Shown here piece by piece: positions 1 through 64,000 of a stretch of 64,000 bases of DNA. The translations under genes and the position numbers were made by a program. The number at the start of each line of letters is the position of its first letter. Within the stretch, counting starts at the first letter, position 1. Below the pieces are notes generated by a model. That model was given only the letters and a program-made list of their open reading frames with translations. It searched no databases and was not told the DNA's origin. The stretch spans positions 248,001 through 312,000 of the forward strand of contig NW_027305510.1 in NCBI RefSeq assembly GCF_039555335.1. Reading direction: 5' to 3'. This DNA comes from Amphiura filiformis (taxonomy: Eukaryota > Echinodermata > Ophiuroidea > Amphilepidida > Amphiuridae).

Positions 1-82
1 CGCTAGCGTAAAATCGTGCCTATGTAGCTCTATTAATAGTCTATGTCCTGCACTTGATACGCAGATCGATCGGTGAATGAAG

Positions 83-329
83 CAGGGTTGCCAAAAGATT
101 TCAGCCCGAATCGCGGGTCAAATAATCGAAAAGTCGCCCAAATTTTCACTTTACCATTGGTTTCTATGGGGCAGGAAACTAGCGGAAGTCGCGGGAGCCA
201 ATGTTGAAAAGTCGCCCAATTTTTTTCTTAAGCATTGGTTTCTATGGGACAGGAAATTGTCAAAAGTCACGGGAAAAATCTTCAAAAGTCGCCCAATTGG
301 GCTACCAAATCGCGGGTTTGGCAACCCTG
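83..329. mobile_element. hAT-like MITE
   Basis: Terminal inverted repeats CAGGGTTGCCAAA (83-95) and TTTGGCAACCCTG (317-329) bound a 247-bp non-coding element. The 6-bp direct repeat ATGAAG flanks it directly (77-82 and 330-335). Inside, GTCGCCCAA with a following CATTGGTTTCTATGGG is repeated. CAGNGTTGCC ends are typical of hAT elements, although 8-bp duplications are usual there. The element at 10936-11380 has similar ends and similar GCCCAATT-rich interior. The open frame through this element is not a gene. Confidence 0.75.
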
Positions 330-829
330 ATGAAGTGCTGATGTGATGATGAGGTGATAATTAGCCTATCAGAACCGACTTCATGTCTATGCCATAAACC
401 AATTTGTAAACTGCGCCAATTTGAGGTCGGATAAAAACTGCAAAGATATATTGCAATTGACAAAGTAACTTATCCTTGCTACTGATGCTATTTGTTGATT
501 TTCCGACAAGCATTGTCCACAAGCATGATATTTTGAATAAAAAAAACCTCTGTTTTTAACATATTTTATGGTTTTTGAGGCCAATTCTGTGACAATATTT
601 ATTGCACTTTTTTATATACAATCATATTGTGACATTTGGATTCAATTTGAGACAATTCTACATCCCGTACTCACAACATTTCGCTAAATTTTATACATTA
701 AAAGTAAGATCTATGAAAACCAAATCTCCGGCCAATTTTGTATCAAGTCCTGTGCACCCCCAAAAGAAAATCCTTGCTAAGTTGCTATGCCACAAACCTG
801 CACTAAATGTATTGCCATAGTCAGTTGTG
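330..829. other. No recognised feature
   Basis: AT-rich sequence with only short open frames and no homology I recognise. It should lie upstream of, or in an early intron of, the Flattop gene, but I could not find the expected short first coding exon here. Confidence 0.4.
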
Positions 830-1204
830 CAGTTGCAGCTCCAGGAATTTTTTCGGGGGGAGGGGGGGGGGGGGGGAATTGAGGGGGAAAACTGAATTTC
901 AGGGGGAAAATCAACAAATTTTGCACAAAATTACTGCAAAAAGGTGATATTTTCTTAATTTTGGGTTTTTACTGGGGGGGGGGGGGCAAGAGTTCTGACT
1001 GGGGGGCATTTCCCCCTCATGTCCACCCCTGGGCAGTGGCGTAACTAGGGTTGGTAGCGCCCGGGGCAAGAAACAAAATTTGCGTCCCCCTGAGAATATC
1101 TTAGAATATACGCGGGCAAAATTTGCTTCCCCCTGAGAATATCTTAGAATATACGCGGGCAATCCCCCCGTGAGTTACACCACTGCCCCTGGGAACCGCC
1201 ACTG
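830..1204. mobile_element. G/C-run MITE carrying a nested hAT MITE
   Basis: The right end ACCGCCACTG (to 1204) matches an eroded left end CAGTTGCAGCTCCAGGAATT (from 830). GTTGTG is duplicated at 824-829 and 1205-1210. The interior, with long G runs, AAAACTGAATTTCAGGGGG and TTGCACAAAATTACTG, is the reverse complement of the element at 4647-4837, so both belong to one family. A second MITE (1034-1185) is inserted near its right end. Confidence 0.75.
1034..1185. mobile_element. hAT MITE with 8-bp target duplication
   Basis: Inverted ends CAGTGGCGTAACT (1034-1046) and AGTTACACCACTG (1173-1185). The 8-bp direct repeat CCCCTGGG flanks it exactly at 1026-1033 and 1186-1193, the hallmark of hAT insertion. 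Inside, a roughly 45-bp segment beginning CCCCCTGAGAATATC occurs twice in tandem. It is nested in the MITE 830-1204. Confidence 0.88.
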
Positions 1205-1290
1205 GTTGTGCACTTAAAGTTGATGATCGCTGGCCCATCCTCATGAACCTCTAATAATAATGTTCATGTTTTTCTTTTTTTCACGTTTAG

Positions 1291-1353
1291 TATGAAAATG
1301 GATTTGACAGTAAGAGATTACAGATGTGGCAGCTGCCTAAAACATACAAAGAG
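1291..1353 (+). CDS. CFAP126: CFAP126/Flattop, early coding exon
   Basis: A 63-nt phase-0 exon between a strong acceptor (pyrimidine tract ending CACGTTTAG) and the donor GAG|GTAGGT. It encodes 21 residues, YENGFDSKRLQMWQLPKTYK plus E. This matches the conserved N-terminal Flattop motif (tyrosine-glutamate, then S-K-x-L-Q-x-W, then PK). Flattop is a small cilium-associated protein that works in basal-body positioning and planar polarity and sits on the lumen of axonemal doublet microtubules. The next exon (2043) continues in phase 0 with the family's best conserved block. The short exon expected upstream, with the initiator Met, was not found. Odd feature: the last ~15 bases of this exon plus its donor are repeated seven more times downstream. 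Confidence 0.85.
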
Positions 1354-1880
1354 GTAGGTATTATACACCCAAATGCGGCAGAAATGCACCCAATGTATTA
1401 GAAACACACCCAAAACATACGAAGAGGTAGGTATTATACACCCAAATGCGGCAGAAATGCACACGAATGTATTAGAAACACACCCAAAACATACAAAGAG
1501 GTAGGTATTATACACCCAAATGCGGCAGAAATGCACACAAATGTATTAGAAACACACCCAAAACATACAAAGAGGTAGGTATTATACACCCAAATGCGGC
1601 AGAAATGCACACGAATGTATTAGAAACACACCCAAAACATACAAAGAGGTAGGTATTATACACCCAAATGCGGCAGAAATGCACCCAATGTATTAGAAAC
1701 ACACCCAAAACATACAAAGAGGTAGGTATTATACACCCAAATGCGGCATAAATGCACACGAATGTATTAGAAACACACCCAAAACATACAAAGAGGTAGG
1801 TATTATACACCCAAATGCGGCAGAAATGCACACGAATGTATTAGAAACACACCCAAAACATTACAGAGAGGTAAGTATTA
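1337..1880. repeat. 74-bp minisatellite made from the exon edge and donor
   Basis: Eight copies of AAAACATACAAAGAG followed by GTAGGTATTATACACCC (the last is ATTACAGAGAG|GTAAGT) are spaced 73-75 bp apart. GT donors fall at 1354, 1427, 1501, 1575, 1649, 1722, 1796 and 1871. The first copy is the real Flattop exon end. The rest of each unit contains ACACCCAAATG and GTATTAGAAACACACCC, clearly related to the 21-bp minisatellite found elsewhere. The minus-strand open frames across it are artefacts. Confidence 0.9.
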
Positions 1881-1928
1881 CCCTTCCCAGAATCCTTTGC
1901 AACATGATACATCACCTCATTTCATCAA
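1875..1928. repeat. Dispersed repeat fragment
   Basis: The segment containing CCCTTCCCAGAATC and GATACATCACCTCAT recurs inverted at 14637-14695 with a few mismatches. No coding content. Confidence 0.6.
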
Positions 1929-1931
1929 ATT

Positions 1932-1990
1932 AGAATACACCCAAATGTGCTAGGAATACACCCAAATATTTTGGGAATACACCCAAAGAC
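1932..1990. repeat. 21-bp minisatellite, short array
   Basis: Three monomers of the AATACACCCAAATG-type 21-bp repeat, ending about 55 bp before the acceptor of the next Flattop exon. Confidence 0.75.
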
Positions 1991-2042
1991 ATGAAGATCT
2001 CTGGTAAAAAACCTTATTTTTTTATTTTGTATCCTTATACAG

Positions 2043-2306
2043 CGTCCCTCAGCTCAAGATGGCTACACACAGATAATTGCTACCGATAGAGGACATCTCA
2101 AAGAGGGCGTTCCACGCTCCAAGGAATCGCCATGGGGACAGTTTGTTGGGACTTGGGACATGCCGCCTAAAATCCCTGGTAACGTGACAACATGTATGGC
2201 TAGATCCAAACCAGCGGTGGATGATATCCAAAGAAGCAAGATGGAACACGATGCATTTATGAGACAAGCAACAGGGTCACCTACAGCTGTACTAAAGAAA
2301 CACTAG
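2043..2306 (+). CDS. CFAP126: CFAP126/Flattop, main conserved exon
   Basis: The acceptor TTATACAG precedes 2043, and the frame runs in phase 0 from the exon ending at 1353. It encodes QDGYTQIIATDRGHLKEGVP, then RSKESPWGQFVGTWDMPPKI. This is the signature block of Flattop: GYTQIIA-DRGHL, VPRSK-PWG-F-GTW-MP. A TAG stops the frame at 2304-2306 after 87 codons. Two other ends are possible. A donor GCT|GTACTA at 2289 would keep phase 0 (exon 2043-2288). CACAG|GTTAGT at 2312 looks strong but lies past the stop. Compared with the repeated copies downstream, this exon has 8 extra bases (AGCTGTAC) that cause the frame change. Identity is confident; the exon end is not. Confidence 0.88.
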   Translation, partial: RPSAQDGYTQIIATDRGHLKEGVPRSKESPWGQFVGTWDMPPKIPGNVTTCMARSKPAVDDIQRSKMEHDAFMRQATGSPTAVLKKH

Positions 2307-2600
2307 CACAGGTTAGTTTCTAGGTTTAATGCTGACACGATGCATTTATGAGACAAGCAACAGGGTCACCTACTAAAGAAACACACTAGCAACAGGGTCA
2401 CCTACTAAAGAAACACTAGCAACAGGGTCACCTACTAAAGAAACACAGGTTTCTAGGTTTAATGCTGACACAATGCATTTATGAGACAAGCAACAGGGTC
2501 ACCTACTAAAGAAACACTAGCAACAGGGTCACCTACTAAAGAAACACTAGCAACAGGGTCACCTACTAAAGAAACACTAGCACAGGTTAGTTTCTAGATT
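2240..2600. repeat. Tandem copies of Flattop exon 3' edge, with 30-bp inner repeats
   Basis: The exon end (GATGCATTTATGAGACAAGC, then AACAGGGTCACCTACTAAAG, AAACACTAGCACAG|GTTAGTTTCTAG) occurs three times, starting near 2250, 2338 and 2476. Inside copies two and three, a 30-bp unit ACTAGCAACAGGGTCACC plus TACTAAAGAAAC repeats. Complete donors CACAG|GTTAGT exist at 2312 and near 2586; the middle copy lost its GTTAG. Confidence 0.88.
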
Positions 2601-2749
2601 TGATGCTGATGGTCTGGGCGTTTTCGCTTTTCGCCCTAATTTTCCACTGTGGATTACCTGGGGCGATGGTTACTGGGCTTGACAGCGGGATTCACGGTGG
2701 GTGGAAGTATGGACCTTCTGTTACCGCAAATGGATTTGTTCATAGTTTG

Positions 2750-2956
2750 GCACTATAATTTGGTTCATCTCAAGTTTGGTAGTGACGTATGTGCATATTT
2801 TGCCCGCCTCAGTATCGAATCGCACGCATAAAGTTAAACACGCTGAGTGTACACGCACGCGTACAGAGCCGGTTTGTTGGCATGTTTGCGGGGCAACCGC
2901 GGAAAAAGCATTGACGTCACAACTGAACTTGAGGTGAACCAAATTATAGTGCAATA
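2750..2956. mobile_element. Palindromic-ended MITE, copy 1
   Basis: Left end GCACTATAATTTGGTTCATC and right end AACTTGAGGTGAACCAAATT followed by ATAGTGC are inverted repeats. The subterminal sequence carries GTAGTGACGT on the left and TTGACGTCAC on the right. The interior includes CGCACGCGTACAGAGCCGG. Confidence 0.75.
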
Positions 2957-2985
2957 TTGTCTATTTTTATATACTTGTCTTTCTT

Positions 2986-3170
2986 AGGTTCATCTCAAGT
3001 TTGGTAGTGACGTATGTGCATATTTTGCTCGCCTCAGTATCGAATCGCGCCCATACAGTTAAACACGCTGAGTGTACACGCACGCGTACAGAGCCGGTTT
3101 GTTGGCACGTTTGCGGGGCAACCGCGAAAAAGCATTGACGTCACTACTGAACTTGAGGTGAACCAAATTC
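2986..3170. mobile_element. Palindromic-ended MITE, copy 2
   Basis: Near-identical to the element at 2750-2956 over its whole interior: GGTTCATCTCAAGTTTGGTA to TGAACTTGAGGTGAACCAAA. It lies only about 30 bp downstream in the same orientation. Confidence 0.75.
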
Positions 3171-3352
3171 TCTCTTAGCTGGATGGGGTGCTGTTGGGGA
3201 CTGTGACTGGTTAGGTGCTGGGAGAGGATCAACCAGTGTCTTGGTCCACATACATGTATTATGTGTATCCTAAAGAAATTAAATATAATTAAAGTTTCAG
3301 CAATGTAAAACTTTCAAGTTGTTATTTTTTTCTTGAAATTAACTTTTTTTAG

Positions 3353-3445
3353 AGAGATTCACATTCTTTAGCTTTCGCCGAGGAGGCAAAAGAAATAGAT
3401 GCCCAAAAAGTAGAGACTGAAATTGCACCAGGCGTAATGCTATAG
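3353..3445 (+). CDS. Candidate alternative 3' exon of Flattop
   Basis: A pyrimidine-rich acceptor (TTTTTTTAG) is followed by a phase-0 frame of 30 codons ending in TAG: RDSHSLAFAEEAKEIDAQKV, ETEIAPGVML, stop. The phase matches the Flattop exon upstream if either the 2289 donor or the unshifted CACAG|GTTAGT donor is used. The composition is charged and coding-like and non-repetitive. I do not recognise it from other Flattop proteins, whose C-termini vary. It could also be an internal exon with a donor at AAA|GTAGAG. RNA evidence would be needed. Confidence 0.4.
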   Translation, partial: RDSHSLAFAEEAKEIDAQKVETEIAPGVML

Positions 3446-3593
3446 TAAATCTGCCATGATTTTAGTTAGTCACACATGGAGGGCAAATAGTGTAGGCCTA
3501 CATATGCAGAGAGCCGAATCTTGGTCGAGTTACACAGTTATTATTAACAGAATTGCTTTATTCCGTGTGGTAGTAACTGGATAGCTGACCAGG

Positions 3594-3736
3594 GCCTAGA
3601 TTTCGACGAGAATCATAGAATCGATTCTCGTAATGATTCTTGTAAAATTCGGTTGCGAGAATCAACATTGTATCATACAGTAAGTGTAGTGACTATGATG
3701 AATTTTGATTCTTGCAAACCAAGACAAAATCTAGGC
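3594..3736. mobile_element. Small MITE-like inverted repeat
   Basis: GCCTAGATTT at 3594 pairs with AAATCTAGGC ending 3736. Subterminal GAGAATCAT/GATTCTTGC are also inverted. GCTGACCA occurs just outside both ends. Confidence 0.6.
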
Positions 3737-4214
3737 TCTGCTGACCAAGATTATGCTCGCTGCAGTGTATATGTACTAGCAGCATTTATATGCAAGAGCC
3801 TAAGAACAACAACAATTTGCATATATCTGTAAGATTGAGCGTTACCAAGATCTGCACGCGTAGCATAAAGTGCACACATTATTGGCACAACAAGTTAGAC
3901 GCAGGAGTCAATCAAGGCAACAAGCAATCAAAGTTCACAGGGCACATGCATGCAGTGCTCCATGAGACACATGCACAAAATCATGGTGGCCAGAGTCAGT
4001 ACTCTTTGGTTCTACCTCATTGGGGTATCCACTCCATCATGCATATACGTAGTGAATAGGAAATTATATGCATTGTCACTTCCGGTATTAAAATGTCCTA
4101 CTTGTTTTTCTTCAATTTGACATAAAAAAACATAGATATGAATTTCACAAAAGAAAATACAGTAAGTATAGCAATACGCATTTATGCAGTGTGTACAATG
4201 TAGCTAGATTTGGA

Positions 4215-4418
4215 ATTATTGTAAAAGTGGAATTTTTTGCGCGATAATTTAACACGCTTTGCCAATTTTGAACTATTTCCCCAGTTTTTACATTTGCGAT
4301 TCTTAGTTTCCTTAAATCGACACACAAAAAGATATTTTTGCCCATTTTTATTTTCAGGGTAGCAGCTTGGAACACGAAAAATGCATGCAGCACGAAAATT
4401 TCCACTAAATTACAGTAT
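4215..4418. mobile_element. Degenerate copy of the CTGTAAAAG MITE
   Basis: TTGTAAAAGTGGAATTTTTT with GCGCG on the left and CGAAAATTTCCACTAAATTA then CAG TA on the right are inverted. The ends match the well-preserved element at 8810-9009. Confidence 0.6.
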
Positions 4419-4459
4419 TTTAAACTGGATGACATTAAGATTGAGTGGCAATTGTAGAA

Positions 4460-4848
4460 TGGGCTATTCTATGAATTCAACACACCCCCTATGGAAGACA
4501 TTACCATATTCTTCCATACAGCAGGAGTGTAAATTTCAAATGGGGTTACCTGAATGGGTGACTTCATTGGAAATCTACATCCCTTGTGTGGGAGATAAAG
4601 CAATGTCTTCTCTTCCATAGGGGGTGTGTGCATCTTAAGGAATAGCCAGTGGCGGTGCCATGAGGGGCAAATACCTCCCAGTCAGAACTCTTGCTCCCCA
4701 GTAAAAACCCAAAATTACGAAAATTTCACCTTTTTACAGTAATTTTGCGCAAAATTTTGATTTTGCCCCCCCCCTGAAATTCACTTTTCCCCCTCAATGC
4801 CCCCCCCCCTGGAAAAAAATTCCTGGCGCCGCCACTGGGAATAGCCCA
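4460..4848. mobile_element. GGGCTATTCC palindromic MITE, interrupted copy
   Basis: One of about nine copies of a nearly perfect palindrome of roughly 190 bp. The ends read GGGCTATTCCAGTTGAAATC, with CACCCCCTATGGAAGACAT inside, and mirror at the other end. This copy is split near its right end by the hAT MITE at 4647-4837 and resumes with CCCAAT after it. Confidence 0.8.
4647..4837. mobile_element. hAT MITE with 8-bp target duplication
   Basis: Ends CAGTGGCGGTGCCA and TGGCGCCGCCACTG. GGAATAGC is duplicated exactly at 4639-4646 and 4838-4845. The interior is the reverse complement of the family member at 830-1204, including the long C runs. Confidence 0.9.
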
Positions 4849-5127
4849 ATGGTGCTGATTAATCCTGCCTGTAGACCTGAACTTCATTATAACTGAACTA
4901 GCTTAGATACCTCTAACCCATTGATGCAAGCGGTTATAACCAGGGGGTTATAACCAAGCGCATATAACCTGCTGTTCTGTTGTACCACTTTAAAATCGTC
5001 CCTGCGGTCCTATGTGCGGTACCGTAGTCAAGCTAGAGCAAGTCCCAGCCTCAGTTAGGGATCATGCTCCAGTTATCAGTTCTTTTGTACTATTAGAAAG
5101 ACTCCCAAAATTGCTATTTCGATTACA

Positions 5128-5239
5128 CAGTGCCAGAAGTTGGTAAGAGCAATAGCTGCCATGTATGAGTATAATATGCTGTTTGTAAATTGCCAAATGT
5201 TCACAGGGCAGCTATTGCACTTACCCACTTCTGGCACTG
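5128..5239. mobile_element. Hairpin MITE
   Basis: CAGTGCCAGAAGTTGGTAAG followed by AGCAATAGCTGCC pairs with GGCAGCTATTGCACTTACCC followed by ACTTCTGGCACTG. This gives roughly 33-bp inverted arms around a 45-bp loop. No clear target duplication. Confidence 0.7.
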
Positions 5240-5544
5240 AGCAGTCGATTTGTAACCAAAATTTGGGCAGTTTGGAGTCTCCACATTATATTCCACAACA
5301 TATATTTTTGCCAATTTTTATTTCAAAAACTAATTGTTCAAATTTTAGTTCAGCCCTATTTTGCTGGAAAATCGGTTCTCGGATCCCAAAATGTGGTGCT
5401 CCATACATGCTGCACATCCTACCAAAATGAAATTTGAGTACTTCCCCACCCCTCTAGAGTATTATATAATCTTACAAATGCAATAATAATATTGACTGAA
5501 GTTCTGTGTGTGTGAAATTGTGAATAACTAACCCAGTGTAAACT

Positions 5545-6013
5545 ATTATCTATTCCAACTCCAGTGACACGGTCACCTCATGCATATTTTCCTGGATAAG
5601 ATTAGGCAAATGTTCATGGGAGAGGCATGGAAACTAAAGTTTGTTTCGCTTATATAAGGCGGAAATTAATCGGCTTTTGTTACTGCGCACGTCAATAAAG
5701 TCCCAACTCATGCTTGCGTAAATTCACATAAGCGTGCGCCAGTCACGCATTACGCAATGCACAAGTAGCGTACGCATCTCGCACAACTGTGTGCATGCCA
5801 TTCTATATCAATACACAGTGTTATGAGTCTTTATTTTTTCCGCCTTATATAAACCGAACAAACTTTAGCACTTCACTACATGTACCACCGCCCTGTTACG
5901 GTATATTGATTTTCCAAAGTGAAATGCTAATACTAAATACCTATTTTATTTTAAATTATGCATCCAAAGGTCCAGGGAAATTAATGAGGTGTCACTGAAG
6001 CTGGAATAGATAA
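5545..6013. mobile_element. MITE with a second inverted-repeat element inside
   Basis: Outer arms: ATTATCTATTCCAACTCCAG, TGACAC at 5545 and GTGTCACTGAAGCTGGAATA, GATAATAA ending near 6013. They continue inward through CACCTCATGCATATTTTCCT/CCAGGGAAATTAATGAGG. Confidence 0.65.
5635..5869. mobile_element. Nested MITE
   Basis: CTAAAGTTTGTTTCGCTTAT, ATAAGGCGGAA on the left mirrors TTCCGCCTTATATAAACCGA, ACAAACTTTAG on the right. It lies wholly inside the element 5545-6013. Confidence 0.7.
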
Positions 6014-6554
6014 TAATAACACAATCATCAAAATGCAGATTTTTGTGTACTTGGTGATTATAGCTCATTTTTTTCTCATCATAACCGCAGTGAAATGTTA
6101 ATTAGGCCTGGATTGTTTTGTTTTAAAGCAGTATACAATATATATAAACAAAAACATGGTAGTGGTGGGGATTTGTGGTTATACCACCCTGGAAGTTGAG
6201 TTGTTCTCTATGGGACACTGTGTCATACACATGCTTCCACTAGAACAACGATTTGGATTCTAGTGGAAGGAAACCAATAATTATATTTCATGATAGGTCT
6301 TGTGGTTCTTGAGAAGGCCAACAATTTGTCAAAATAAAAGATTTGGTTGTTTTCCCCCTCCCGAGAAATATCATGCAAATAGGCTGGAAATGACGTCCCA
6401 TATCAACCAAGCTTTGGGATCTCCTTTATATAGAACCACGCCCAGCACTCTTGTGTGTCAGCTTTATTTGTTCCACTATTTGAGTGCCGCTAGGTCATGC
6501 TGACCTTTGACCCGCCGCAAAGTTTCTAATTTTTCGTTTCTTTTCTCTTCCCAG

Positions 6555-6719
6555 ACAACATCTCCAGCAAAGAGTCCAGAGCAACGACCTGACAACCCAT
6601 CGCCTCACACATCCCAAGAGAACCCTGCATCAAAATCCCCAACTCAGACGACACCAAAAACACCAAATCCGAGTCCTGAAGAAACATCACCAGCTCAGAA
6701 ATCACCGATTACTGCATAA
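6555..6719 (+). CDS. CFAP126: Probable Flattop terminal exon (Pro/Ser/Thr-rich)
   Basis: A strong acceptor (TTTCTTTTCTCTTCCCAG) is followed by a phase-0 frame of 54 codons ending in TAA. It encodes a low-complexity tail rich in Ser, Pro, Thr, Lys and Glu (TTSPAKSPEQRPDNPSPHTS, then QENPASKSPTQTTPK). Flattop proteins carry proline-rich, poorly conserved C-termini, and the phase fits the exon at 2043, so I assign it to that gene. Weak points are the 4.2-kb distance, the unresolved donor upstream and the competing candidate exon at 3353. The biased composition makes a chance open frame less likely, but homology cannot be judged. Confidence 0.55.
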   Translation, partial: TTSPAKSPEQRPDNPSPHTSQENPASKSPTQTTPKTPNPSPEETSPAQKSPITA

Positions 6720-6739
6720 CTTATTCACCTGTATACAAA

Positions 6740-6918
6740 TGGGCTATTCCAGTTGAAATCTATACACCCTCATTAAAGACATGACCTTAATCTCCCACAC
6801 AGATTTCCAATGGAGTCACTCACTCAAGTAACTATATTGTGTGGAAGTAACTGCCTGTGTGGAAGATTAAGATCATGTTTTCCATAGGGGGTGTATGGAT
6901 TTCAACTGGAACAGCCCA
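6740..6918. mobile_element. GGGCTATTCC palindromic MITE
   Basis: Complete copy: GGGCTATTCCAGTTGAAATC at 6741 and GATTTCAACTGGAACAGCCC at the right end, with CACAGATTTCC / ATGGAGTCACTCACTC in the centre. Confidence 0.8.
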
Positions 6919-7361
6919 ATAATCATAAAATATGTGTATCGAGGGTTTAGACAAGAAGGTGCCATCTGTAATTATAGCTGCCATGTGTAGTATTTTTAGA
7001 TTTATATAATGCAAAATTGTTCAATGGATAATACGGCAGCTATTACACTGAGATAGGGCATTACTGCACTAGACCTTCATTATGTACATGTGTATCAACA
7101 CACAACAAATCACAACTGTATAAATTGGGCATAAGCATATTTATGTAGTTACAAAAGAATGCATTCCTTGATAGCACCCTTTTCAATTCTAATGTTTGTC
7201 TTGTTAAAGCTTGATATTGACAGCCCAATTGAAGGCACAAAAAGGTATTATCTGCAATAGCTCTCAAGCCTATAAATATTTGACCACTGCATTCTTTATT
7301 ACAGCTAAGTGCAGATAGGGCCTTCTTGCACTAATCACTCAATTTATATTTTATTTTTAGT

Positions 7362-7770
7362 GAATACACCCAAATGTGTAAGGAAAACACCCGAATGTAA
7401 ATTAGGAATAGGCCCTACACCCAAATGTATTAGGAATACACCCAAATGTATTAGGAATACACCCAAACGTATTAGGAATACACCCAAATGTATAAGGAAA
7501 ACACCCACATGTATGTAAATTAGGAATACACCAAATGTATTAGGAATACACCCAAACATACTAGGAATACACCCAAACGTATTAGGAATACACCCAAACG
7601 TATTAGGAATACACCCAAACGTATTAGGAATACACCCAAACGTATTAGGAATACCCCCAAATGTATAAGGAAACACCCAAATGTATTAGGATATACACCC
7701 AAATGTATTAGGAATACACCCAAATGTATTAAGAATACACCCAAATGTATTAGGAATACGCCCTACATGT
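7362..7770. repeat. 21-bp minisatellite array
   Basis: About 18 monomers of AATACACCCAAATGTATT plus AGG, with variants AACGTATT and short interruptions. The unit is seven codons long, so all frames stay open and give periodic translations on both strands. These are not genes. Confidence 0.92.
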
Positions 7771-7819
7771 AAATGTATTAGGTGACAACATTGCAATTAA
7801 TAAATAAGTTTGTATTCAT

Positions 7820-8028
7820 GGTCTGCGTGCTAGCCATAGGCTTCAACATAAAAATTTCTCAAAATATCAAGAGCTATCCCAAGAACCACTGAACCAATAC
7901 TAGGCTTGTTTGTACTCATGTTAATGCATTTACAAGCCGGGCATTCATGGGTTCAGTGGTTCTTGAGATAGCTCTTGATAGTTTGAGAAAATATCTCAAA
8001 AATTAGGACTTTTCATGTTGAAGCTATT
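7820..8028. repeat. Inverted copies of a dispersed repeat
   Basis: The left arm (TGCGTGCTAGCCATAGGCTT, then CAAAATATCAAGAGCTATCC) and the right arm (GTTCAGTGGTTCTTGAGATA, then GCTCTTGATAGTTTGAG) are inverted around about 55 bp. The same sequence occurs at 36803-37040 and 60530-60775. Confidence 0.7.
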
Positions 8029-8067
8029 TACTTTGAGACCTTATAATTTAATGCACTGGGATCCACA

Positions 8068-8258
8068 TAATATTCCAGTTGAAATCCATGCACCCCCTGT
8101 GGAAGACATGACCTCCATCTTCCACACTGGGACTGTGCAGATTCCAAATGGAGTCGCCATTCATGGAACCCTATTTAAAATGTGCACTTCCTGTGTGGAA
8201 GATTAAGGTCATGTCTTCCATAGGGGGTGTATCATAGATTTCAACTGGAATAACCCAT
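8068..8258. mobile_element. GGGCTATTCC palindromic MITE
   Basis: TATTCCAGTTGAAATCCATG on the left mirrors GATTTCAACTGGAATAACCC on the right, with paired CACCCCCTGTGGAAGACATG / TCATGTCTTCCATAGGGGGT. Confidence 0.8.
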
Positions 8259-8559
8259 AGATTGAGTACTTTAGACAATCAAATTTAGACATTCAAATTA
8301 CACGCAATTCACTGACTGATCCAAATTGTTCACTTTTAGCCACACTGCTTGGCATGTCTCATCATGACCTGATTAAAGAGGTTGGCCTGTAGTTTCAAAT
8401 TTGCAATAAATTTTTTAATCTGAAAGAATGGCATCTCCTGTACATACATGTATTTATTGATAGTTTTGATTGAATATTAATTAAATGCCAGTATAAATCT
8501 AACTTGCTTGCTTCTTTGTTATTCATTAATGTCAGAAAAGTTAATCATAAATCTTCACC

Positions 8560-8627
8560 CACCGTTTGTGGATGATTAATGTCATGTCTTTCACAGGGGG
8601 TGTATGGATTTCAAATGGAATAGCCCA
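8560..8627. mobile_element. Half copy of the GGGCTATTCC MITE
   Basis: Only the right arm remains: ATTAATGTCATGTCTTTCAC, AGGGGGTGTATGGATTTC, AAATGGAATAGCCC. Confidence 0.65.
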
Positions 8628-8809
8628 GATCAGTAATCATGCTTGATGTAAACCAATATCTTCAAGGGCCATTTGTATGAAATCAATGCACCTCAACTCA
8701 AATTGTAAAATAATGTTACACTGCTCAATTTTTGTGAGACTTTGCAAATCAACAACAGGTAATGCCATGAATTCAGCATTGAGTCCGTCTTGCTGGTTTC
8801 AGTAGGATA

Positions 8810-9009
8810 CTGTAAAAGTAGAAATTTTCGCGAGGTTTTTATTTTCGCGAATGGACATAAAATCACGAAAATAAAAACTCACAAAAATAACCTTTTGCAT
8901 TAGGTTTCTATTGTATCAATATCAAAACCGCGAAATTTAATTCTCGCGCAATTAACAAAATCTTCAAAATCGCGAAAATATCTTCTCGCGATAATATTGA
9001 CTTTTACAG
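8810..9009. mobile_element. TA-flanked palindromic MITE (Tc1/mariner-like)
   Basis: CTGTAAAAGTAGAAATTTTC, GCGAG starts at 8810. The right end (CTCGCGATAATATTGACTTT, TACAG) stops at 9009. TA flanks both sides (8808-8809, 9010-9011). The interior alternates TTTTCGCGA and TCGCGAAAA blocks. Confidence 0.8.
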
Positions 9010-9221
9010 TAGCATAAATTATTCACTTCTTGCATGGTCATCAAGTTTGAAGGTAGAGCCTCTATCTGGCAGCATGCATGAATGGGAATTGAACAAGTCA
9101 TAACACATTGTGTGTGGTGATGTAATTATTTCTTTCATGTCTATTACCAGTTTGAGGCTCTACCCAATATGGCGGAACCATGCAAGGGGTTAATAGGCAG
9201 ACCTGTAACGATTTTGAAATT

Positions 9222-9520
9222 TATAAGGTACTCCGTATGGAAGACACATGACCTTAATCTTCCACCATGGGTGTACCGGAACCACCGAGCTGGGTGGGGA
9301 GATTCCAAATCATCCCTCTGACTGGCCTGAAAGAGTGTTACCAATTAAAATTGTTAATTGACCCCACATTTCTTTTTCCCAGGTGGGGTGGGGTGGGGTG
9401 GAGTTGGTGAAAGAGTCACCCATTCAGGTAATTCATTTGAAATTCACACTCCCTGGTGTGGAAGATAATAATAACATTATATATTCCAGGGGTGTAATGG
9501 ATTTCAACTGGAATAGCCCA
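9222..9520. mobile_element. GGGCTATTCC MITE, enlarged copy
   Basis: The right arm is intact (GATTTCAACTGGAATAGCCC to 9520) and the left arm is recognisable from CCGTATGGAAGACACATGAC. The centre is expanded by about 110 bp, including GGTGGGGTGGGGTGG. Confidence 0.65.
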
Positions 9521-9666
9521 AATGTAACAAATTGAACAACTGATGGTCGTTTGCTTCAACAAATAAAACTCATTTCAATTCTTTTCAAAATATCTGTCAC
9601 CATTTATTTACAATTTAAATCTACAATTCATATTATTATTATTACAAAGGAAAAAATTGAATTTAT

Positions 9667-9764
9667 CAGAGATGCCATTTATTTTCAGCCTGTTTTGTGG
9701 CTTGCTTTTTGGCCTGCATTCACACGCTTTTCAGGTTTTTGAGAGAAACTAACTGGCATCTCTG
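9667..9764. mobile_element. 98-bp MITE, CAGAGATGCC ends
   Basis: CAGAGATGCCA (9667) and TGGCATCTCTG (to 9764) are perfect inverted repeats. ATTTAT is directly repeated at 9661-9666 and 9765-9770. The ends resemble hAT. Confidence 0.75.
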
Positions 9765-10324
9765 ATTTATGACCTGATCTGATCCCAATCAGACCCAAGT
9801 CTGCAATAATGAATTGAGATCAAGACAAAATAAGGTGCAAAAATACAATAAAAATGCGAGAAATTTAGTACAAAAAGTTTTGCATAATTTTGCAATCAAG
9901 AGTATGCCATTGCCAGGGATGTGGAGGATTTCAACATTTATAGTAAGGCCCCAGAAACAAATTTGTTCGATCTTCGAATCAACCGTCGATGCTGCTTCGA
10001 TGCTTGTTATTAATGAGCTAACAACTAATTAATCAGAATTAATGCTATATTTATATTGGTCAATGTCAATACAGGCACAGATTCATAATTATGTTATTAC
10101 AATTAACAAGTCTTGAAATTAATTGATTCCATAAATAAAGGATCGACCTAGCATCGATGGTCGATCAAAAGATGGAGCTAATTTGTTTCTTTTGCGTAAG
10201 TGCAGGTCTACGATGAAAATGGTAAGAGCTCAATTTTCAAAATGTCAGACTTTGGTTCGAGTTCATCAGATCTAGTCATATCTGCAATGGCTACATTTAT
10301 AATTTGTACTGGAACACCTCTTGA
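9765..10324. other. No recognised feature
   Basis: AT-rich, short open frames only. I saw no gene, RNA or repeat family here. Confidence 0.4.
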
Positions 10325-10785
10325 GGGGGCACACCACCATTACGCTTCCCATTGAAATACGTGCAAAAAAGCCTCTTGGAAATCTCTTCTAATTATTTCC
10401 CTGCAATAGATAGAGCAATGAAACTGGGCATGGTTATGGGATGATCCTTAAGCTTTAATATATTTTCTTTTGCACATAGATCACCAATGTCAGTTTTTTG
10501 CAAATTTGACATTTTTACCCCATCCCGTGATTTCAAAGCTGTTGAAAGCTTAATTCTTGGGATTTTTACATCGATACATGATATGCACGATTAGTCCGCC
10601 AGAACCCATTTAAAATCATTTTTTCTGCACGTAATTTCATCAAAACCGTTTCAGCTTTAGAATGTCATCAAACAAACGTATCTCAGACACATTATTTGCT
10701 GAAAAAAAGCTCAATTTCTACGTTTTATGAGGACTATTTTGTGGGTTACACATTTGGCCGCGGAATCTTATGGTGGTATGCTCCC
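10325..10785. mobile_element. MITE with GGGAGCATACCACC ends
   Basis: GGGGGCACACCACCATTA at 10325 and TTATGGTGGTATGCTCCC ending 10785 are imperfect inverted repeats. TTGA flanks both sides (10321-10324, 10786-10789). No coding content inside. Confidence 0.65.
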
Positions 10786-10935
10786 TTGACATCACAGTGG
10801 ACAAATTCCATTCAGCCCATTTTAAAACCAGCCATGATCTTTGCACTGAATTCAACTCGATACAAATTGTAAATTATTTACTGCAAAAATGAAAATTGGC
10901 ACTTGTCACCTTCAAACTTGCACTGAGACTACAAT

Positions 10936-11380
10936 CAGTGTTGCCAAAACTTTTCAACGTCAAGGCGCGGCGCATTAACTCGCCAGGCCGCGGTAAAGGA
11001 TTCTCAAGTAGCCCAATTTTTCAAGCTTCCAAAAAAGCGCCTAATACCGGATATTTGGGCGGATTTACCCAATTTAGAAACGAAAAACACCCAATTGGGC
11101 GGAAAAGCACTTGACTTTAAAACTTCCGGTACTTACTGGGAAGTTACTGACCGATCAATAAATGGTCACAAAACCCATTGTAATTTCAATTTGGAGCCAA
11201 AGACTCAAAACCTTTAAAAATCGGCTAAATTGAAAGGAAAATACATCAAATTAGTGCCGCGGCCTGAGATTGGCAAAAGTAGCCCAATTTTAGACAAGTA
11301 GCGGCATGCTTTTTTGAGTAGCGGCAAGTGATTGCCAAGTAGCCCAATTGTGCGCCTAAGGCGCGGCGTTGGCATCACTG
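10936..11380. mobile_element. hAT MITE with 8-bp target duplication
   Basis: CAGTGTTGCCAA (10936) and TTGGCATCACTG (to 11380) are inverted with one mismatch. ACTACAAT is duplicated exactly at 10928-10935 and 11381-11388. The interior repeats AGTAGCCCAATT and CACCCAATTGGGC and resembles the element at 83-329. An open frame across it is incidental. Confidence 0.9.
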
Positions 11381-11396
11381 ACTACAATCGGTCAAA

Positions 11397-11597
11397 TAGG
11401 CTATTACAGGTGAAATCCTTACTCCTCTAAATGGAAGACAATAGACATGTCCTTAATCTCCCACACAGGGAGTGTGGGTTTCAAATGGAGCCACTTGTTC
11501 AGGTAACCCCAATTGAAATTCAAACTCCCTGTGTGGAAGATTAAGGTTATGTCTTCCATACACATAGGGGTGTATGGATTTCAACTGGACTGGCCCA
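11397..11597. mobile_element. GGGCTATTCC palindromic MITE
   Basis: AGGCTATTACAGGTGAAATC on the left mirrors GATTTCAACTGGACTGGCCC on the right. The central TCAAATGGAGCCACTTG is as in the other copies. Confidence 0.75.
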
Positions 11598-12459
11598 TTG
11601 TAACACACGATACGGTACCAAAATTACCATAATGAAATTTTATTTTGGCGTTTTCAAATACAAATATGACCGTAATTTCCGGAATATTGGCCGCACGGAG
11701 TATAAGCCGCAGATCCAATCTAACATAAGATCCAAACCCTTTAGAATCGATCACTTTACTGCAGTTGGAAGTTTATATTCCATATTCTACTTTGGGACTT
11801 GAATTTTCAGATCACAAAAATTGTGAGGAAAATCGATATATTGATTTTTATCCATATTGAGTGGCCGATATATACATTTTTAAAATCCTGACATTGATGG
11901 TCCTTGGTTATGTAAGCCCTTACATTACAGCCCTTCATTTTAGAGAAGCTCAATTGAGCCGAAGCTCCTACTGCTCTCCTGAACAGTATTTCAGGAGCTT
12001 AATTTATTGAGCTCCTCACTTCTTGAAAATCCTATGGTTTAATATTGATATTATATAATTGAGCTCCTTGTCAAGCCCCTCAGTACATATAGGAGAGTGA
12101 TTGACTGAGCTCCTAGTCCTACTATTTTCAGAAATGAAGGTCTGACATTATTATTGATAATACAGCGCTAAGAATAAAATGCATCATATTATACATGTAA
12201 TATCAAATGGTACAGGATAGATATAAAATTAGTTTTCTTACACATATAGATCCAACTTGCCATAATACATTTTGTTACATAGTACACTGTCCATGCTGAA
12301 TGAACCACACGGCTTGGAATTGGGTGTAAGAAAGCACAAAATAAATCCTAACTCTAATCCTAACCTTTACCCTAAATCCTAACCCTATTATTTCATGCTC
12401 TCTTACACAAAGGATAAACCTGGAATTGGGCCAATCCGTAAGTGCTCAGCAGATTTTGG
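11598..12459. other. Non-coding, GAGCTCCT repeats and CCTAA-like tract
   Basis: Between about 11935 and 12140, GAGCTCCT/AGGAGCTC recurs several times between inverted CCTTCATTTT and AAATGAAGG, possibly a decayed MITE. 12345-12392 is a degenerate CCTAAC/CCCTAAA run. No gene seen. Confidence 0.4.
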
Positions 12460-12465
12460 TAATAT

Positions 12466-12552
12466 CTTCCACAGGGGGAGTATGAATTTTAAATGGAATC
12501 AACACATTAACTACCTACATTGAAACTCACCCTCCCTCTGTGGAAGATTCAA
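12466..12552. mobile_element. Partial GGGCTATTCC MITE
   Basis: Only the core survives: CTTCCACAGGGGGAGTATGA, ATTTTAAATGGAATC and CTCCCTCTGTGGAAGATTC. Confidence 0.55.
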
Positions 12553-12769
12553 GTTGAAGTGGGTCACAGTACTGTGCACATACTTTTCCAAGTTTGATAA
12601 GAGTCCATTAAAATGTGAAAAACTAAAATATAATAATATGTATAGCCCTGTATTAACACTGAAATGTTCTGCAGTTGAATATTGTTGAAAACTACAACTA
12701 CATTAACTACATGTAGTACATTAGAAACCATAGGTCCCACAACTTCTAAGTCTCCACACATTTATTGCG

Positions 12770-13140
12770 TCGCACATCATTGCGTTTGGTCACAATGGCT
12801 TTAAAAGTAAAAAAAAGGCCGCTTTAGAAGTTGCATCCGAGTGCATACTATAGGAGTCAACTCTGAAACAATACAGTAGGCAAGGCTTATTTATTTGGTA
12901 AGGATAGTTGACTCCTTTGGACTCAGGTGCCACTTAAAACACGAATGGCTTTTTTGAAAACTGCCTGAAAAAGTGTGTATCATTCGGCCTTAAAAAAATA
13001 CAAGGCCCAAAACAGACTTAAAAAAATAAAAATGCGTAAATTTGGACAATAAAAACTGTCTGAATTCAATCAGGCAAAAGCCTGAAAATTCTCATGCCTG
13101 TACATAATGAACCATTGTGACCGAACGCAATGATGTGCGA
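12770..13140. mobile_element. 371-bp MITE
   Basis: TCGCACATCATTGCGTTTGG, TCACAATGG at 12770 pairs with CCATTGTGACCGAACGCAAT, GATGTGCGA ending 13140. The arms are 29 bp with one or two mismatches. No coding content. Confidence 0.8.
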
Positions 13141-13317
13141 GGCTGTTAATGCGGATTTACTAAATGGGTCCATATGTGTAAAACAAATAAGGCTACACAT
13201 ACTCTTTTAAATTTCTTAAAATATTTGTACATGGGCATGCCAACCTGGGTTAGATTGGCTGTACATGTACACCAGTCAACAGCTGCACTAGACATTTGAC
13301 AATATTTGCATTAGAAA

Positions 13318-13461
13318 TTCAATCATGTTTCACCGTTGTTTATCATTATTTATCATTGTTTAACAACGGTGCATCCACGTTGTCTGCGTGGTTTACTTTG
13401 CGAGGGCAGCAGCGAAGTAAACCATGTAACGCGAGATGAACAACCGTGAAACATGATTGAA
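13318..13461. mobile_element. 144-bp MITE
   Basis: TTCAATCATGTTTCACCGTT, GTTT pairs with AACAACCGTGAAACATGATT, GAA. Inner TGGTTTACTTTGC / GCGAAGTAAACCA is also inverted. Confidence 0.75.
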
Positions 13462-13947
13462 GCCCTTTCAACAACGAAAACAAGCTAAAGATAATTCACA
13501 TGATCATTTCATGAGGAATGTCACTTAATCATTTCCACTCTGCCTTTATACAAAAAGATTGGTGATTTCTATGTTGATATCAGCAATAAAGCGTACTACA
13601 GAATAAAACGGCAATGTTTAGACCCTACCTCCAAAATACTGAATTCAAATCGTAAGCGTATGCACATAGGTTCCAGACATGACAAATTTTAGCGCTCACG
13701 CGTATGCGGGTGTGCAATCGCGTATACGCTACAGTGTGTTACAGTGTGATGAATTCATCACAGATTAACAACGGTTGGCTCCTGTACAAAGGTATACAAA
13801 GAGTTCTTGCATTCTACAACAATGTGCAGTTGTGCACTACCATAACAGCTGGCAGCTATTGCCTTCTGTCTTTAGTACAAACCTCTGGGGCTGAATAAAC
13901 CAAAGGCACTTTATATATACAACCAGTTTACAATAGTATGTACTTTG

Positions 13948-14128
13948 ACTATTCCAGTTGAAATCCATGGACCCCTATGGAAGACATGACCTACTCTCCC
14001 ACACAGGTAGTGTGAATTTCAAATGGTGTTACCTGAATGGATGGCTCCATTTGATAGTCACACTCCCTGTGTGGAAGATAATTTATAAGTTCACGTCTTC
14101 CATAGGGGGTATGAATTGTAGTTGAGAA
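13948..14128. mobile_element. GGGCTATTCC palindromic MITE
   Basis: ACTATTCCAGTTGAAATCCA on the left; CTTCCATAGGGGGTATGAAT on the right, with the right tip eroded. Confidence 0.7.
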
Positions 14129-14775
14129 CCACCACCTGTTTAAGTATTTACAACTTTAGCAATAGCCCACAACAATTAATTGTTTGGTTGTCCTCCACTG
14201 CTTGAACCAAGTTTCGAAAACTAGGAAAAAAAACAACACTTTTTTCATTATTTAAATTCATTGTACAAAAGAAATGTTATCATAATTTTGAAATTCCTGA
14301 AATGATTTTTTTCCTTCCTCTCAGAAATTTTGCATTCTACATTATGAGTTATTGGTTTTTAAAAACATGAATGAATTAATGTCAAAGTGTAATATCATTA
14401 GGCTTCATTGGTTTGATGATATCTTACACTTCCCATAATGCATTTCTTCCATTTCAATTTTCTGTACTTATTTGCTATCTGGTGCAACATGGGTCAACAG
14501 TGACAAAAAGTGTGATGAACAGAGCACATCCAGAACTTGCAAATTATGTTTATTTCATGCATCATGATTATCGACATGTTTTGAAGTCTATTCTCAACAT
14601 GAAAACAAAGGAAACCTGTACAAAGTAATGGAAGTGTCATTTGATGTAATGAGGTGATGTATCATATTGCAAAATGATTCTGGGAAGGGTAAGATACCTT
14701 CATTTGTTTACAAGTTTCTCCCCTGCCCACTCCTTCAAGTTGTGGAGGACAACAAAACTTTAATTTGTCTTGGCT
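14129..14775. other. 3' flank of the zinc-finger gene
   Basis: Downstream of the minus-strand stop codon. It contains the inverted copy (14637-14695) of the repeat at 1875-1928. No other gene seen; part may be 3' UTR. Confidence 0.4.
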
Positions 14776-17600
14776 TTAGTGAGTTTGTTCATGCTGTATT
14801 TTCTTATTCGCTGATGCAAATCTGAGATCGCAATGGCGGCATTTGAATGGTGCCTTTTTCACACCAGCTCCTCCTACCTGACGATTGCTTTCACCTGATG
14901 TAGCGCCCCCTACCTGATGATTGCGTTCACCTGCTGTAGCTTTTCTGGTTTTCCTTGGTGTGGACTCATCTGTGTTATCATTTACGGCTTGACTTTTGCT
15001 ATTTCTCGTCCCTGGCTTTGAATTTGACTCTTCATTTTTCCTCTTAGGAGCCGATTTTGTTTTATGCGATTGGGGCTCGTCGTCATGGTTATTGCTTATT
15101 TTTTGTGCCTTAGCTTGTTTTGAGGCTGTTCTGGTTTCAATAAAATCACTTGCTGATAAATTCTGCAATTTAGTCGGTGATTCCTCTGGGTGTTCGTCAG
15201 CTATGTGGCGCTTTAGTTCAAGTAAAATCTTGAAATCGGCATCACAAATTTCACATTGGTACGGTTCTATACCATGTTTGTTTCGCTTGTGCATTTGCAT
15301 ATTACCTAATTTGGTGAATGATTGATCACAGATATCACAAAAGAAGGCGCTGTCTTCGTTATCAGCCCTCCGTCTTGTCACTTGACGATCTGTCTCAATT
15401 TTATGAATATTACGTTTGTGCCTCTCCATGTTACCTAACTGCGTGAAGGATTTGTTGCAGATATCGCACACGTACCCGTCTTCATCGTCGCCTTTGCGTT
15501 TTACCTCACCATCATCTGTCTCAATTCCGTGTATATTCCGTTTATGTCGCTGCATGTTGCCTAACTGAGTGAAGGATTTGTTGCAGATATCGCATACAAT
15601 GCTACCGTCGTCTTTCAATTTCGCATCTTTATGACCCAATTTGCATACTTTGCGATGAGACTTCAGATTAGACTGTGACGTGAACACACCAGAGCATTTT
15701 GCACACTCAAACTCGTTATGTACAATCTCATGTTCTTCCAAGTCCTCAGTAGTGAAGAAAAATTCATTACAAAACTGACACTTTATGGTTTTGTGAATTT
15801 CAGTGTGAGTGTCCTGCTCTTCGCTCGTAGAAAATCGCAACTCACAATAACCACACGGGTAAGGATCCAAATCTTTGTATTTGGTTTCATGTTCACGTAA
15901 AAAGCGTAATTCCAGGAATTCACGCATACACTGTGAGCATTCAAATGTTTCCGTACTTGCATGCGCAGACATGTGATCTTCCAACTCTACAACAGTCGTA
16001 AAGACTTCGTCACATAAAGAACACGTGAACGACAATGTGCCCTCAGTTTCACAGTCATGATCGTGTAATTGTTTCTTAAAGTTGAAAAACTCTCCGCACC
16101 TTTCGCAGCGAAATTTTCTTATTCTGGTGTGTTCTGGCAAGTGTTGCGTCAAGTCGGCTTTGGTCAAGAACCGCTCTTGACAATGATGACATCTGTGTTT
16201 ACTTTCCTTCAGATGACTTTCTTCATGCTCCTTCAGCTGACTCGCACGTTGAAATCCTTCTACGCACAATTTGCATCGAAACGGTGACAACCCATGCATG
16301 CGAGCTTCATGCATCTTCAAGTTGGGGGCACTTGAAAAGATTTCAGCGCAAACACTGCATTCATGAGATCCATCCTGCTCCTGGTTTGTGATATTCCTGT
16401 CTTTCTTTTTCATTGTATGTGTAGTTAGATGCTTTTTATAGCTGCTTTCTTCATTAAAAACCAGCTTGCACACCTTACACTCTTTCTGGTGCGTTTTCTC
16501 ATGAGCTTGAAGTAAAAGCTCCGTTACAAACTCAACGTCGCATGTCTTGCACTTGAACGATTCCGTATGATGGCGCCTGTGCTTTTGAAGCTGGAAACTT
16601 TTCTCAAATTTTTGATCGCATTTATTGCAAGCAAACGGTTTGACTTTAGGCACAGGCTTGACTTTGGGGACACAGTGATGGTTCTTAAATCTTGAACCTG
16701 ACACAAAGACCTTATCGCATGAACTGCACTGGTATTTGTTATCTGTGGGGGCGCTTTTCTCTATCTTTTCTTCGCTAGATTCATTATCTTCTGTTGATAT
16801 CGAATGTTTTAACTTCTGATGTTTCAGCAAATCGGTCTGAAACTTGTATGCTCGTGTACAGCCTTGGTAATTACACATATGCATTTTGACATCCGAGTGC
16901 GTAGCTTCATGTTGGTTTAAATTCCCTCGTTGCGAGAACTTCTGGTTGCAAATTTTACAAGAAAACGGTTTCTCTCCGGTGTGAGAACGCTCGTGGACAT
17001 GTAACTCACTTTTATAAAAACACCCCTTTCCACATATACGACGGATGTATGGACGTTCGTCATTGTGTGCGTGCGTGTTCATATGTGCATGCAAGTTCGT
17101 TTTACGCGAGAACAGCCTCCCACAGATCGTACATGAAAAGTTTTTATCTCCGTTATGCACGATCATGTGTGCTTTCAGTTGAGATTTCGTCTTGAATTTT
17201 CTGTTACAACCCGTCTCCTCACATGGAAATGAATATGACGCCAAATGGGTATTTTTGTGTTGCCATAGCGATGACCTCAGTTTGAAAGTCTTGAAGCAAA
17301 TAGTACACGAAAGCGGAGTACTTGGTTTGTTATGCGCATGAAAGCTTCGTACGTGGAATTTCAAAACTGTGCCACTGTTGAAGTGTTTGCAGCATTCAGA
17401 GCACTCGTAGGATTTTGGCATTGCAGGATGCGCTGATTTATGATTTTGTAATTCCGAAAGGAATTGGAATGATTTCTTGCAGATTTTGCAGACATGAGGG
17501 CGCTCTCCTGTGTGAATGACGGAGTGAGCTTTACGACTTGCGGTTCTGGCGAAGGCCTTGTCACAATACTGGCATTTGTACGGACGATATGGTGAGATTC
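14776..17600 (-). CDS. C2H2 zinc-finger protein, last coding exon (27 fingers)
   Basis: The acceptor (TTGTTCTTTTTAG on the minus strand) precedes 17600. The exon enters in phase 1 and runs 2825 nt to the stop. It encodes about 27 C2H2 units of the C-x2-C-x12-H-x3-5-H type, from YKCQYCDKAF to FKCRHCDLRF. Some are degenerate: one begins YIRRICGKGC and lacks the first Cys; one ends in H-x-K-Y. Few have the TGEKP linker (TGERP, TGEKP), so the protein probably uses separate finger clusters. Three consecutive fingers near the C-terminus are near-duplicates (CDICNKSFTQLGNM, RHKRNIHGIE). A basic, disordered segment with KRK and TPRKTRK stretches and a doubled QVGGA follows, then one last finger. Likely a nuclear DNA-binding regulator; the target is unknown. 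It is spliced to 18454-18621. Confidence 0.93.
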
Positions 17601-18453
17601 CTAAAAAGAACAAAGGACAACAATACAGGTTATTTTATTATCATTCAGTGGTTGAAAAATTAGAGAATAAACAATCAATATTTTGTGGAGTGGATGCCGG
17701 TGCATTATCCACTACGATACAATATTGGACTTATTTTTGGTCAGTTAAGGTGGTACTACACCCCATATATTTGAGACTACCGCCTTTTAAGTTGGATCAG
17801 AATCAGTGGCATAATTATCCATTGCTGCATTACAATGTACTGGCTAAGCCTAAATGACCACTACCAGAGTCAGTGGCATAATTAGACAATAATAACTGCG
17901 CACCATCTATTTTGAGGTCATTGTGTGAAATTGGAGGGTTTTGTTTTGGGCCGAGGAAAATACAGAGTCATTCATTACCGTTTCTTGTACAAAATCCTAT
18001 CTTTCCTTCGTATTATTTGCTGGACATTTTTCGAATATTTCAATTTATTTAGTCGTTATCCTGTTGATTGCTACGTCAAACGCGGAAGTCATTGTTGCAC
18101 GTCCGGAGTCAATTGTGAGATATTAATGACCTCGAATTGCGTTCGCATTTTCACAAATAATAATAAAATATGATTGGATCACACGCATCATGCATATTCA
18201 TGAGGTTATGAATTATGCAGTACTACCTTATATTATGGGTTAAGTGTTCAATGTACTATTCCCGTTAGAATTCATATACCCTTTATGGAAGACATGACTT
18301 TAATCTCCCACACAGGGGATCTACATGTAGATTTGAAATGGGATGGTAGACTCCATTTGAATTCTACACCCCCTGTGTGGGTGATTAAGGTCATGTCTTT
18401 CAAAGGGGGTGTATGGATTTAAACTGGAATAGCCCAATTGTATATAGCCTTAC
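17601..18453 (-). other. Zinc-finger gene intron 3
   Basis: On the minus strand it starts GTAAGG and ends TTTTTAG. It contains the palindromic MITE at 18253-18436; the rest is unrecognised. Confidence 0.85.
18253..18436. mobile_element. GGGCTATTCC palindromic MITE
   Basis: TACTATTCCCGTTAGAATTC on the left mirrors GGATTTAAACTGGAATAGCC on the right. It is the last copy of this family seen in the window and lies 18 bp from a splice donor. Confidence 0.78.
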
Positions 18454-18621
18454 CTGGATGAGAACGCATGTGGTTTTGAAGCTCAAATCGAAATGAGTAG
18501 CCTTTTCCACAGAATGGGCACTGATAGCGTCCTTGTCCTGTATGTTTAGCTTCATGGCTCTGAAGATTGGAAGCTTTGGCAAAGACTAGGTCACAATACT
18601 GGCACTTGAAAGGTTTATCTC
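18454..18621 (-). CDS. C2H2 zinc-finger protein, third coding exon
   Basis: 168 nt, phase 1 at both ends, between the acceptor ACAAAATTTCAG and the donor CATCCAG|GTAAGG on the minus strand. It encodes two fingers, FKCQYCDLVFAKASNLQSHE and YQCPFCGKGYSFRFELQNHM, joined by a TGQGR linker. Joining to the exon at 21677 restores H-N-G-D-K-P-F, a normal inter-finger linker. Joining to 17600 gives H-P-G-I-S-P-Y. Both junctions keep the frame, which supports the model. Confidence 0.9.
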
Positions 18622-18639
18622 CTGAAATTTTGTAAAAGA

Positions 18640-18808
18640 ATACACCCAAAATGCATTAGGAATACACCCAAATGTATTAGGAATACACCCAAATATATTA
18701 GTGAATACACCCAATTGTATTAAAATTAGAAATACACCCAAATGTATTAGGAATACACCCATATGTATTAGGAATACACCCGAATGTATTAGGAATACAC
18801 CCAAATGT
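18640..18808. repeat. 21-bp minisatellite array
   Basis: About eight monomers of AATACACCCAAATGTATT plus AGG, with two small interruptions. It begins within 20 bp upstream of a zinc-finger exon acceptor and ends at the start of a LINE fragment. Confidence 0.9.
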
Positions 18809-20290
18809 CATCAACGAGAGTGCACCTAAGTGCTGCCAACTTGATCCAATACCAACATGGCTGGTCAAAGAGTGTCTTGACGTACTGCTCCCACATATCA
18901 AGAAAATCGCAAACTTGTCGCTTGCATCTGGTACAGTGCCTAGTGCATTCAAATTATCACACATTTTTCAGCTTTTGAAAAAACAGAATCTCGACCCAAA
19001 CGAGTTAAAAAACTATGGACCTGTCGCCAATCTGCCAATTATGTGCAAAGTCCTGGAAAGGATCATGACCGCTCAATTCCATTCAACGGATACTGCTCTG
19101 CTGTGTATTACAACGATCTGTTACTTGCGCTTGACAAAGGCCGTCAAGCAGTGCTTCTGTTACTCGACTATTCCTCTGCCTTTGATACAATAAACCACAT
19201 CATGTTATCTGAAAGATTCCAAAGGAGGTATGGCATATATGGCACTGCTTTACAATGGTGTTTCATTACTGGCCCATTCCATGTCAACTCAGGGATGTGC
19301 ACCGCACACCTTCAATTTTTCTTTTTCTGTGTGGTGGTAGATATTGATGAGAAAGTAAAATCCTGAAAATTTGAGCTTCATACTCCATTTAGTTTTCCCG
19401 TGGCATCAATTTGAAATTTAGGGGTCAGCGTAAAAAATGTGTCGCAACGCGTAAGACGATGTTTGGAGGTCCATAAATGTACAAAGGGAACCCTTTAAAA
19501 CTGTGAAAAGTATGTATCCTGGGGTACTTTTTGGTGTAGAATTCAAATCTGCTATCAGAAAACTTGTAACTCCTTTACTTTAAAAGATATAGGGCCCTCA
19601 AAATGCAACCGTCCAACCAGGACCAACTTTGAGGGGGTCAGAACTCCAAAAGTAAAAATAATTTTAGCGTCAATTTTTTGGCCAGTCAGAGCCCTTTGGT
19701 AGGACGTTACTCTTATCCAATATTGAGCATATTAGAATACATTTAGCTGAGATATTACCCATGGTTCAAAACCACTTTTTTACATTTATGACCCCCTGAA
19801 AACCAATGTCAGACAATTTGCCCCACATCAACTTCAGGTATGTTGAAGATATATTCTTGGACAACATTTCTGAGAGATATTGGCTTTGGTTCTTGATGGC
19901 TTCAACACATTAGTCAGGTTTGCCTTCTCCATAGAGTTGTACATGAAATCATTATACATGCAAAATCAAAAAAATTGAAGAGGTGCTATGTTGAAAAGCA
20001 AGGTGCACATCCCTGGAGTTGACATGGAATGGGCCTACTTTCATATCTGGATAGTCACCAACAAGCCGTTGTCATCGGAGATTCCATCTCTGAGACTCTG
20101 ATCCTTTCCCGCTACCTTGGGGTGTTCCCCAAGGATCTGTTAAAGGACCACTTGATTTTATTATGTATAGTGCTCCGCTAATGCTCATCATGATATTCAC
20201 CATCTAATTTATGCCGACGATACTCAACTGTACCTGACCCTGGAATATATACCCATCATCCTCAAGCTGTAAACATTCTTGAATCATGCA
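18809..20290 (+). pseudogene. LINE reverse transcriptase fragment, split by a MITE
   Basis: The plus-strand frame around 18850-19080 reads DPIPTWLVKECLDVLLPHIK, then LKKQNLDPNELKNYGPVANL. After a frame change it reads LLLLDYSSAFDTINHIMLSE (RT motif A). A DNA element (19271-20035) interrupts it. RT sequence resumes at 20040 with SYLDSHQQAVVIGD and continues in other frames to LIYADDTQLYLTL (motif C, YADD). It is a CR1/jockey-group non-LTR retrotransposon with several frameshifts and no endonuclease nearby, so dead. Confidence 0.85.
19271..20035. mobile_element. 765-bp non-autonomous DNA transposon
   Basis: GGCCCATTCCATGTCAACTC, AGGGATGTGCACC at 19271 pairs with GGTGCACATCCCTGGAGTTG, ACATGGAATGGGCC ending 20035. 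The arms are about 33 bp with one indel. TACT is duplicated at 19267-19270 and 20036-20039. No coding content. It sits inside the LINE RT, so it is younger than that copy. Confidence 0.88.
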
Positions 20291-20339
20291 TTTTATACGT
20301 TCGCTGTTGAGCAATCCAAAACAAACTCAAGTTAAATGG

Positions 20340-20835
20340 CTCAAAAAGGTCTCTTTTCTTGTCCATTATGCCTAAGGTATCTCTTCTTTGCTTTTTACGG
20401 GCCCTCTGAGGTCTCTTTTTTATGGGTCCATTAAAGTATCTTTTCTTTGCTTATTTAAAAGCTGTTTACATACTCACTAAGCTCTTGTCTTTCCTTTACG
20501 GGCCTCATTTCGGAATAATTAATAATAATAATATTTCGGAAGAACCTTTTTCAGATTTTGGAATGGAGAACCCTTTTTCATATTCGAATAGAGAACCTTT
20601 TTCATATTCGAGAGAGAAAATGGTGACTTATTTCGAATAAAGAACCATTTTTCATTTTTGGAATAGAGAACCCATTTTTTCATATTCGGAATAGAGAACC
20701 ATTTTTCATATTTGGAATAGAGCTCCTTTTCTGTTTTCGGAATAGGGAACCTTCGTAATAGAGAACCTTTTTAATTTTCGGAATAGTGAACCTTCGGAAT
20801 AGCGAACCTTCGGAATAGCGAAGTTCGCCCGAATC
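20340..20835. repeat. Degenerate GGAATAGAGAACC minisatellite
   Basis: Units of about 24-28 bp built on TTCGGAATAGAGAACCTTTT, TCATAT repeat from about 20560 to 20830. They are preceded by related AGGTCTCTTTTC motifs from 20347. Confidence 0.75.
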
Positions 20836-21224
20836 CAGTAAATTACATAGTTGGAATCAGAGAAGTAATTAAATATCCCTTACGACATGTACGAAATGAC
20901 ACCAATTTTCACCTTTTTCATCTGTAAAAAAGATGATTAGTTTCACAGCACAAAGTTCTTATTTTATGGTTAAATTGTGTGCTTTGTGCTTTAAAATTTC
21001 ACTTTGTGCAGATGTAGATTTTCTATGTTACCTGCACAAATGCAAGTAACTTTTTTCTAGTAAATCGAACACTGGAAATGATGCAAATTTTGCCAAAGCT
21101 CACTAGTCTACCATTCGCAAGATGCTGTGAACTACCAAATCACAACAGTTTAAAAGTTGCTAACCTTAAATATATTAGGTTAATTTTGAACAAAGGGTTT
21201 CTCGTCTTTATTTTCTTCTCTCAT
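20836..21224. other. Intron sequence, nothing recognised
   Basis: Within zinc-finger intron 2; AT-rich with no identifiable element. Confidence 0.4.
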
Positions 21225-21640
21225 TAGGTATACACCAGAATGTATTTTTAAAAAAGGAATAAACTCAAAATTCAATGTATTGTAAGGAAACACCTAAATG
21301 TATCAGGAATACACCCAAATGTATCAGGAATACACCCAAATGTATCAGGAATACACCCAAATGTATTAGGAATAAACCCAGCTGTATTAGGAATACACCC
21401 AAATGTATTAGGAATACACCCAAATGTATTAGGAATACACCCAAATGTATTAGGAATACACCCAAATGTATCAGGAATACACCCAAATGTATTAAGAATA
21501 CACCCAAATGTATCAGGAATACACCCAAATGTATCAGGAATACACCCAAATGTATTAGGAATAAACCCAGCTCTGTATTAGGAATACACCCAAATGTATT
21601 AGGAATACACCCAAATGTATTAGGAATGCACCCAAAAAAC
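21225..21640. repeat. 21-bp minisatellite array
   Basis: About 17 monomers of AATACACCCAAATGTATY plus AGG. It ends about 36 bp from the donor of the zinc-finger exon 21677-21866. The periodic open frames on both strands are artefacts. Confidence 0.93.
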
Positions 21641-21676
21641 TGACTGTGGATGGAGAGCTAGAGAGAGAGTTCATAC

Positions 21677-21866
21677 CATTATGACGTTGTTCATGTGTGC
21701 TTAGATTACTCTGCTGGGTGAATCGTTTCCCACATGTTAAGCAGACGAAGGGTTTCTCAGCCTCATTGTGCCCTCTGGTTTCTGTGCAGATTTCTGCTTG
21801 ATGTTTCTCTAGGCTAGCTTTGTCGTCAAACACTCTCTTACACTCTTTACAGGTGAAGTTGGCGGT
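21677..21866 (-). CDS. C2H2 zinc-finger protein, second coding exon
   Basis: 190 nt on the minus strand, entering in phase 0 after CTTTTCATTTCAG and leaving in phase 1 at CATAATG|GTATGA. It encodes two fingers, FTCKECKRVFDDKASLEKHQ (ending in Cys instead of the last His) and FVCLTCGKRFTQQSNLSTHE, joined by an EAEKP linker. It is spliced downstream to 18621 and upstream to 31454 (phase 0). The exon is enclosed by two arrays of the 21-bp minisatellite, one of which touches the acceptor's pyrimidine tract. Confidence 0.9.
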
Positions 21867-21879
21867 CTGAAATGAAAAG

Positions 21880-21995
21880 ACACCCAAATGTATTAGAAAT
21901 ACACCCAAATGTCTCAGAAATACACCCAAATGTATTAGGAATACACCCAAATGTATTAGAAATACACCCAAACGTCTCAGAAATGCACCCAAATA
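21880..21995. repeat. 21-bp minisatellite array
   Basis: Five to six monomers (ACACCCAAATGTATTAGAAAT and variants with GTCTCAG), beginning about 13 bp upstream of the exon acceptor. Confidence 0.88.
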
Positions 21996-22049
21996 AACTC
22001 AACCCAGAAAGTATTGAAACGATTACAGATGGTCAGATATATATCGGGA

Positions 22050-22545
22050 ACTGAATAGGATCTACTTAAGTGCAACTGTCAAAATCTGACTTGAAGCCAC
22101 TCAAGCGCCCACAACTCGACCAAATGATATCGTAGAGCAACAAAAGAGGTATCAAAATGCGCAGGAGAAAGCTGCGCTTTATATACTTTAAATAAGTTTT
22201 TGCTATAAGGCCATGTGTTTTGAACTCGAAGGGTGGCGGCGTTGCATTTTTCCAGATCCTTTCGCCAAAAATGTTTATAACTTGACAACCACATACACTA
22301 CAGACATAGTGTGGTGTCAATTTAAAGCTGAAACTCCATACTGCATGCTGTGCGAAATTCATGTGTGTTTTAGGGTATTGGAGATATGTCCATTTGTTTT
22401 TGGACTATTCAGAGTGGCGGTGGCTGAGGAAGCGGGCTGTATACATGTAAACCCTATGGAAGGCACAGCATCATGAGCATTGCAGTTATATTTTTAAATT
22501 GCTCCCATTTGCAAATTATAAGGCCCCTCTCCATGTAACTTGGAC
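22050..22545. repeat. Degenerate dispersed repeat
   Basis: GGCCATGTGTTTTGAACTCG and nearby blocks recur loosely at 24010-24060 (inverted), 27905 and 29190. GATATATATCGGGAACTGA at 22035 is inverted at 24040. No coding signal. Confidence 0.4.
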
Positions 22546-22559
22546 CCAAGTGTCCATAA

Positions 22560-23700
22560 GTAAAGAGGTATTAGATAAGCTGTGTTTTAGGTCAAAGGTG
22601 GGGTCAAAGGTCACGGGTCAAAGGTCATTTTCCTCTATTATACAAGTACTAGGCGGTTACCCGTATTTGGCGGTTCTCGGCTGTCGCGATTACCTGGCTG
22701 ATTCACTGTACCCACCAAGTTTTATGCCCATAGGACAGTTTTTACTAATTTGACCTCAGATGACCCCTTGTGACCTCGAAATGACCTTCCAAAATTTGGC
22801 TCTAAATGTTGACTGTACCCACCATGTTTCATGCCCATACGACAGTTTTTAGTAATTTGACCTTGGATGACCCCAAAATGACCGTCAAAAAATTTGACTC
22901 TTAAAAGTTGACTGTATACCCACCAAGTTTCATGGCCATACGACATTTTTTACTATTTTGACCTCAGATGACCCCTGGGTGACCCCGGATGACCCCAAAA
23001 TGACCGTCCAAAAATTTGACTCTAAAAGTTGACTGTACCCACCAAGTTTCATGCCCATACGACAGTTTTTACTAATTTGACCTCAGATGACCTCTGGATG
23101 ACCTCGGGTGATCTTGGCCCACTTACGAAACAAACTTGTTCTGTCTGAGGTCCAGATGCACCCACCCACCAAGTTTGAGGAACGTGCGACCCCTAGTTTC
23201 CGAGAAAATAGGCGGAAAACAGTTTTTACTAATTTGACCTCAGATGACCCCTGGTTGACCTTGACCCACTAACCGATACAAACTTGTTCCGTCTTAGGTC
23301 AAGATGCACCTACCCACCAAGTTGCATGCCCATATGACAGTTTTTACTAATTTGACCCCTAGATGACCTCTGGTGACCTTGACCCACTAACCAATACAAA
23401 CTTGTTCTGTCCCGGGTCAAGACGCACCCTCCCGTCAAGTTTGAGGAACATGCGACCCCCAGTCTCTGAGAAAAACAGTTTTTACTAATTTGACCCCTGG
23501 ATGACCTCGGGTGACCTTGACCCACTAACCAATACAAACTTGTTCTGTGTGGGGTCAAGCTGCACCCACCCACCAAGTTTGAGGAATGTGCGACCCCTAG
23601 TCTCCGAGAAAATAGGCGGACAGACAGAGTCACAGACAGACAGACAGACAGAGTCACAGACAGAGGCACAGACTACCAGTATTATTATATAGATACATTT
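22560..23700 (+). repeat. Orphan LINE-type 3' tail with tandem repeats
   Basis: Units of about 100-130 bp built on GACAGTTTTTACTAATTTGA, CCTCAGATGACC and CCCACCAAGTTTCATGCCCA repeat about eight times. They end in an (ACAGACAG)n stretch and ATTATTATATAGATAC. This layout is typical of the 3' UTR and terminus of CR1/L2-like LINEs. No RT is attached. Confidence 0.65.
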
Positions 23701-24211
23701 TCTGAAGGGAAATTTCATGGGGAGTTCAAATATGATGAGCAATTAAAGATACATGTAGGGGCAGAGGTTAAAGAAATATGTCTTGAAAGATGAAAAATGA
23801 AAAAGTTAAATTTTAGCTGACAATTTCAGTCTGGACAAATTAACAATACCCCCTACAATTTTTTAAATGGCATATTTGGATTGCTCATGCAATTTCCTTT
23901 CAGGAAATGTATATAGTTTGCATGGGGTGGAGTGCGTATTTAAAATTTCATGTCAACCTCGGAAGGCGTAAATAAGCTCAAAAAGGCTGCGCAACGCAAA
24001 ATGGGGCGAGTTCAAGACACATGGCCATAAATTACAGTTCCCGATATATCAGATATGGCAGTCTAATCGTTAGATTCTATTTGTCAGAGTTCGTGATCAT
24101 TTTTGTGGGACACGGTGAGAGAGACGGCGTCTTACAATGTAAATCATCTTTATTCGCGAAATTCCAAATGATATTTTCATTGCGTTTCAAGAATTAGGTA
24201 AGAATCCTCGC

Positions 24212-24700
24212 CAGTGCTGTACGGTGCGACCAATTTTTTGTGATGCGCCTAAACATTTAATCCCTGGCGCCAATGGCGACCAACTATTGAAGCTTTTAAT
24301 CGCCAGCGAATAGGATAGGATAGGTCAAAAATTTTATTGTTTTTTGTAAGTGAAGGTGGCGTCAAACTAAAGTCAAAAAGAACTTTGAATTTGATGAACT
24401 TTTTCGAGGAGGACATGAAACAATAAAGTCAGGGAATCCAACAGATGTACTAATATAAAGTTAGTACTAGTGGTAAATTATGTAAGGTCATGGAACTGGA
24501 AATGGAAGTAAGCCTAAAAACTTAAAATTTAACGTAGTTTTAAACCATTGTGGCAGAATGACTTTGAGCAGTTGGAATACGATGAGTTGGCGCCTCAGTT
24601 TTTTTTATGCCGGAGCAAAATTTGGGCGCCTAAATTGATTTAAGTTAGGAGCCATTGGCTCCTCAATCAGTTTTTGCACCGTACAGCACTGATCATGCTG
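24212..24700. mobile_element. hAT-like MITE
   Basis: CAGTGCTGTACGGTGC at 24212 and GCACCGTACAGCACTG at 24676-24691 are perfect 16-bp inverted ends. ATCCTCGC is duplicated at 24204-24211 and 24701-24708. Nine extra bases (ATCATGCTG) lie between the right terminus and its target duplicate. The interior has GGCGCC and GGCGACCA motifs. Confidence 0.78.
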
Positions 24701-24708
24701 ATCCTCGC

Positions 24709-27700
24709 ACGGTTTTGATCCTCATTATTATTATTAATTATGAGTACAGTTTTACATGTATGCATAGACTTAGTAGTTTTTGAAATTTGTTATTTGGAAA
24801 AGCGGCGCAGTCTTTTAAGCGTGTAAATCAAATTTACACACAAAATGGGAAACACAAGTCTGTCATGTCTGTGGACATGTATAGGAACGGCTAGTCCGAA
24901 TAATCAGACCCAGAACAAAATATTAATTTCTGACATGATCCTGTTCTGGTCGCATGTCATGAATTGGTCATCTTTTGTGTAACATAATGTAAAATGAGGA
25001 AAATATCACCAATTGTGATTCACTTTAACACAAGTTTTAATAAATACATTTTAGACCATTATAAGTATATATTTCTGGAAAGCTTATATTACAAGGATGC
25101 CAAATCAACAAAATATAACATCATAATACAGGGTGGGTAAGAAATATACAGGGTGGAACATCAACAAAATTAGCATCTTTCTTGTCACAGTGAACCCCAC
25201 ATTTTTCTTTTCTGAAAGCTATGTAGCTCAAAATAAATATGGATTCAGAAAGACATTTCATGGGCCCATCAAACAAATTAGGAAGAAAGAGTTTGGTATA
25301 CCTGGTGTTAAACATACAGGGTGGTCAAAAATTGAAAAATAATTTTACAATTTTTATGACATTTATCAATCAAAACTTTTTTCCTCCATTTCTGGCACTA
25401 AAACTAATAGCATAATTGAATTCCTCATCAAATTTCCCTAAAAATATGTGTACTTCTGAATAAGCAGGATGATTCGGGCCAAAGATAGGCCATTTAGAAA
25501 TGTCAGAGCATGACGTGTACACTTTGTACAGTAACATATAGGAAAAACTGTCTTAATTAGCATTTAATTAGGCAATTAATTAGTTTCATCTTTTGTTACA
25601 GTTGATCTACTGAAACGGATTCGGGCAGGGTCTGATTCTGAAAAGATATAAATGGAATTTTTGGACTCAAGTTTTGGTAGCGCGACTATAAATCCCAAAT
25701 ATCTTATTGCGCAGGGTAGAAGAGATCGGATCAGAAAAGTATATCTTAGCCGTCAAGTTTGATAATATAAAAGTGTCATAATATAGTAGAAATTGCCACA
25801 ATTTTGTCGTTCAATAAATATAATTAATTAACTAAGAGTAGAACCGATTCTGTTCAAATCTCTTCCCTATGCTCTACATCACCAAGTATAAAATAAGATT
25901 GCAAAGTGAAATATTTTAGGTAACCTGGGTAACAGTAAGGTAATTACTGCCATGAAATTGGGCGTACCAGAGACTAGAATCTGAATAAATAAACAGACAA
26001 ATTGATTTTTGTATCATTAAAATCAAAGTTCTCTTTCAAGAAGCATTCATAAATAATATAAAAATATGTACATGCATAAATAATTTCTAGATTGACTTTT
26101 TGTGACAAGTTCTCATTTTCCAATATTATTATTGGAAAATCAAATATTATTTAATTGGTATCAAGTTCTATCAACCGGAAAGTTATTCTCTAGCCAGGAT
26201 TTAAGTAATCACAAGAGATTGATTAGAAGGGAAAAATATCTTCACGTGTCGGCCTTAGCATTACCAATGTAAACAATAACAATAGCGCAATGTTTACATC
26301 TGCACGTGCACGCGTGTTTATAAAATACGCGTGGACTGTCCCCAAGTTCGTACCGGCGCGGACTCTATCGCCGCGTCGAGCACATAAAATGAATTAGAAA
26401 ATAAGCATGAAACCATGTGACAATTATTAAACGCTGACTAGAATAAGGATTGATAAAATATGAAAAGTAATAAAGTTTTTAGGTCTGATGATGACTCGCA
26501 ATTTATCTGGAAAAGGGTTGGCCAATTGCTACACGAGAGTCACAAATCCTACGAGCACAGAAATCGGCAGAACAAGCATAAAATTATCTTGACGCTTATT
26601 CCTAAAAGCTGAGTGCACTATGCTAGTAATATGATCTGTATAAAAACAGCAATCGTCAATCAATAAATGATAAAAATCTAATCTTTCCAGATAAATTAAC
26701 GAGTCAACATAAAATAAAAGACCTACATGGTATAGACTTGTTAAAAGTCTAACGGAGTGGAGGCCACGCCTAAGCACTCCTTATTCAGGAGGGAAATCCC
26801 TCCTGAATATTTATAAAGCTATATCATTTCTAAAACTCACATTGGAATCGAAGGATTCTCTCGACTGGCTGAGCCTTGATTTCTTGGAGTTGATTTATAA
26901 GATATATTAAAAACGGCTTCTCTATACGATATCAGGATGACAAGTGAAGTAAAAACTTCTTTGGAACTTCTCAAAACAAATTGCGTATTTTAGAAGTAAA
27001 ATATCCTCATGAATATGCATTTTATTGGTTTTATTAATTTAATTGGATAACTTCAATCTTTTAATTAATTGCGTAATTGATGTTATCCAATCATTTCATT
27101 TATTAATTACGCTAAAGTTAACGTCGCGAAGATTGCAAAATCCATGAATAATTAGAATAATTAATTTGTTTATGTTTTTGTTGTTCTCACGCACATTTCT
27201 ATAATCAGAAATCCTATCTTAGAAACACCGGATTTTAGAGGTTATCATAAATGATAAAACAATAATGCGTGAAGTTGCAAGTAATAAAATAAGTGAATTT
27301 TATTACTGGTAAAATATCCCGACTCTGAAGGTACTTTTCGGATCAGGAAAAACTATTATTTTAGAAATAAGTAATTTTGAGAAATCTCACAATCGAAAGT
27401 GCAAAGGAATTTCGCGAAATTAAATATCCAAAATGGCGACTTCGTAAAAAGTGAGACATAAATTTTAGTATCGCAAATCTCCTGAAATTCACAAAACAAT
27501 ATCCTTTCAGAGGCATTTCATGAGATGCTATACATTTCAATAAAGGTATGAATATAAAAATTAGAATATAAAAATGGGAATTGGGCATGAAACGGCCCTG
27601 AGATATGGACACACAAAAATGGGGGATTCCTTAATCGCACACGAGCAAACTCGCCATTTCGAGGTGCGGATGATGAATTTTGGCGCTTCCTGTGAATAAA

Positions 27701-28119
27701 ACAAGTCTAAAAGTGGTGATTTAAATATAAAAGGTAAAAGGACTATCACCATCGCTAGTCTGAAAATTTGGGCGTAAATTTTGCGAGATGAAGAAACAGC
27801 TTAAGCTTAACCATGCTTTAACATGCAAATAGATGGGATCTCAGGGTATTAGGCCTACGCCTATGGGGTCCCGTTCACTACTATGAGGTTGATCTACAAT
27901 CCAGGATGATATGGCCATGTGTTTTAACCTCGCCGACTTTTTGTCACACACTGATTTTTTAAATTCGCAACACTCTTTCGCCTTCAAATGCCCATATTTT
28001 TCAAACCATACCCCCCAGCATGATAAAAGTATACATTTTCTGAAAGGAAATCGAACAAGGAATCCAACAAAAGACTCAGAAACACTGACAGATGTAAGGT
28101 TCTAATGCTACATTTATGT
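24709..28119. other. Large part of zinc-finger intron 1, nothing recognised
   Basis: AT-rich, no coding frame I trust. TACAGGGTGG occurs three times (25130-25325), possibly a remnant element. Elsewhere only unique-looking sequence. Confidence 0.4.
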
Positions 28120-28129
28120 GAATGAGACA

Positions 28130-29460
28130 AAACATCAACTGAGAGTGGTACCGGGGTATAATGTCACTAACATTTCTGTGTTACCCCTGCATCTTATTTT
28201 ATGTCATTTTCTAATAGATCAGAGTAATGGCTTTCCTGCAATATATAAATGTATGGGGTTATCACTTTCATAAAATGATACAACCCTTCAAAAAGTGACC
28301 AAAATTGAATTAATTTTTCTTTTTGTCTTGGAGAACATTGGCCTATCATATACCCTAAAGCAGCTAACTATTTTAACTTTGTACAAAATAAAAGTGTAGA
28401 AAATAATGTCAGCTTTCTTTTGATACCAACTTTATTGATAAACACTCATTTTAAAGGAAAATAGCAACATATTTGCACACCGCCTACGAGGCTCCCAAAA
28501 TGAAAACTTGGCTTACAGTTTTGTGCAGAGTGCCCCGCTACCTCCACCACCCCTGCTTTGGCCAATTGGATTGAGTCCCATTCTATAGATGTTCAAGATA
28601 TTTTATTGACACCTTTCCACAATTAATAATTGGTGATTTAGCTGTCATTTGATACCAAATTTACTATCAAATCTATTTTTATTCCAACGATACATTAAAA
28701 AACCTAATTGACCACAGTGAAAAATGTGACGCCACTCACCCATTTTAGATGTAGAGTTCAAAGCACATGCCCCTATCATTAGCTCAAGGCAGTTTATTGT
28801 TTCAACTATTTTACAAAATAAAAGTTTAGATAACAATGTCAGCTTTCTTTTGATACCAAATTTATTGATATGTATACACTAGTTTTTAAAGAAAATGTCA
28901 ACATTTTTGATCTGCGAGGCACTAATTTCCCATTGAGTTTGTACATGGTGAGCCGCTGCCTCATGAGCCGCTGCCTCCACCACCCCTGACTTGAGTCATT
29001 GGATTGAATGCCATTCTGCTTCTGTTCAAGATATCTTCATGTAACTTTCCATAGTTCATCATTAATATATTAGCTTTCATTTGGTACCAAATTTATTGCC
29101 ATAGCTTCTTTACTTTCAAAGATATGCTCAAAAAACAAAACGATCATGGTGAAAAGTGTGACACCACCACCCTTTTGGGTGTTCAGTTTAAAACGCATGG
29201 CCATATGTGCAATTTGTGGTCCATGCTAGTTGTACTTTTTAAGATACAAAGGTTTGAAGTTTGCCATATTTTCACAATTTTGTGTACAACCCTATGGGGC
29301 TCCCCCGCCCCGGCTCCCCCATTGACACATCTTACATATTGAAGTATAAATCTCAAAGTAGTTGTCCAATTGACTTGGGGTTTTTTGTATTTGATAAAGA
29401 ACATAATTATCTACAAAATGACACCAAACTTTCCACAATAAGTACTATACTATAGAATCA
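28130..29460. repeat. Three degenerate tandem copies of about 390 bp
   Basis: Blocks TCAGCTTTCTTTTGATACCA, AATTTATTGAT and CTCCACCACCCCTG, TTGGATTGA, CCATTCT, TTCAAGATAT recur in the same order near 28400, 28830 and 29070. They are diverged copies of an unknown non-coding unit. Confidence 0.6.
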
Positions 29461-30387
29461 ACTAAACTTGAAGTGGAAAGAAAGCATTTTCATGTTACGG
29501 CTCCTCCATTTTTGGGTGACCTATTTGTGACATGCGACCTTCTGGTAGCGAGTCCAGCGAAAACGGGATTTTCCCATTTGTATCTGATCGTGTGTAAAAA
29601 TACCTTCAAAGATCATTTGTTTTGAAAGCTTTCCAAAGTCTCTAAATTCAAAATAAGAAAATATCTTGAAAGAAAAAACTTGTACCTTTACATCTATATT
29701 CCTATTTTGTTTGAAAAATGACGTTTAGGTAGTCAAATAGAGCATGCATCATAGCGTACTTTGAGACATCGAAATCTTTATGTGATGGTAGCCATTTTGA
29801 AAATTCGGAAGGGCGAAATACTATGCACTACTTTTTTATTCAAATCACCATCTGACATCATTAATTAAATGAATATTCATATAATTTAAGGCGTCAAGAA
29901 GTGACCTTTAACCTCATACCAAATTCATGCCGTTTTACCATTCTGGGGAATGTACCGGAAGGGTGAAAGTTGGATCAAAAAATCAAGGTAATTTTGATGA
30001 TTTTCACGGTAAAAATGTGTAAAAATGACATAGAAGGGATTAATGAAACCTATATGAAACTGGTATTAAAATAAAATATTGACTTTTTTACGTATTCTGG
30101 CAAAGTTTTGTTACGATTGGAGATTCCGCAAAATTCCTCACCTACATATTGTAATAGTACATGCCACTGGCTTATTGCTGGCGATGCATATGGCCGCCTG
30201 TTCTGTCACTACGATGTTTCGTGTACTGAGGCACCATGGGATGCGTAATGTATATAACCATTGCTCAGTGCAGTATGTAGGGGTTACTGTCATTGTATCA
30301 AATGCCTTCCCATGATGCATTGCAGTTCAGAACAGTATAATGCTCCATTTTTGTAGAATTGAATTGTTTAGGTGTGCTGAAGCACCA
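29461..30387. other. Intron sequence, nothing recognised
   Basis: No gene or repeat family identified. CACCATGGGATGCGTAATGT with TATATAACCA near 30230 is partly repeated near 30383. Confidence 0.4.
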
Positions 30388-30419
30388 TGGGTTATGTAAT
30401 GTATTTAACCAGTAATAGT

Positions 30420-31150
30420 ATGGAGAGGGGTTACTCTTTCTTTCTTATGGAAAGGGGTTACTCTTTCTTTTTCTTTCTTTCTTTCTTATGGAAAAGGGTT
30501 ACCCGGTACTCTTTCTTTTTCTTTCTTTCTTATATGGAAAGGGGTTACTCTTTCTTTTTCTTTCTTATGGAAAGGGGTTAATCTTTCTTTTTCTTTCTTT
30601 CTTATGGAAAGGGGTTACTCTTTCTTTTTCTTTTTTTCTTAATAGGGAAAGGGATTACTCTTTTTTCTTTCTTTCATTCCTTCCTTTCTTCCTCCTTTCA
30701 TTCCTTCCTTTCTTCCTCCTTTCATTCCTTCCTTTCTTCATCCTTTCATTCCTTCCTTTGTTTCTTTCCTCCTTTCTCTCTTTCTCCTTCCCTTCTTTCT
30801 TTCTCTTTCCTATCTTTCTTTCTTCCTCCTTTTGTCCTCCTTTCTTTCTTCCTCCTTTTCTTTTTTCTTCCTTCCTTTCTTCCTTCTTTCTTTCTCCCAT
30901 TCCTTTTTTATTCTTCCTTTGCTTCTTTTCTTTCTTTCTTCCTCCTTTCTTTCTTCCTCCTTTCCTTCTCTTTCCTATCTTTCTTCCTCCTGTTCTTCTT
31001 TCTTCCTCCTTTCTTTCTTCCTCCTTTCCATCTCTTTCCTTCCTTCCTTAAATTCTTCCTCCTTTCTTTTTTTCTTTCTTTCTCCCAAGTTCCTTCCTTT
31101 CTTTCTTTCTCCTTTGCTCCTTTTCTTTCTTTCTTTCCTTCTTTCTTTCA
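30420..31150. repeat. Polypyrimidine tract with TATGGAAAGGGGTTACTC units
   Basis: Six units TTATGGAAAGGGGTTACTCT with TTCTTTTTC tails (30420-30660) run into about 490 bp of (CTTT/CCTTT)n. The long open frames on both strands are low-complexity artefacts. Confidence 0.92.
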
Positions 31151-31453
31151 ACCAAATATGTTACAAAAATTATGTACGGCCAGAAAGTTGACAGACAAAA
31201 AACCGCCATCTTGAAACCTTAAAATAGACATAACTCCTCCATACTTTCATGTATTGAGCTGATTTTTGCACCATTGTCTTTCTTTTTTAATTATCTTTAC
31301 AATGATACCAAATTTGGGGGTGTGCAATATTGAATTCCATTTTCCACTGGACTCGCTACCTGAACTGTTTCCATATATGAAATCTTGCGAGTCTAATGAG
31401 GACATCGTATTAAGTTCCTTGCACTAATTTTATCTGGTAAATTCAGACCTCAC

Positions 31454-31702
31454 CTTTTTGCCTGGTGATGAATAAAGCTGCTCGTTGTCTTCATACGTAA
31501 CGGTGTTTTCAAGTTGAACAGTCACAGTGTCAGTCATGTCAGTGCTGAAACCGAAATTATCGACAATATGATCGGCTGCTGTATGCTCCTCATTATGAGC
31601 GTAAAAATCGCTTTCTTCGACCTGACGGGTAGCACCGCTTTGCCCAACATGACTCTCTTCATTGAGAACACCAGTACAACTTAATTCAACAGGATTTTCC
31701 AT
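31454..31702 (-). CDS. C2H2 zinc-finger protein, first coding exon
   Basis: ATG in good context (TTTAAACATGG) opens an 83-codon acidic region (MENPVELSCTGVLNEESHVG, many E/D/T, no fingers). It ends at GGCAAAAAG|GTGAGG in phase 0, which matches the phase-0 acceptor at 21866. This fits a zinc-finger gene whose N-terminus is an acidic, disordered or effector-like leader. I see no KRAB, BTB, SCAN or ZAD domain. The intron to the next exon would be about 9.6 kb. Evidence for joining is phase, direction and the absence of any other candidate, not homology. The complete model is 1143 residues. Confidence 0.75.
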
Positions 31703-31830
31703 GTTTAAATGGCTGGAAGAGTCAGTACAAAATGCGTGGCTTTCCTTCCTAACACTGTGAACTTCCGACGCTGTAGGCGGCCATAGTAGTTATTGGCAGT
31801 CCAATCACAGGCAAAGATTTGCATTAGACG
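31703..31830 (-). promoter_or_regulatory. Putative promoter/5' UTR of the zinc-finger gene
   Basis: On the minus strand upstream of the ATG lie GATTGG and CCAAT boxes (about 31794-31808), an ETS-like CGGAAGT and an upstream 11-codon ORF. That ORF (31784 to 31749) starts in the context ACTATGGCC. Such uORFs often lower translation of the main frame. No TATA box seen. This is inference from motifs only. Confidence 0.35.
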
Positions 31831-32078
31831 GAAGAAATTCCTTTTTAATCGGAAGCACCGTGTCCACATGATGTACGGTCGCGGTTTGCCACAACGTAAA
31901 TCAAATCAAATAATACGAAATGAAGACCACGTGAAATATTTACAACATGACAAGGTTTACCGCGTTTGGGGGGGGGGGGGCCACTACATGTACACCCATT
32001 GCATTTTGTGAAGAAATGAGAAAAAAAATTGGACAAAGTGTTATGCGAAATGAAGGGGCAAATCTTAGGCCTACTTTA

Positions 32079-32359
32079 GGGACCGTTGACCGTTCACAAA
32101 CACTTGTTCAGTAGGGGGGCCTGATGCAAAAACATTTCATCGCGAAAATTTTTCGGGCCCCCCCCAGGCGCCCCCCCCCCCCACTTTACAGACCTCCAAC
32201 GTTTCAGCCCCCCCTTTTTTATGTAAATTATTGGTCAACCCCATAGAAAAGCATGATAAACTCATTTTTTCAGGCCTCCCCATTCATGATAGGAGGGTCA
32301 AAAAATTTCAGCCCCTCCCCTTTTGCATCAGCCCCCAACAAGTGTTTGTGAACGGTCCC
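32079..32359. mobile_element. TTA-flanked MITE (PIF/Harbinger-like)
   Basis: GGGACCGTTGACCGTTCACA, AACACTTGT on the left mirrors ACAAGTGTTTGTGAACGGTC, CC on the right; the left arm has a 6-bp internal duplication. TTA flanks both ends. The C/G runs resemble the partial copy at 54267-54450. Confidence 0.78.
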
Positions 32360-32733
32360 TTACATGCGTTCTGAATTATGCTCTTTTTGATTATAATTAT
32401 TTTAAATTAAAGCAGCATAGGTCTATGGAAAGGTTTCTCTTAGCTATAGACCTAGGCCTATAAACCATCTAGGCTATGCAGAATTTTCACCTCGATATAC
32501 CTGAGCACATATTTTCGTCCAAGAGCTTCCAAGCAAGCAATGAATTGTCCCCGGGGAATTGTCTCTATACATGAGTCTTTCTATACGGTTGTGCATAGCG
32601 TCGTATAAGAGCTGTGGAGCTTCTAGCTGGAAAATGGGCCTCTGTGATTGTTTTTTGTCGAAACCTCAACATGCTCGAGTGTTCCCTTCATCCAAACAGA
32701 ATTTGTTTTTATATCAAACGAAAGCTAACACTT
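32360..32733. other. No recognised feature
   Basis: Short non-coding interval between two MITE regions; nothing supported. Confidence 0.4.
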
Positions 32734-33984
32734 CACGGTTGTTTGATGGGATCATTTATTAATTTTTCAAGCAAAACATCGCGTACAACCAAATTTTAGG
32801 CTTTAACAGCTAAAAGTGATATCATGCTAAGGGGCTGGCATTTTCTTCGGAAGGGGGGGTCCCAAGAATACTGGGGGGGTCATAGAATTTTCAGACCAAA
32901 AATAGGGGGTTATAATTTTTTAACACCCAAAATAGGGGGTTATAGAATTATTTAGGGCTGGTGACTTAAAATTTTCACAGGCGCTGCCAGCGCATTCTTT
33001 AACTTCGGTCGAAATGTGCGTACAATCTATGCAAAATTTTTACACGCTCATGCGCCTTCTTTACACTTACAATAAAATTTTACAGCGCTCCACACACTTT
33101 CTTCACTTTAAAGTTTTGACGCGCTCCGCGCCTTAGTTCCGCAATGAATAATTTTTCTTGAGTCTGTGTAGTTGGAGGGGGTCATAAAATTTTTCGACCC
33201 ATGATAGGGGGTCGTAAAATTTTTGCCCGCTATAGGGGGTCATAAAAAATTGACTCGGTCACCGACATATTTGTGCCCCCCCTTCCGAAGAAAATGCCAG
33301 CCCCTAATGTATACAGATGCTTTTGAGTCATTCTCGACTTTAATAAAATTTCCTTCTTGCTTGTTTCACCTATTCCACACGGTTGTTTGATGTATACTAG
33401 CATTGGCTTCATTATTAAGAAAATGTAAACTATAGGTGGCGCTATTTATCATAAATGATATTTCTTAAATTGCAAGGGGTATGTAATCAATACTGCCATT
33501 AAAACAGGTGGAATAGGTAAAACAAGCAACAAAGAAATTTTATAAACCATATTTCATCAACAAATAAAATCAATTATTTGTATTAAAAGCCTGAAAGAGT
33601 AATTTCCAGTATCTAAATAGCGCCACCAATCTTGTCATAAATAGATACATTTTCTATCCAAAAAAGCTTTAAAACATGTTGTAAACAAAAAATGTTGTAA
33701 ACGATGGGAAATTAAAGTTGAAAATGACTCAAAAGCATCTGTATATATTAGCATGATATCACTTTTAGCTGTTTAAGCCTAAAATTTGGTTGTACATGAT
33801 GTTTTGTTTGAAAAACTAATAAATGATCCCATCAAACAACCGTGTCCAGCTGTTTTAATGGCAGTAGGCCTATTAATCACCTAACCCTTGCAAATAAAGA
33901 AATATTATTTAGGATAAATAGCGCCATCTATAGTTTGCATTTAGTTAATAATGAAGCCAATACTATATACAACAAACAACCGTG
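32734..33984. repeat. Interleaved inverted repeats A-B-A'-B'
   Basis: Arm A begins CACGGTTGTTTGATGGGATC (32734) and returns inverted ending 33844. Arm B begins CACGGTTGTTTGATGTATAC (33378) and returns inverted at 33846-33984. Both arms start with the same CACGGTTGTTTGATG. Arm A is interrupted by the MITE 32831-33304. Arm B contains GGTGGCGCTATTTATC, paired with GATAAATAGCGCCATC. No coding content. Confidence 0.82.
32831..33304. mobile_element. TAA-flanked MITE (PIF/Harbinger-like)
   Basis: GGGGCTGGCATTTTCTTCGG, AAGGGGGG and its exact inverse at the right end give nearly 30-bp perfect arms. TAA flanks both sides (32828-32830, 33305-33307). The interior repeats GGGGGTCATAAAATTTTT. It is inserted in arm A of the surrounding inverted repeat. 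Confidence 0.85.
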
Positions 33985-34249
33985 ACTTCCCCCTAAAAAC
34001 ACTTTTCGTCATTAGGTCAACAGATAACGCATTTCAATGTTAGCAAGGCGAATGTGGTAAATCTGTTGAAAACTATCGAAGCACTGGCGTCATTAGAATG
34101 AGCAATGGCCAATTTTCTTTAAATTGCAAATCTTATGCAAAAAGTTACTATTTTCGCCTGCTTTGACATACGGTTATAACATTTGGCACAAGGCCAGGCA
34201 GATCCAATATCGATTACACAATAAATTGAAGGTATCTATAAGTTAAAAT

Positions 34250-36650
34250 CAGAAACATTACTAGAAAATACATATAATCAATACAAAATAAAATAAAACA
34301 AAACATAAATTATGTGAACTGGTTAGAGGAGGTGGGACTGGGTGGCCAATTTGAAGGCCTGGAGGGAAGGAGCATTGATAATAGCTTCAGGGAGATAATT
34401 CCAGATGGAGGAGGCAAACGGATAAAATGATCTCTGGGACAATGAAAGCCGGCGGAAAGGAACTTGAACAGCGCGGGAATTGAGGTTTCGTAGACCGGGT
34501 CTGGGATGAGGCTGGAAAGGGTTGGGAGAAGAACAAAGATTGGCAACGATTTTAAATAAGTGACACAGAGAAGCAACATCACGACGCTTACTAAGAAGAG
34601 GCAGGTCGGAATCCAATAGAAGGTCCTCATGGGAGAGATTCCAAGACTAAAGAATGACACGACAGGCGAATCTTTGGGTAGACTCAAGACGGTTGGTAAG
34701 GGTTATGTTCAGAGGATGCCAAGTAGTACAACCATACTCCAGAATGGGGCGAACCAAGGCCAAGTACAAAGAACGACGGATGCTAAAAGATCTATGAATG
34801 AAGCCGATGATTTTGCGAGCTTTTCTGCATATGTTATCGATGTGAAGATTCCAGGAAATATATAAGCTTGTCAGACAGCCAGACAGCAAGCAATTTCGCA
34901 GATGACACACATTCAATAGGCAGGCTGTTACGAGTGAGATTGAGATCCGGAAAAGGGTCCTTCTTAGTGGAATTGACCATGCCTTTTGTTTTGGAGGAAT
35001 TGACAGAAAGGTGATTAAGGGAGAACCAAGAATGGATGGAATCAATGTCGGATTGGAAATCAACCAAGTCATCAGGAGCAGAGATAGGCTTGAAGAGAGC
35101 AGTATCGTCTGCATAAAGAACAAGAGAACTGTTTAAAGAAAAGGAAGAAAGACGCAATTCATTAACATAGACAAGAAACAACAGAACTCCAGAAAGCACA
35201 GGAACAGATTGTGAGTCCACACCACGGAACACGGATAGCAACCAACTGGGACCTGTTGGACAGGTAAGACCTGAACCAAGAGAGGAGTGGACCGGAAATA
35301 CCAACAGCTCTGAGTTTATGGAGCAGAGGGCTGTGGGGGACGCGGTCAAAGGCTTTGGATAGGTCAAAAAGAGCCATGGCGATGCTTTTGCGATCCTCAA
35401 GGTGATTGTACCATTCATAGAGAGCAGTTGAGAGTGCATCCGTGGTGGAAGACTTGGGTAAGAAACCAAACTGTCTGTTTGTGAGAATATTATTGTTGAT
35501 GAGATGCTGCAAAACCTGACTATGAATAACCTTTTCCAGAAGGTTACTGCAAATTGGTTGCAAAGAGATAGGTCTGTAGTTAGAGGCAGCGTGAGGATCC
35601 CCAGACTTGAAAACAGGGATCACTCGAGACAGTTTCCATGCATCAGGAATACGGCCAGTTATGAGACTCAAGTTGAAAATATCAGAAAGAATAGGCGAGA
35701 CAGTAACCACAGTATGTTTCAACATGAGGCTTGTGATTCCATCAATCCCAGCGACTGAGTTGTTGTTAAGCTTGGAGATTAAGGGGTGAATGTCATCGCT
35801 GGAACAACTGCAAAGAGAGATAAAGGAATAAACGTCATAATGGAGAGATGGAATGTCAGAAATATTGGAGTCATTGAAGCATTCGGAAAAGAAATTACCA
35901 AAAATATTGGCAATCTCAGCCGAAGTGGTACCAGAAGTGCCGTTATGGTGAACACTATCAGGAATTGGAGATTTACCTGACCTGGACTTGCAATAACTCC
36001 AAAAACGTTTGCTAGGAGAATCATTGTCAAGGAGATTGTCAAAGAAAGTTTGTTTAGCATACTTAAGTTCATTACCTAATTTGTTTCTGATAGTTTTGTA
36101 TTTGGCATAGAGTTCATCATTTTTTTTTTCCATTTTCTGAAAAGAATATGTTTCTTGCGACACATTTTTCGCAAGTCGCCATTTAACCAAGGAGGTGGAT
36201 CTTTTGATTTGCATGAGACGGTCTTTTGAGGGACACATTCCGTGATAACGTCAATGAAAAAAGAATGGAAATGATTCCATGCACTATCAACATCCTCCCC
36301 TTTGGTGAGTTGGTAAGTGGACAATATATAATTGGCCTTTTCCCAGTCGGCTTTGCTGTATTGCCAGATTTTGCGGCGTACAACGTCGGGTTTGGTTAGC
36401 TGAATATCAAGACTGCAGTGAATAACAGAATGATAACAAGCACCAACAGGAGGAAGGTGATTGACATTGGTAATCAAATCAGGATCATTACAATATATGT
36501 GATCAATGAGAGAGGGAGTAGTGATAAGTTGGGTCAGAGACAGATTGATGGAGGTTATGAGCAAACATAAAATCAGAGATATCATTGAACAGATGGCGGG
36601 ATTGGCCCAAGAGGTTGACATTGAAGTCACCTATGACAATAATCTTATGG
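34250..36650 (-). pseudogene. LINE (CR1/L2/jockey group), 5'-truncated and frameshifted
   Basis: Reading right to left: the last part of an APE-type endonuclease (VIGDFNVNLLG, PSLIDHIYCNDPDLI, 36650-36100) and a linker (YSFQKMEKKNDELYAKYKTI). The RT follows with FWSYCKSRSGKSPIPDSVHH, PVFKSGDPHAASNYRPISLQ, QFGFLPKSSTTDAL and LFDLSKAFDRVPHSPLLHKL (motif A). After a frame change come VLYADDTALFK (motif C) and the C-terminal SRAVQVPFRRLSLSQRSFYP region. There are at least three frameshifts. The 5' end stops at the endonuclease GDFN motif, a normal LINE truncation. The 3' tail is an A-rich run on the minus strand (about 34262-34310). Confidence 0.92.
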
Positions 36651-36789
36651 CTAGCTCCAATGGGCAAAAAGTATGATTATACACTTTTCATAATACATGA
36701 TTATGGTCGGCAATAAATTGCGGAATATTGTAGTTTTGACATGTTTGATATGGATATCTAGAGGCAAGTATTTAAGTCTTTTTATCTCA

Positions 36790-37042
36790 TTTGTTTGTTG
36801 CTCAACTCTCTTCACACGGGTGTCGACTGCAGACGACATGTTTCAATTTGTTTTAATTCAACAATTTCAGAAATGTAAATTTTCATGACCATATTTGGAA
36901 TCAGCATGAAAAATGCATTAAAATGAGTACAAACAAGCCTAGTATTGGTTCAGTAGTTCTTAAGATAGCTCTTAGATATTTTGACAAAAATCTCAAAACT
37001 TGGACTTTTTGTGTTGAGGCCTATGGCTAGCACGCAGAGCAT
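36790..37042. repeat. Dispersed repeat, copy 2
   Basis: From CTCAACTCTCTTCACACGGG, TGTCGACTGCAGACGACATG to CTATGGCTAGCACGCAGAGC. It matches 60528-60772 closely over about 240 bp, and its right half matches the arms at 7820-8028. Confidence 0.8.
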
Positions 37043-37044
37043 TA

Positions 37045-37271
37045 AAGAGGAAGCTCCGCCAGAGCAGTTCTTCTCGGGAAAACCAAACCTGCCTGGTTAT
37101 CAAATTAATCAGTGACAAGTGAATTTGCCAGGTGCTAATTGTTCTTTTAATGTTATTGCATTATAGCACCTGTCAAATTCAGAGATAACCTTATCACTGA
37201 TATATTTGACAACCAGGCAAGTTTGGTTCACCCCAGAACAACTATCCGGTACTCTGGTGGGGCTTCCTCTT
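37045..37271. mobile_element. TA-flanked MITE
   Basis: AAGAGGAAGCTCCGCCAGAG on the left mirrors CTCTGGTGGGGCTTCCTCTT on the right, with inner AACCAAACCTGCCTGGTTAT / CAACCAGGCAAGTTTGGTT also inverted. TA is on both sides. It abuts the end of the dispersed repeat at 37042. Confidence 0.75.
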
Positions 37272-38803
37272 TAAATGAAGTGTATCACGTGGTTTTTTTT
37301 TACAAAACCAACATAATTACCTCAAAAGTAAGCATAATAGCTAGGATAAAAACTTTTACTAACAGATCAGATGCCTATGAAGTCTGCTTTTTTTTTAAAT
37401 CTCGTCTATTCTTATAAATCAACAGATGTTACAATTCGAGGTGGTACTCAGTACAAATGACCATACGGTATATGTACCGCAAATAGATCATTTTCGGCCT
37501 TTTGGTATACCAATTACCTCGTTTCCTAGGTTAATTTTATACCAAACAATGTTTGACTTATTTTTGGTATATCGATGGGTCCATATTATATTGATTGTAG
37601 CCTGGTTCAATGCATATGTGCCACGGTTTTGGGGTACCTTTTCAGTAATTTTGGTATATCGATGCGTGGAGACCAATATGGGCCTTTGAGTGACAGTGTT
37701 ACTGACAAGGGTCCCCTTAACAGCAAAACATACGCGCCCTCTCCCCTCCCACCTCCGGAGTTCTGCCAGTGAAGGGAGTGGTATGGATCATGGGTTATTG
37801 TTACGAGTCGTACTTGACTCAAGGCCAAAATCACCTTTTACCCGAACTCACACGAATGCACAACACAAATACACTGTTTGATTAAGCTAACAAAATCTGA
37901 GTCTTTAATTAAAAGTTAAATATTATTGGTACATATAACAACAATTGCATATACAATAAAATCACACAATCACAGTTTTATTCTATCTGTACTTAACCAG
38001 CGGTCTTCTTGTTGGTGATCCTAGAGTTCTTGCAATGTTCTGGACGGCTAATGTATATATCCTTATTCACTTGTCCTACGAAAATCAGCGAAGTCCATTG
38101 TACACTTGCGTTTATAAATATCCTTGCGTATGAAATCCTCACACGAAAATGATGCTTCTTTCTCCAATAATATATCTCCTTGCGCTACTTTCTCCAAAAA
38201 TGGTGTTTCTTTCACCAATCGCTCTTTCTCCAGGGAACAGGCTTCTTCAACACTGCTCCGCTGTATTTGACAGATGTGTGGTTTTCATAAACCCAGCAAA
38301 CTCCAGCAATTCGACAGAAGAACTTTAATCCTTTGATGAGGAAGAGCACATTTGTGTACTCATAAATCTCCTTCGTTGCTGTATTAAAATAGCAAAATTA
38401 TTGACTATGTAAACTGGTTAAAATATACTTCTTTTTTGAAGCACGAAACACCAACACACCCGTGTGGAGTTTTACAATCTCCCATGACATCAGCAAACTC
38501 CCGCTCTCACATTTTATACTCCCAATCTCTTAATAGACCATTCTGTCACATTTACTTCCTGGGGGACTTTCCAAAATGATCTCCTTTTCACAATCCAAGG
38601 GATTTTCTCAAGATTAATTATACACATTAACCTTTCTCATTACATCGCTTCGTGGGTTTATGACTTAAAACATCAACTCTTGCAAGTGCAAGGGGGTTTC
38701 CCATCTCATGAAATACGTTCAGCTTGTAAACAAAGCTAAATAATTGAATTAAATTACTTTAAATTGAATTAAATTGAATTAAATTAATCAACAAAAATTC
38801 ACT
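37272..38803. other. Unassigned region upstream of a LINE
   Basis: No convincing coding frame. GGTATATCGATG occurs twice near 37567 and 37652. AAATTGAATT repeats just before 38800. The right part may be LINE 5' UTR. Confidence 0.35.
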
Positions 38804-39394
38804 CATGAAGCCAAAGTGTGGGCTTTCCAATCTAGCAAATTGCCACACTTATTGATCCTCCTCCTATTGGGCGGTCAGGTTGAAATGAATCCTGGACCCT
38901 TATCAAATTCAATTAAGAACTCTGAGGCACCTGCGAGTTGCGGCATCTGTGACAATGAAGTCACAAATAATACTTGGTATCACCAACACTGTGCAAGCAT
39001 TTCCGACAACACTTATTACAACATCCTCCCAAGAGACCGTGTTTCATGGATCGGCTGCCTTTGTGGGCTCCCAAATTATGGCCCAGTGTCATCCTTTTGT
39101 GAGAGTTTCAGTTTTGAAAGCCAAAATAGCTTCCAAACCCTTGCCACTGATTGTGCCACCAACTTGTCACTTGACCCTGATTTGACCATTGATCTTGAAA
39201 ATGCAAAACCGTCTTGTACCTCAACTCCAAAGAAAGTGCCCCCAAAGAGAGCACAGCAACACAGAAACAAAAAGCACAAACTTAAAGCCATTATTATCAA
39301 CTGCGATGGCCTGAAAGGTCAGAAAAAACAAGCTGCTTTCCGTGCAGTAGTTGAAAACACTGATCCAGATATATCATCATGGGTTGTGATGTGA
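38804..39394 (+). pseudogene. LINE N-terminus: 2A-like motif, PHD finger, endonuclease start
   Basis: The frame read from 38816 has a hydrophobic run LPHLLILLLLGG followed at once by QVEMNPGP (38876-38899). This closely resembles the 2A recoding motif D-V-E-x-N-P-G-P, with Q for D. A PHD-type zinc finger follows (CGICDNEVTNN, WYHQHCASI, WIGCLCGLPN). Then comes the first strand of an APE endonuclease (KAIIINCDGLKGQKKQA). Near 39370 the frame shifts. An ATG at 38805 is in another frame, so the true N-terminus is disrupted or lies elsewhere. 2A motifs at the N-terminus of CR1-group LINEs are known from sea urchin and amphioxus. Confidence 0.8.
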
Positions 39395-41971
39395 GAGTAA
39401 GATAGATGGTTCCATTGCTACCTACTCTATTTTCCCTCAACATTACAACATTATCCGTAAAGACAGAAACTGCAATGGGGGCGGTGTTTTCTTGGCCATT
39501 AGAAATACTCTTATCTTCACTAAGCTACCAGAGCTAGATTCCAACAGTGAGATAATATGGGCCAACCTCCAATTTGCAAATGCAAAATCTATCCACCTTG
39601 CCAGCTATTACAGAACTCCAAATGCAGGCTCAGCCTCTGTTGAAAATTTGAATACATCCCTCTCAAGTCTGTTTTCTAAACACCCTCGCCAAGTTCCCAA
39701 TTTAATAATTGGCGGTGATTGTAACTTTGGTGACATAGACTGGGACACTTGGACACCAACTAAACAAAGAACAAAATCCATCCATGAAAAATTCCTACAA
39801 TTGTTGATGGAAAACTCCCTGGTGCAGCTAGTTCGTGTAGTTACTCGCCCTGCATCAAACAGCACCTTGGATTTAATCATTACATCACATCAGAATCTTG
39901 TGAGCAACATAGAAGCACTTCCTGGTATCTCAGACCACTTGGTTGTTGCTTTTAGTATTGAAATGAAACCCCACCACTGTGTCAAACCTTAGCGCAAGAT
40001 ATTTCTCTTCAAAAAAGCTAACAATGACTTGCTAAAAGAAGATGTTTCTAAACTCACGGAAGAATTCCTTGCGTCAAATCCTGAAAATAATAGTGTGAAC
40101 TCAAACTGGACCTATATCAAGCAAAAGCTCACTGAGCTTATGTATAAGCATGTCCCTTCCAAACTGTCTAGTAATAAGCACCATCTACCATGGAAAACTC
40201 CCTGGTGCAGCTAGTTCGTGTAGTTACTCGCCCTGCATCAAACAGCACCTTGGATTTAATCATTACATCACATCAGAATCTTGTGAGCAACATAGAAGCA
40301 CTTCCTGGTATCTCAGACCACTTGGTTGTTGCTTTTAGTATTGAAATGAAACCCCACCACTGTGTCAAACCTTAGCGCAAGATATTTCTCTTCAAAAAAG
40401 CTAACAATGACTTGCTAAAAGAAGATGTTTCTAAACTCACGGAAGAATTCCTTGCGTCAAATCCTGAAAATAATAGTGTGAACTCAAACTGGACCTATAT
40501 CAAGCAAAAGCTCACTGAGCTTATGTATAAGCATGTCCCTTCCAAACTGTCTAGTAATAAGCACCATCTACCATGGAATAATCAATCCCTTAAGAGACAG
40601 AAGCGCAAGCGGGATAAACTATTTAGAAAAGCTCGTAAATCCAACTCCTCCCATGCATGGGCAGCCTACAAAAATCTTCGCAAGAAAGTCACCAAATCTG
40701 TTCGGCACTCACATACAAAGTACCTGAACGAGGTTGTCGGAGGTTCTTTACAAGAAAACCCTAAGACATTTTGGTCTTATGTTCGCCTCATGAAAACCGA
40801 AAACATCAGCATCCCTCCTTTGAAATTTGATGGCAAATTGCATGCCACTGATAGAGCCAAAGCGTCTGCCTTAAACTCTCAGTTCAAATCTCTGTTGAAC
40901 GTTGAATCTCCAGTTGACATACCTAGCAAAGGTCCCTCTCCGTATCCAGACATCAGTTGCCTTGATATAGGAGTGGAAGGTGTTGCTAAGCAGTTAAACA
41001 ACATCAACCCAAACAAGGCCGGTGGCCCGGATGAGCTTCCAGCAAGACTTCTAAAGACCGTAGCATTTCAGATAGCACCAGCAATGCAGTTCTTAGCAGT
41101 CATACAACCAGGGCTGTGTTCCTGAAGACTGGACCAAAGCCATTGTCACAGCCATCCACAAGAAAGGACCAAAATCCAACCCGGGTAATTATCGGCCCAT
41201 CTCCCTTACATGCTTAGTGTGCAAGGTAATGGAACACGTTGTTTTAAGTCACATGTCAAAACACCTAGCAGATCATCGTATTCTTCTTGACTCTCAGCAT
41301 GGATTTCGAGAAAAACTGTCCACGCAAACACAGCTTATATCTTCAGTTCATGAATGGGCATCAACTCTAAATCGCCGGGGTCAGACCGACTTGGTCTTGC
41401 TAGATTTTAGCGAGGCCTTTGACCTGGTGCCACATCATAGACTTGCTGCAAAATTGGATTTTATGGCATCCGTGGACCAACCCTGAAATGGATAACAGCC
41501 TTCCTCAGTGAAAGACAACAGGCGGTGGCAGTCAATGGTAGTCTCTCGTCATGGGAACAAGTCACATCTGGTGTCCCACAAGGCTCAGTTTTGGGACCGG
41601 CGCTATTTCTCTTGTATATAAACGATATAAATCAACATCTCCAGTCCAACATTCGCCTTTTTGCTGATGACAGCATTGTGTTCAAAGAAATCGCCTCTCC
41701 ATCTGATCATAACATCCTCCAGCAAGATCTTGAAACTCTGGCTACCTGGGCCGATACATGGCTTATGTCCTTCAATGTTGGGAAATGTGCCATCATGTCA
41801 GTGACCCTGAAGAAAAAACCCAGCCTCTTCCGATATTCCATCAATGGAGAAGAGCTGCAGAGAGTTTCACAGCACGATTATCTCGGCATCACCATTTCTG
41901 ACAATTTGAATTGGACAGCCCATTGCCAAAAGACTGCAGCCAAAGCAAGTCGCACCCTTGGTATGTTTTAA
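39395..41971 (+). pseudogene. LINE endonuclease and RT, broken, 3'-truncated
   Basis: Endonuclease: KDRNCNGGGVFLAIRNTLIF, LASYYRTPN, LIIGGDCNFGDIDWDTW and LDLIITSHQNLVSNIEALPG. RT: FWSYVRLMKTENISIPPLKF, NPGNYRPISLTCLVCKVMEH, DSQHGFREKLSTQTQL, LVLLDFSEAFDLVPHHRLAA (motif A), SGVPQGSVLGPALFLLYIND and IRLFADDSIVFKE (motif C, FADD). Breaks: an in-frame TAG after HCVKP, frame changes near 41098 and 41462, and an exact 383-bp tandem duplication (39807-40572). The RT ends abruptly near 41970 after ASRTLGM. Clade: CR1/L2/Crack-like by PHD plus APE plus RT layout. Confidence 0.92.
39807..40577. repeat. Exact 383-bp tandem duplication inside the LINE
   Basis: The segment starting ATGGAAAACTCCCTGGTGCA at 39807 begins again at 40190. 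I see no differences between copies. ATGGAA is present at both original borders, a 6-bp microhomology. 383 is not divisible by three, so the copy also breaks the frame. Confidence 0.93.
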
Positions 41972-42390
41972 GACAATTACATTATCATACATAGAAACAC
42001 AATTTTGAAACATAGCATCAATCCTATCAGTACAGGTATTCAGCTTTAGCATCTGGAACACGATAAACAGTACCAACTAAGATGGGGTTTGCTGTGAGGA
42101 AGACATATTTCAACCCAAAGTGCTTCAACATCATTGATAAGAAGATTGCTTTTTTCAACAAAGGTTAAATTATCCTTAATGTAAATTACATTTCCCCCAT
42201 GGTTTTCATTTTTCCTGTCTATTCTACACAAATTATAACCATTAATTTCAATTTCAGAATTATCAATACCATTTGTAAGCCAAGTTTCATTGAGTGACAA
42301 CAAATCAATATTATTATCATGAAGAAGAATGTCAATATACTCAACTTTGTTTTTTAAACTCTGAACGTCGTCGAAGGGGGTTAGTGCCAT
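41972..42390 (-). pseudogene. LINE endonuclease fragment, opposite strand
   Basis: Right to left: SLKNKVEYIDILLHDNNIDL, LSLNETWLTNGIDNSEIEIN (catalytic Glu in NETW), GYNLCRIDRKNENHGGNVIY and VEALWVEICLPHSKP. After a frame change near 42085 comes RIDAMFQNCVSMYDNVIVLK. It is the front half of an APE endonuclease from another LINE, lost at the point where GDFN would follow. It meets the plus-strand LINE head-on at about 41970. Confidence 0.88.
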
Positions 42391-42920
42391 TTTTTAGGCG
42401 CTCTTGACACATAATTTTCTCAAATTTTTGGGTCCGTTTTTTGCCCAGTGGGGTTTGACGCAAGATTTCTCTATAAATTCGGTGTGCCTAAAGCACTCGA
42501 TTTTTTCAGTAAATTCGTGTCATTTCTGCAGTGCAGGCTTTTGTTTTATGAAGAATTTCTATAATCGTCGAGGGGTCTTACTGTCATTTTTCAGACTGCT
42601 CGTTGCACGCAGTTTTTTCAAATTTTTGGGTCCGTTTTTAGCCCATTGGCTTTTGACACGAGATTTCCCTATAAACCTCGTGTGGCTAAAAAGCATTCGA
42701 TTTTCAGCAAATTTGGTGCTTTTTTGATACTGGCTTCAGAACGTCGCTCAAAAGCCTTCATCATTTTTAGGCGCTCTTGACACACAATTTTCTCAAATTT
42801 TTGGGTCAGTTTTTTTGCCCAGTGGCTTTTTGACACGAGATTTCCATATAAATTTGGTGTGGCTAAAAGCACTCGATTTTTTCAGCAAATTCGGTGCTTT
42901 TGATACTGGCTTAAGAATTT
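42391..42920. repeat. Three tandem repeats of about 187 bp upstream of the replicase
   Basis: Copies start near 42391, 42582 and 42762. Shared blocks: TAGGCGCTCTTGACACA, TTTTCTCAAATTTTTGGGTC, CGTTTTTTGCCCAGTGG, TTTGACACGAGATTTCC, TATAAATTCGGTGTGGCTAA, AGCACTCGATTTTTTCAGCA. The last copy ends about 70 bp before the ATG at 42987. They may be promoter or subterminal repeats of the replicase element. Confidence 0.85.
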
Positions 42921-42986
42921 GACGCCTTTGAAAATAAAAAGAAATCGATTTAAAAATTTTGCGCTTTTGAAAAAGCTTGAAATAAA

Positions 42987-44753
42987 ATGGATCAAAATTT
43001 ATCATCTTCATCGCTTCGGGAATTGAAGCGTATTGCGAAAGAACGCGGGTGCAAAGGATACTCGCGTATGACGAGGGATGAAGTTCTTGATCTCCTTTCA
43101 GAGCCGCCACCCCCTTCGCAAGTTACGCTTAGGGAACTGAAACGCAGAGCGAAAGAAAGTGGTGTGAGAGGATATTCCACAATGACGAAACCCCAGCTCG
43201 AAGAATTGCTGGCTAACCCCATTGCTCTCGAGAATATGACAGTCAATAGACTGAGAACACTCGCAAGAGACAGGGGCATTCGAGGGTACCCTCGTCTAAA
43301 TAGAGATGCTCTCATTCGTTCGCTAGATCCTCCACCCGACGAGCCCGTATATTACGCGGTAGAGTTGGAAATTAAACTGCATCTTGCTCTCAGGACCTGG
43401 TATGAACTCAAAAGAGAACGTGCTCAATTCACGCGGGCTGACGCGGAGAGATTTGAAAGAGAGCTGATAAATCTAACGGATACGACCAATGAGACTGTTC
43501 AGGAACTTATTCGGTTATTGGACATGGTGGATTGGTTCGCGCATAGGGAATCGCTGGAACCCCTCGTAAGAATTGTTTCGATTACCCGCGACGACGGCAC
43601 CGTTGAAAATTTTGACTGGGAGAACAGGGACCTTGCTCAAGGGTTTGACGCACCGCAAGTTTTTTCGCATTGGACGGACTCCACGGAGTGGGACTCGCCG
43701 GAATTTCGACCGAACAGGTGCATGGCAACTGCGTTTCTTCAAAAGTTCAAACTCATTTTGAACAGGCGCAGGGTAAAACCGAATCCGTTGCTTACCTACG
43801 AGGGCCTGTGGAAACTTGCCAAACCCGACCATCCCATCCCTGGACCTGACGAAAAGTGGAAACTGTCGTGGAGCCATTCCACAGTTTGGTTGGAAAAGTG
43901 GAGAATTCCTGGTCTTGCCATTGACATCAAAGGGAAAGTTCGATGCAGGTACGAACCACTTCGAGTAAACATGCAGATTAACTTTGCTAAATTCTATATC
44001 CTCATCCACAATAACCACGCTTGGCCCGTGAACAAGAACATTCAGGAGTTTGGGCAGAAATACGCTCAACGACAAATCGAACTCGAACTCCCTCGCCCGC
44101 GGAATTCTGAAGAAATTTCTGACAAATGGCCCAGACCCAACGAGAAACAACGAAAACTCTACTTTGTCGATTCTGTGGGTGAAATTTTGAATCTTGAAGC
44201 GGTCGAAGTTGAAAAGGGCGAGACCGCCAAATGGACCACCGATATTGTTGCAGTCACGAGCGAAGAACCCGAAGATTTTATCAAGGAGTTAATTCGAGAT
44301 CACAAGATTGAACCGGGAAGTCTTACCTGCAGAAACGGGGTGGTGGACGGTTTCTCGATCCAACATCCAAAAGACCCCCGCGCAGAAATCCGAGTGAAAC
44401 GGGCTCTCTCTGGAAACATCGTCGGCGATCAACTGGACGACAGAAAAGCTTGGTCCGAGGAGCGTCATGAAAATGTTTTGAAGTGGACCAAAAAGCTGTC
44501 CGACGAAGTGACTCCTCGCTCGGGACTCTCTCATTACAGTGAAGATGTTGTGAAGCTGTTCGATCGATTTAGGAGAGGCCCAAGATGCGGTCTTTTGCGC
44601 GCGCCACCGGATGGCAGTGTGCTGGGAATTGACGTGGCCCGAGCCTACACTCACTTCATTCGAAACATTAAAAAATTCCGATATTCTCGAAGTTTGATCG
44701 TCTCGAGAAAATGTCCGAGGGGGGTATTTCTGACGAGACATTTTACTTGGTAG
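42987..44753 (+). CDS. Virus-like replicase, N-terminal part (Rho-N/SAP repeats)
   Basis: An ATG shortly after the 187-bp repeats opens 588 codons without introns, visibly GC-richer than the surroundings. Residues 5-40, 48-77 and 84-112 are three copies of an L-R-x-L-x-x-x-A-K/R-x-x-G-x-x-G-Y-S-x-x-x-x-x-x-L motif (LRELKRIAKERGCKGYSRMT, LRELKRRAKESGVRGYSTMT). This is the Rho-N/SAP-like nucleic-acid-binding helix-turn motif. The middle region (120-530) is hydrophilic and unassigned. The end contains GIDVARAYTHFI (about 44626-44661), which resembles the first catalytic motif of a divergent family-B polymerase. The frame is lost at an A run near 44670, so the last 28 or so residues are out of register. 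Function in replication is inferred. Confidence 0.75.
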   Translation: MDQNLSSSSLRELKRIAKERGCKGYSRMTRDEVLDLLSEPPPPSQVTLRELKRRAKESGVRGYSTMTKPQLEELLANPIALENMTVNRLRTLARDRGIRGYPRLNRDALIRSLDPPPDEPVYYAVELEIKLHLALRTWYELKRERAQFTRADAERFERELINLTDTTNETVQELIRLLDMVDWFAHRESLEPLVRIVSITRDDGTVENFDWENRDLAQGFDAPQVFSHWTDSTEWDSPEFRPNRCMATAFLQKFKLILNRRRVKPNPLLTYEGLWKLAKPDHPIPGPDEKWKLSWSHSTVWLEKWRIPGLAIDIKGKVRCRYEPLRVNMQINFAKFYILIHNNHAWPVNKNIQEFGQKYAQRQIELELPRPRNSEEISDKWPRPNEKQRKLYFVDSVGEILNLEAVEVEKGETAKWTTDIVAVTSEEPEDFIKELIRDHKIEPGSLTCRNGVVDGFSIQHPKDPRAEIRVKRALSGNIVGDQLDDRKAWSEERHENVLKWTKKLSDEVTPRSGLSHYSEDVVKLFDRFRRGPRCGLLRAPPDGSVLGIDVARAYTHFIRNIKKFRYSRSLIVSRKCPRGVFLTRHFTW

Positions 44754-45394
44754 AAGTTCGGAAAACGGACAAGATTCTTTTTCCGCAGCGCCAAGATCTC
44801 GTTCCCGGTTCTGTTTTGCGCTACGCCCGAGAATGCGGCATCGAGTTCGAGATCTTGGGACAGCTCGTGCCCCATCGGATTCTCAAGGTTAACCCAGCGA
44901 GCGTTATTGACAAAATGTACGAGTCCGACCTTCAAGACGAAGACAAAAATACGTCGCTAACCTAGTGTACGGGCTTGCCGCGAGGAAAAACAACAAAGCT
45001 GCTTTTGGTCAGCTGTTCCAAGATGTCGACGAAGCGAAAGCCTACGGCAATGGGCAGCTGAAACTCAGACTCGCTCCAGATCTTTTATCTCGCGATCGAT
45101 GCGGTGATTCGAGAGCTATCGGAGGGCTACCGACCCGTCGCGGCGCTGATTTTGAATGGAATGCGAATGTATCTTCACAAAATGGTGTCCGCGCTTGGAC
45201 CATGTGGACCCGCCTCAATTGCCGTGCGAGTTGACTGCGTGTACACCACCCTGACGAAAAAAGAAGCTAGAGGAGCGCTTTCTGGCTTTACCTTCGGAAA
45301 AGAAATTGGGCAATTGAGATTCGTTGAAGATTCGAGACTGCCAGACGCCCCCCAACAAGGAGTGAGTTTGACGATGAAGAAGCCAAGGGAATAA
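44672..45394 (+). pseudogene. Divergent family-B DNA polymerase palm, broken by frame changes
   Basis: The polymerase core continues in three other frames: 44672-44948, 44946-45085 and 45080-45360. The recognisable motifs are YVANLVYGLAARKNN (44949-44993), resembling the polymerase-B K-x3-N-x-x-Y-G motif, and IAVRVDCVYTTL (45217-45252), resembling the last catalytic motif around an Asp. In between is SEGYRPVAALILNGMRMYL, and after it SGFTFGKEIGQL. Breaks are at about 44670, 44946, 45082 and 45357, each beside a short homopolymer. They could be decay or uncorrected sequencing indels. No intron signals explain them. Identity as a PolB-type replicase is from motif order and memory of similar unannotated proteins. 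A profile search would settle it. Confidence 0.65.
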
Positions 45395-46462
45395 TCGAAC
45401 GACTGCCCGAAAACACAGTTTTTTGTGAGGACGACGACGGAAACGAAATCGAGGTTCCAATGACCCGTACTCCGGAACCTCTATTGGTTACAGGCAAGTA
45501 CCCGGGAAGCGGCAAAAGCAGACTAGCCTTGCATTGGGGAAACAAGAGGGAGGATATGCTTGTTGTGTGCCCTACGAATGTCCTTTGTGACTCTATTATT
45601 CAGCAAGGCTACACCACCATAACCACGCACAGACTTTTGGGTAGAAGGCAGAGAGGCTCTGAAGAAGAAAACTTCAAACCCTTTGATGTCTCGGAGTACA
45701 AAGTCATTTTGTTCGGAGAAATTTACTTTTACCCCGTCTTTCAGCTCGAGTGGATCCGCGGTTTCATGGCGTCTCATTCTGACAAGATCTTCATTGCCAA
45801 CGGCGATCCAGCTCAGAACAGTCCAGTGGGGCTGGAGCTCAATGTTGCCTTTGACGACTACTACGATTACGTGATGCGCCAGTTATTTCCTCGAAGACTT
45901 GAGTTGCAAATTCCAAAACGATACGCGCTGGGAGATCGTCGAAGAATGATGAGGCTTTACGACGAACTGCTTCAAGATCGAGCATATCATCCGTTTCTTA
46001 CAGCCAGAAAATATCTTCCGGTTGTAGACTGGTTGGACTTACCTCCGGATGCCGCGAGATATCCTCACGTTGCCTTTACAAACAATTCGGTCGATCGAGT
46101 GAATTACTGGGCCCAGATGAAGCTGCGCAACACTAGCGAGTGGCAAGTGGGAGACGTGGCCATTGGTAAAACCTGGGCGAGAGTCGGCAAGCATAAGATC
46201 AACTCCAATTCTGAATACCTCGTGACGAACAATACGCAAAAAGAAATAACCGTGAAGGGCCAAGATGAAATCTTGCGCACTTTGGAAAGAGGTCGAGTGC
46301 CTAAACTTTTTAAGAGACCCTGGTGCAGAACGAGTCACTCCATTCAAGGTCAAACTATCGGCGATAAACTGTACATTCACGATCCCGATAGCCCTTATGC
46401 CACGGCAAGATGGCTAAGAACAGCTGTCACTAGATGCAAAACTTTGGACATCACTTTGGTCA
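45362..46462 (+). CDS. Superfamily-1 helicase domain of the replicase
   Basis: The frame is open from about 45362 (first Met codon 45460). Walker A is GKYPGSGKSRLAL. Motif Ia/Ib is VVCPTNVLCDSI with TTITTHRLLG. Walker B reads VILFGEIYF, with Gly where Asp is expected. Motif III is IFIANGDPAQNSPVG (G-D-x-x-Q). Motif V is TSHSIQGQTIGDKLYIHD and motif VI ARWLRTAVTRCKTLDITLV. This order is that of SF1 DNA helicases (Pif1/Dda/viral type), here directly downstream of a polymerase core, so an encoded replicase polyprotein is likely. The Walker B change would be expected to abolish ATP hydrolysis. Confidence 0.85.
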
Positions 46463-46920
46463 AGTATCACCCACCATCCACATTCTCGGGTTTCATTAAA
46501 GGAGAATTCCTTAGAATAATAAGGAACTCCAGCAATGTGCATGATGCAAATGAACGATCAGACTTATTTACGGAAAAACTGATAACCCGAGGATACACCC
46601 GCGACTTCATTAACAACATTAGAAAAACAGTTTCACACACTAGAAGATCGAACTATCTTAAACCTAAACCACCCCAAACTAACAACTATCCTCTTGTCTT
46701 CATCACAAAATACACAGGACACCTAGAATCAAATACTCTCAAACAGGCTCTTAACAAACATTGGGACATCATTAAGAATGATATCAAACTTTCAGGCATA
46801 TTTCCCAATACTCCACTTATAGCGTTCCAAAGAGCAAAAAACATACAAGATAAACTTGTAAATGCTAAACTACCACCAGATGAGGATCTAGCTATTCTTA
46901 CAGATCTAGCTAATGAGTGA
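46463..46920 (+). mobile_element. Penelope-like element piece fused in frame to the helicase
   Basis: After helicase motif VI the frame goes on for about 150 codons: HPPSTFSGFIKGEFLRIIRN, LITRGYTRDFINNIRKTV, VFITKYTGHLESNTLKQALN, KHWDIIKNDIKLSGIFPNTP and LIAFQRAKNIQDKLVNAKLP, then a stop. That series resembles the region between RT and GIY-YIG endonuclease in animal Penelope-like retroelements. The expected Cys-rich GIY-YIG part is absent. Base composition turns AT-rich near the join. It looks like an insertion that replaced the replicase stop codon. Confidence 0.7.
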
Positions 46921-47518
46921 ATCATAAACATTATAATAGGTCTATTAAAACCACCGAACTCTTACCATACATATTCTTCGTCTATTCCCAAACAAAATCA
47001 AAATAGACCACATCACCAAGATTATACTTAACACATACTTCTCAAACCCTAAAACTAACATTAAATTATTAAAATGGAGAAATGGTATTTCAACCTTGCA
47101 CCTGATGATTTCCTAGCTATAAGGAATGAAACTGCAGTAGTGCCTTTTTTAGGAATTTTTTACTCAAAAATTCCTACCTCCCTCTTGTTATCTCCAATAC
47201 TCATTTTCATAATTATTGTACTATACATACCTAATAATTCCTATCATAACTGGATAATCTCTACACCTTAAAACCATTATTACTTTACACATTACGATTA
47301 CGAACTAATATCTATTCACATCTTTATAAAATCTTTGTCTAGAATCTCTATGACGTCTCTGAATGGAGGGAACATATCCATCCCTATTATCCAAATTCAT
47401 TCACCCGGTTATTTTTTTTATCTGGGACACGCTGTATTTTAAAAAGAAGCATAAACGCAAATACACAGCAGTATACATTCTAACGCATGCCATTTTCCTT
47501 AGAATCAGACACGCATTA
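46921..47518. other. AT-rich tail with a small hydrophobic ORF
   Basis: 47074-47271 could encode 65 residues with a hydrophobic segment (SLLLSPILIFIIIVLYIPNN). I do not recognise it. It may be retroelement 3' sequence or chance; otherwise nothing. Confidence 0.3.
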
Positions 47519-47858
47519 GGGGCGCACCATTAGATTTCCAGGGGGGGCATGGGAGTTTGTTGAAAAAAAAAACTTTGCCCACTAGTGAGAAAAAAAAAAA
47601 ACTTTGCCCACTAGTAAGAAAAAAAAAAGAAATTTTGCCTCACTGATGAGTAAAAAAAAACTTCCCCACCCAACTTTGTATAAAAATGTACATTAAAATT
47701 GAAAAAAAATAACTTCGCCGCCGAAGGCGGCGAAAAAAAAAATTTGGTGCTCTTGGAGGCGAAAAAAAAAAAAAATCCGCCGCCCTCGGCGGCGAAAAAA
47801 AAAGATTCTGCCTGACCCAAACTCCCATGCCCCCCCTGAGAATCTAATGGTGCGTCCC
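47519..47858. mobile_element. TTA-flanked MITE (PIF/Harbinger-like)
   Basis: GGGGCGCACCATTAGATTTC, CAGGGGGGGCATGGGAGTTT mirrors the right end (AAACTCCCATGCCCCCCCTG, AGAATCTAATGGTGCGTCCC); the arms are about 40 bp. TTA occurs on both sides (47516-47518, 47859-47861). The interior alternates A runs with GCCGCCGAAGGCGGCG-type hairpins. Confidence 0.87.
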
Positions 47859-48193
47859 TTACATGCACGCCACATACATACATACATACGTTGGAATGAT
47901 TATCTTTTCTCGAATGCTGATAAGAACCACACGGCTATGGCAGTTTCAAGACAGGTTTCGGCACTGCGTCTGCTGTCTGCTGTGTTAACTAACATATTAT
48001 TGATTCCAGTGCAGTATTTGTAAGGTAATAACGTGAACGATAATAATTATGTGTTTAGCCTAAATAAATTCTAAATAATGTTGAATATTTTCCTTGACAC
48101 ACATGTACACACCCCGTACACACCACACGAAAACATACCGTACGTTTGCAATATATTCTTTTCAGATCTACATAAATCTTGGATTCCATCACG

Positions 48194-48279
48194 ATGGCGG
48201 ATATTGATATACTTGGCATCGATGAGTTGCTCGTAATTTTTAATTTGTTATCGCTGTATGATAAGCTTATGGCAATGAG
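48194..48279 (+). CDS. F-box/LRR protein, first exon (F-box N-half)
   Basis: ATG in the context CATCACGATGGCGG opens 28 codons plus two bases: MADIDILGIDELLVIFNLLS, LYDKLMAM, then AG|GTAAAT. Joined to 51068 it forms a continuous F-box, with the L-x-x-D-E-L-L-x-x-I-F-x-x-L-S-x-x-D-K-L pattern on this exon and VCKKWYHIV on the next. The intron thus splits the F-box just before the V-C-K-x-W-Y motif, as in many FBXL genes. The exon is too short to be found by open-frame length; I found it by looking for the missing F-box half. Confidence 0.88.
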
Positions 48280-48541
48280 GTAAATCATTTTCCTATAAAT
48301 ATCTTAATGCATGCCTTTTAGGAGTACACACACACTATGTATAACGTGTGTTATTACCGGGCTTAACTAATATCGTGTGTTGCTATCTACTTCTGATGAT
48401 AAAAGTTTACAGTGTACATGTACAGTGTGTGTTACTATCTACCCCTGGTGATAGAAGTTTACAATGTGTATGGTACAGTGTAGTGTGTGTTGCTATATAC
48501 CCCTGATAATAGAAGTTTACAATGTACATGGCACAGTGTGT

Positions 48542-48784
48542 CATTAGAGAATGAATTTGGAGAAAACCTTCTGATAATTACAAACACTCGCTGAGCAGCA
48601 AGACCTTCATTCCAAGCTTTTAATCCGATAAGCTGATTATCTATTTGTTTTCATGATTTGGAAGACATTATTTGATGTATTACTGAGCTCAATCATCTGA
48701 AATTACTGGAGCGTGAGCCACTCAGGCTGGTGGCTCAGCATAGTATGTTATTAACAAGGTTTTCTCCAAATTCGTTTCCTAATG
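48542..48784. mobile_element. MITE inside an intronic minisatellite
   Basis: CATTAGAGAATGAATTTGGA, GAAAACCTT mirrors AAGGTTTTCTCCAAATTCGT, TTCCTAATG. GTGT flanks both sides (48538-48541, 48785-48788). It splits one unit of the GTTGCTATCTACC repeat, whose two parts rejoin if it is removed. Confidence 0.8.
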
Positions 48785-50399
48785 GTGTTGCTATCTACCC
48801 CTGATGATACACGTTTACAATGTACATGGTACAGTATAGTGTGTGTTGCTCTCATCATGCAGTTATTGTTAACTACATGTATGCACACAACACAGGGGCA
48901 CTCACAATAGGCAATTGAACCCTACTGGTAGCGCTGTGTTGTAGATACAGGAGATGAACTAGTTAGCGTTATATATCAAAAAGTATAAAATCTATGATTT
49001 TAGTACTTGCTCTATGTTTCAGAGACTTATTCTTTTCAAAATATCTGAATTTTCAAACCGGTACAACCTTTAATAACAAGGGACCATACATTTTGCTTCA
49101 CCGGGCAGCCCTGGCTTGGTCGTATTTGGAAGAAACCGTAATAGGTACAAATTTAGTACTTTCTGTCAATCAAGTATGGTTTATTCTCTACATGCCAATC
49201 TTTAAGTAATTAGCATAGTCCTTATAATAACGGGAGGCCGCCTTGATGAGTAAATGACAGCAAACCAGTGAAAAATACCCCAAAACTCGGTCAGTTGAGC
49301 TCCGCTCGTACATGTCAATAGCGTCATTATCGATTGGATTAGTCGACCGTAGCGGGCAATTCGATCGCTCATTGGATTAATATTATCACGTGATAATAAA
49401 TTTGCATTGGACAATAGATTACTATAATGGTTTAGTACTGCATATATCGGTTTAATCTTCACTAAGCGGGTTTATGGCTGGAAAGGTCACGGTGAATTTA
49501 CCGTGGACATAACTGCACTATGTATACCCCTGATGATAGAGGTTAATCATGTATATGGTACAGTGTGTGTTGCTATCTACCCATGATGGCAAGGGTGGAC
49601 ACTTGAATATGAAAGTGACGTACCTGTGCCTACCGGAGTACAAAACTAGGTGTCTTCTGGTGGATATTTTCGTCGAAAAGGGGGTCATTAAGTGGGGGTT
49701 CCAAGAAAATGGGGGTCATTCAGTGGTGAAACGCTATAGGTGGGTGTCATTGACCGTGAAAAAGTAACATTCTGGGTAAAAATGTGCAAAACTTTGTAAA
49801 ATTGAACAATTTTGCAACTAAAATGCCTAAAAATGTTAAATATGTTATAAATGCGCGCGAAGTGGGTAAAAATTTGCATAGTTGGTGTAAAGGTGATGAA
49901 AAAAGTGGGTAATTTATGCCAGATGTACCTCAAAAAGGGGGTCTATTGACAGGCACGTGACACGTATCAATGATGGTGCCCCTCGGTATATACCCGTCCT
50001 GATAGCACACTGTGCATAGTATGTGTGGGTGGGGGTGTGTGTGTGTGTGCGCGTTGTACATTGGCGTGACAAGGGGGCAAGAGGGCAGCTACTACTCCTG
50101 TGAGAAATCTGCACCAGGATCACAACAGGAAACTACAGGAAACTTTCTCGGATTGTAGGTGGTCATTTTCCCACCCAAGCCTTTTTCTGTTATTATTCTA
50201 GCCCATGTTTGCCACCTTGAAATTTGCCTTGCTCGCCCCCTTCGAACCTTTCCCCCATACTTTACCCAACGCCACTGGTGTTGTGATCTACCTCTGTTGA
50301 GTGTGTCTTATGATCTACTCGTTAGGACATTTGGCAGGGGTGTGTGGGGTGTGTTGCTGGTAGAGTGTGACAAGTTGTGTTGTTACAGTGTGTGTTGCT

Positions 50400-50756
50400 C
50401 ATAAGCGTAGATCCCGGGGGATGGGGAATAAATCCCCCCAATATTTTGCCAGAGGAGGATGGTTCATGCACTCACCCCCCCCCCATGTTAACGCCTGTAT
50501 GTGAGTTTCTGACCAAATTTACCTCATATTTGGCCATTTTAGCCACCAAAATACCAAATTTTGTGCGCCTCGGGCGAATTTATTCCGCTTTTGAACCATA
50601 TTTCATCAATTTTGCTTCAATATGGCAAATTTTATTTTGCGCGCTTCGTGCGCATTTTTACCATGAACTTTAATATTTGATCGCTAAAAGGTGCTACTTC
50701 AAGAATTTTTTTTCAAACCCCATCCCCCCAATGTCAAAAAGAAATCTACGCCACTG
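50400..50756. mobile_element. hAT MITE with 8-bp target duplication
   Basis: The left end CATAAGCGTAGATC mirrors the right end GAAATCTACGCCACTG (the left tip is mutated from CAGTGGCGTAGA). GTGTTGCT is duplicated exactly at 50392-50399 and 50757-50764. The interior has CCCCCATGTT and AAACCCCATCCCCCC. Confidence 0.82.
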
Positions 50757-51067
50757 GTGTTGCTATTTAACTTTGATAGGTAGGTTGGGGTGGGTGGTGT
50801 CCGTGTTGCTATGTGGTAAATTTTCAGTTTTTGTTAATAAAAAGCACTGATTTCTTTGCCCCAGAATGAATGTGCCAGTTATGTTTTCTGTGTCTGTTGA
50901 CTTTTATGTGCATTCAAAGCAGATCGAACGAAATAATTAATTGAAGAGTGGTTTTTGCAGGTTGAGCATATTGGGATTTATTTACACATCTTTTTCTTCG
51001 GTTAAAATAAAATAAGAGAAAATAATACAGCTAGTTTTTTCGTTTGTATATCGTTAAATTTTCCCAG

Positions 51068-52376
51068 GGTGTGCAAGAAATGGTACCATATCGTCAGAAA
51101 AACTCACGCTTGGAAAGTCATCGATTTCCGTGACAACGGTCCTGTGATCACAATTAACGAAGATGATGATGGAAGATTTTATAAGCGATATGTGGCTAAA
51201 CCTGGCCAAAATATATTAAAATTTCGCGAGAAGTTAGACTGGTATCTTCGTGATGTCAAGAGATGGGAATTCCCGATGAATTCACGCAAGGTCCTATCCT
51301 TCCTTGGTTTATTTGCTGGCGATGCGTTGCGGGAAATTTACCTGACGGTGATGAGTGGTGGAATTATGGAATTCCTTCGAAGAACCTGTCCTAATATAAT
51401 TACATTTGACTTTAGCAGGTGCTATGTTGAAAGTGTGTGCATTGATATTGATGAGACCATAAATGAAAAACTATACATCCCAATTAAATTGAAACGATTG
51501 GGACTGCGGATCTCACAACCTCGACGATATCGACAAAATGTCAAGATCAATGAACTACTATTATCATGTGTTGCTAATGATTGTTCTGAATTACAAAGCA
51601 TATGTCTCTGCAATTTCGAATTGACTTCAACAAGCATACACAATTTAGTTAAAATACCTAGTTTGCGGGATATTGAGTTATCTTCTTGTCCTTACTACAC
51701 AGACTATACAGACCACTATTCATCTGAATTTGACGATATTTTGACTAATTCGATTGGGGTTTTAGAAACACTGACTCGCCTTAGAATTGATGAGGTAGTT
51801 TCACATGATTTGTCTACTTTTCTGGGCAGCATTGGAGACTGGGAACACCTGCGAGAATTAGCATTAATACATGTAGCGTTTTCAGAAGAAGCGTTTGAAA
51901 AGATGATTCCTGGTTTGATAAATCTGAAAAGACTTGAGTTACAAGGATATTCTATTTCATCACCTATTGTTACTCTTGTTGGGAATGAATGTAGGAAATT
52001 GGACTCATTGCTACTAAGAGATGGAATGTATTCTGGTAAAAGTTTGATGTCACTATCTCATCATCCCACATTAGAATTATTGGAGGTCCAGAACTGGCCT
52101 TACAGACGAGGGGTTTGGAGGAGGGATACGCCGGCTGTAGAGTCGGAATGGCAATGGCTTCACACAGTATTTAGTATGCTAGAAACCCTACCCAAGATAA
52201 AACGTGTCAAGCTTTGGGGTAAAAATGTCGCCAAAGTCTATAATAAAGGAACATTTCCGGTCCTTCATTTGGCTGAGATTGAAGCAATTGAACCATCCTG
52301 TAACGAAGATACACATAAGAAGCAAAATGGTCGCAGTTTTAGCAAAAATTCTTTTAAAAGGATGTTTAAACGTTGA
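51068..52376 (+). CDS. F-box/LRR protein, second exon (FBXL-like)
   Basis: The acceptor TTTTCCCAG precedes 51068, which completes Arg and then VCKKWYHIVRKTHAWKVIDF, the C-half of the F-box. The rest is a leucine-rich-repeat region with irregular units (LKRLGLRIS, ELQSICLCNFELTSTSIHNL, LRDIELSSCPYY, LETLTRLRIDEV, LRELALIHVAFSEEAFEKM, LKRLELQGYSI, LDSLLLRDGM, LELLEVQNW). It ends in a basic tail (SFSKNSFKRMFKR) and TGA. The total protein is 464 residues. F-box/LRR proteins are substrate receptors of SCF (Skp1-Cullin1-F-box) ubiquitin ligases; the LRRs choose the substrate, unknown here. The last 300 coding bases are duplicated downstream. I do not assign an orthologue. Confidence 0.9.
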
Positions 52377-52953
52377 TTTTGTTAAAAGTCTTGTTAAGTG
52401 TTGAACACTTTATATTTTAGTGCAAAGGTCCCACTTGGCATGGCTGTTTCTTGCGACAAGAGGGAAATGTTCCTCCAAATTAGCATAAATTATGCTAATT
52501 AGTATCCAAAATTGAATTATTGGAGGTCCAGAACTGGCCTTACAGACGAGGGGTTTGGAGGAGGGATACGCCGGCTGTAGAGTCGGAATGGCAATGGCTT
52601 CACACAGTATTTAGTATGCTAGAAACCCTACCCAAGATAAAACGTGTCAAGCTTTGGGGTAAAAATGTCGCCAAAGTCTATAATAAAGGAACATTTCCGG
52701 TCCTTCATTTGGCTGAGATTGAAGCAATTGAACCATCCTGTAACGAAGATACACATAAGAAGCAAAATGGTCGCAGTTTTAGCAAAAATTCTTTTAAAAG
52801 GATGTTTAAACGTTGATTTTGTTAAAAGTCTTGTTAAGTGTTGAACACTTTATATTTTAGTGCAAAGGTCCCACTTGGCATGGCTGTTTCTTGCGACAAG
52901 AGGGAAATGTTCCTCCAAATTAGCATAAATTATGCTAATTAGTATCCAAAATA
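52074..52953. repeat. Exact 440-bp tandem duplication of the F-box gene tail
   Basis: GAATTATTGGAGGTCCAGAA at 52074 starts again at 52514. The copies look identical through the stop codon and 3' flank to AGTATCCAAAAT. Confidence 0.93.
52514..52816 (+). pseudogene. Duplicate of the F-box protein C-terminus
   Basis: The second copy of the 440-bp unit holds an open frame for the last 98 residues, identical to the gene's end. It has no F-box or acceptor of its own, so it should not be an independent gene. Confidence 0.85.
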
Positions 52954-54266
52954 TGGTATTCTTTATTTGGACCATTTCGCCTAAAATTTGTACTAAAATG
53001 CAGCATTCACCTCCTTAACAAGTCTACTATTAATTATAATAAAAAACAGTCGAGAGAAATTAAGAACAAATCTGCTGATTTAAGGTAAAATGCTTTGGTG
53101 TATAATATTTTGGTGAGGAAAAAAGGCGACCAAATTAGAAAATAAAGTCGTTTGTCTCAAAGTTCCCGTACCCATTAGTAAATTCGTTCGAATTAGTCCC
53201 GCCTAAAATAGTCAAAATATTTTTGTTTCTTCTTCTTCTTTCTTCTTATTTTGTAGAATTTTAAATTTGAAAGTTTTAAAAATGAAATTTTAAAACTAAA
53301 CGAGCTCGATTTATTGTAAATGTAAGATACAAGAAGACAAAAAAGACAGAAAGGAATGAAGGCATAATTCAAATAAAGTTGTGAGGCCTAACAAATAACT
53401 ATTGAAATGGAGAAAGTGGTAGAAATTTTAGTGTGAGGGGCAAGGCTAAATTTTTTGTCCCCATTTGTCAAATTTTTGTCCCATTTTTTGCCCATCTAAA
53501 GGGCACTTTACCCTTTGTCGTCCCCTTTTATCCCTGAAAAAATGTCTGTATGTGGGGGGGGGGGGGGCAGTAACAACCCTTTCTGCGGCTCCCACTGACT
53601 ACGCCCCTGGAAGTCGGTCATTTGTCTATGGAAAACCATCCCATGTCAAGATTATAATTACATGAAATTGACATATAACTAGGATTAAATAGTCCAATAG
53701 ATTCACGTAACCATCGTGCAAATCAAATTGGCAGAATTTGGCAAAGGATTCAGAAAAATTATAGTTTGACCTTTTTATACGTATGTGTAGTGATCTACGC
53801 GCAGAGGTCATTGAGATGTCTTATTAATTGTGGCTCCACGGGCGAAAATGAAAAATACGTCGATTTTGTTTACAATTTTCTATAATTATTTAAATGAAAA
53901 ATAATACTTTGTGCTATTTAGATGTTTGGTTAAATTGTTAGTGCATCAAAAAAAAACCAAAAAAAAAAACCAAAACGATTGAGCCGCAGTGAGTTCTTTG
54001 GCCCATGACAATTGTTGTATTACATGGCCAAAGAAATTACATGGTCTGAGGTAGTTAAACCTTTTTTTTCACCCCTGCGGGGACAATATTAGACCGATGA
54101 CGTCACAGTATTACTCTTTTGTCCATAATTCCTTTTCAGGAAATTCTAGAAAGGTCAAAGTATAATGTTTTTGATCCTTATTGCCAGAGAATTACGATGC
54201 AGGTGTTGGTTATAATTAATTTCGAACTTGCCCCTCAGTGCAAAACTTAATGACTTTTCCCACTAA
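52954..54266. other. Non-coding, one possible decayed MITE
   Basis: 53425-53612 has TTTGTCCCCATTTGTC-type repeats and a G run, ending GACTACGCCCCTGG, like the tips of CAGTGGCGTAGTC-type MITEs. The remainder is unrecognised. Confidence 0.35.
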
Positions 54267-54450
54267 GGGACCGTTCACAAACACTTGTAAGGGGGGGGGG
54301 GGGCAGATGCAAAAAAATTATCTCAAAAATTGCTCGCCCCCCCCCCCCCCTTTATAGACCTCGAAAATTTCAGCCCCCCTCTTTTTGACATGAAGATTAT
54401 GGGTCAACCCCATACAAAAGCATATAAACTCAATTTTCACAGGAAAATGT
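54267..54450. mobile_element. Truncated copy of the GGGACCGTTCACAAAC MITE
   Basis: GGGACCGTTCACAAACACTT, GTAAGGGGGG then TCAGCCCCCCTCTTTTTGAC match the element at 32079-32359, but the right terminus is missing. Confidence 0.7.
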
Positions 54451-54627
54451 GTGGTCATTTTTTTCAGGGCTAAGTAATATTACTCAGCGAAATATGACAA
54501 CTTCAACGTGATTTTCACGATTGTAGTGCATGTGAACCGAAATCTATTGCAATATGGTACTTTCCAAAATGATCTACTAGAAAGTAAAGATATCAAGATA
54601 CGTCAAAAGAAATATGTATTCACCAAA

Positions 54628-55475
54628 TGAAGAGCTTGTTTCCAAAAGGCGCTAAATCCATATTAGTGAAATAGGAGAAAATCATAGTTTTTTAAATTAA
54701 AAGCCTTATTAGTATTTATTCATTTATTTTTTGGTTTTAAATGTTAGTTCTCATGTTAGTAACTACAAAAACACCTATTTTTGAGATCCTGATTATAATG
54801 TTTAATTGTAAGTATTCTTTTATTAAACAGCTTGAAGTGGATTTAGCGCCTTTTGGAAACAAAATATCCAATACCCGTGGATTTAGCGCCTTTTGGAAAC
54901 AAAATATTCAATGATATTCAAAATAATTTGCAATATTAAACAAAATACACACAAATATTTTTTTATAAAGCAAACTGCACTTTATTTCAACAATGTAATG
55001 ATATTTATTCACTAAAAGCTTAAAAATGTGAAAAAATTGTGCAAATTTTTTTTCAGAAAATTTACAACGAAAATTCTGTCAAATCATTCCATTTTGCACG
55101 TAAAGTGTCGTCTGTGCTTGCTGGGGGTGTACTGGTGTGTGTACAAGTTGAAATTCTAAACTTTTGTGATTTAAATTATGATCAATAGTTGCCTTGTCAA
55201 CAGGAAAATAGTCCTATGCAATTTTAGTCTTTAATTCCCTACTGAGCACGGTGATTGGTCGGATGGATTTAGCGCCTTTTGGAAAAAAACTGAAATGGAT
55301 TTAGCGCCTTTTGGAAAAAAAGTCAAATTTCTGGCCCACCCTGTAATGGGATTAAGCTCCTTTTGGAAAAAATAGTTTGATTCCTTGAAACTTATGATAT
55401 AACACTATACACTGGTACCAATAACTCAATTTTTTCCAAAAGTGGATTTAGCGCCTTTTGGAAACAAGCTCTTCA
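54628..55475. mobile_element. 848-bp element with perfect 33-bp inverted ends and internal end copies
   Basis: TGAAGAGCTTGTTTCCAAAA, GGCGCTAAATCCA at 54628-54660 is exactly inverted at 55443-55475. The inner part of the end, TGGATTTAGCGCCTTTTGGA, AA, appears again at about 54837, 54878, 55262 and 55296, plus a variant near 55350. No coding content. It looks like a foldback-type element. Confidence 0.88.
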
Positions 55476-55588
55476 AATACAGCACAGTTCTTGATGAAGA
55501 CAGACACCACACAGTCTGGGTTTGTGTTAATTACAGTTACGTAAGGCATATAATCCAATAGGGAATATCAAAACGTTTAATCATAATG

Positions 55589-55953
55589 TTAAGCTGGTTT
55601 CATACTTTCTGCCGCTTGCCGCTGAGCGGCATGACGCTTCATCATGCCGCTTGTACTTTTCTGCAAGCGGAGCGGCACACCGCTAAGCGGCAGCGGCATG
55701 ACTCTGAAAGCTACTCTTGCCGCTCAGCACCGCTCCAAAATCGTAATTTGTTCTCATACGTCAGAGCGGCACCGCTCCGAGTTGACTTGAATTCAACTCC
55801 CAGCGGTGCTGCCGCCGCGGCAAAGCGGTGGAGTGATCGATATATCGGCTTGCCGCTGGTCACCGCTAGCGTTTTTAGTGAGATTGCGCAGTGAAGTAAA
55901 ATCATCTTCAGAGCGGCAAAGCGGCAAGCGGCAGGAAAGTATGAAACCAGCAT
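55589..55953. mobile_element. GC-rich palindromic element (AGCGGC-rich)
   Basis: AAGCTGGTTTCATACTTTCT, GCCGCTTGCCGCT on the left mirrors AGCGGCAAGCGGCAGGAAAG, TATGAAACCAGC on the right, arms about 33 bp. The interior carries some 20 GAGCGGC/GCCGCTC-like motifs in a strongly AT-rich setting. Open frames here arise from composition. Confidence 0.85.
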
Positions 55954-56263
55954 TAAGTATTCATTCCCTATTGAATAAGCTTAAAACAAAAACATTAGAA
56001 ACGTGATTATTTTGTTGTAGGCGATTAAATCTATTTATTAATGTACAACTTTGCAATATAAATATACTGGAGTGATTATTTTAATTTAATAAATGATGAG
56101 TGTGTCAGTAAATTGCTACTCTTACATGTGCATTAAAAAGGTATCATGTTTATTTGAATTAGCAATAGCATTAATTATATTTTGAGAGAACTGAATAAAG
56201 CATATACATTAATTTGTGTTTTTACACAGCCGTGACATACGGCTGTGTCTTTTTTCTTACAGG
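55954..56263. other. AT-rich spacer with CAGCCGTG hairpin
   Basis: CACAGCCGTGACATACGGCT, GTG near 56226 is a short hairpin; the same ACGGCTGTG occurs at 59562 beyond the following LINE. Otherwise nothing. Confidence 0.4.
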
Positions 56264-56354
56264 ATCTTCTTCATTCTTTCTTTCTTTCTTTCTTTGTTTC
56301 TTTCTTTCTTTGTTTCTTTCTTTCTTTGTTTCTTTCTTTCCCTTTCTTTGTTTT

Positions 56355-56442
<88 letters not shown>

Positions 56443-56443
56443 T

Positions 56444-56520
<77 letters not shown>
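56264..56520. repeat. (CTTT)n microsatellite
   Basis: About 255 bp of CTTT repeats with a few GTTT variants. Three overlapping Phe/Leu/Ser-rich open frames in it are artefacts. Confidence 0.97.
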
Positions 56521-56589
56521 TGTCGACCTTTACATTTGCTCTAGCACTGACATCCGTTCACTGATTTTGACCTAACTTGGTCACAACTA

Positions 56590-58575
56590 TCATTGACCAT
56601 GTCCTTATAGCAGAAAGCTCCAAAGACTGTATAATAAACAATGTAAATCAAAAAATCCTGAAGATTCCAAACTCTTCAAAAGCGCCCGGAAAGCGTATAA
56701 GAGGAACCTGAATAAAGCCCACAATGAGTATATCTCCGCTATGCTTGAAGAAGACCTCCAGCAGAACCCAAAGAAATTTTGGAAGTACGTAAAATCAAAG
56801 CGAACGGACAATGTTGGTGTGCACCCATTAAAAAATGGCACCGAAACCGTCTCCGATCATGTTGGCAAAGCAAATGTGTTGAACTCATTTTTCAAATCCG
56901 TCTTTACCCGCGAAGATACGTCAAACCTTCCCGGACTACAACAGATTTTTCCTGATATTGATCCGCTTGAAATCACGGCTGCTGGCATTGAGAAACTTCT
57001 GCATGATCTCAATCCCTCCAAGGCCTCTGGGCCAGACAACATTCCTAATAAAATCCTTAAAGAATGTAGCGTGGAATTAGCTCCACTTCTGTCAGCTCTT
57101 TTCAACCAATCTATATCAACTGGTGAACTCCCAGATGATTGGACTACTGCCAATGTGTCTCCTGTGTTCAAAAAAGGCAGTAAAAGCGATGCAAGTAATT
57201 ATCGTCCTATATCGCTCACGTCCGTTGTGTGCAAGTGTCTTGAACATGTCATTCACCGCCATATAATGTACCATCTAGAGCGTCACAACATACTCAATGA
57301 CTGCCAACATGGCTTTAGGAGACGTAGAGGTTGCGACACCCAGCTACTCACCACAGTAGATGATATCGCGAAATCAATCGAAAAGGGAAAGCAGATTGAC
57401 GCAATTTTACTAGATTTCTCCTTTGAAATTGAAATTGACACTACGGTATTACTGGACATATTTACAACTGGATCTCAGGGTTCCTAACATCACGTTCGCA
57501 GAAAGTAGTTCTTGAAGGAGAGTGTTCTGCATCAGCAGAAGTTTTATCAGGTGTGCCCCAGGGCACAGTCCTCGGCCCGCTACTGTTCCTCCTTTACGTG
57601 AACGATATTCCTTCATATGTATCTTCAAAAACCAGGCTTTTCGCAGATGATGGGCTTTTGTATAGGGAAGTTAATTCCTCGTCAGATGCTGCCTCTCTTC
57701 AGAGTGACCTGGACGCCCTGTGTAGATGGGAAAGTGAGTGGGAGATGAAATTCAACTCTGACAAATGCTTTGTCATGCACATGACCACCAAGAAGAACCC
57801 AGCTATCCACCCTTATGAAATCAATGGCAGACCTCTGCAGACTACAACCAACCACCCATATCTTGGGCTTATCTTCAGCAGTGATTGCACCTGGTCATCT
57901 CACATAAATAAGATCACCACCAATGCCAAGCAGACCACTGGTATTATCAGAAGGAACTTCAAGTCTTGTAGCAGGAATGTGAAATCACGCCTTTACCAAT
58001 CTCTGGTTCGCCCAAAGCTGGAATACGGTGTTTGCGGTTGGGCTCCATTTACTGAAGGAGAAAAGAAGCAGCTTGAAGGTATACAGAGATTTGCAGCCAG
58101 AATGTGTTGTAACAACTACACTAGGAAAGCTAGCGTGACAGCCATGCTTCAAGAACTCGGATGGCCACTGCTTGAAACTAGACGCACAATAGCCCGGCTC
58201 AACATGCTGTATAAAATTACCCATGAACTTGTGGATGTGCAACGTGAACTCAAAACTCAAACCAGAACCCACCGGAGATCCCACCAGTATTCATACCACC
58301 GGGTCCATGCCAAGTCTAAGGTCTACAGTACCAGTTTTTATCCATCAACCATTCCCCATTGGAATGATCTCCCAGAGGCCATCATTAATATAACCAAACT
58401 AGAACATTATTCAAGACAGCCGTCGCTGATCATCTTGTTAAGGGGGGAAAGCAAAACTACGTCATCTAGCTCCGCGACCCGTCCAAACTCTAGCGGGATG
58501 CGGATCTACCGTTTTGCTGGAGACCCAGATACAGATATATGTCACATGGAACTCGTGGGGTCAAAGGTCACGTAG
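56590..58575 (+). pseudogene. LINE RT (CR1/L2 group), 5'-truncated, motif A deleted
   Basis: Starts in the endonuclease-RT linker (KSARKAYKRNLNKAHNEYIS, NPKKFWKYVKSKRTDNVGVH). RT motifs follow: SPVFKKGSKSDASNYRPISL, DCQHGFRRRRGCDTQLLTTV. Then IDAILLDFS runs straight into unrelated residues, so the S/K-A-F-D part of motif A is missing. The frame ends at 57487. It resumes with SGVPQGTVLGPLLFLLYVND and TRLFADDGLLYRE (motif C). The thumb and C-terminal part follow (SLVRPKLEYGVCGWAPFTEG, LQELGWPLLETRRTIARLNM, STIPHWNDLPEAIINITKLE). The deletion makes it inactive. Confidence 0.93.
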
Positions 58576-59590
58576 GGGTCACAGAGGTCAAAAACGTGAT
58601 TTCAACTCAAAATGCTACTTCTCCCACAAATTTCGCAGGACAGTAGCGCCACATGCACACATGCATTGTTATCACCCAGTGTTTATAAATCATACACATC
58701 TTTGAGGTCTTAGGTCATTAAGGGGTCACTTCCGGTATAAAACCAAATTCCTTCAAAAATTTGTATTAGCTAAGAAAAACATAGGAGAGTGGCGGTATGT
58801 GCACACATGAATTATGTTAACCTAATGTATATGTCGTATTTTTTATTTGGGGTCAAAGGTCATTAAGGGGTCACTTCCGGTATAAAACGAAATACCTTCA
58901 AAATGCTACTTCTCCCACAAATTACATAGGACGGTGACACAACTTGCACACATGCATTGCTATTACCCAGTGTCTATGAATCATACACAGATTTGAGGTC
59001 AAATGTCATTAAGGGGTCACTTCCGGTATAAAACAAAATTCCTTCAAAAATTTGTATTAGCTAAGAAAAATATAGGAGAGTGACGGTATGTGCACACATG
59101 AATTATGTTTTCCTAATGTATATGTGGTATTTTTTGTTTGAGGTCAAAGGTCATTAAGGGGTCACTTCCGGTATAAAACGAAATAGCTTCAAAATGCTAC
59201 TTCTCCCACAAATTACGTAGGACGGTGATGCAACTTGCGCACATGCATCGCTATTACACAGTGTCTATGAATCATACACAGATGTGAGGTCAAAGGTCAT
59301 TAAGGGGGAACTTCCGGTATAGCACAGTGAAGGTATATTCTCACATGAATTGATGTTACCCAGTTTACATGTGGTATTTTTTATTTTGGGTCAAAGGTCA
59401 TTAAGGGGTCACTTCCTGTCCAAGACAAAAACATTCAAAATGTCCCTTCTGTCACAAATAACATGGCAGAGTGATACTGTGTGCAGACATGCATTGACAT
59501 AAGCCAATGCCTATGGGGTTTTCATAGATTTTGGGGTCAAAGTTCATTAAGGGGTCACAACACGGCTGTGTTCGTAGTCTTAGACCACAG
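58555..59590 (+). repeat. LINE 3' UTR tandem repeats
   Basis: About seven units of 140-155 bp with GGTCAAAGGTCATTAAGGGG, TCACTTCCGGTATAAAAC, ATGCTACTTCTCCCACAAAT. Two unit types (TTGTATTAGCTAAGAAAAA and ATGCTACTTCTCCCAC) alternate. Confidence 0.85.
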
Positions 59591-59935
59591 CTAAGTCTAG
59601 TATTAAATTAAATTCTTCAGTGCATCTGTGGTGTGTAGGGGTGTGTGGGTGTGTGTGGGGGTGTATATGGAGGGCTGATAGTTTGGGGGTGTATGTAAGG
59701 TGGGGTGGAGATGTAGGTGAGTGAGAGCTGTATGAGTGCGAGTGTGAGATTTTGCCTCAACAAGTGCAATTAATTTCTTTGAGTAATTTTATGGTATTTT
59801 TATTTATATTTTATAATTATGCTTTTTATGTCTTTTAATGTAAACAATGCAAATGTAATGTTTCCTGTAATTTGGCCTACGGGCCACGAATTTGAAATAA
59901 ATTTAATCTAAATCTGAATCTGAATCTGAATCTTT
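59591..59935 (+). repeat. LINE 3' end with (AATCTG)n tail
   Basis: Ends AAATAAATTTAATCTAAATC followed by several AATCTG units at 59905-59932. A short simple-repeat tail instead of poly(A) is usual for CR1/L2-type LINEs. A GTGTGGGGGTGTAT-rich stretch precedes it. Confidence 0.7.
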
Positions 59936-60519
59936 GACTACAATTGCGAAGAATTACCAAACGTTAAAAGCTACTGGTGTAAAATCATAATGATGTATCA
60001 TTGATGTTCCAGTTACATAAAATGTGCCACTTGATTATTCAAATAATTATTTTAAAAAAAATTATAGGCTAAAACAGGTTAAATACTGTATGCATATTGT
60101 GCTTAAAGCCATAATATACGTTCTTTTAACAAAAAATTGGTAATGTTGTTTAAAATCTGATTTCTTGGCATATTTGTAACGTTTACACATGTTCAAGGGT
60201 ACACTGGTTGGAATCAGCCAAATTAATTTTATCTTGGAGAACAACAAAGCAAATTTGAATACATTTCTTAAAGAGCATTACATTTTCATAAGCCACATTT
60301 TTCTTTCATTTTACCTCATTACTTCCAGTTCTGTTATGTTGTATTCTAAATATTTCATATATTTTGGCAAACAATATTAAAATCTGACAGAAATCGTATT
60401 ATATTGGCTTAAAATACTATTAAGATGAGAATTGGTAGAGTACTGTAGACTCTTTCTATGACATAGAAATTTTTCACTGTACACAATTTTGATCAGCATT
60501 ATAATTATTTAATGAGATG
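59936..60519. other. No recognised gene
   Basis: AT-rich. Short open frames only, no homology recognised. Confidence 0.4.
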
Positions 60520-60527
60520 CCTGGTTT

Positions 60528-60775
60528 AACTCTCTTCACGCGGGTGTCGACTGCAGACGACATGTTTCAAAAAGATTTTAAAAATTCAAAAAATTCAGAA
60601 ATATAAATTTTCATGACCATATTTGGAATCAGCATGAAAAATGCATTAAAATGAGTACAAACAAGCCTAGTATTGGTTCAGTAGTTCTTAAGATAGCTCT
60701 TGATATTTTGAGAAAATATTTCAAAACTTGAACTTTTTCCATTGAAGCGCATGGCTAGCACGCAGAGCAATAAAC
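60528..60775. repeat. Dispersed repeat, copy 3
   Basis: AACTCTCTTCACGCGGGTGT, CGACTGCAGACGACATG through GCGCATGGCTAGCACGCAGA, GC. Close match to 36790-37042. Confidence 0.8.
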
Positions 60776-61013
60776 TATTGACAACGTAACGTCAGGTGTG
60801 GATTAGAATATAAATGTATCACGTGTTGTCAAAACAAAATTACGTTTTCTAAAACCGCTAGAGTTCGACAACAAACTCCACTGTAAAGTATGTTGTTATA
60901 TTATTGCTAACTGTCTATTTTCATCGAGCTTGCAGACTTGTAGCTTCGGCGGCCTCGTACGTCACGCAACGCGTGTCCTCCACCGCCTGGGTTATATGTC
61001 CTAACCAGCAACC

Positions 61014-61440
61014 ACATCGCGCTAGTCCGATATTCGGACTAGCGCAGTGTTTTTCAGATTCGGACTAGCGCTGTGGTTTTAAGTTTCGGACTAGCGCTAT
61101 GGTTTTAAGTTTCTGACTAGCGCCGTGTTTTTCAGATTCGGACTAGCTTTAAGCTTTTTTTTATAGTGTCGGACTGAAGACATTTTTTCCAGATTCGGAC
61201 TAGCACAGTGTTTTTCGGACTAGCGGCGTATCGGACGGAAAAAGTGCTTTCAGATTCGGACTAGCGGCGCATTGGGCAGTTGCAGTGGTTTTCATTTTCG
61301 GACTAGCGCTTGCTTTTTTCGGACTAGCGCAGTGTTTTTCATTTCTGGATTGACAACCCTTAGGTACGCCTATAGAGAATTTGTGTATTCGGACTATCGG
61401 CGTGTCGGACCAGCAGCGTGTCGGACTAGCGACGTTTCGG
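61014..61440. repeat. CGGACTAGCGC minisatellite
   Basis: About eleven units of 25-45 bp on TTTTTCAGATTCGGACTAGC, GC(A/T)GTG. TTCGGACTAGCG-type cores continue irregularly to 61440. The minus-strand open frame across it is not a gene. Confidence 0.88.
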
Positions 61441-61683
61441 AGTGAGTGGTGCACCCCGTCGGGTTAAGGTTTTTGAATGATACTGTAATGAATGATAATG
61501 GGATGTGTGACTGTCTGCTGACTGAACTTTTGAGCACACAGAGAGTCTGCAAATGTGCATATGAAAAGCTCAGACAACAGGCATGTGCCACATCTATCCC
61601 AAGCATATTGGAATGCCTAAATGATTTTGTCTCACCAGAACCTACATGGATTTATTCCATGGCATATGTTAGCAGTATTGACA
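61441..61683 (+). other. Unassigned non-repetitive ORF region
   Basis: An open frame from 61446 encodes MVHPVGLRFLNDTVMNDNGM, then CDCLLTELLSTQRVCKCAYE. It is not repetitive until the minisatellite begins. I do not recognise it, and its start lies in repeat-derived DNA. It may be an exon or element remnant. Confidence 0.3.
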
Positions 61684-63375
61684 CTTGGATGTATTCCTAA
61701 TTGACATTTGGGTGTATTCCTAATACATGTGGGTGTATTCCTAATACATTTGGGTGTATTCCTAATACATTTGAGTGTATTCCTAATACATTTTGGTGTA
61801 TAATATTCGTAATACATTTGGGTGTATTGTTAATACATTCAGGTGTATTCCTAATTCATTCAGGTGTATGTCTGATACATTTAGGAATATTCCCAATACA
61901 TTTAGGTGTATTCCTAATAGATTTGGGTGTATTCTAATACATTTGGGTGTATTCCTAATACATTTGGGTGTATTCCTAATACATCTGGGTGTATTTCTTA
62001 TACATCTGGGTGTATTTCTTATACATTTTGGATGTATTCCTAATACATTTGAGTCTATTCCTAATACATTTGGGTGTATTCCTAAGCATATTGGTACATT
62101 TAGGTATATAAATATTCCTAATACATGTGGGTGTAATGCTAATATATTCAGGTGTATTCCTAATTCATTCAGGTGTATGTCTTATACATTTGGGAGTATT
62201 TCTAATACATTTAGGTGTATTCCTAATTCATTCAGGTGTATGTCTTATACATTTGGGAGTATTTCTAATATATTCAGGTGTATTCCTAATTCATTCAGGT
62301 GTATGTCTTATACATTTGGGAGTATTTCTAATATATTCAGGTGTATTCCTAATTCATTCAGGTATATGTCTTATACATTTGGGAGTATTTCTAATATATT
62401 CAGGTGTATTCCTAATTCATTCAGGTGTATGTCTTATACATTTGGGAGTATTTCTAATACATTTAGGTGTATTCCTAATTCATTCAGGTGTATGTCTGAT
62501 ACATTTGGGAGTATTTCTAATACATTTAGGTGTATTCCTAATTCATTCAGGTGTATGTCTGATACATTTGGGAGTATTTCTAATACATTTAGGTGTATTC
62601 CTAATTCATTCAGGTGTATGTCTGATACATTTGGGAGTATTTCTAATACATTTAGGTGTATTCCTAATTCATTCAGGTGTATGTCTTATACATTTGGGAG
62701 TATTTCTAATACATTTGGGTGTATTCCTAATTCATTCAGGTGTATGTCTTATACATTTAGGAATATTCCCAATACATTTAGGTGTATTCCTAATAGATTT
62801 GGGTGTATTCCTAATACATTTGGGTGTATTCCTAATACATTTGGGTGTATTCCTAATACATCTGGGTGTATTTCTTATACATCTGGGTGTATTTCTTATA
62901 CATTTTGGATGTATTCCTAATACATTTGAGTCTATTCCTAATACATTTGGGTGTATTCCTAAGCATATTGGTACATTTAGGTATATAAATATTCCTAATA
63001 CATGTGGGTGTAATGCTAATATATTCAGGTGTATTCCTAATTCATTCAGGTGTATGTCTTATACATTTGGGAGTATTTCTAATATATTCAGGTGTATTCC
63101 TAATTCATTCAGGTGTATGTCTTATACATTTGGGAGTATTTCTAATATATTCAGGTGTATTCCTAATTCATTCAGGTGTATGTCTTATACATTTGGGAGT
63201 ATTTCTAATATATTCAGGTGTATTCCTAATTCATTCAGGTGTATGTCTTATACATTTGGGAGTATTTCTAATACATTCAGGTGTATTCCTAATTCATTCA
63301 GGTGTATGTCTTATACATTTGGGAGTATTTCTAATACATTTAGGTGTATTCCTAATACATTTCGGTGTATTCCTA
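61684..63375. repeat. 21-bp minisatellite, large array with 63-bp higher-order units
   Basis: About 80 monomers, in the orientation TACATTTGGGTGTATTCC, TAA. From about 62190 to 62760 and 63020 to 63340, three monomer types alternate in fixed order: TTTGGGAGTATTTCTAATA, TTCAGGTGTATTCCTAATTC, TTCAGGTGTATGTCTTATAC. This gives 63-bp higher-order units. A block of about 250 bp (61930-62180) recurs 877 bp further on. The very long open frames (up to 458 codons) are artefacts of the unit length. Confidence 0.95.
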
Positions 63376-64000
63376 TACACGATATATTCAATTCAGTTTT
63401 ATTCACAATATTTCAGGAAATAATCATTTTCTTTATCAGATTGGGTGAAAATATACTATTATATCATTATGAATTCGGCAGAGTGACGAATCGAGAATTT
63501 TGAGCAAATTGAGTTTTTGTATGCTTATGATTATGTTTCAGTTTATCTTTTATTTCCACCAAAAATTAATGGTAAATCTTACTCACCGACGTAGATATTG
63601 AAATTCTGATTTGGACGAATCGCGCCTAAGTGCGATAAATGAATTCGGCAGAAAGACGAATCGTATACTTAGCTGTACAAATCATGTTGATCTATAGTAT
63701 TGTATAGCGGGAAACCCCGAATTTTCTATATAACATGTCCTACACATATATATTTGATACCAACGTATAGCTGTAGGTATCTTCTATCCAGTGATACCAA
63801 AATAAGTACAAACATTCCCCCACATGATATTGCTGTGGTTTAATAATGTGAGTGCGCGCCCGTGAAATTGGAAAATCCCGGAAAATCATTCGCAAAATAT
63901 AGGTCAATATTGTTATTTTTGCTTTAAAATCCTCGAGTTTTTGCTAAATATTACAGGGATGATTATTTATAACTTCATAGCAAGTTAAGTCTACATAGCC
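63376..64000. other. Unassigned, with a duplicated GAATTCGGCAG motif
   Basis: ATGAATTCGGCAGA-GACGAATCG occurs at 63470 and 63649. A donor-like CGTCG|GTGAGT lies on the minus strand near 63589, but no convincing exon precedes it. No gene supported. Confidence 0.35.

Follow-up and report, generated by a model that had tools for sequence, protein, structure and literature searches.

Proteins in which a polymerase is fused with a helicase are said to have received their name in a paper of 2016. According to the published family description, such fusions, termed pPolB-S1H and also Tlr1-like helicases, occur in polinton-like viruses, in Tetrahymena Tlr1 and in transpovirons (PMC11071308). In the order given there, a variable N-terminus is followed by a domain in the terminal protein (TP) position, a vOTU, the palm and an SF1 helicase, and some members carry an HNH or GIY-YIG C-terminus (PMC11071308). 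The same description reports that the Cys and His of the vOTU are conserved, that palm motifs A and B are kept with the first Asp of motif C missing, and that the exonuclease is absent (PMC11071308). In the literature consulted, fusions of this kind belong to protist and algal viruses and selfish elements and to giant-virus plasmids, and animal Polintons have a different replicase (for example PMC11071308). A literature search by title or start of abstract found no report of a pPolB-S1H replicase in an animal genome.

Here we analyse a stretch of 64,000 nucleotides from Amphiura filiformis, referred to as the window, that contains a candidate for such a gene. We interpret the region, with a probability of roughly 0.86, as an endogenous copy of a pPolB-S1H replicase gene that is truncated and decaying in an animal nuclear genome and that derives from a polinton-like virus or transpoviron-like replicon, where the class assignment is set by the published family description and the named pPolB-S1H members were compared by description and not by sequence. 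The features of the locus, with the evidence that defines them, are as follows.

42363..42917, strand not given: left flank, imperfect tandem repeats of about 176-198 bp that run into a minus-strand LINE endonuclease fragment
42987 to about 46476, plus strand: putative pPolB-S1H replicase gene remnant (ORF list, tblastn of relatives, motif positions)
43014-43097, 43128-43211 and 43242-43325, plus strand: three Rho-N repeats (Pfam Rho_N, E 2.7e-15, three stretches)
43326..43706, plus strand: domain in the TP position (place in the published layout; conserved with relatives by tblastn)
43707..44033, plus strand: vOTU-like region (conserved Cys in RPNRC and His in HNNHAW, both kept in the window)
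44625..45253, plus strand: family-B palm (motifs A, B and C in three frames; hhalign of the family)
44625-44654, plus strand, frame 3: palm motif A, GIDVARAYTH
44947-44973, plus strand, frame 1: palm motif B, KYVANLVYG
45224-45253, plus strand, frame 2: palm motif C, VRVDCVYTTL
45493..46461, plus strand, frame 1: SF1 helicase, Dda/Pif1-like, Walker A to motif VI, motif II altered
46477..46920, plus strand: right flank, unrelated sequence where the C-terminal end of the relatives belongs (end of tblastn matches, GC 36.7%)

Relatives of the protein were collected by successive searches. Searching with the first open stretch of the remnant gave P0001 (1016 aa), P0002 (344 aa) and P0003 (905 aa). 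When P0001 and P0003 were aligned and used together as query, six proteins were returned, including P0004 (1283 aa) and P0005 (1263 aa), and residues 530-1263 of P0005 gave nineteen with identities down to 22%. Together the searches yield at least 21 distinct proteins (P0001 to P0021), the longest of them 1444 aa, and more may exist, as each protein search scored only the approximately 8000 candidates that share most words with the query. Palm and helicase occur in a single chain in the relatives. An HNH domain was matched weakly in three of five C-terminal pieces of relatives, always below the Pfam cut-off; this HNH-like end resembles a homing endonuclease. Scans of IMG/VR gave no relatives save for eight weak loci. 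These contain 207 ORFs of 80 aa or more, two of which (431 and 444 aa) match the profile of the family in the helicase part only. GTDB contigs returned 594 pattern matches and no relatives, and phage records gave no match for the window helicase (E ≤ 1e-5) or for P0005 (E ≤ 1).

The ORF list and motif positions resolve the remnant into five open stretches with the frame order 3, 2, 1, 2, 1. The first spans 42981-44753 (588-590 residues) and the others, which overlap, span 44672-44965, 44911-45234, 45062-45394 and 45328-46920. A tblastn comparison of seven relatives with the window covers 42999-46491 in frames 3, 2 and 1 with E-values down to 0.0, well beyond what chance would give; for example, P0001 aligns in three segments with identities of 57, 60 and 67%. 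Relatives that have the whole chain align to the window in the same order, which establishes the order of the domains, and no introns are needed to account for the remnant, as had been noted previously. These matches end at 46476-46491, where P0001 stops at residue 932 of 1016 and P0005 at residue 1173 of 1263. The same seven relatives detect no second copy within the 64,000 nucleotides at E ≤ 1e-3, the best stray match having an E-value of 0.062. The preliminary description spoke of one reading region; all of its parts are indeed in place on one strand, but they lie in five stretches in changing frames. As judged from these alignments, the remnant is a single broken gene that lacks the C-terminal end of its relatives, and this copy of the replicase is almost certainly non-functional.

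At the N-terminal side, the three Rho-N motifs recognized at the outset are confirmed by Pfam over 43014-43325, and Rho_N is also present in the relative P0002 (E 1.1e-15). The domain that follows occupies the TP position, and it is this position that leads us to infer a possible role in priming. Upstream of the palm, when 13 of the 21 relatives are aligned, a Cys is present in all 12 sequences that span the site and a His in all 13, with the two residues 99 positions apart in P0005. They occupy the place of the vOTU protease in the published family, and the region may encode a putative protease. No OTU-like chain was present among the 50 best fold matches listed for either of two poor structure models, which weighs little. 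Between this His and S498 there is no invariant column in the 13 aligned relatives, and consequently an exonuclease site is not conserved; a poor model aligns the same part with the N-terminal part of the phi29 polymerase.

The family-B polymerase-like motifs proposed in the preliminary description are borne out by profile-profile and fold comparison of the relatives. A plain profile search, which the preliminary description had named as a refuting check, would have spoken against them, because Pfam-A sees no polymerase at E ≤ 1 in five pieces of the window. The same holds for the 14 relatives scanned, at E ≤ 1 for some and E ≤ 0.05 for others, so that genes of this type can readily be overlooked or recorded as helicases alone. 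The residues that define the palm, namely Asp in motif A, Lys and Gly in motif B and Asp in motif C, are present in 13 of 13 aligned relatives, and the window retains GID, K..YG and RVDC at the respective motifs. None of the 13 has the first Asp of a DTD motif C, and the core of motif C in the window reads RVDC. In a larger alignment of 20 sequences the Asp of motif C is invariant. P0007, which lies outside the 13-sequence set, has Asn in place of the motif A Asp, and P0008 begins downstream of motif A.

As a reference for profile-profile comparison with hhalign we used eight protein-primed polymerases from phage records (phi29, PRD1, Vibrio 1.020.O, GC1, Cp1, the archaeal virus LCBv1, BD811P2 and Av-1). 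The 20-sequence family matched this reference over 233 columns with all three palm motifs in register (score 47.5, E 2.1e-4, probability 46%), and the palm alone did so with an E-value of 8.7e-6 and a probability of 83%. The 13-sequence alignment gave a weaker match (score 41.8, E 0.001, probability 21%), and as controls 60 column shuffles scored at most 21.5 and the reversed profile 20.9. Structure models of P0001 and P0003 were built from shallow alignments (7 and 6 rows) and are poor, with mean pLDDT values of 50 and 53. For the poor model of P0003, phi29 DNA polymerase was the sole PDB match at E ≤ 0.001 (E 1.9e-5), and the polymerases of adintovirus and mavirus are among the viral fold matches of the P0001 model. 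These comparisons establish homology of the palm with that of protein-primed polymerases. The resemblance to the phi29-type phage enzyme thus includes palm motifs in register and the best PDB fold match, the latter from poor models; however, the phage enzyme is a single-function polymerase with an active exonuclease, a separate terminal protein and no helicase.

Homology of the second enzymatic part to SF1 helicases is likewise evident. The window helicase matches the Dda-like phrog_325 in PHROGs (E 3e-10), and Pfam reports a viral helicase on the last stretch of the remnant at a sub-threshold E-value of 0.034. Compared with PDB sequences, the window helicase alone has no match at E ≤ 1. The family profile retrieves T4 Dda (E 4.9e-12), a RecD-type helicase (E 6.8e-5) and chains labelled "ATP-dependent DNA helicase" or "TPR domain protein" (E 1.2e-9 to 4.3e-9), which we take to be bacterial Pif1. 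The Gly and Lys of Walker A, the Glu of motif II and the Arg of motif VI are found in 13 of 13 aligned relatives. The preliminary description had claimed a full set of SF1 motifs, and all are in place, but motif II of the window reads FGE instead of the FEE or FDE of the aligned relatives. In a helicase tree of 19 relatives and the window, the window groups with P0001, P0006 and P0007 with a support of 96/97, and the deeper forks, which include long branches, are unsure.

The testable features of the locus agree with the pPolB-S1H family. The domain order, the palm motif pattern, the lack of an exonuclease site, the Cys and His before the palm and the SF1 helicase are as in the published family description; an HNH-like end, weakly matched in the relatives and lost in the window, would be a further point of agreement. 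The locus differs in that an array of Rho-N repeats forms the N-terminus in the window and in P0002, the published N-termini being described as highly variable (PMC11071308), and in that the host is probably an animal and the window copy is broken. The Rho-N head and the animal setting are new and the kind of replicase is already known. The layout had been regarded as undescribed in the preliminary description; this does not hold, as polinton-like viruses, Tlr1 and transpovirons have a published replicase with the same domain order (PMC11071308). The earlier remark that the layout is not that of Polintons or Mavericks is correct, as a fused SF1 helicase is present and the exonuclease site is not conserved. 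A palm of the protein-primed type is shared with the pPolB of Polintons, Mavericks and adintoviruses, but the Polinton pPolB has, as far as its published layout goes, the order TP-vOTU-EXO-PALM with no fused helicase. We have rejected a Polinton proper on the basis of the fused helicase and missing exonuclease site. An RVE integrase was not seen among the window ORFs that were read, but the remnant stands isolated. The OmPLV fusion of Oxyrrhis also joins an SF1 helicase and a pPolB in one chain that is endogenised in a eukaryote, but its published description places the helicase first, whereas the polymerase comes first in the window gene (PMC12721341).

Base composition sets the remnant apart from its surroundings, in line with what had been noticed previously. 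Its GC content is 48.8%, compared with a mean of 38.4% (SD 2.1, maximum 42.2%) in 1071 other segments of equal size, none of which is as high, and its CpG observed/expected ratio is 1.14, whereas equal-sized segments elsewhere average 0.64 and do not exceed 0.96. These values suggest a foreign source and, by further extension, could reflect a recent arrival. An ordinary host gene, or a pseudogene of one, was rejected on layout and composition; we found no point in its support, and with foreign GC and CpG values and a family layout that is that of a viral replicase, this explanation is extremely improbable.

Beyond the point where the tblastn matches end, the right flank (46477-46920) is AT-richer and stays open in the helicase frame up to 46920. 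It has no Pfam match, and its protein may resemble the tail of a Penelope-type retroelement. The LINE endonuclease fragment on the left side lies at 42049-42393 on the minus strand (Exo_endo_phos, E 3.2e-4, below the Pfam cut-off). The replicase remnant is therefore isolated and bounded by other repeats. Terminal inverted repeats flanking it were not found in 36000-53000; two inverted-repeat pairs in this interval, at 47518-47859 and 48542-48784, were rejected as termini of an element because they lie outside the remnant. Elsewhere in the window, segments of 383 and 440 bp are each duplicated exactly in tandem. A Pfam scan of eight window pieces identified, among others, two reverse transcriptases, an LRR protein and an ORF of 952 residues with C2H2 zinc fingers, a content that we take as that of an animal genome. 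No RNA gene in the window was matched by Rfam at the gathering score.

These observations also bear on whether errors in assembly or reads produced the frame changes in a gene that is in fact intact. The undepleted CpG is what a young insertion would show, and the exact duplications elsewhere could be assembly faults. However, frame errors do not explain the departure in motif II or the replacement of the C-terminal end, and we regard an intact gene as improbable.

The kind of element from which the replicase came is constrained by what accompanies it. Capsid, packaging ATPase and integrase genes were not seen among the long ORFs of the window, which were read by eye and in part scanned, and because of this a virus, a transposon and a capsid-less replicon are indistinguishable here. 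The proposal of an integrated virus or an undescribed transposon thus stands in that the replicase is of a viral or selfish-element type, is foreign in composition and is integrated, but fails with regard to undescribed. The source may have been a self-replicating element that has no capsid, similar to a transpoviron, a linear plasmid or a transposon, with the replicase as its main gene. Consistent with this, the replicase alone is present, no capsid or ATPase genes were noticed among the long ORFs, and transpovirons are described as using the same protein (PMC11071308). However, the absence of further genes says little when other repeats bound the remnant, and terminal inverted repeats do not flank it, leaving such a source rather unlikely.

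A separate question is whether the replicase belongs to a lineage that propagates in animals. We tentatively propose, at somewhat less than even odds, that an unreported polinton-like virus or transpoviron-like lineage with a Rho-N-headed pPolB-S1H replicates in animals and enters their germline, so that the window would hold a fossil of this lineage and P0001, P0006 and P0007 would belong to its living or recent members. It is also possible, though we consider it doubtful, that a protist, symbiont or giant virus living with the animal carried a virus or element from which the gene was acquired by chance, and that there is no animal-infecting lineage. Such a transfer would fit the single copy in the window and the published sources of pPolB-S1H elements, which are described as protists, algae and giant-virus plasmids; against it, the window helicase clusters with its close relatives P0001, P0006 and P0007 at a support of 96/97.

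By analogy with the published family, the intact protein would have been a one-chain replicase copying linear double-stranded DNA. In this scheme the Rho-N array would bind nucleic acid, the priming residue would come from the domain in the TP position and the vOTU protease would free this primer domain. The palm would then extend the DNA with no proofreading exonuclease, and the Dda/Pif1-like helicase would open the duplex.

Finding the pPolB-S1H replicase in an animal genome would extend its host range. It would also provide a place to seek DNA elements associated with animals that have so far gone unrecognised.

The frame of the broken helicase, the C-terminal part of the remnant of a pPolB-S1H replicase gene, continues without a stop through the right flank (46477-46920), for about 148 codons. 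The 530-residue open stretch that the broken helicase and this flank make up together is a product of chance. Repeats and duplications elsewhere in the window are as follows.

7357-7771, 18638-18808, 21285-21636, 21876-21994 and 61681-63379: minisatellite-like repeats of 21 bp
39807-40578: 383 bp unit duplicated exactly in tandem, within a LINE ORF
42363-42917: imperfect repeats, unit about 176-198 bp, left of the remnant
47518-47859: inverted repeat of 42 nt, 93% complementary, arms spaced 258 nt apart
52074-52952: 440 bp unit duplicated exactly in tandem, where an LRR-matching ORF (51006-52376) ends

The units of the 21 bp repeats are alike across several of these sites, and their length is enough for repetitive open frames. 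The duplication within the LINE ORF is either recent or an assembly fault. The imperfect repeats seem to take in the beginning of a LINE endonuclease ORF on the minus strand and are possibly repeated LINE 5' sequence.

Two IMG/VR contigs each carry an SF1 helicase ORF, of 431 aa in L003 (5739-7031) and 444 aa in L005 (2172-3503), that matches the helicase part of the family of protein relatives of the remnant (E about 1e-17); the polymerase part is absent from both ORFs. Within this family, P0009 to P0013 (P0010 being the representative for 51 member sequences) constitute a branch of proteins rich in alanine and arginine that is separate in the helicase tree with support of 100/100.
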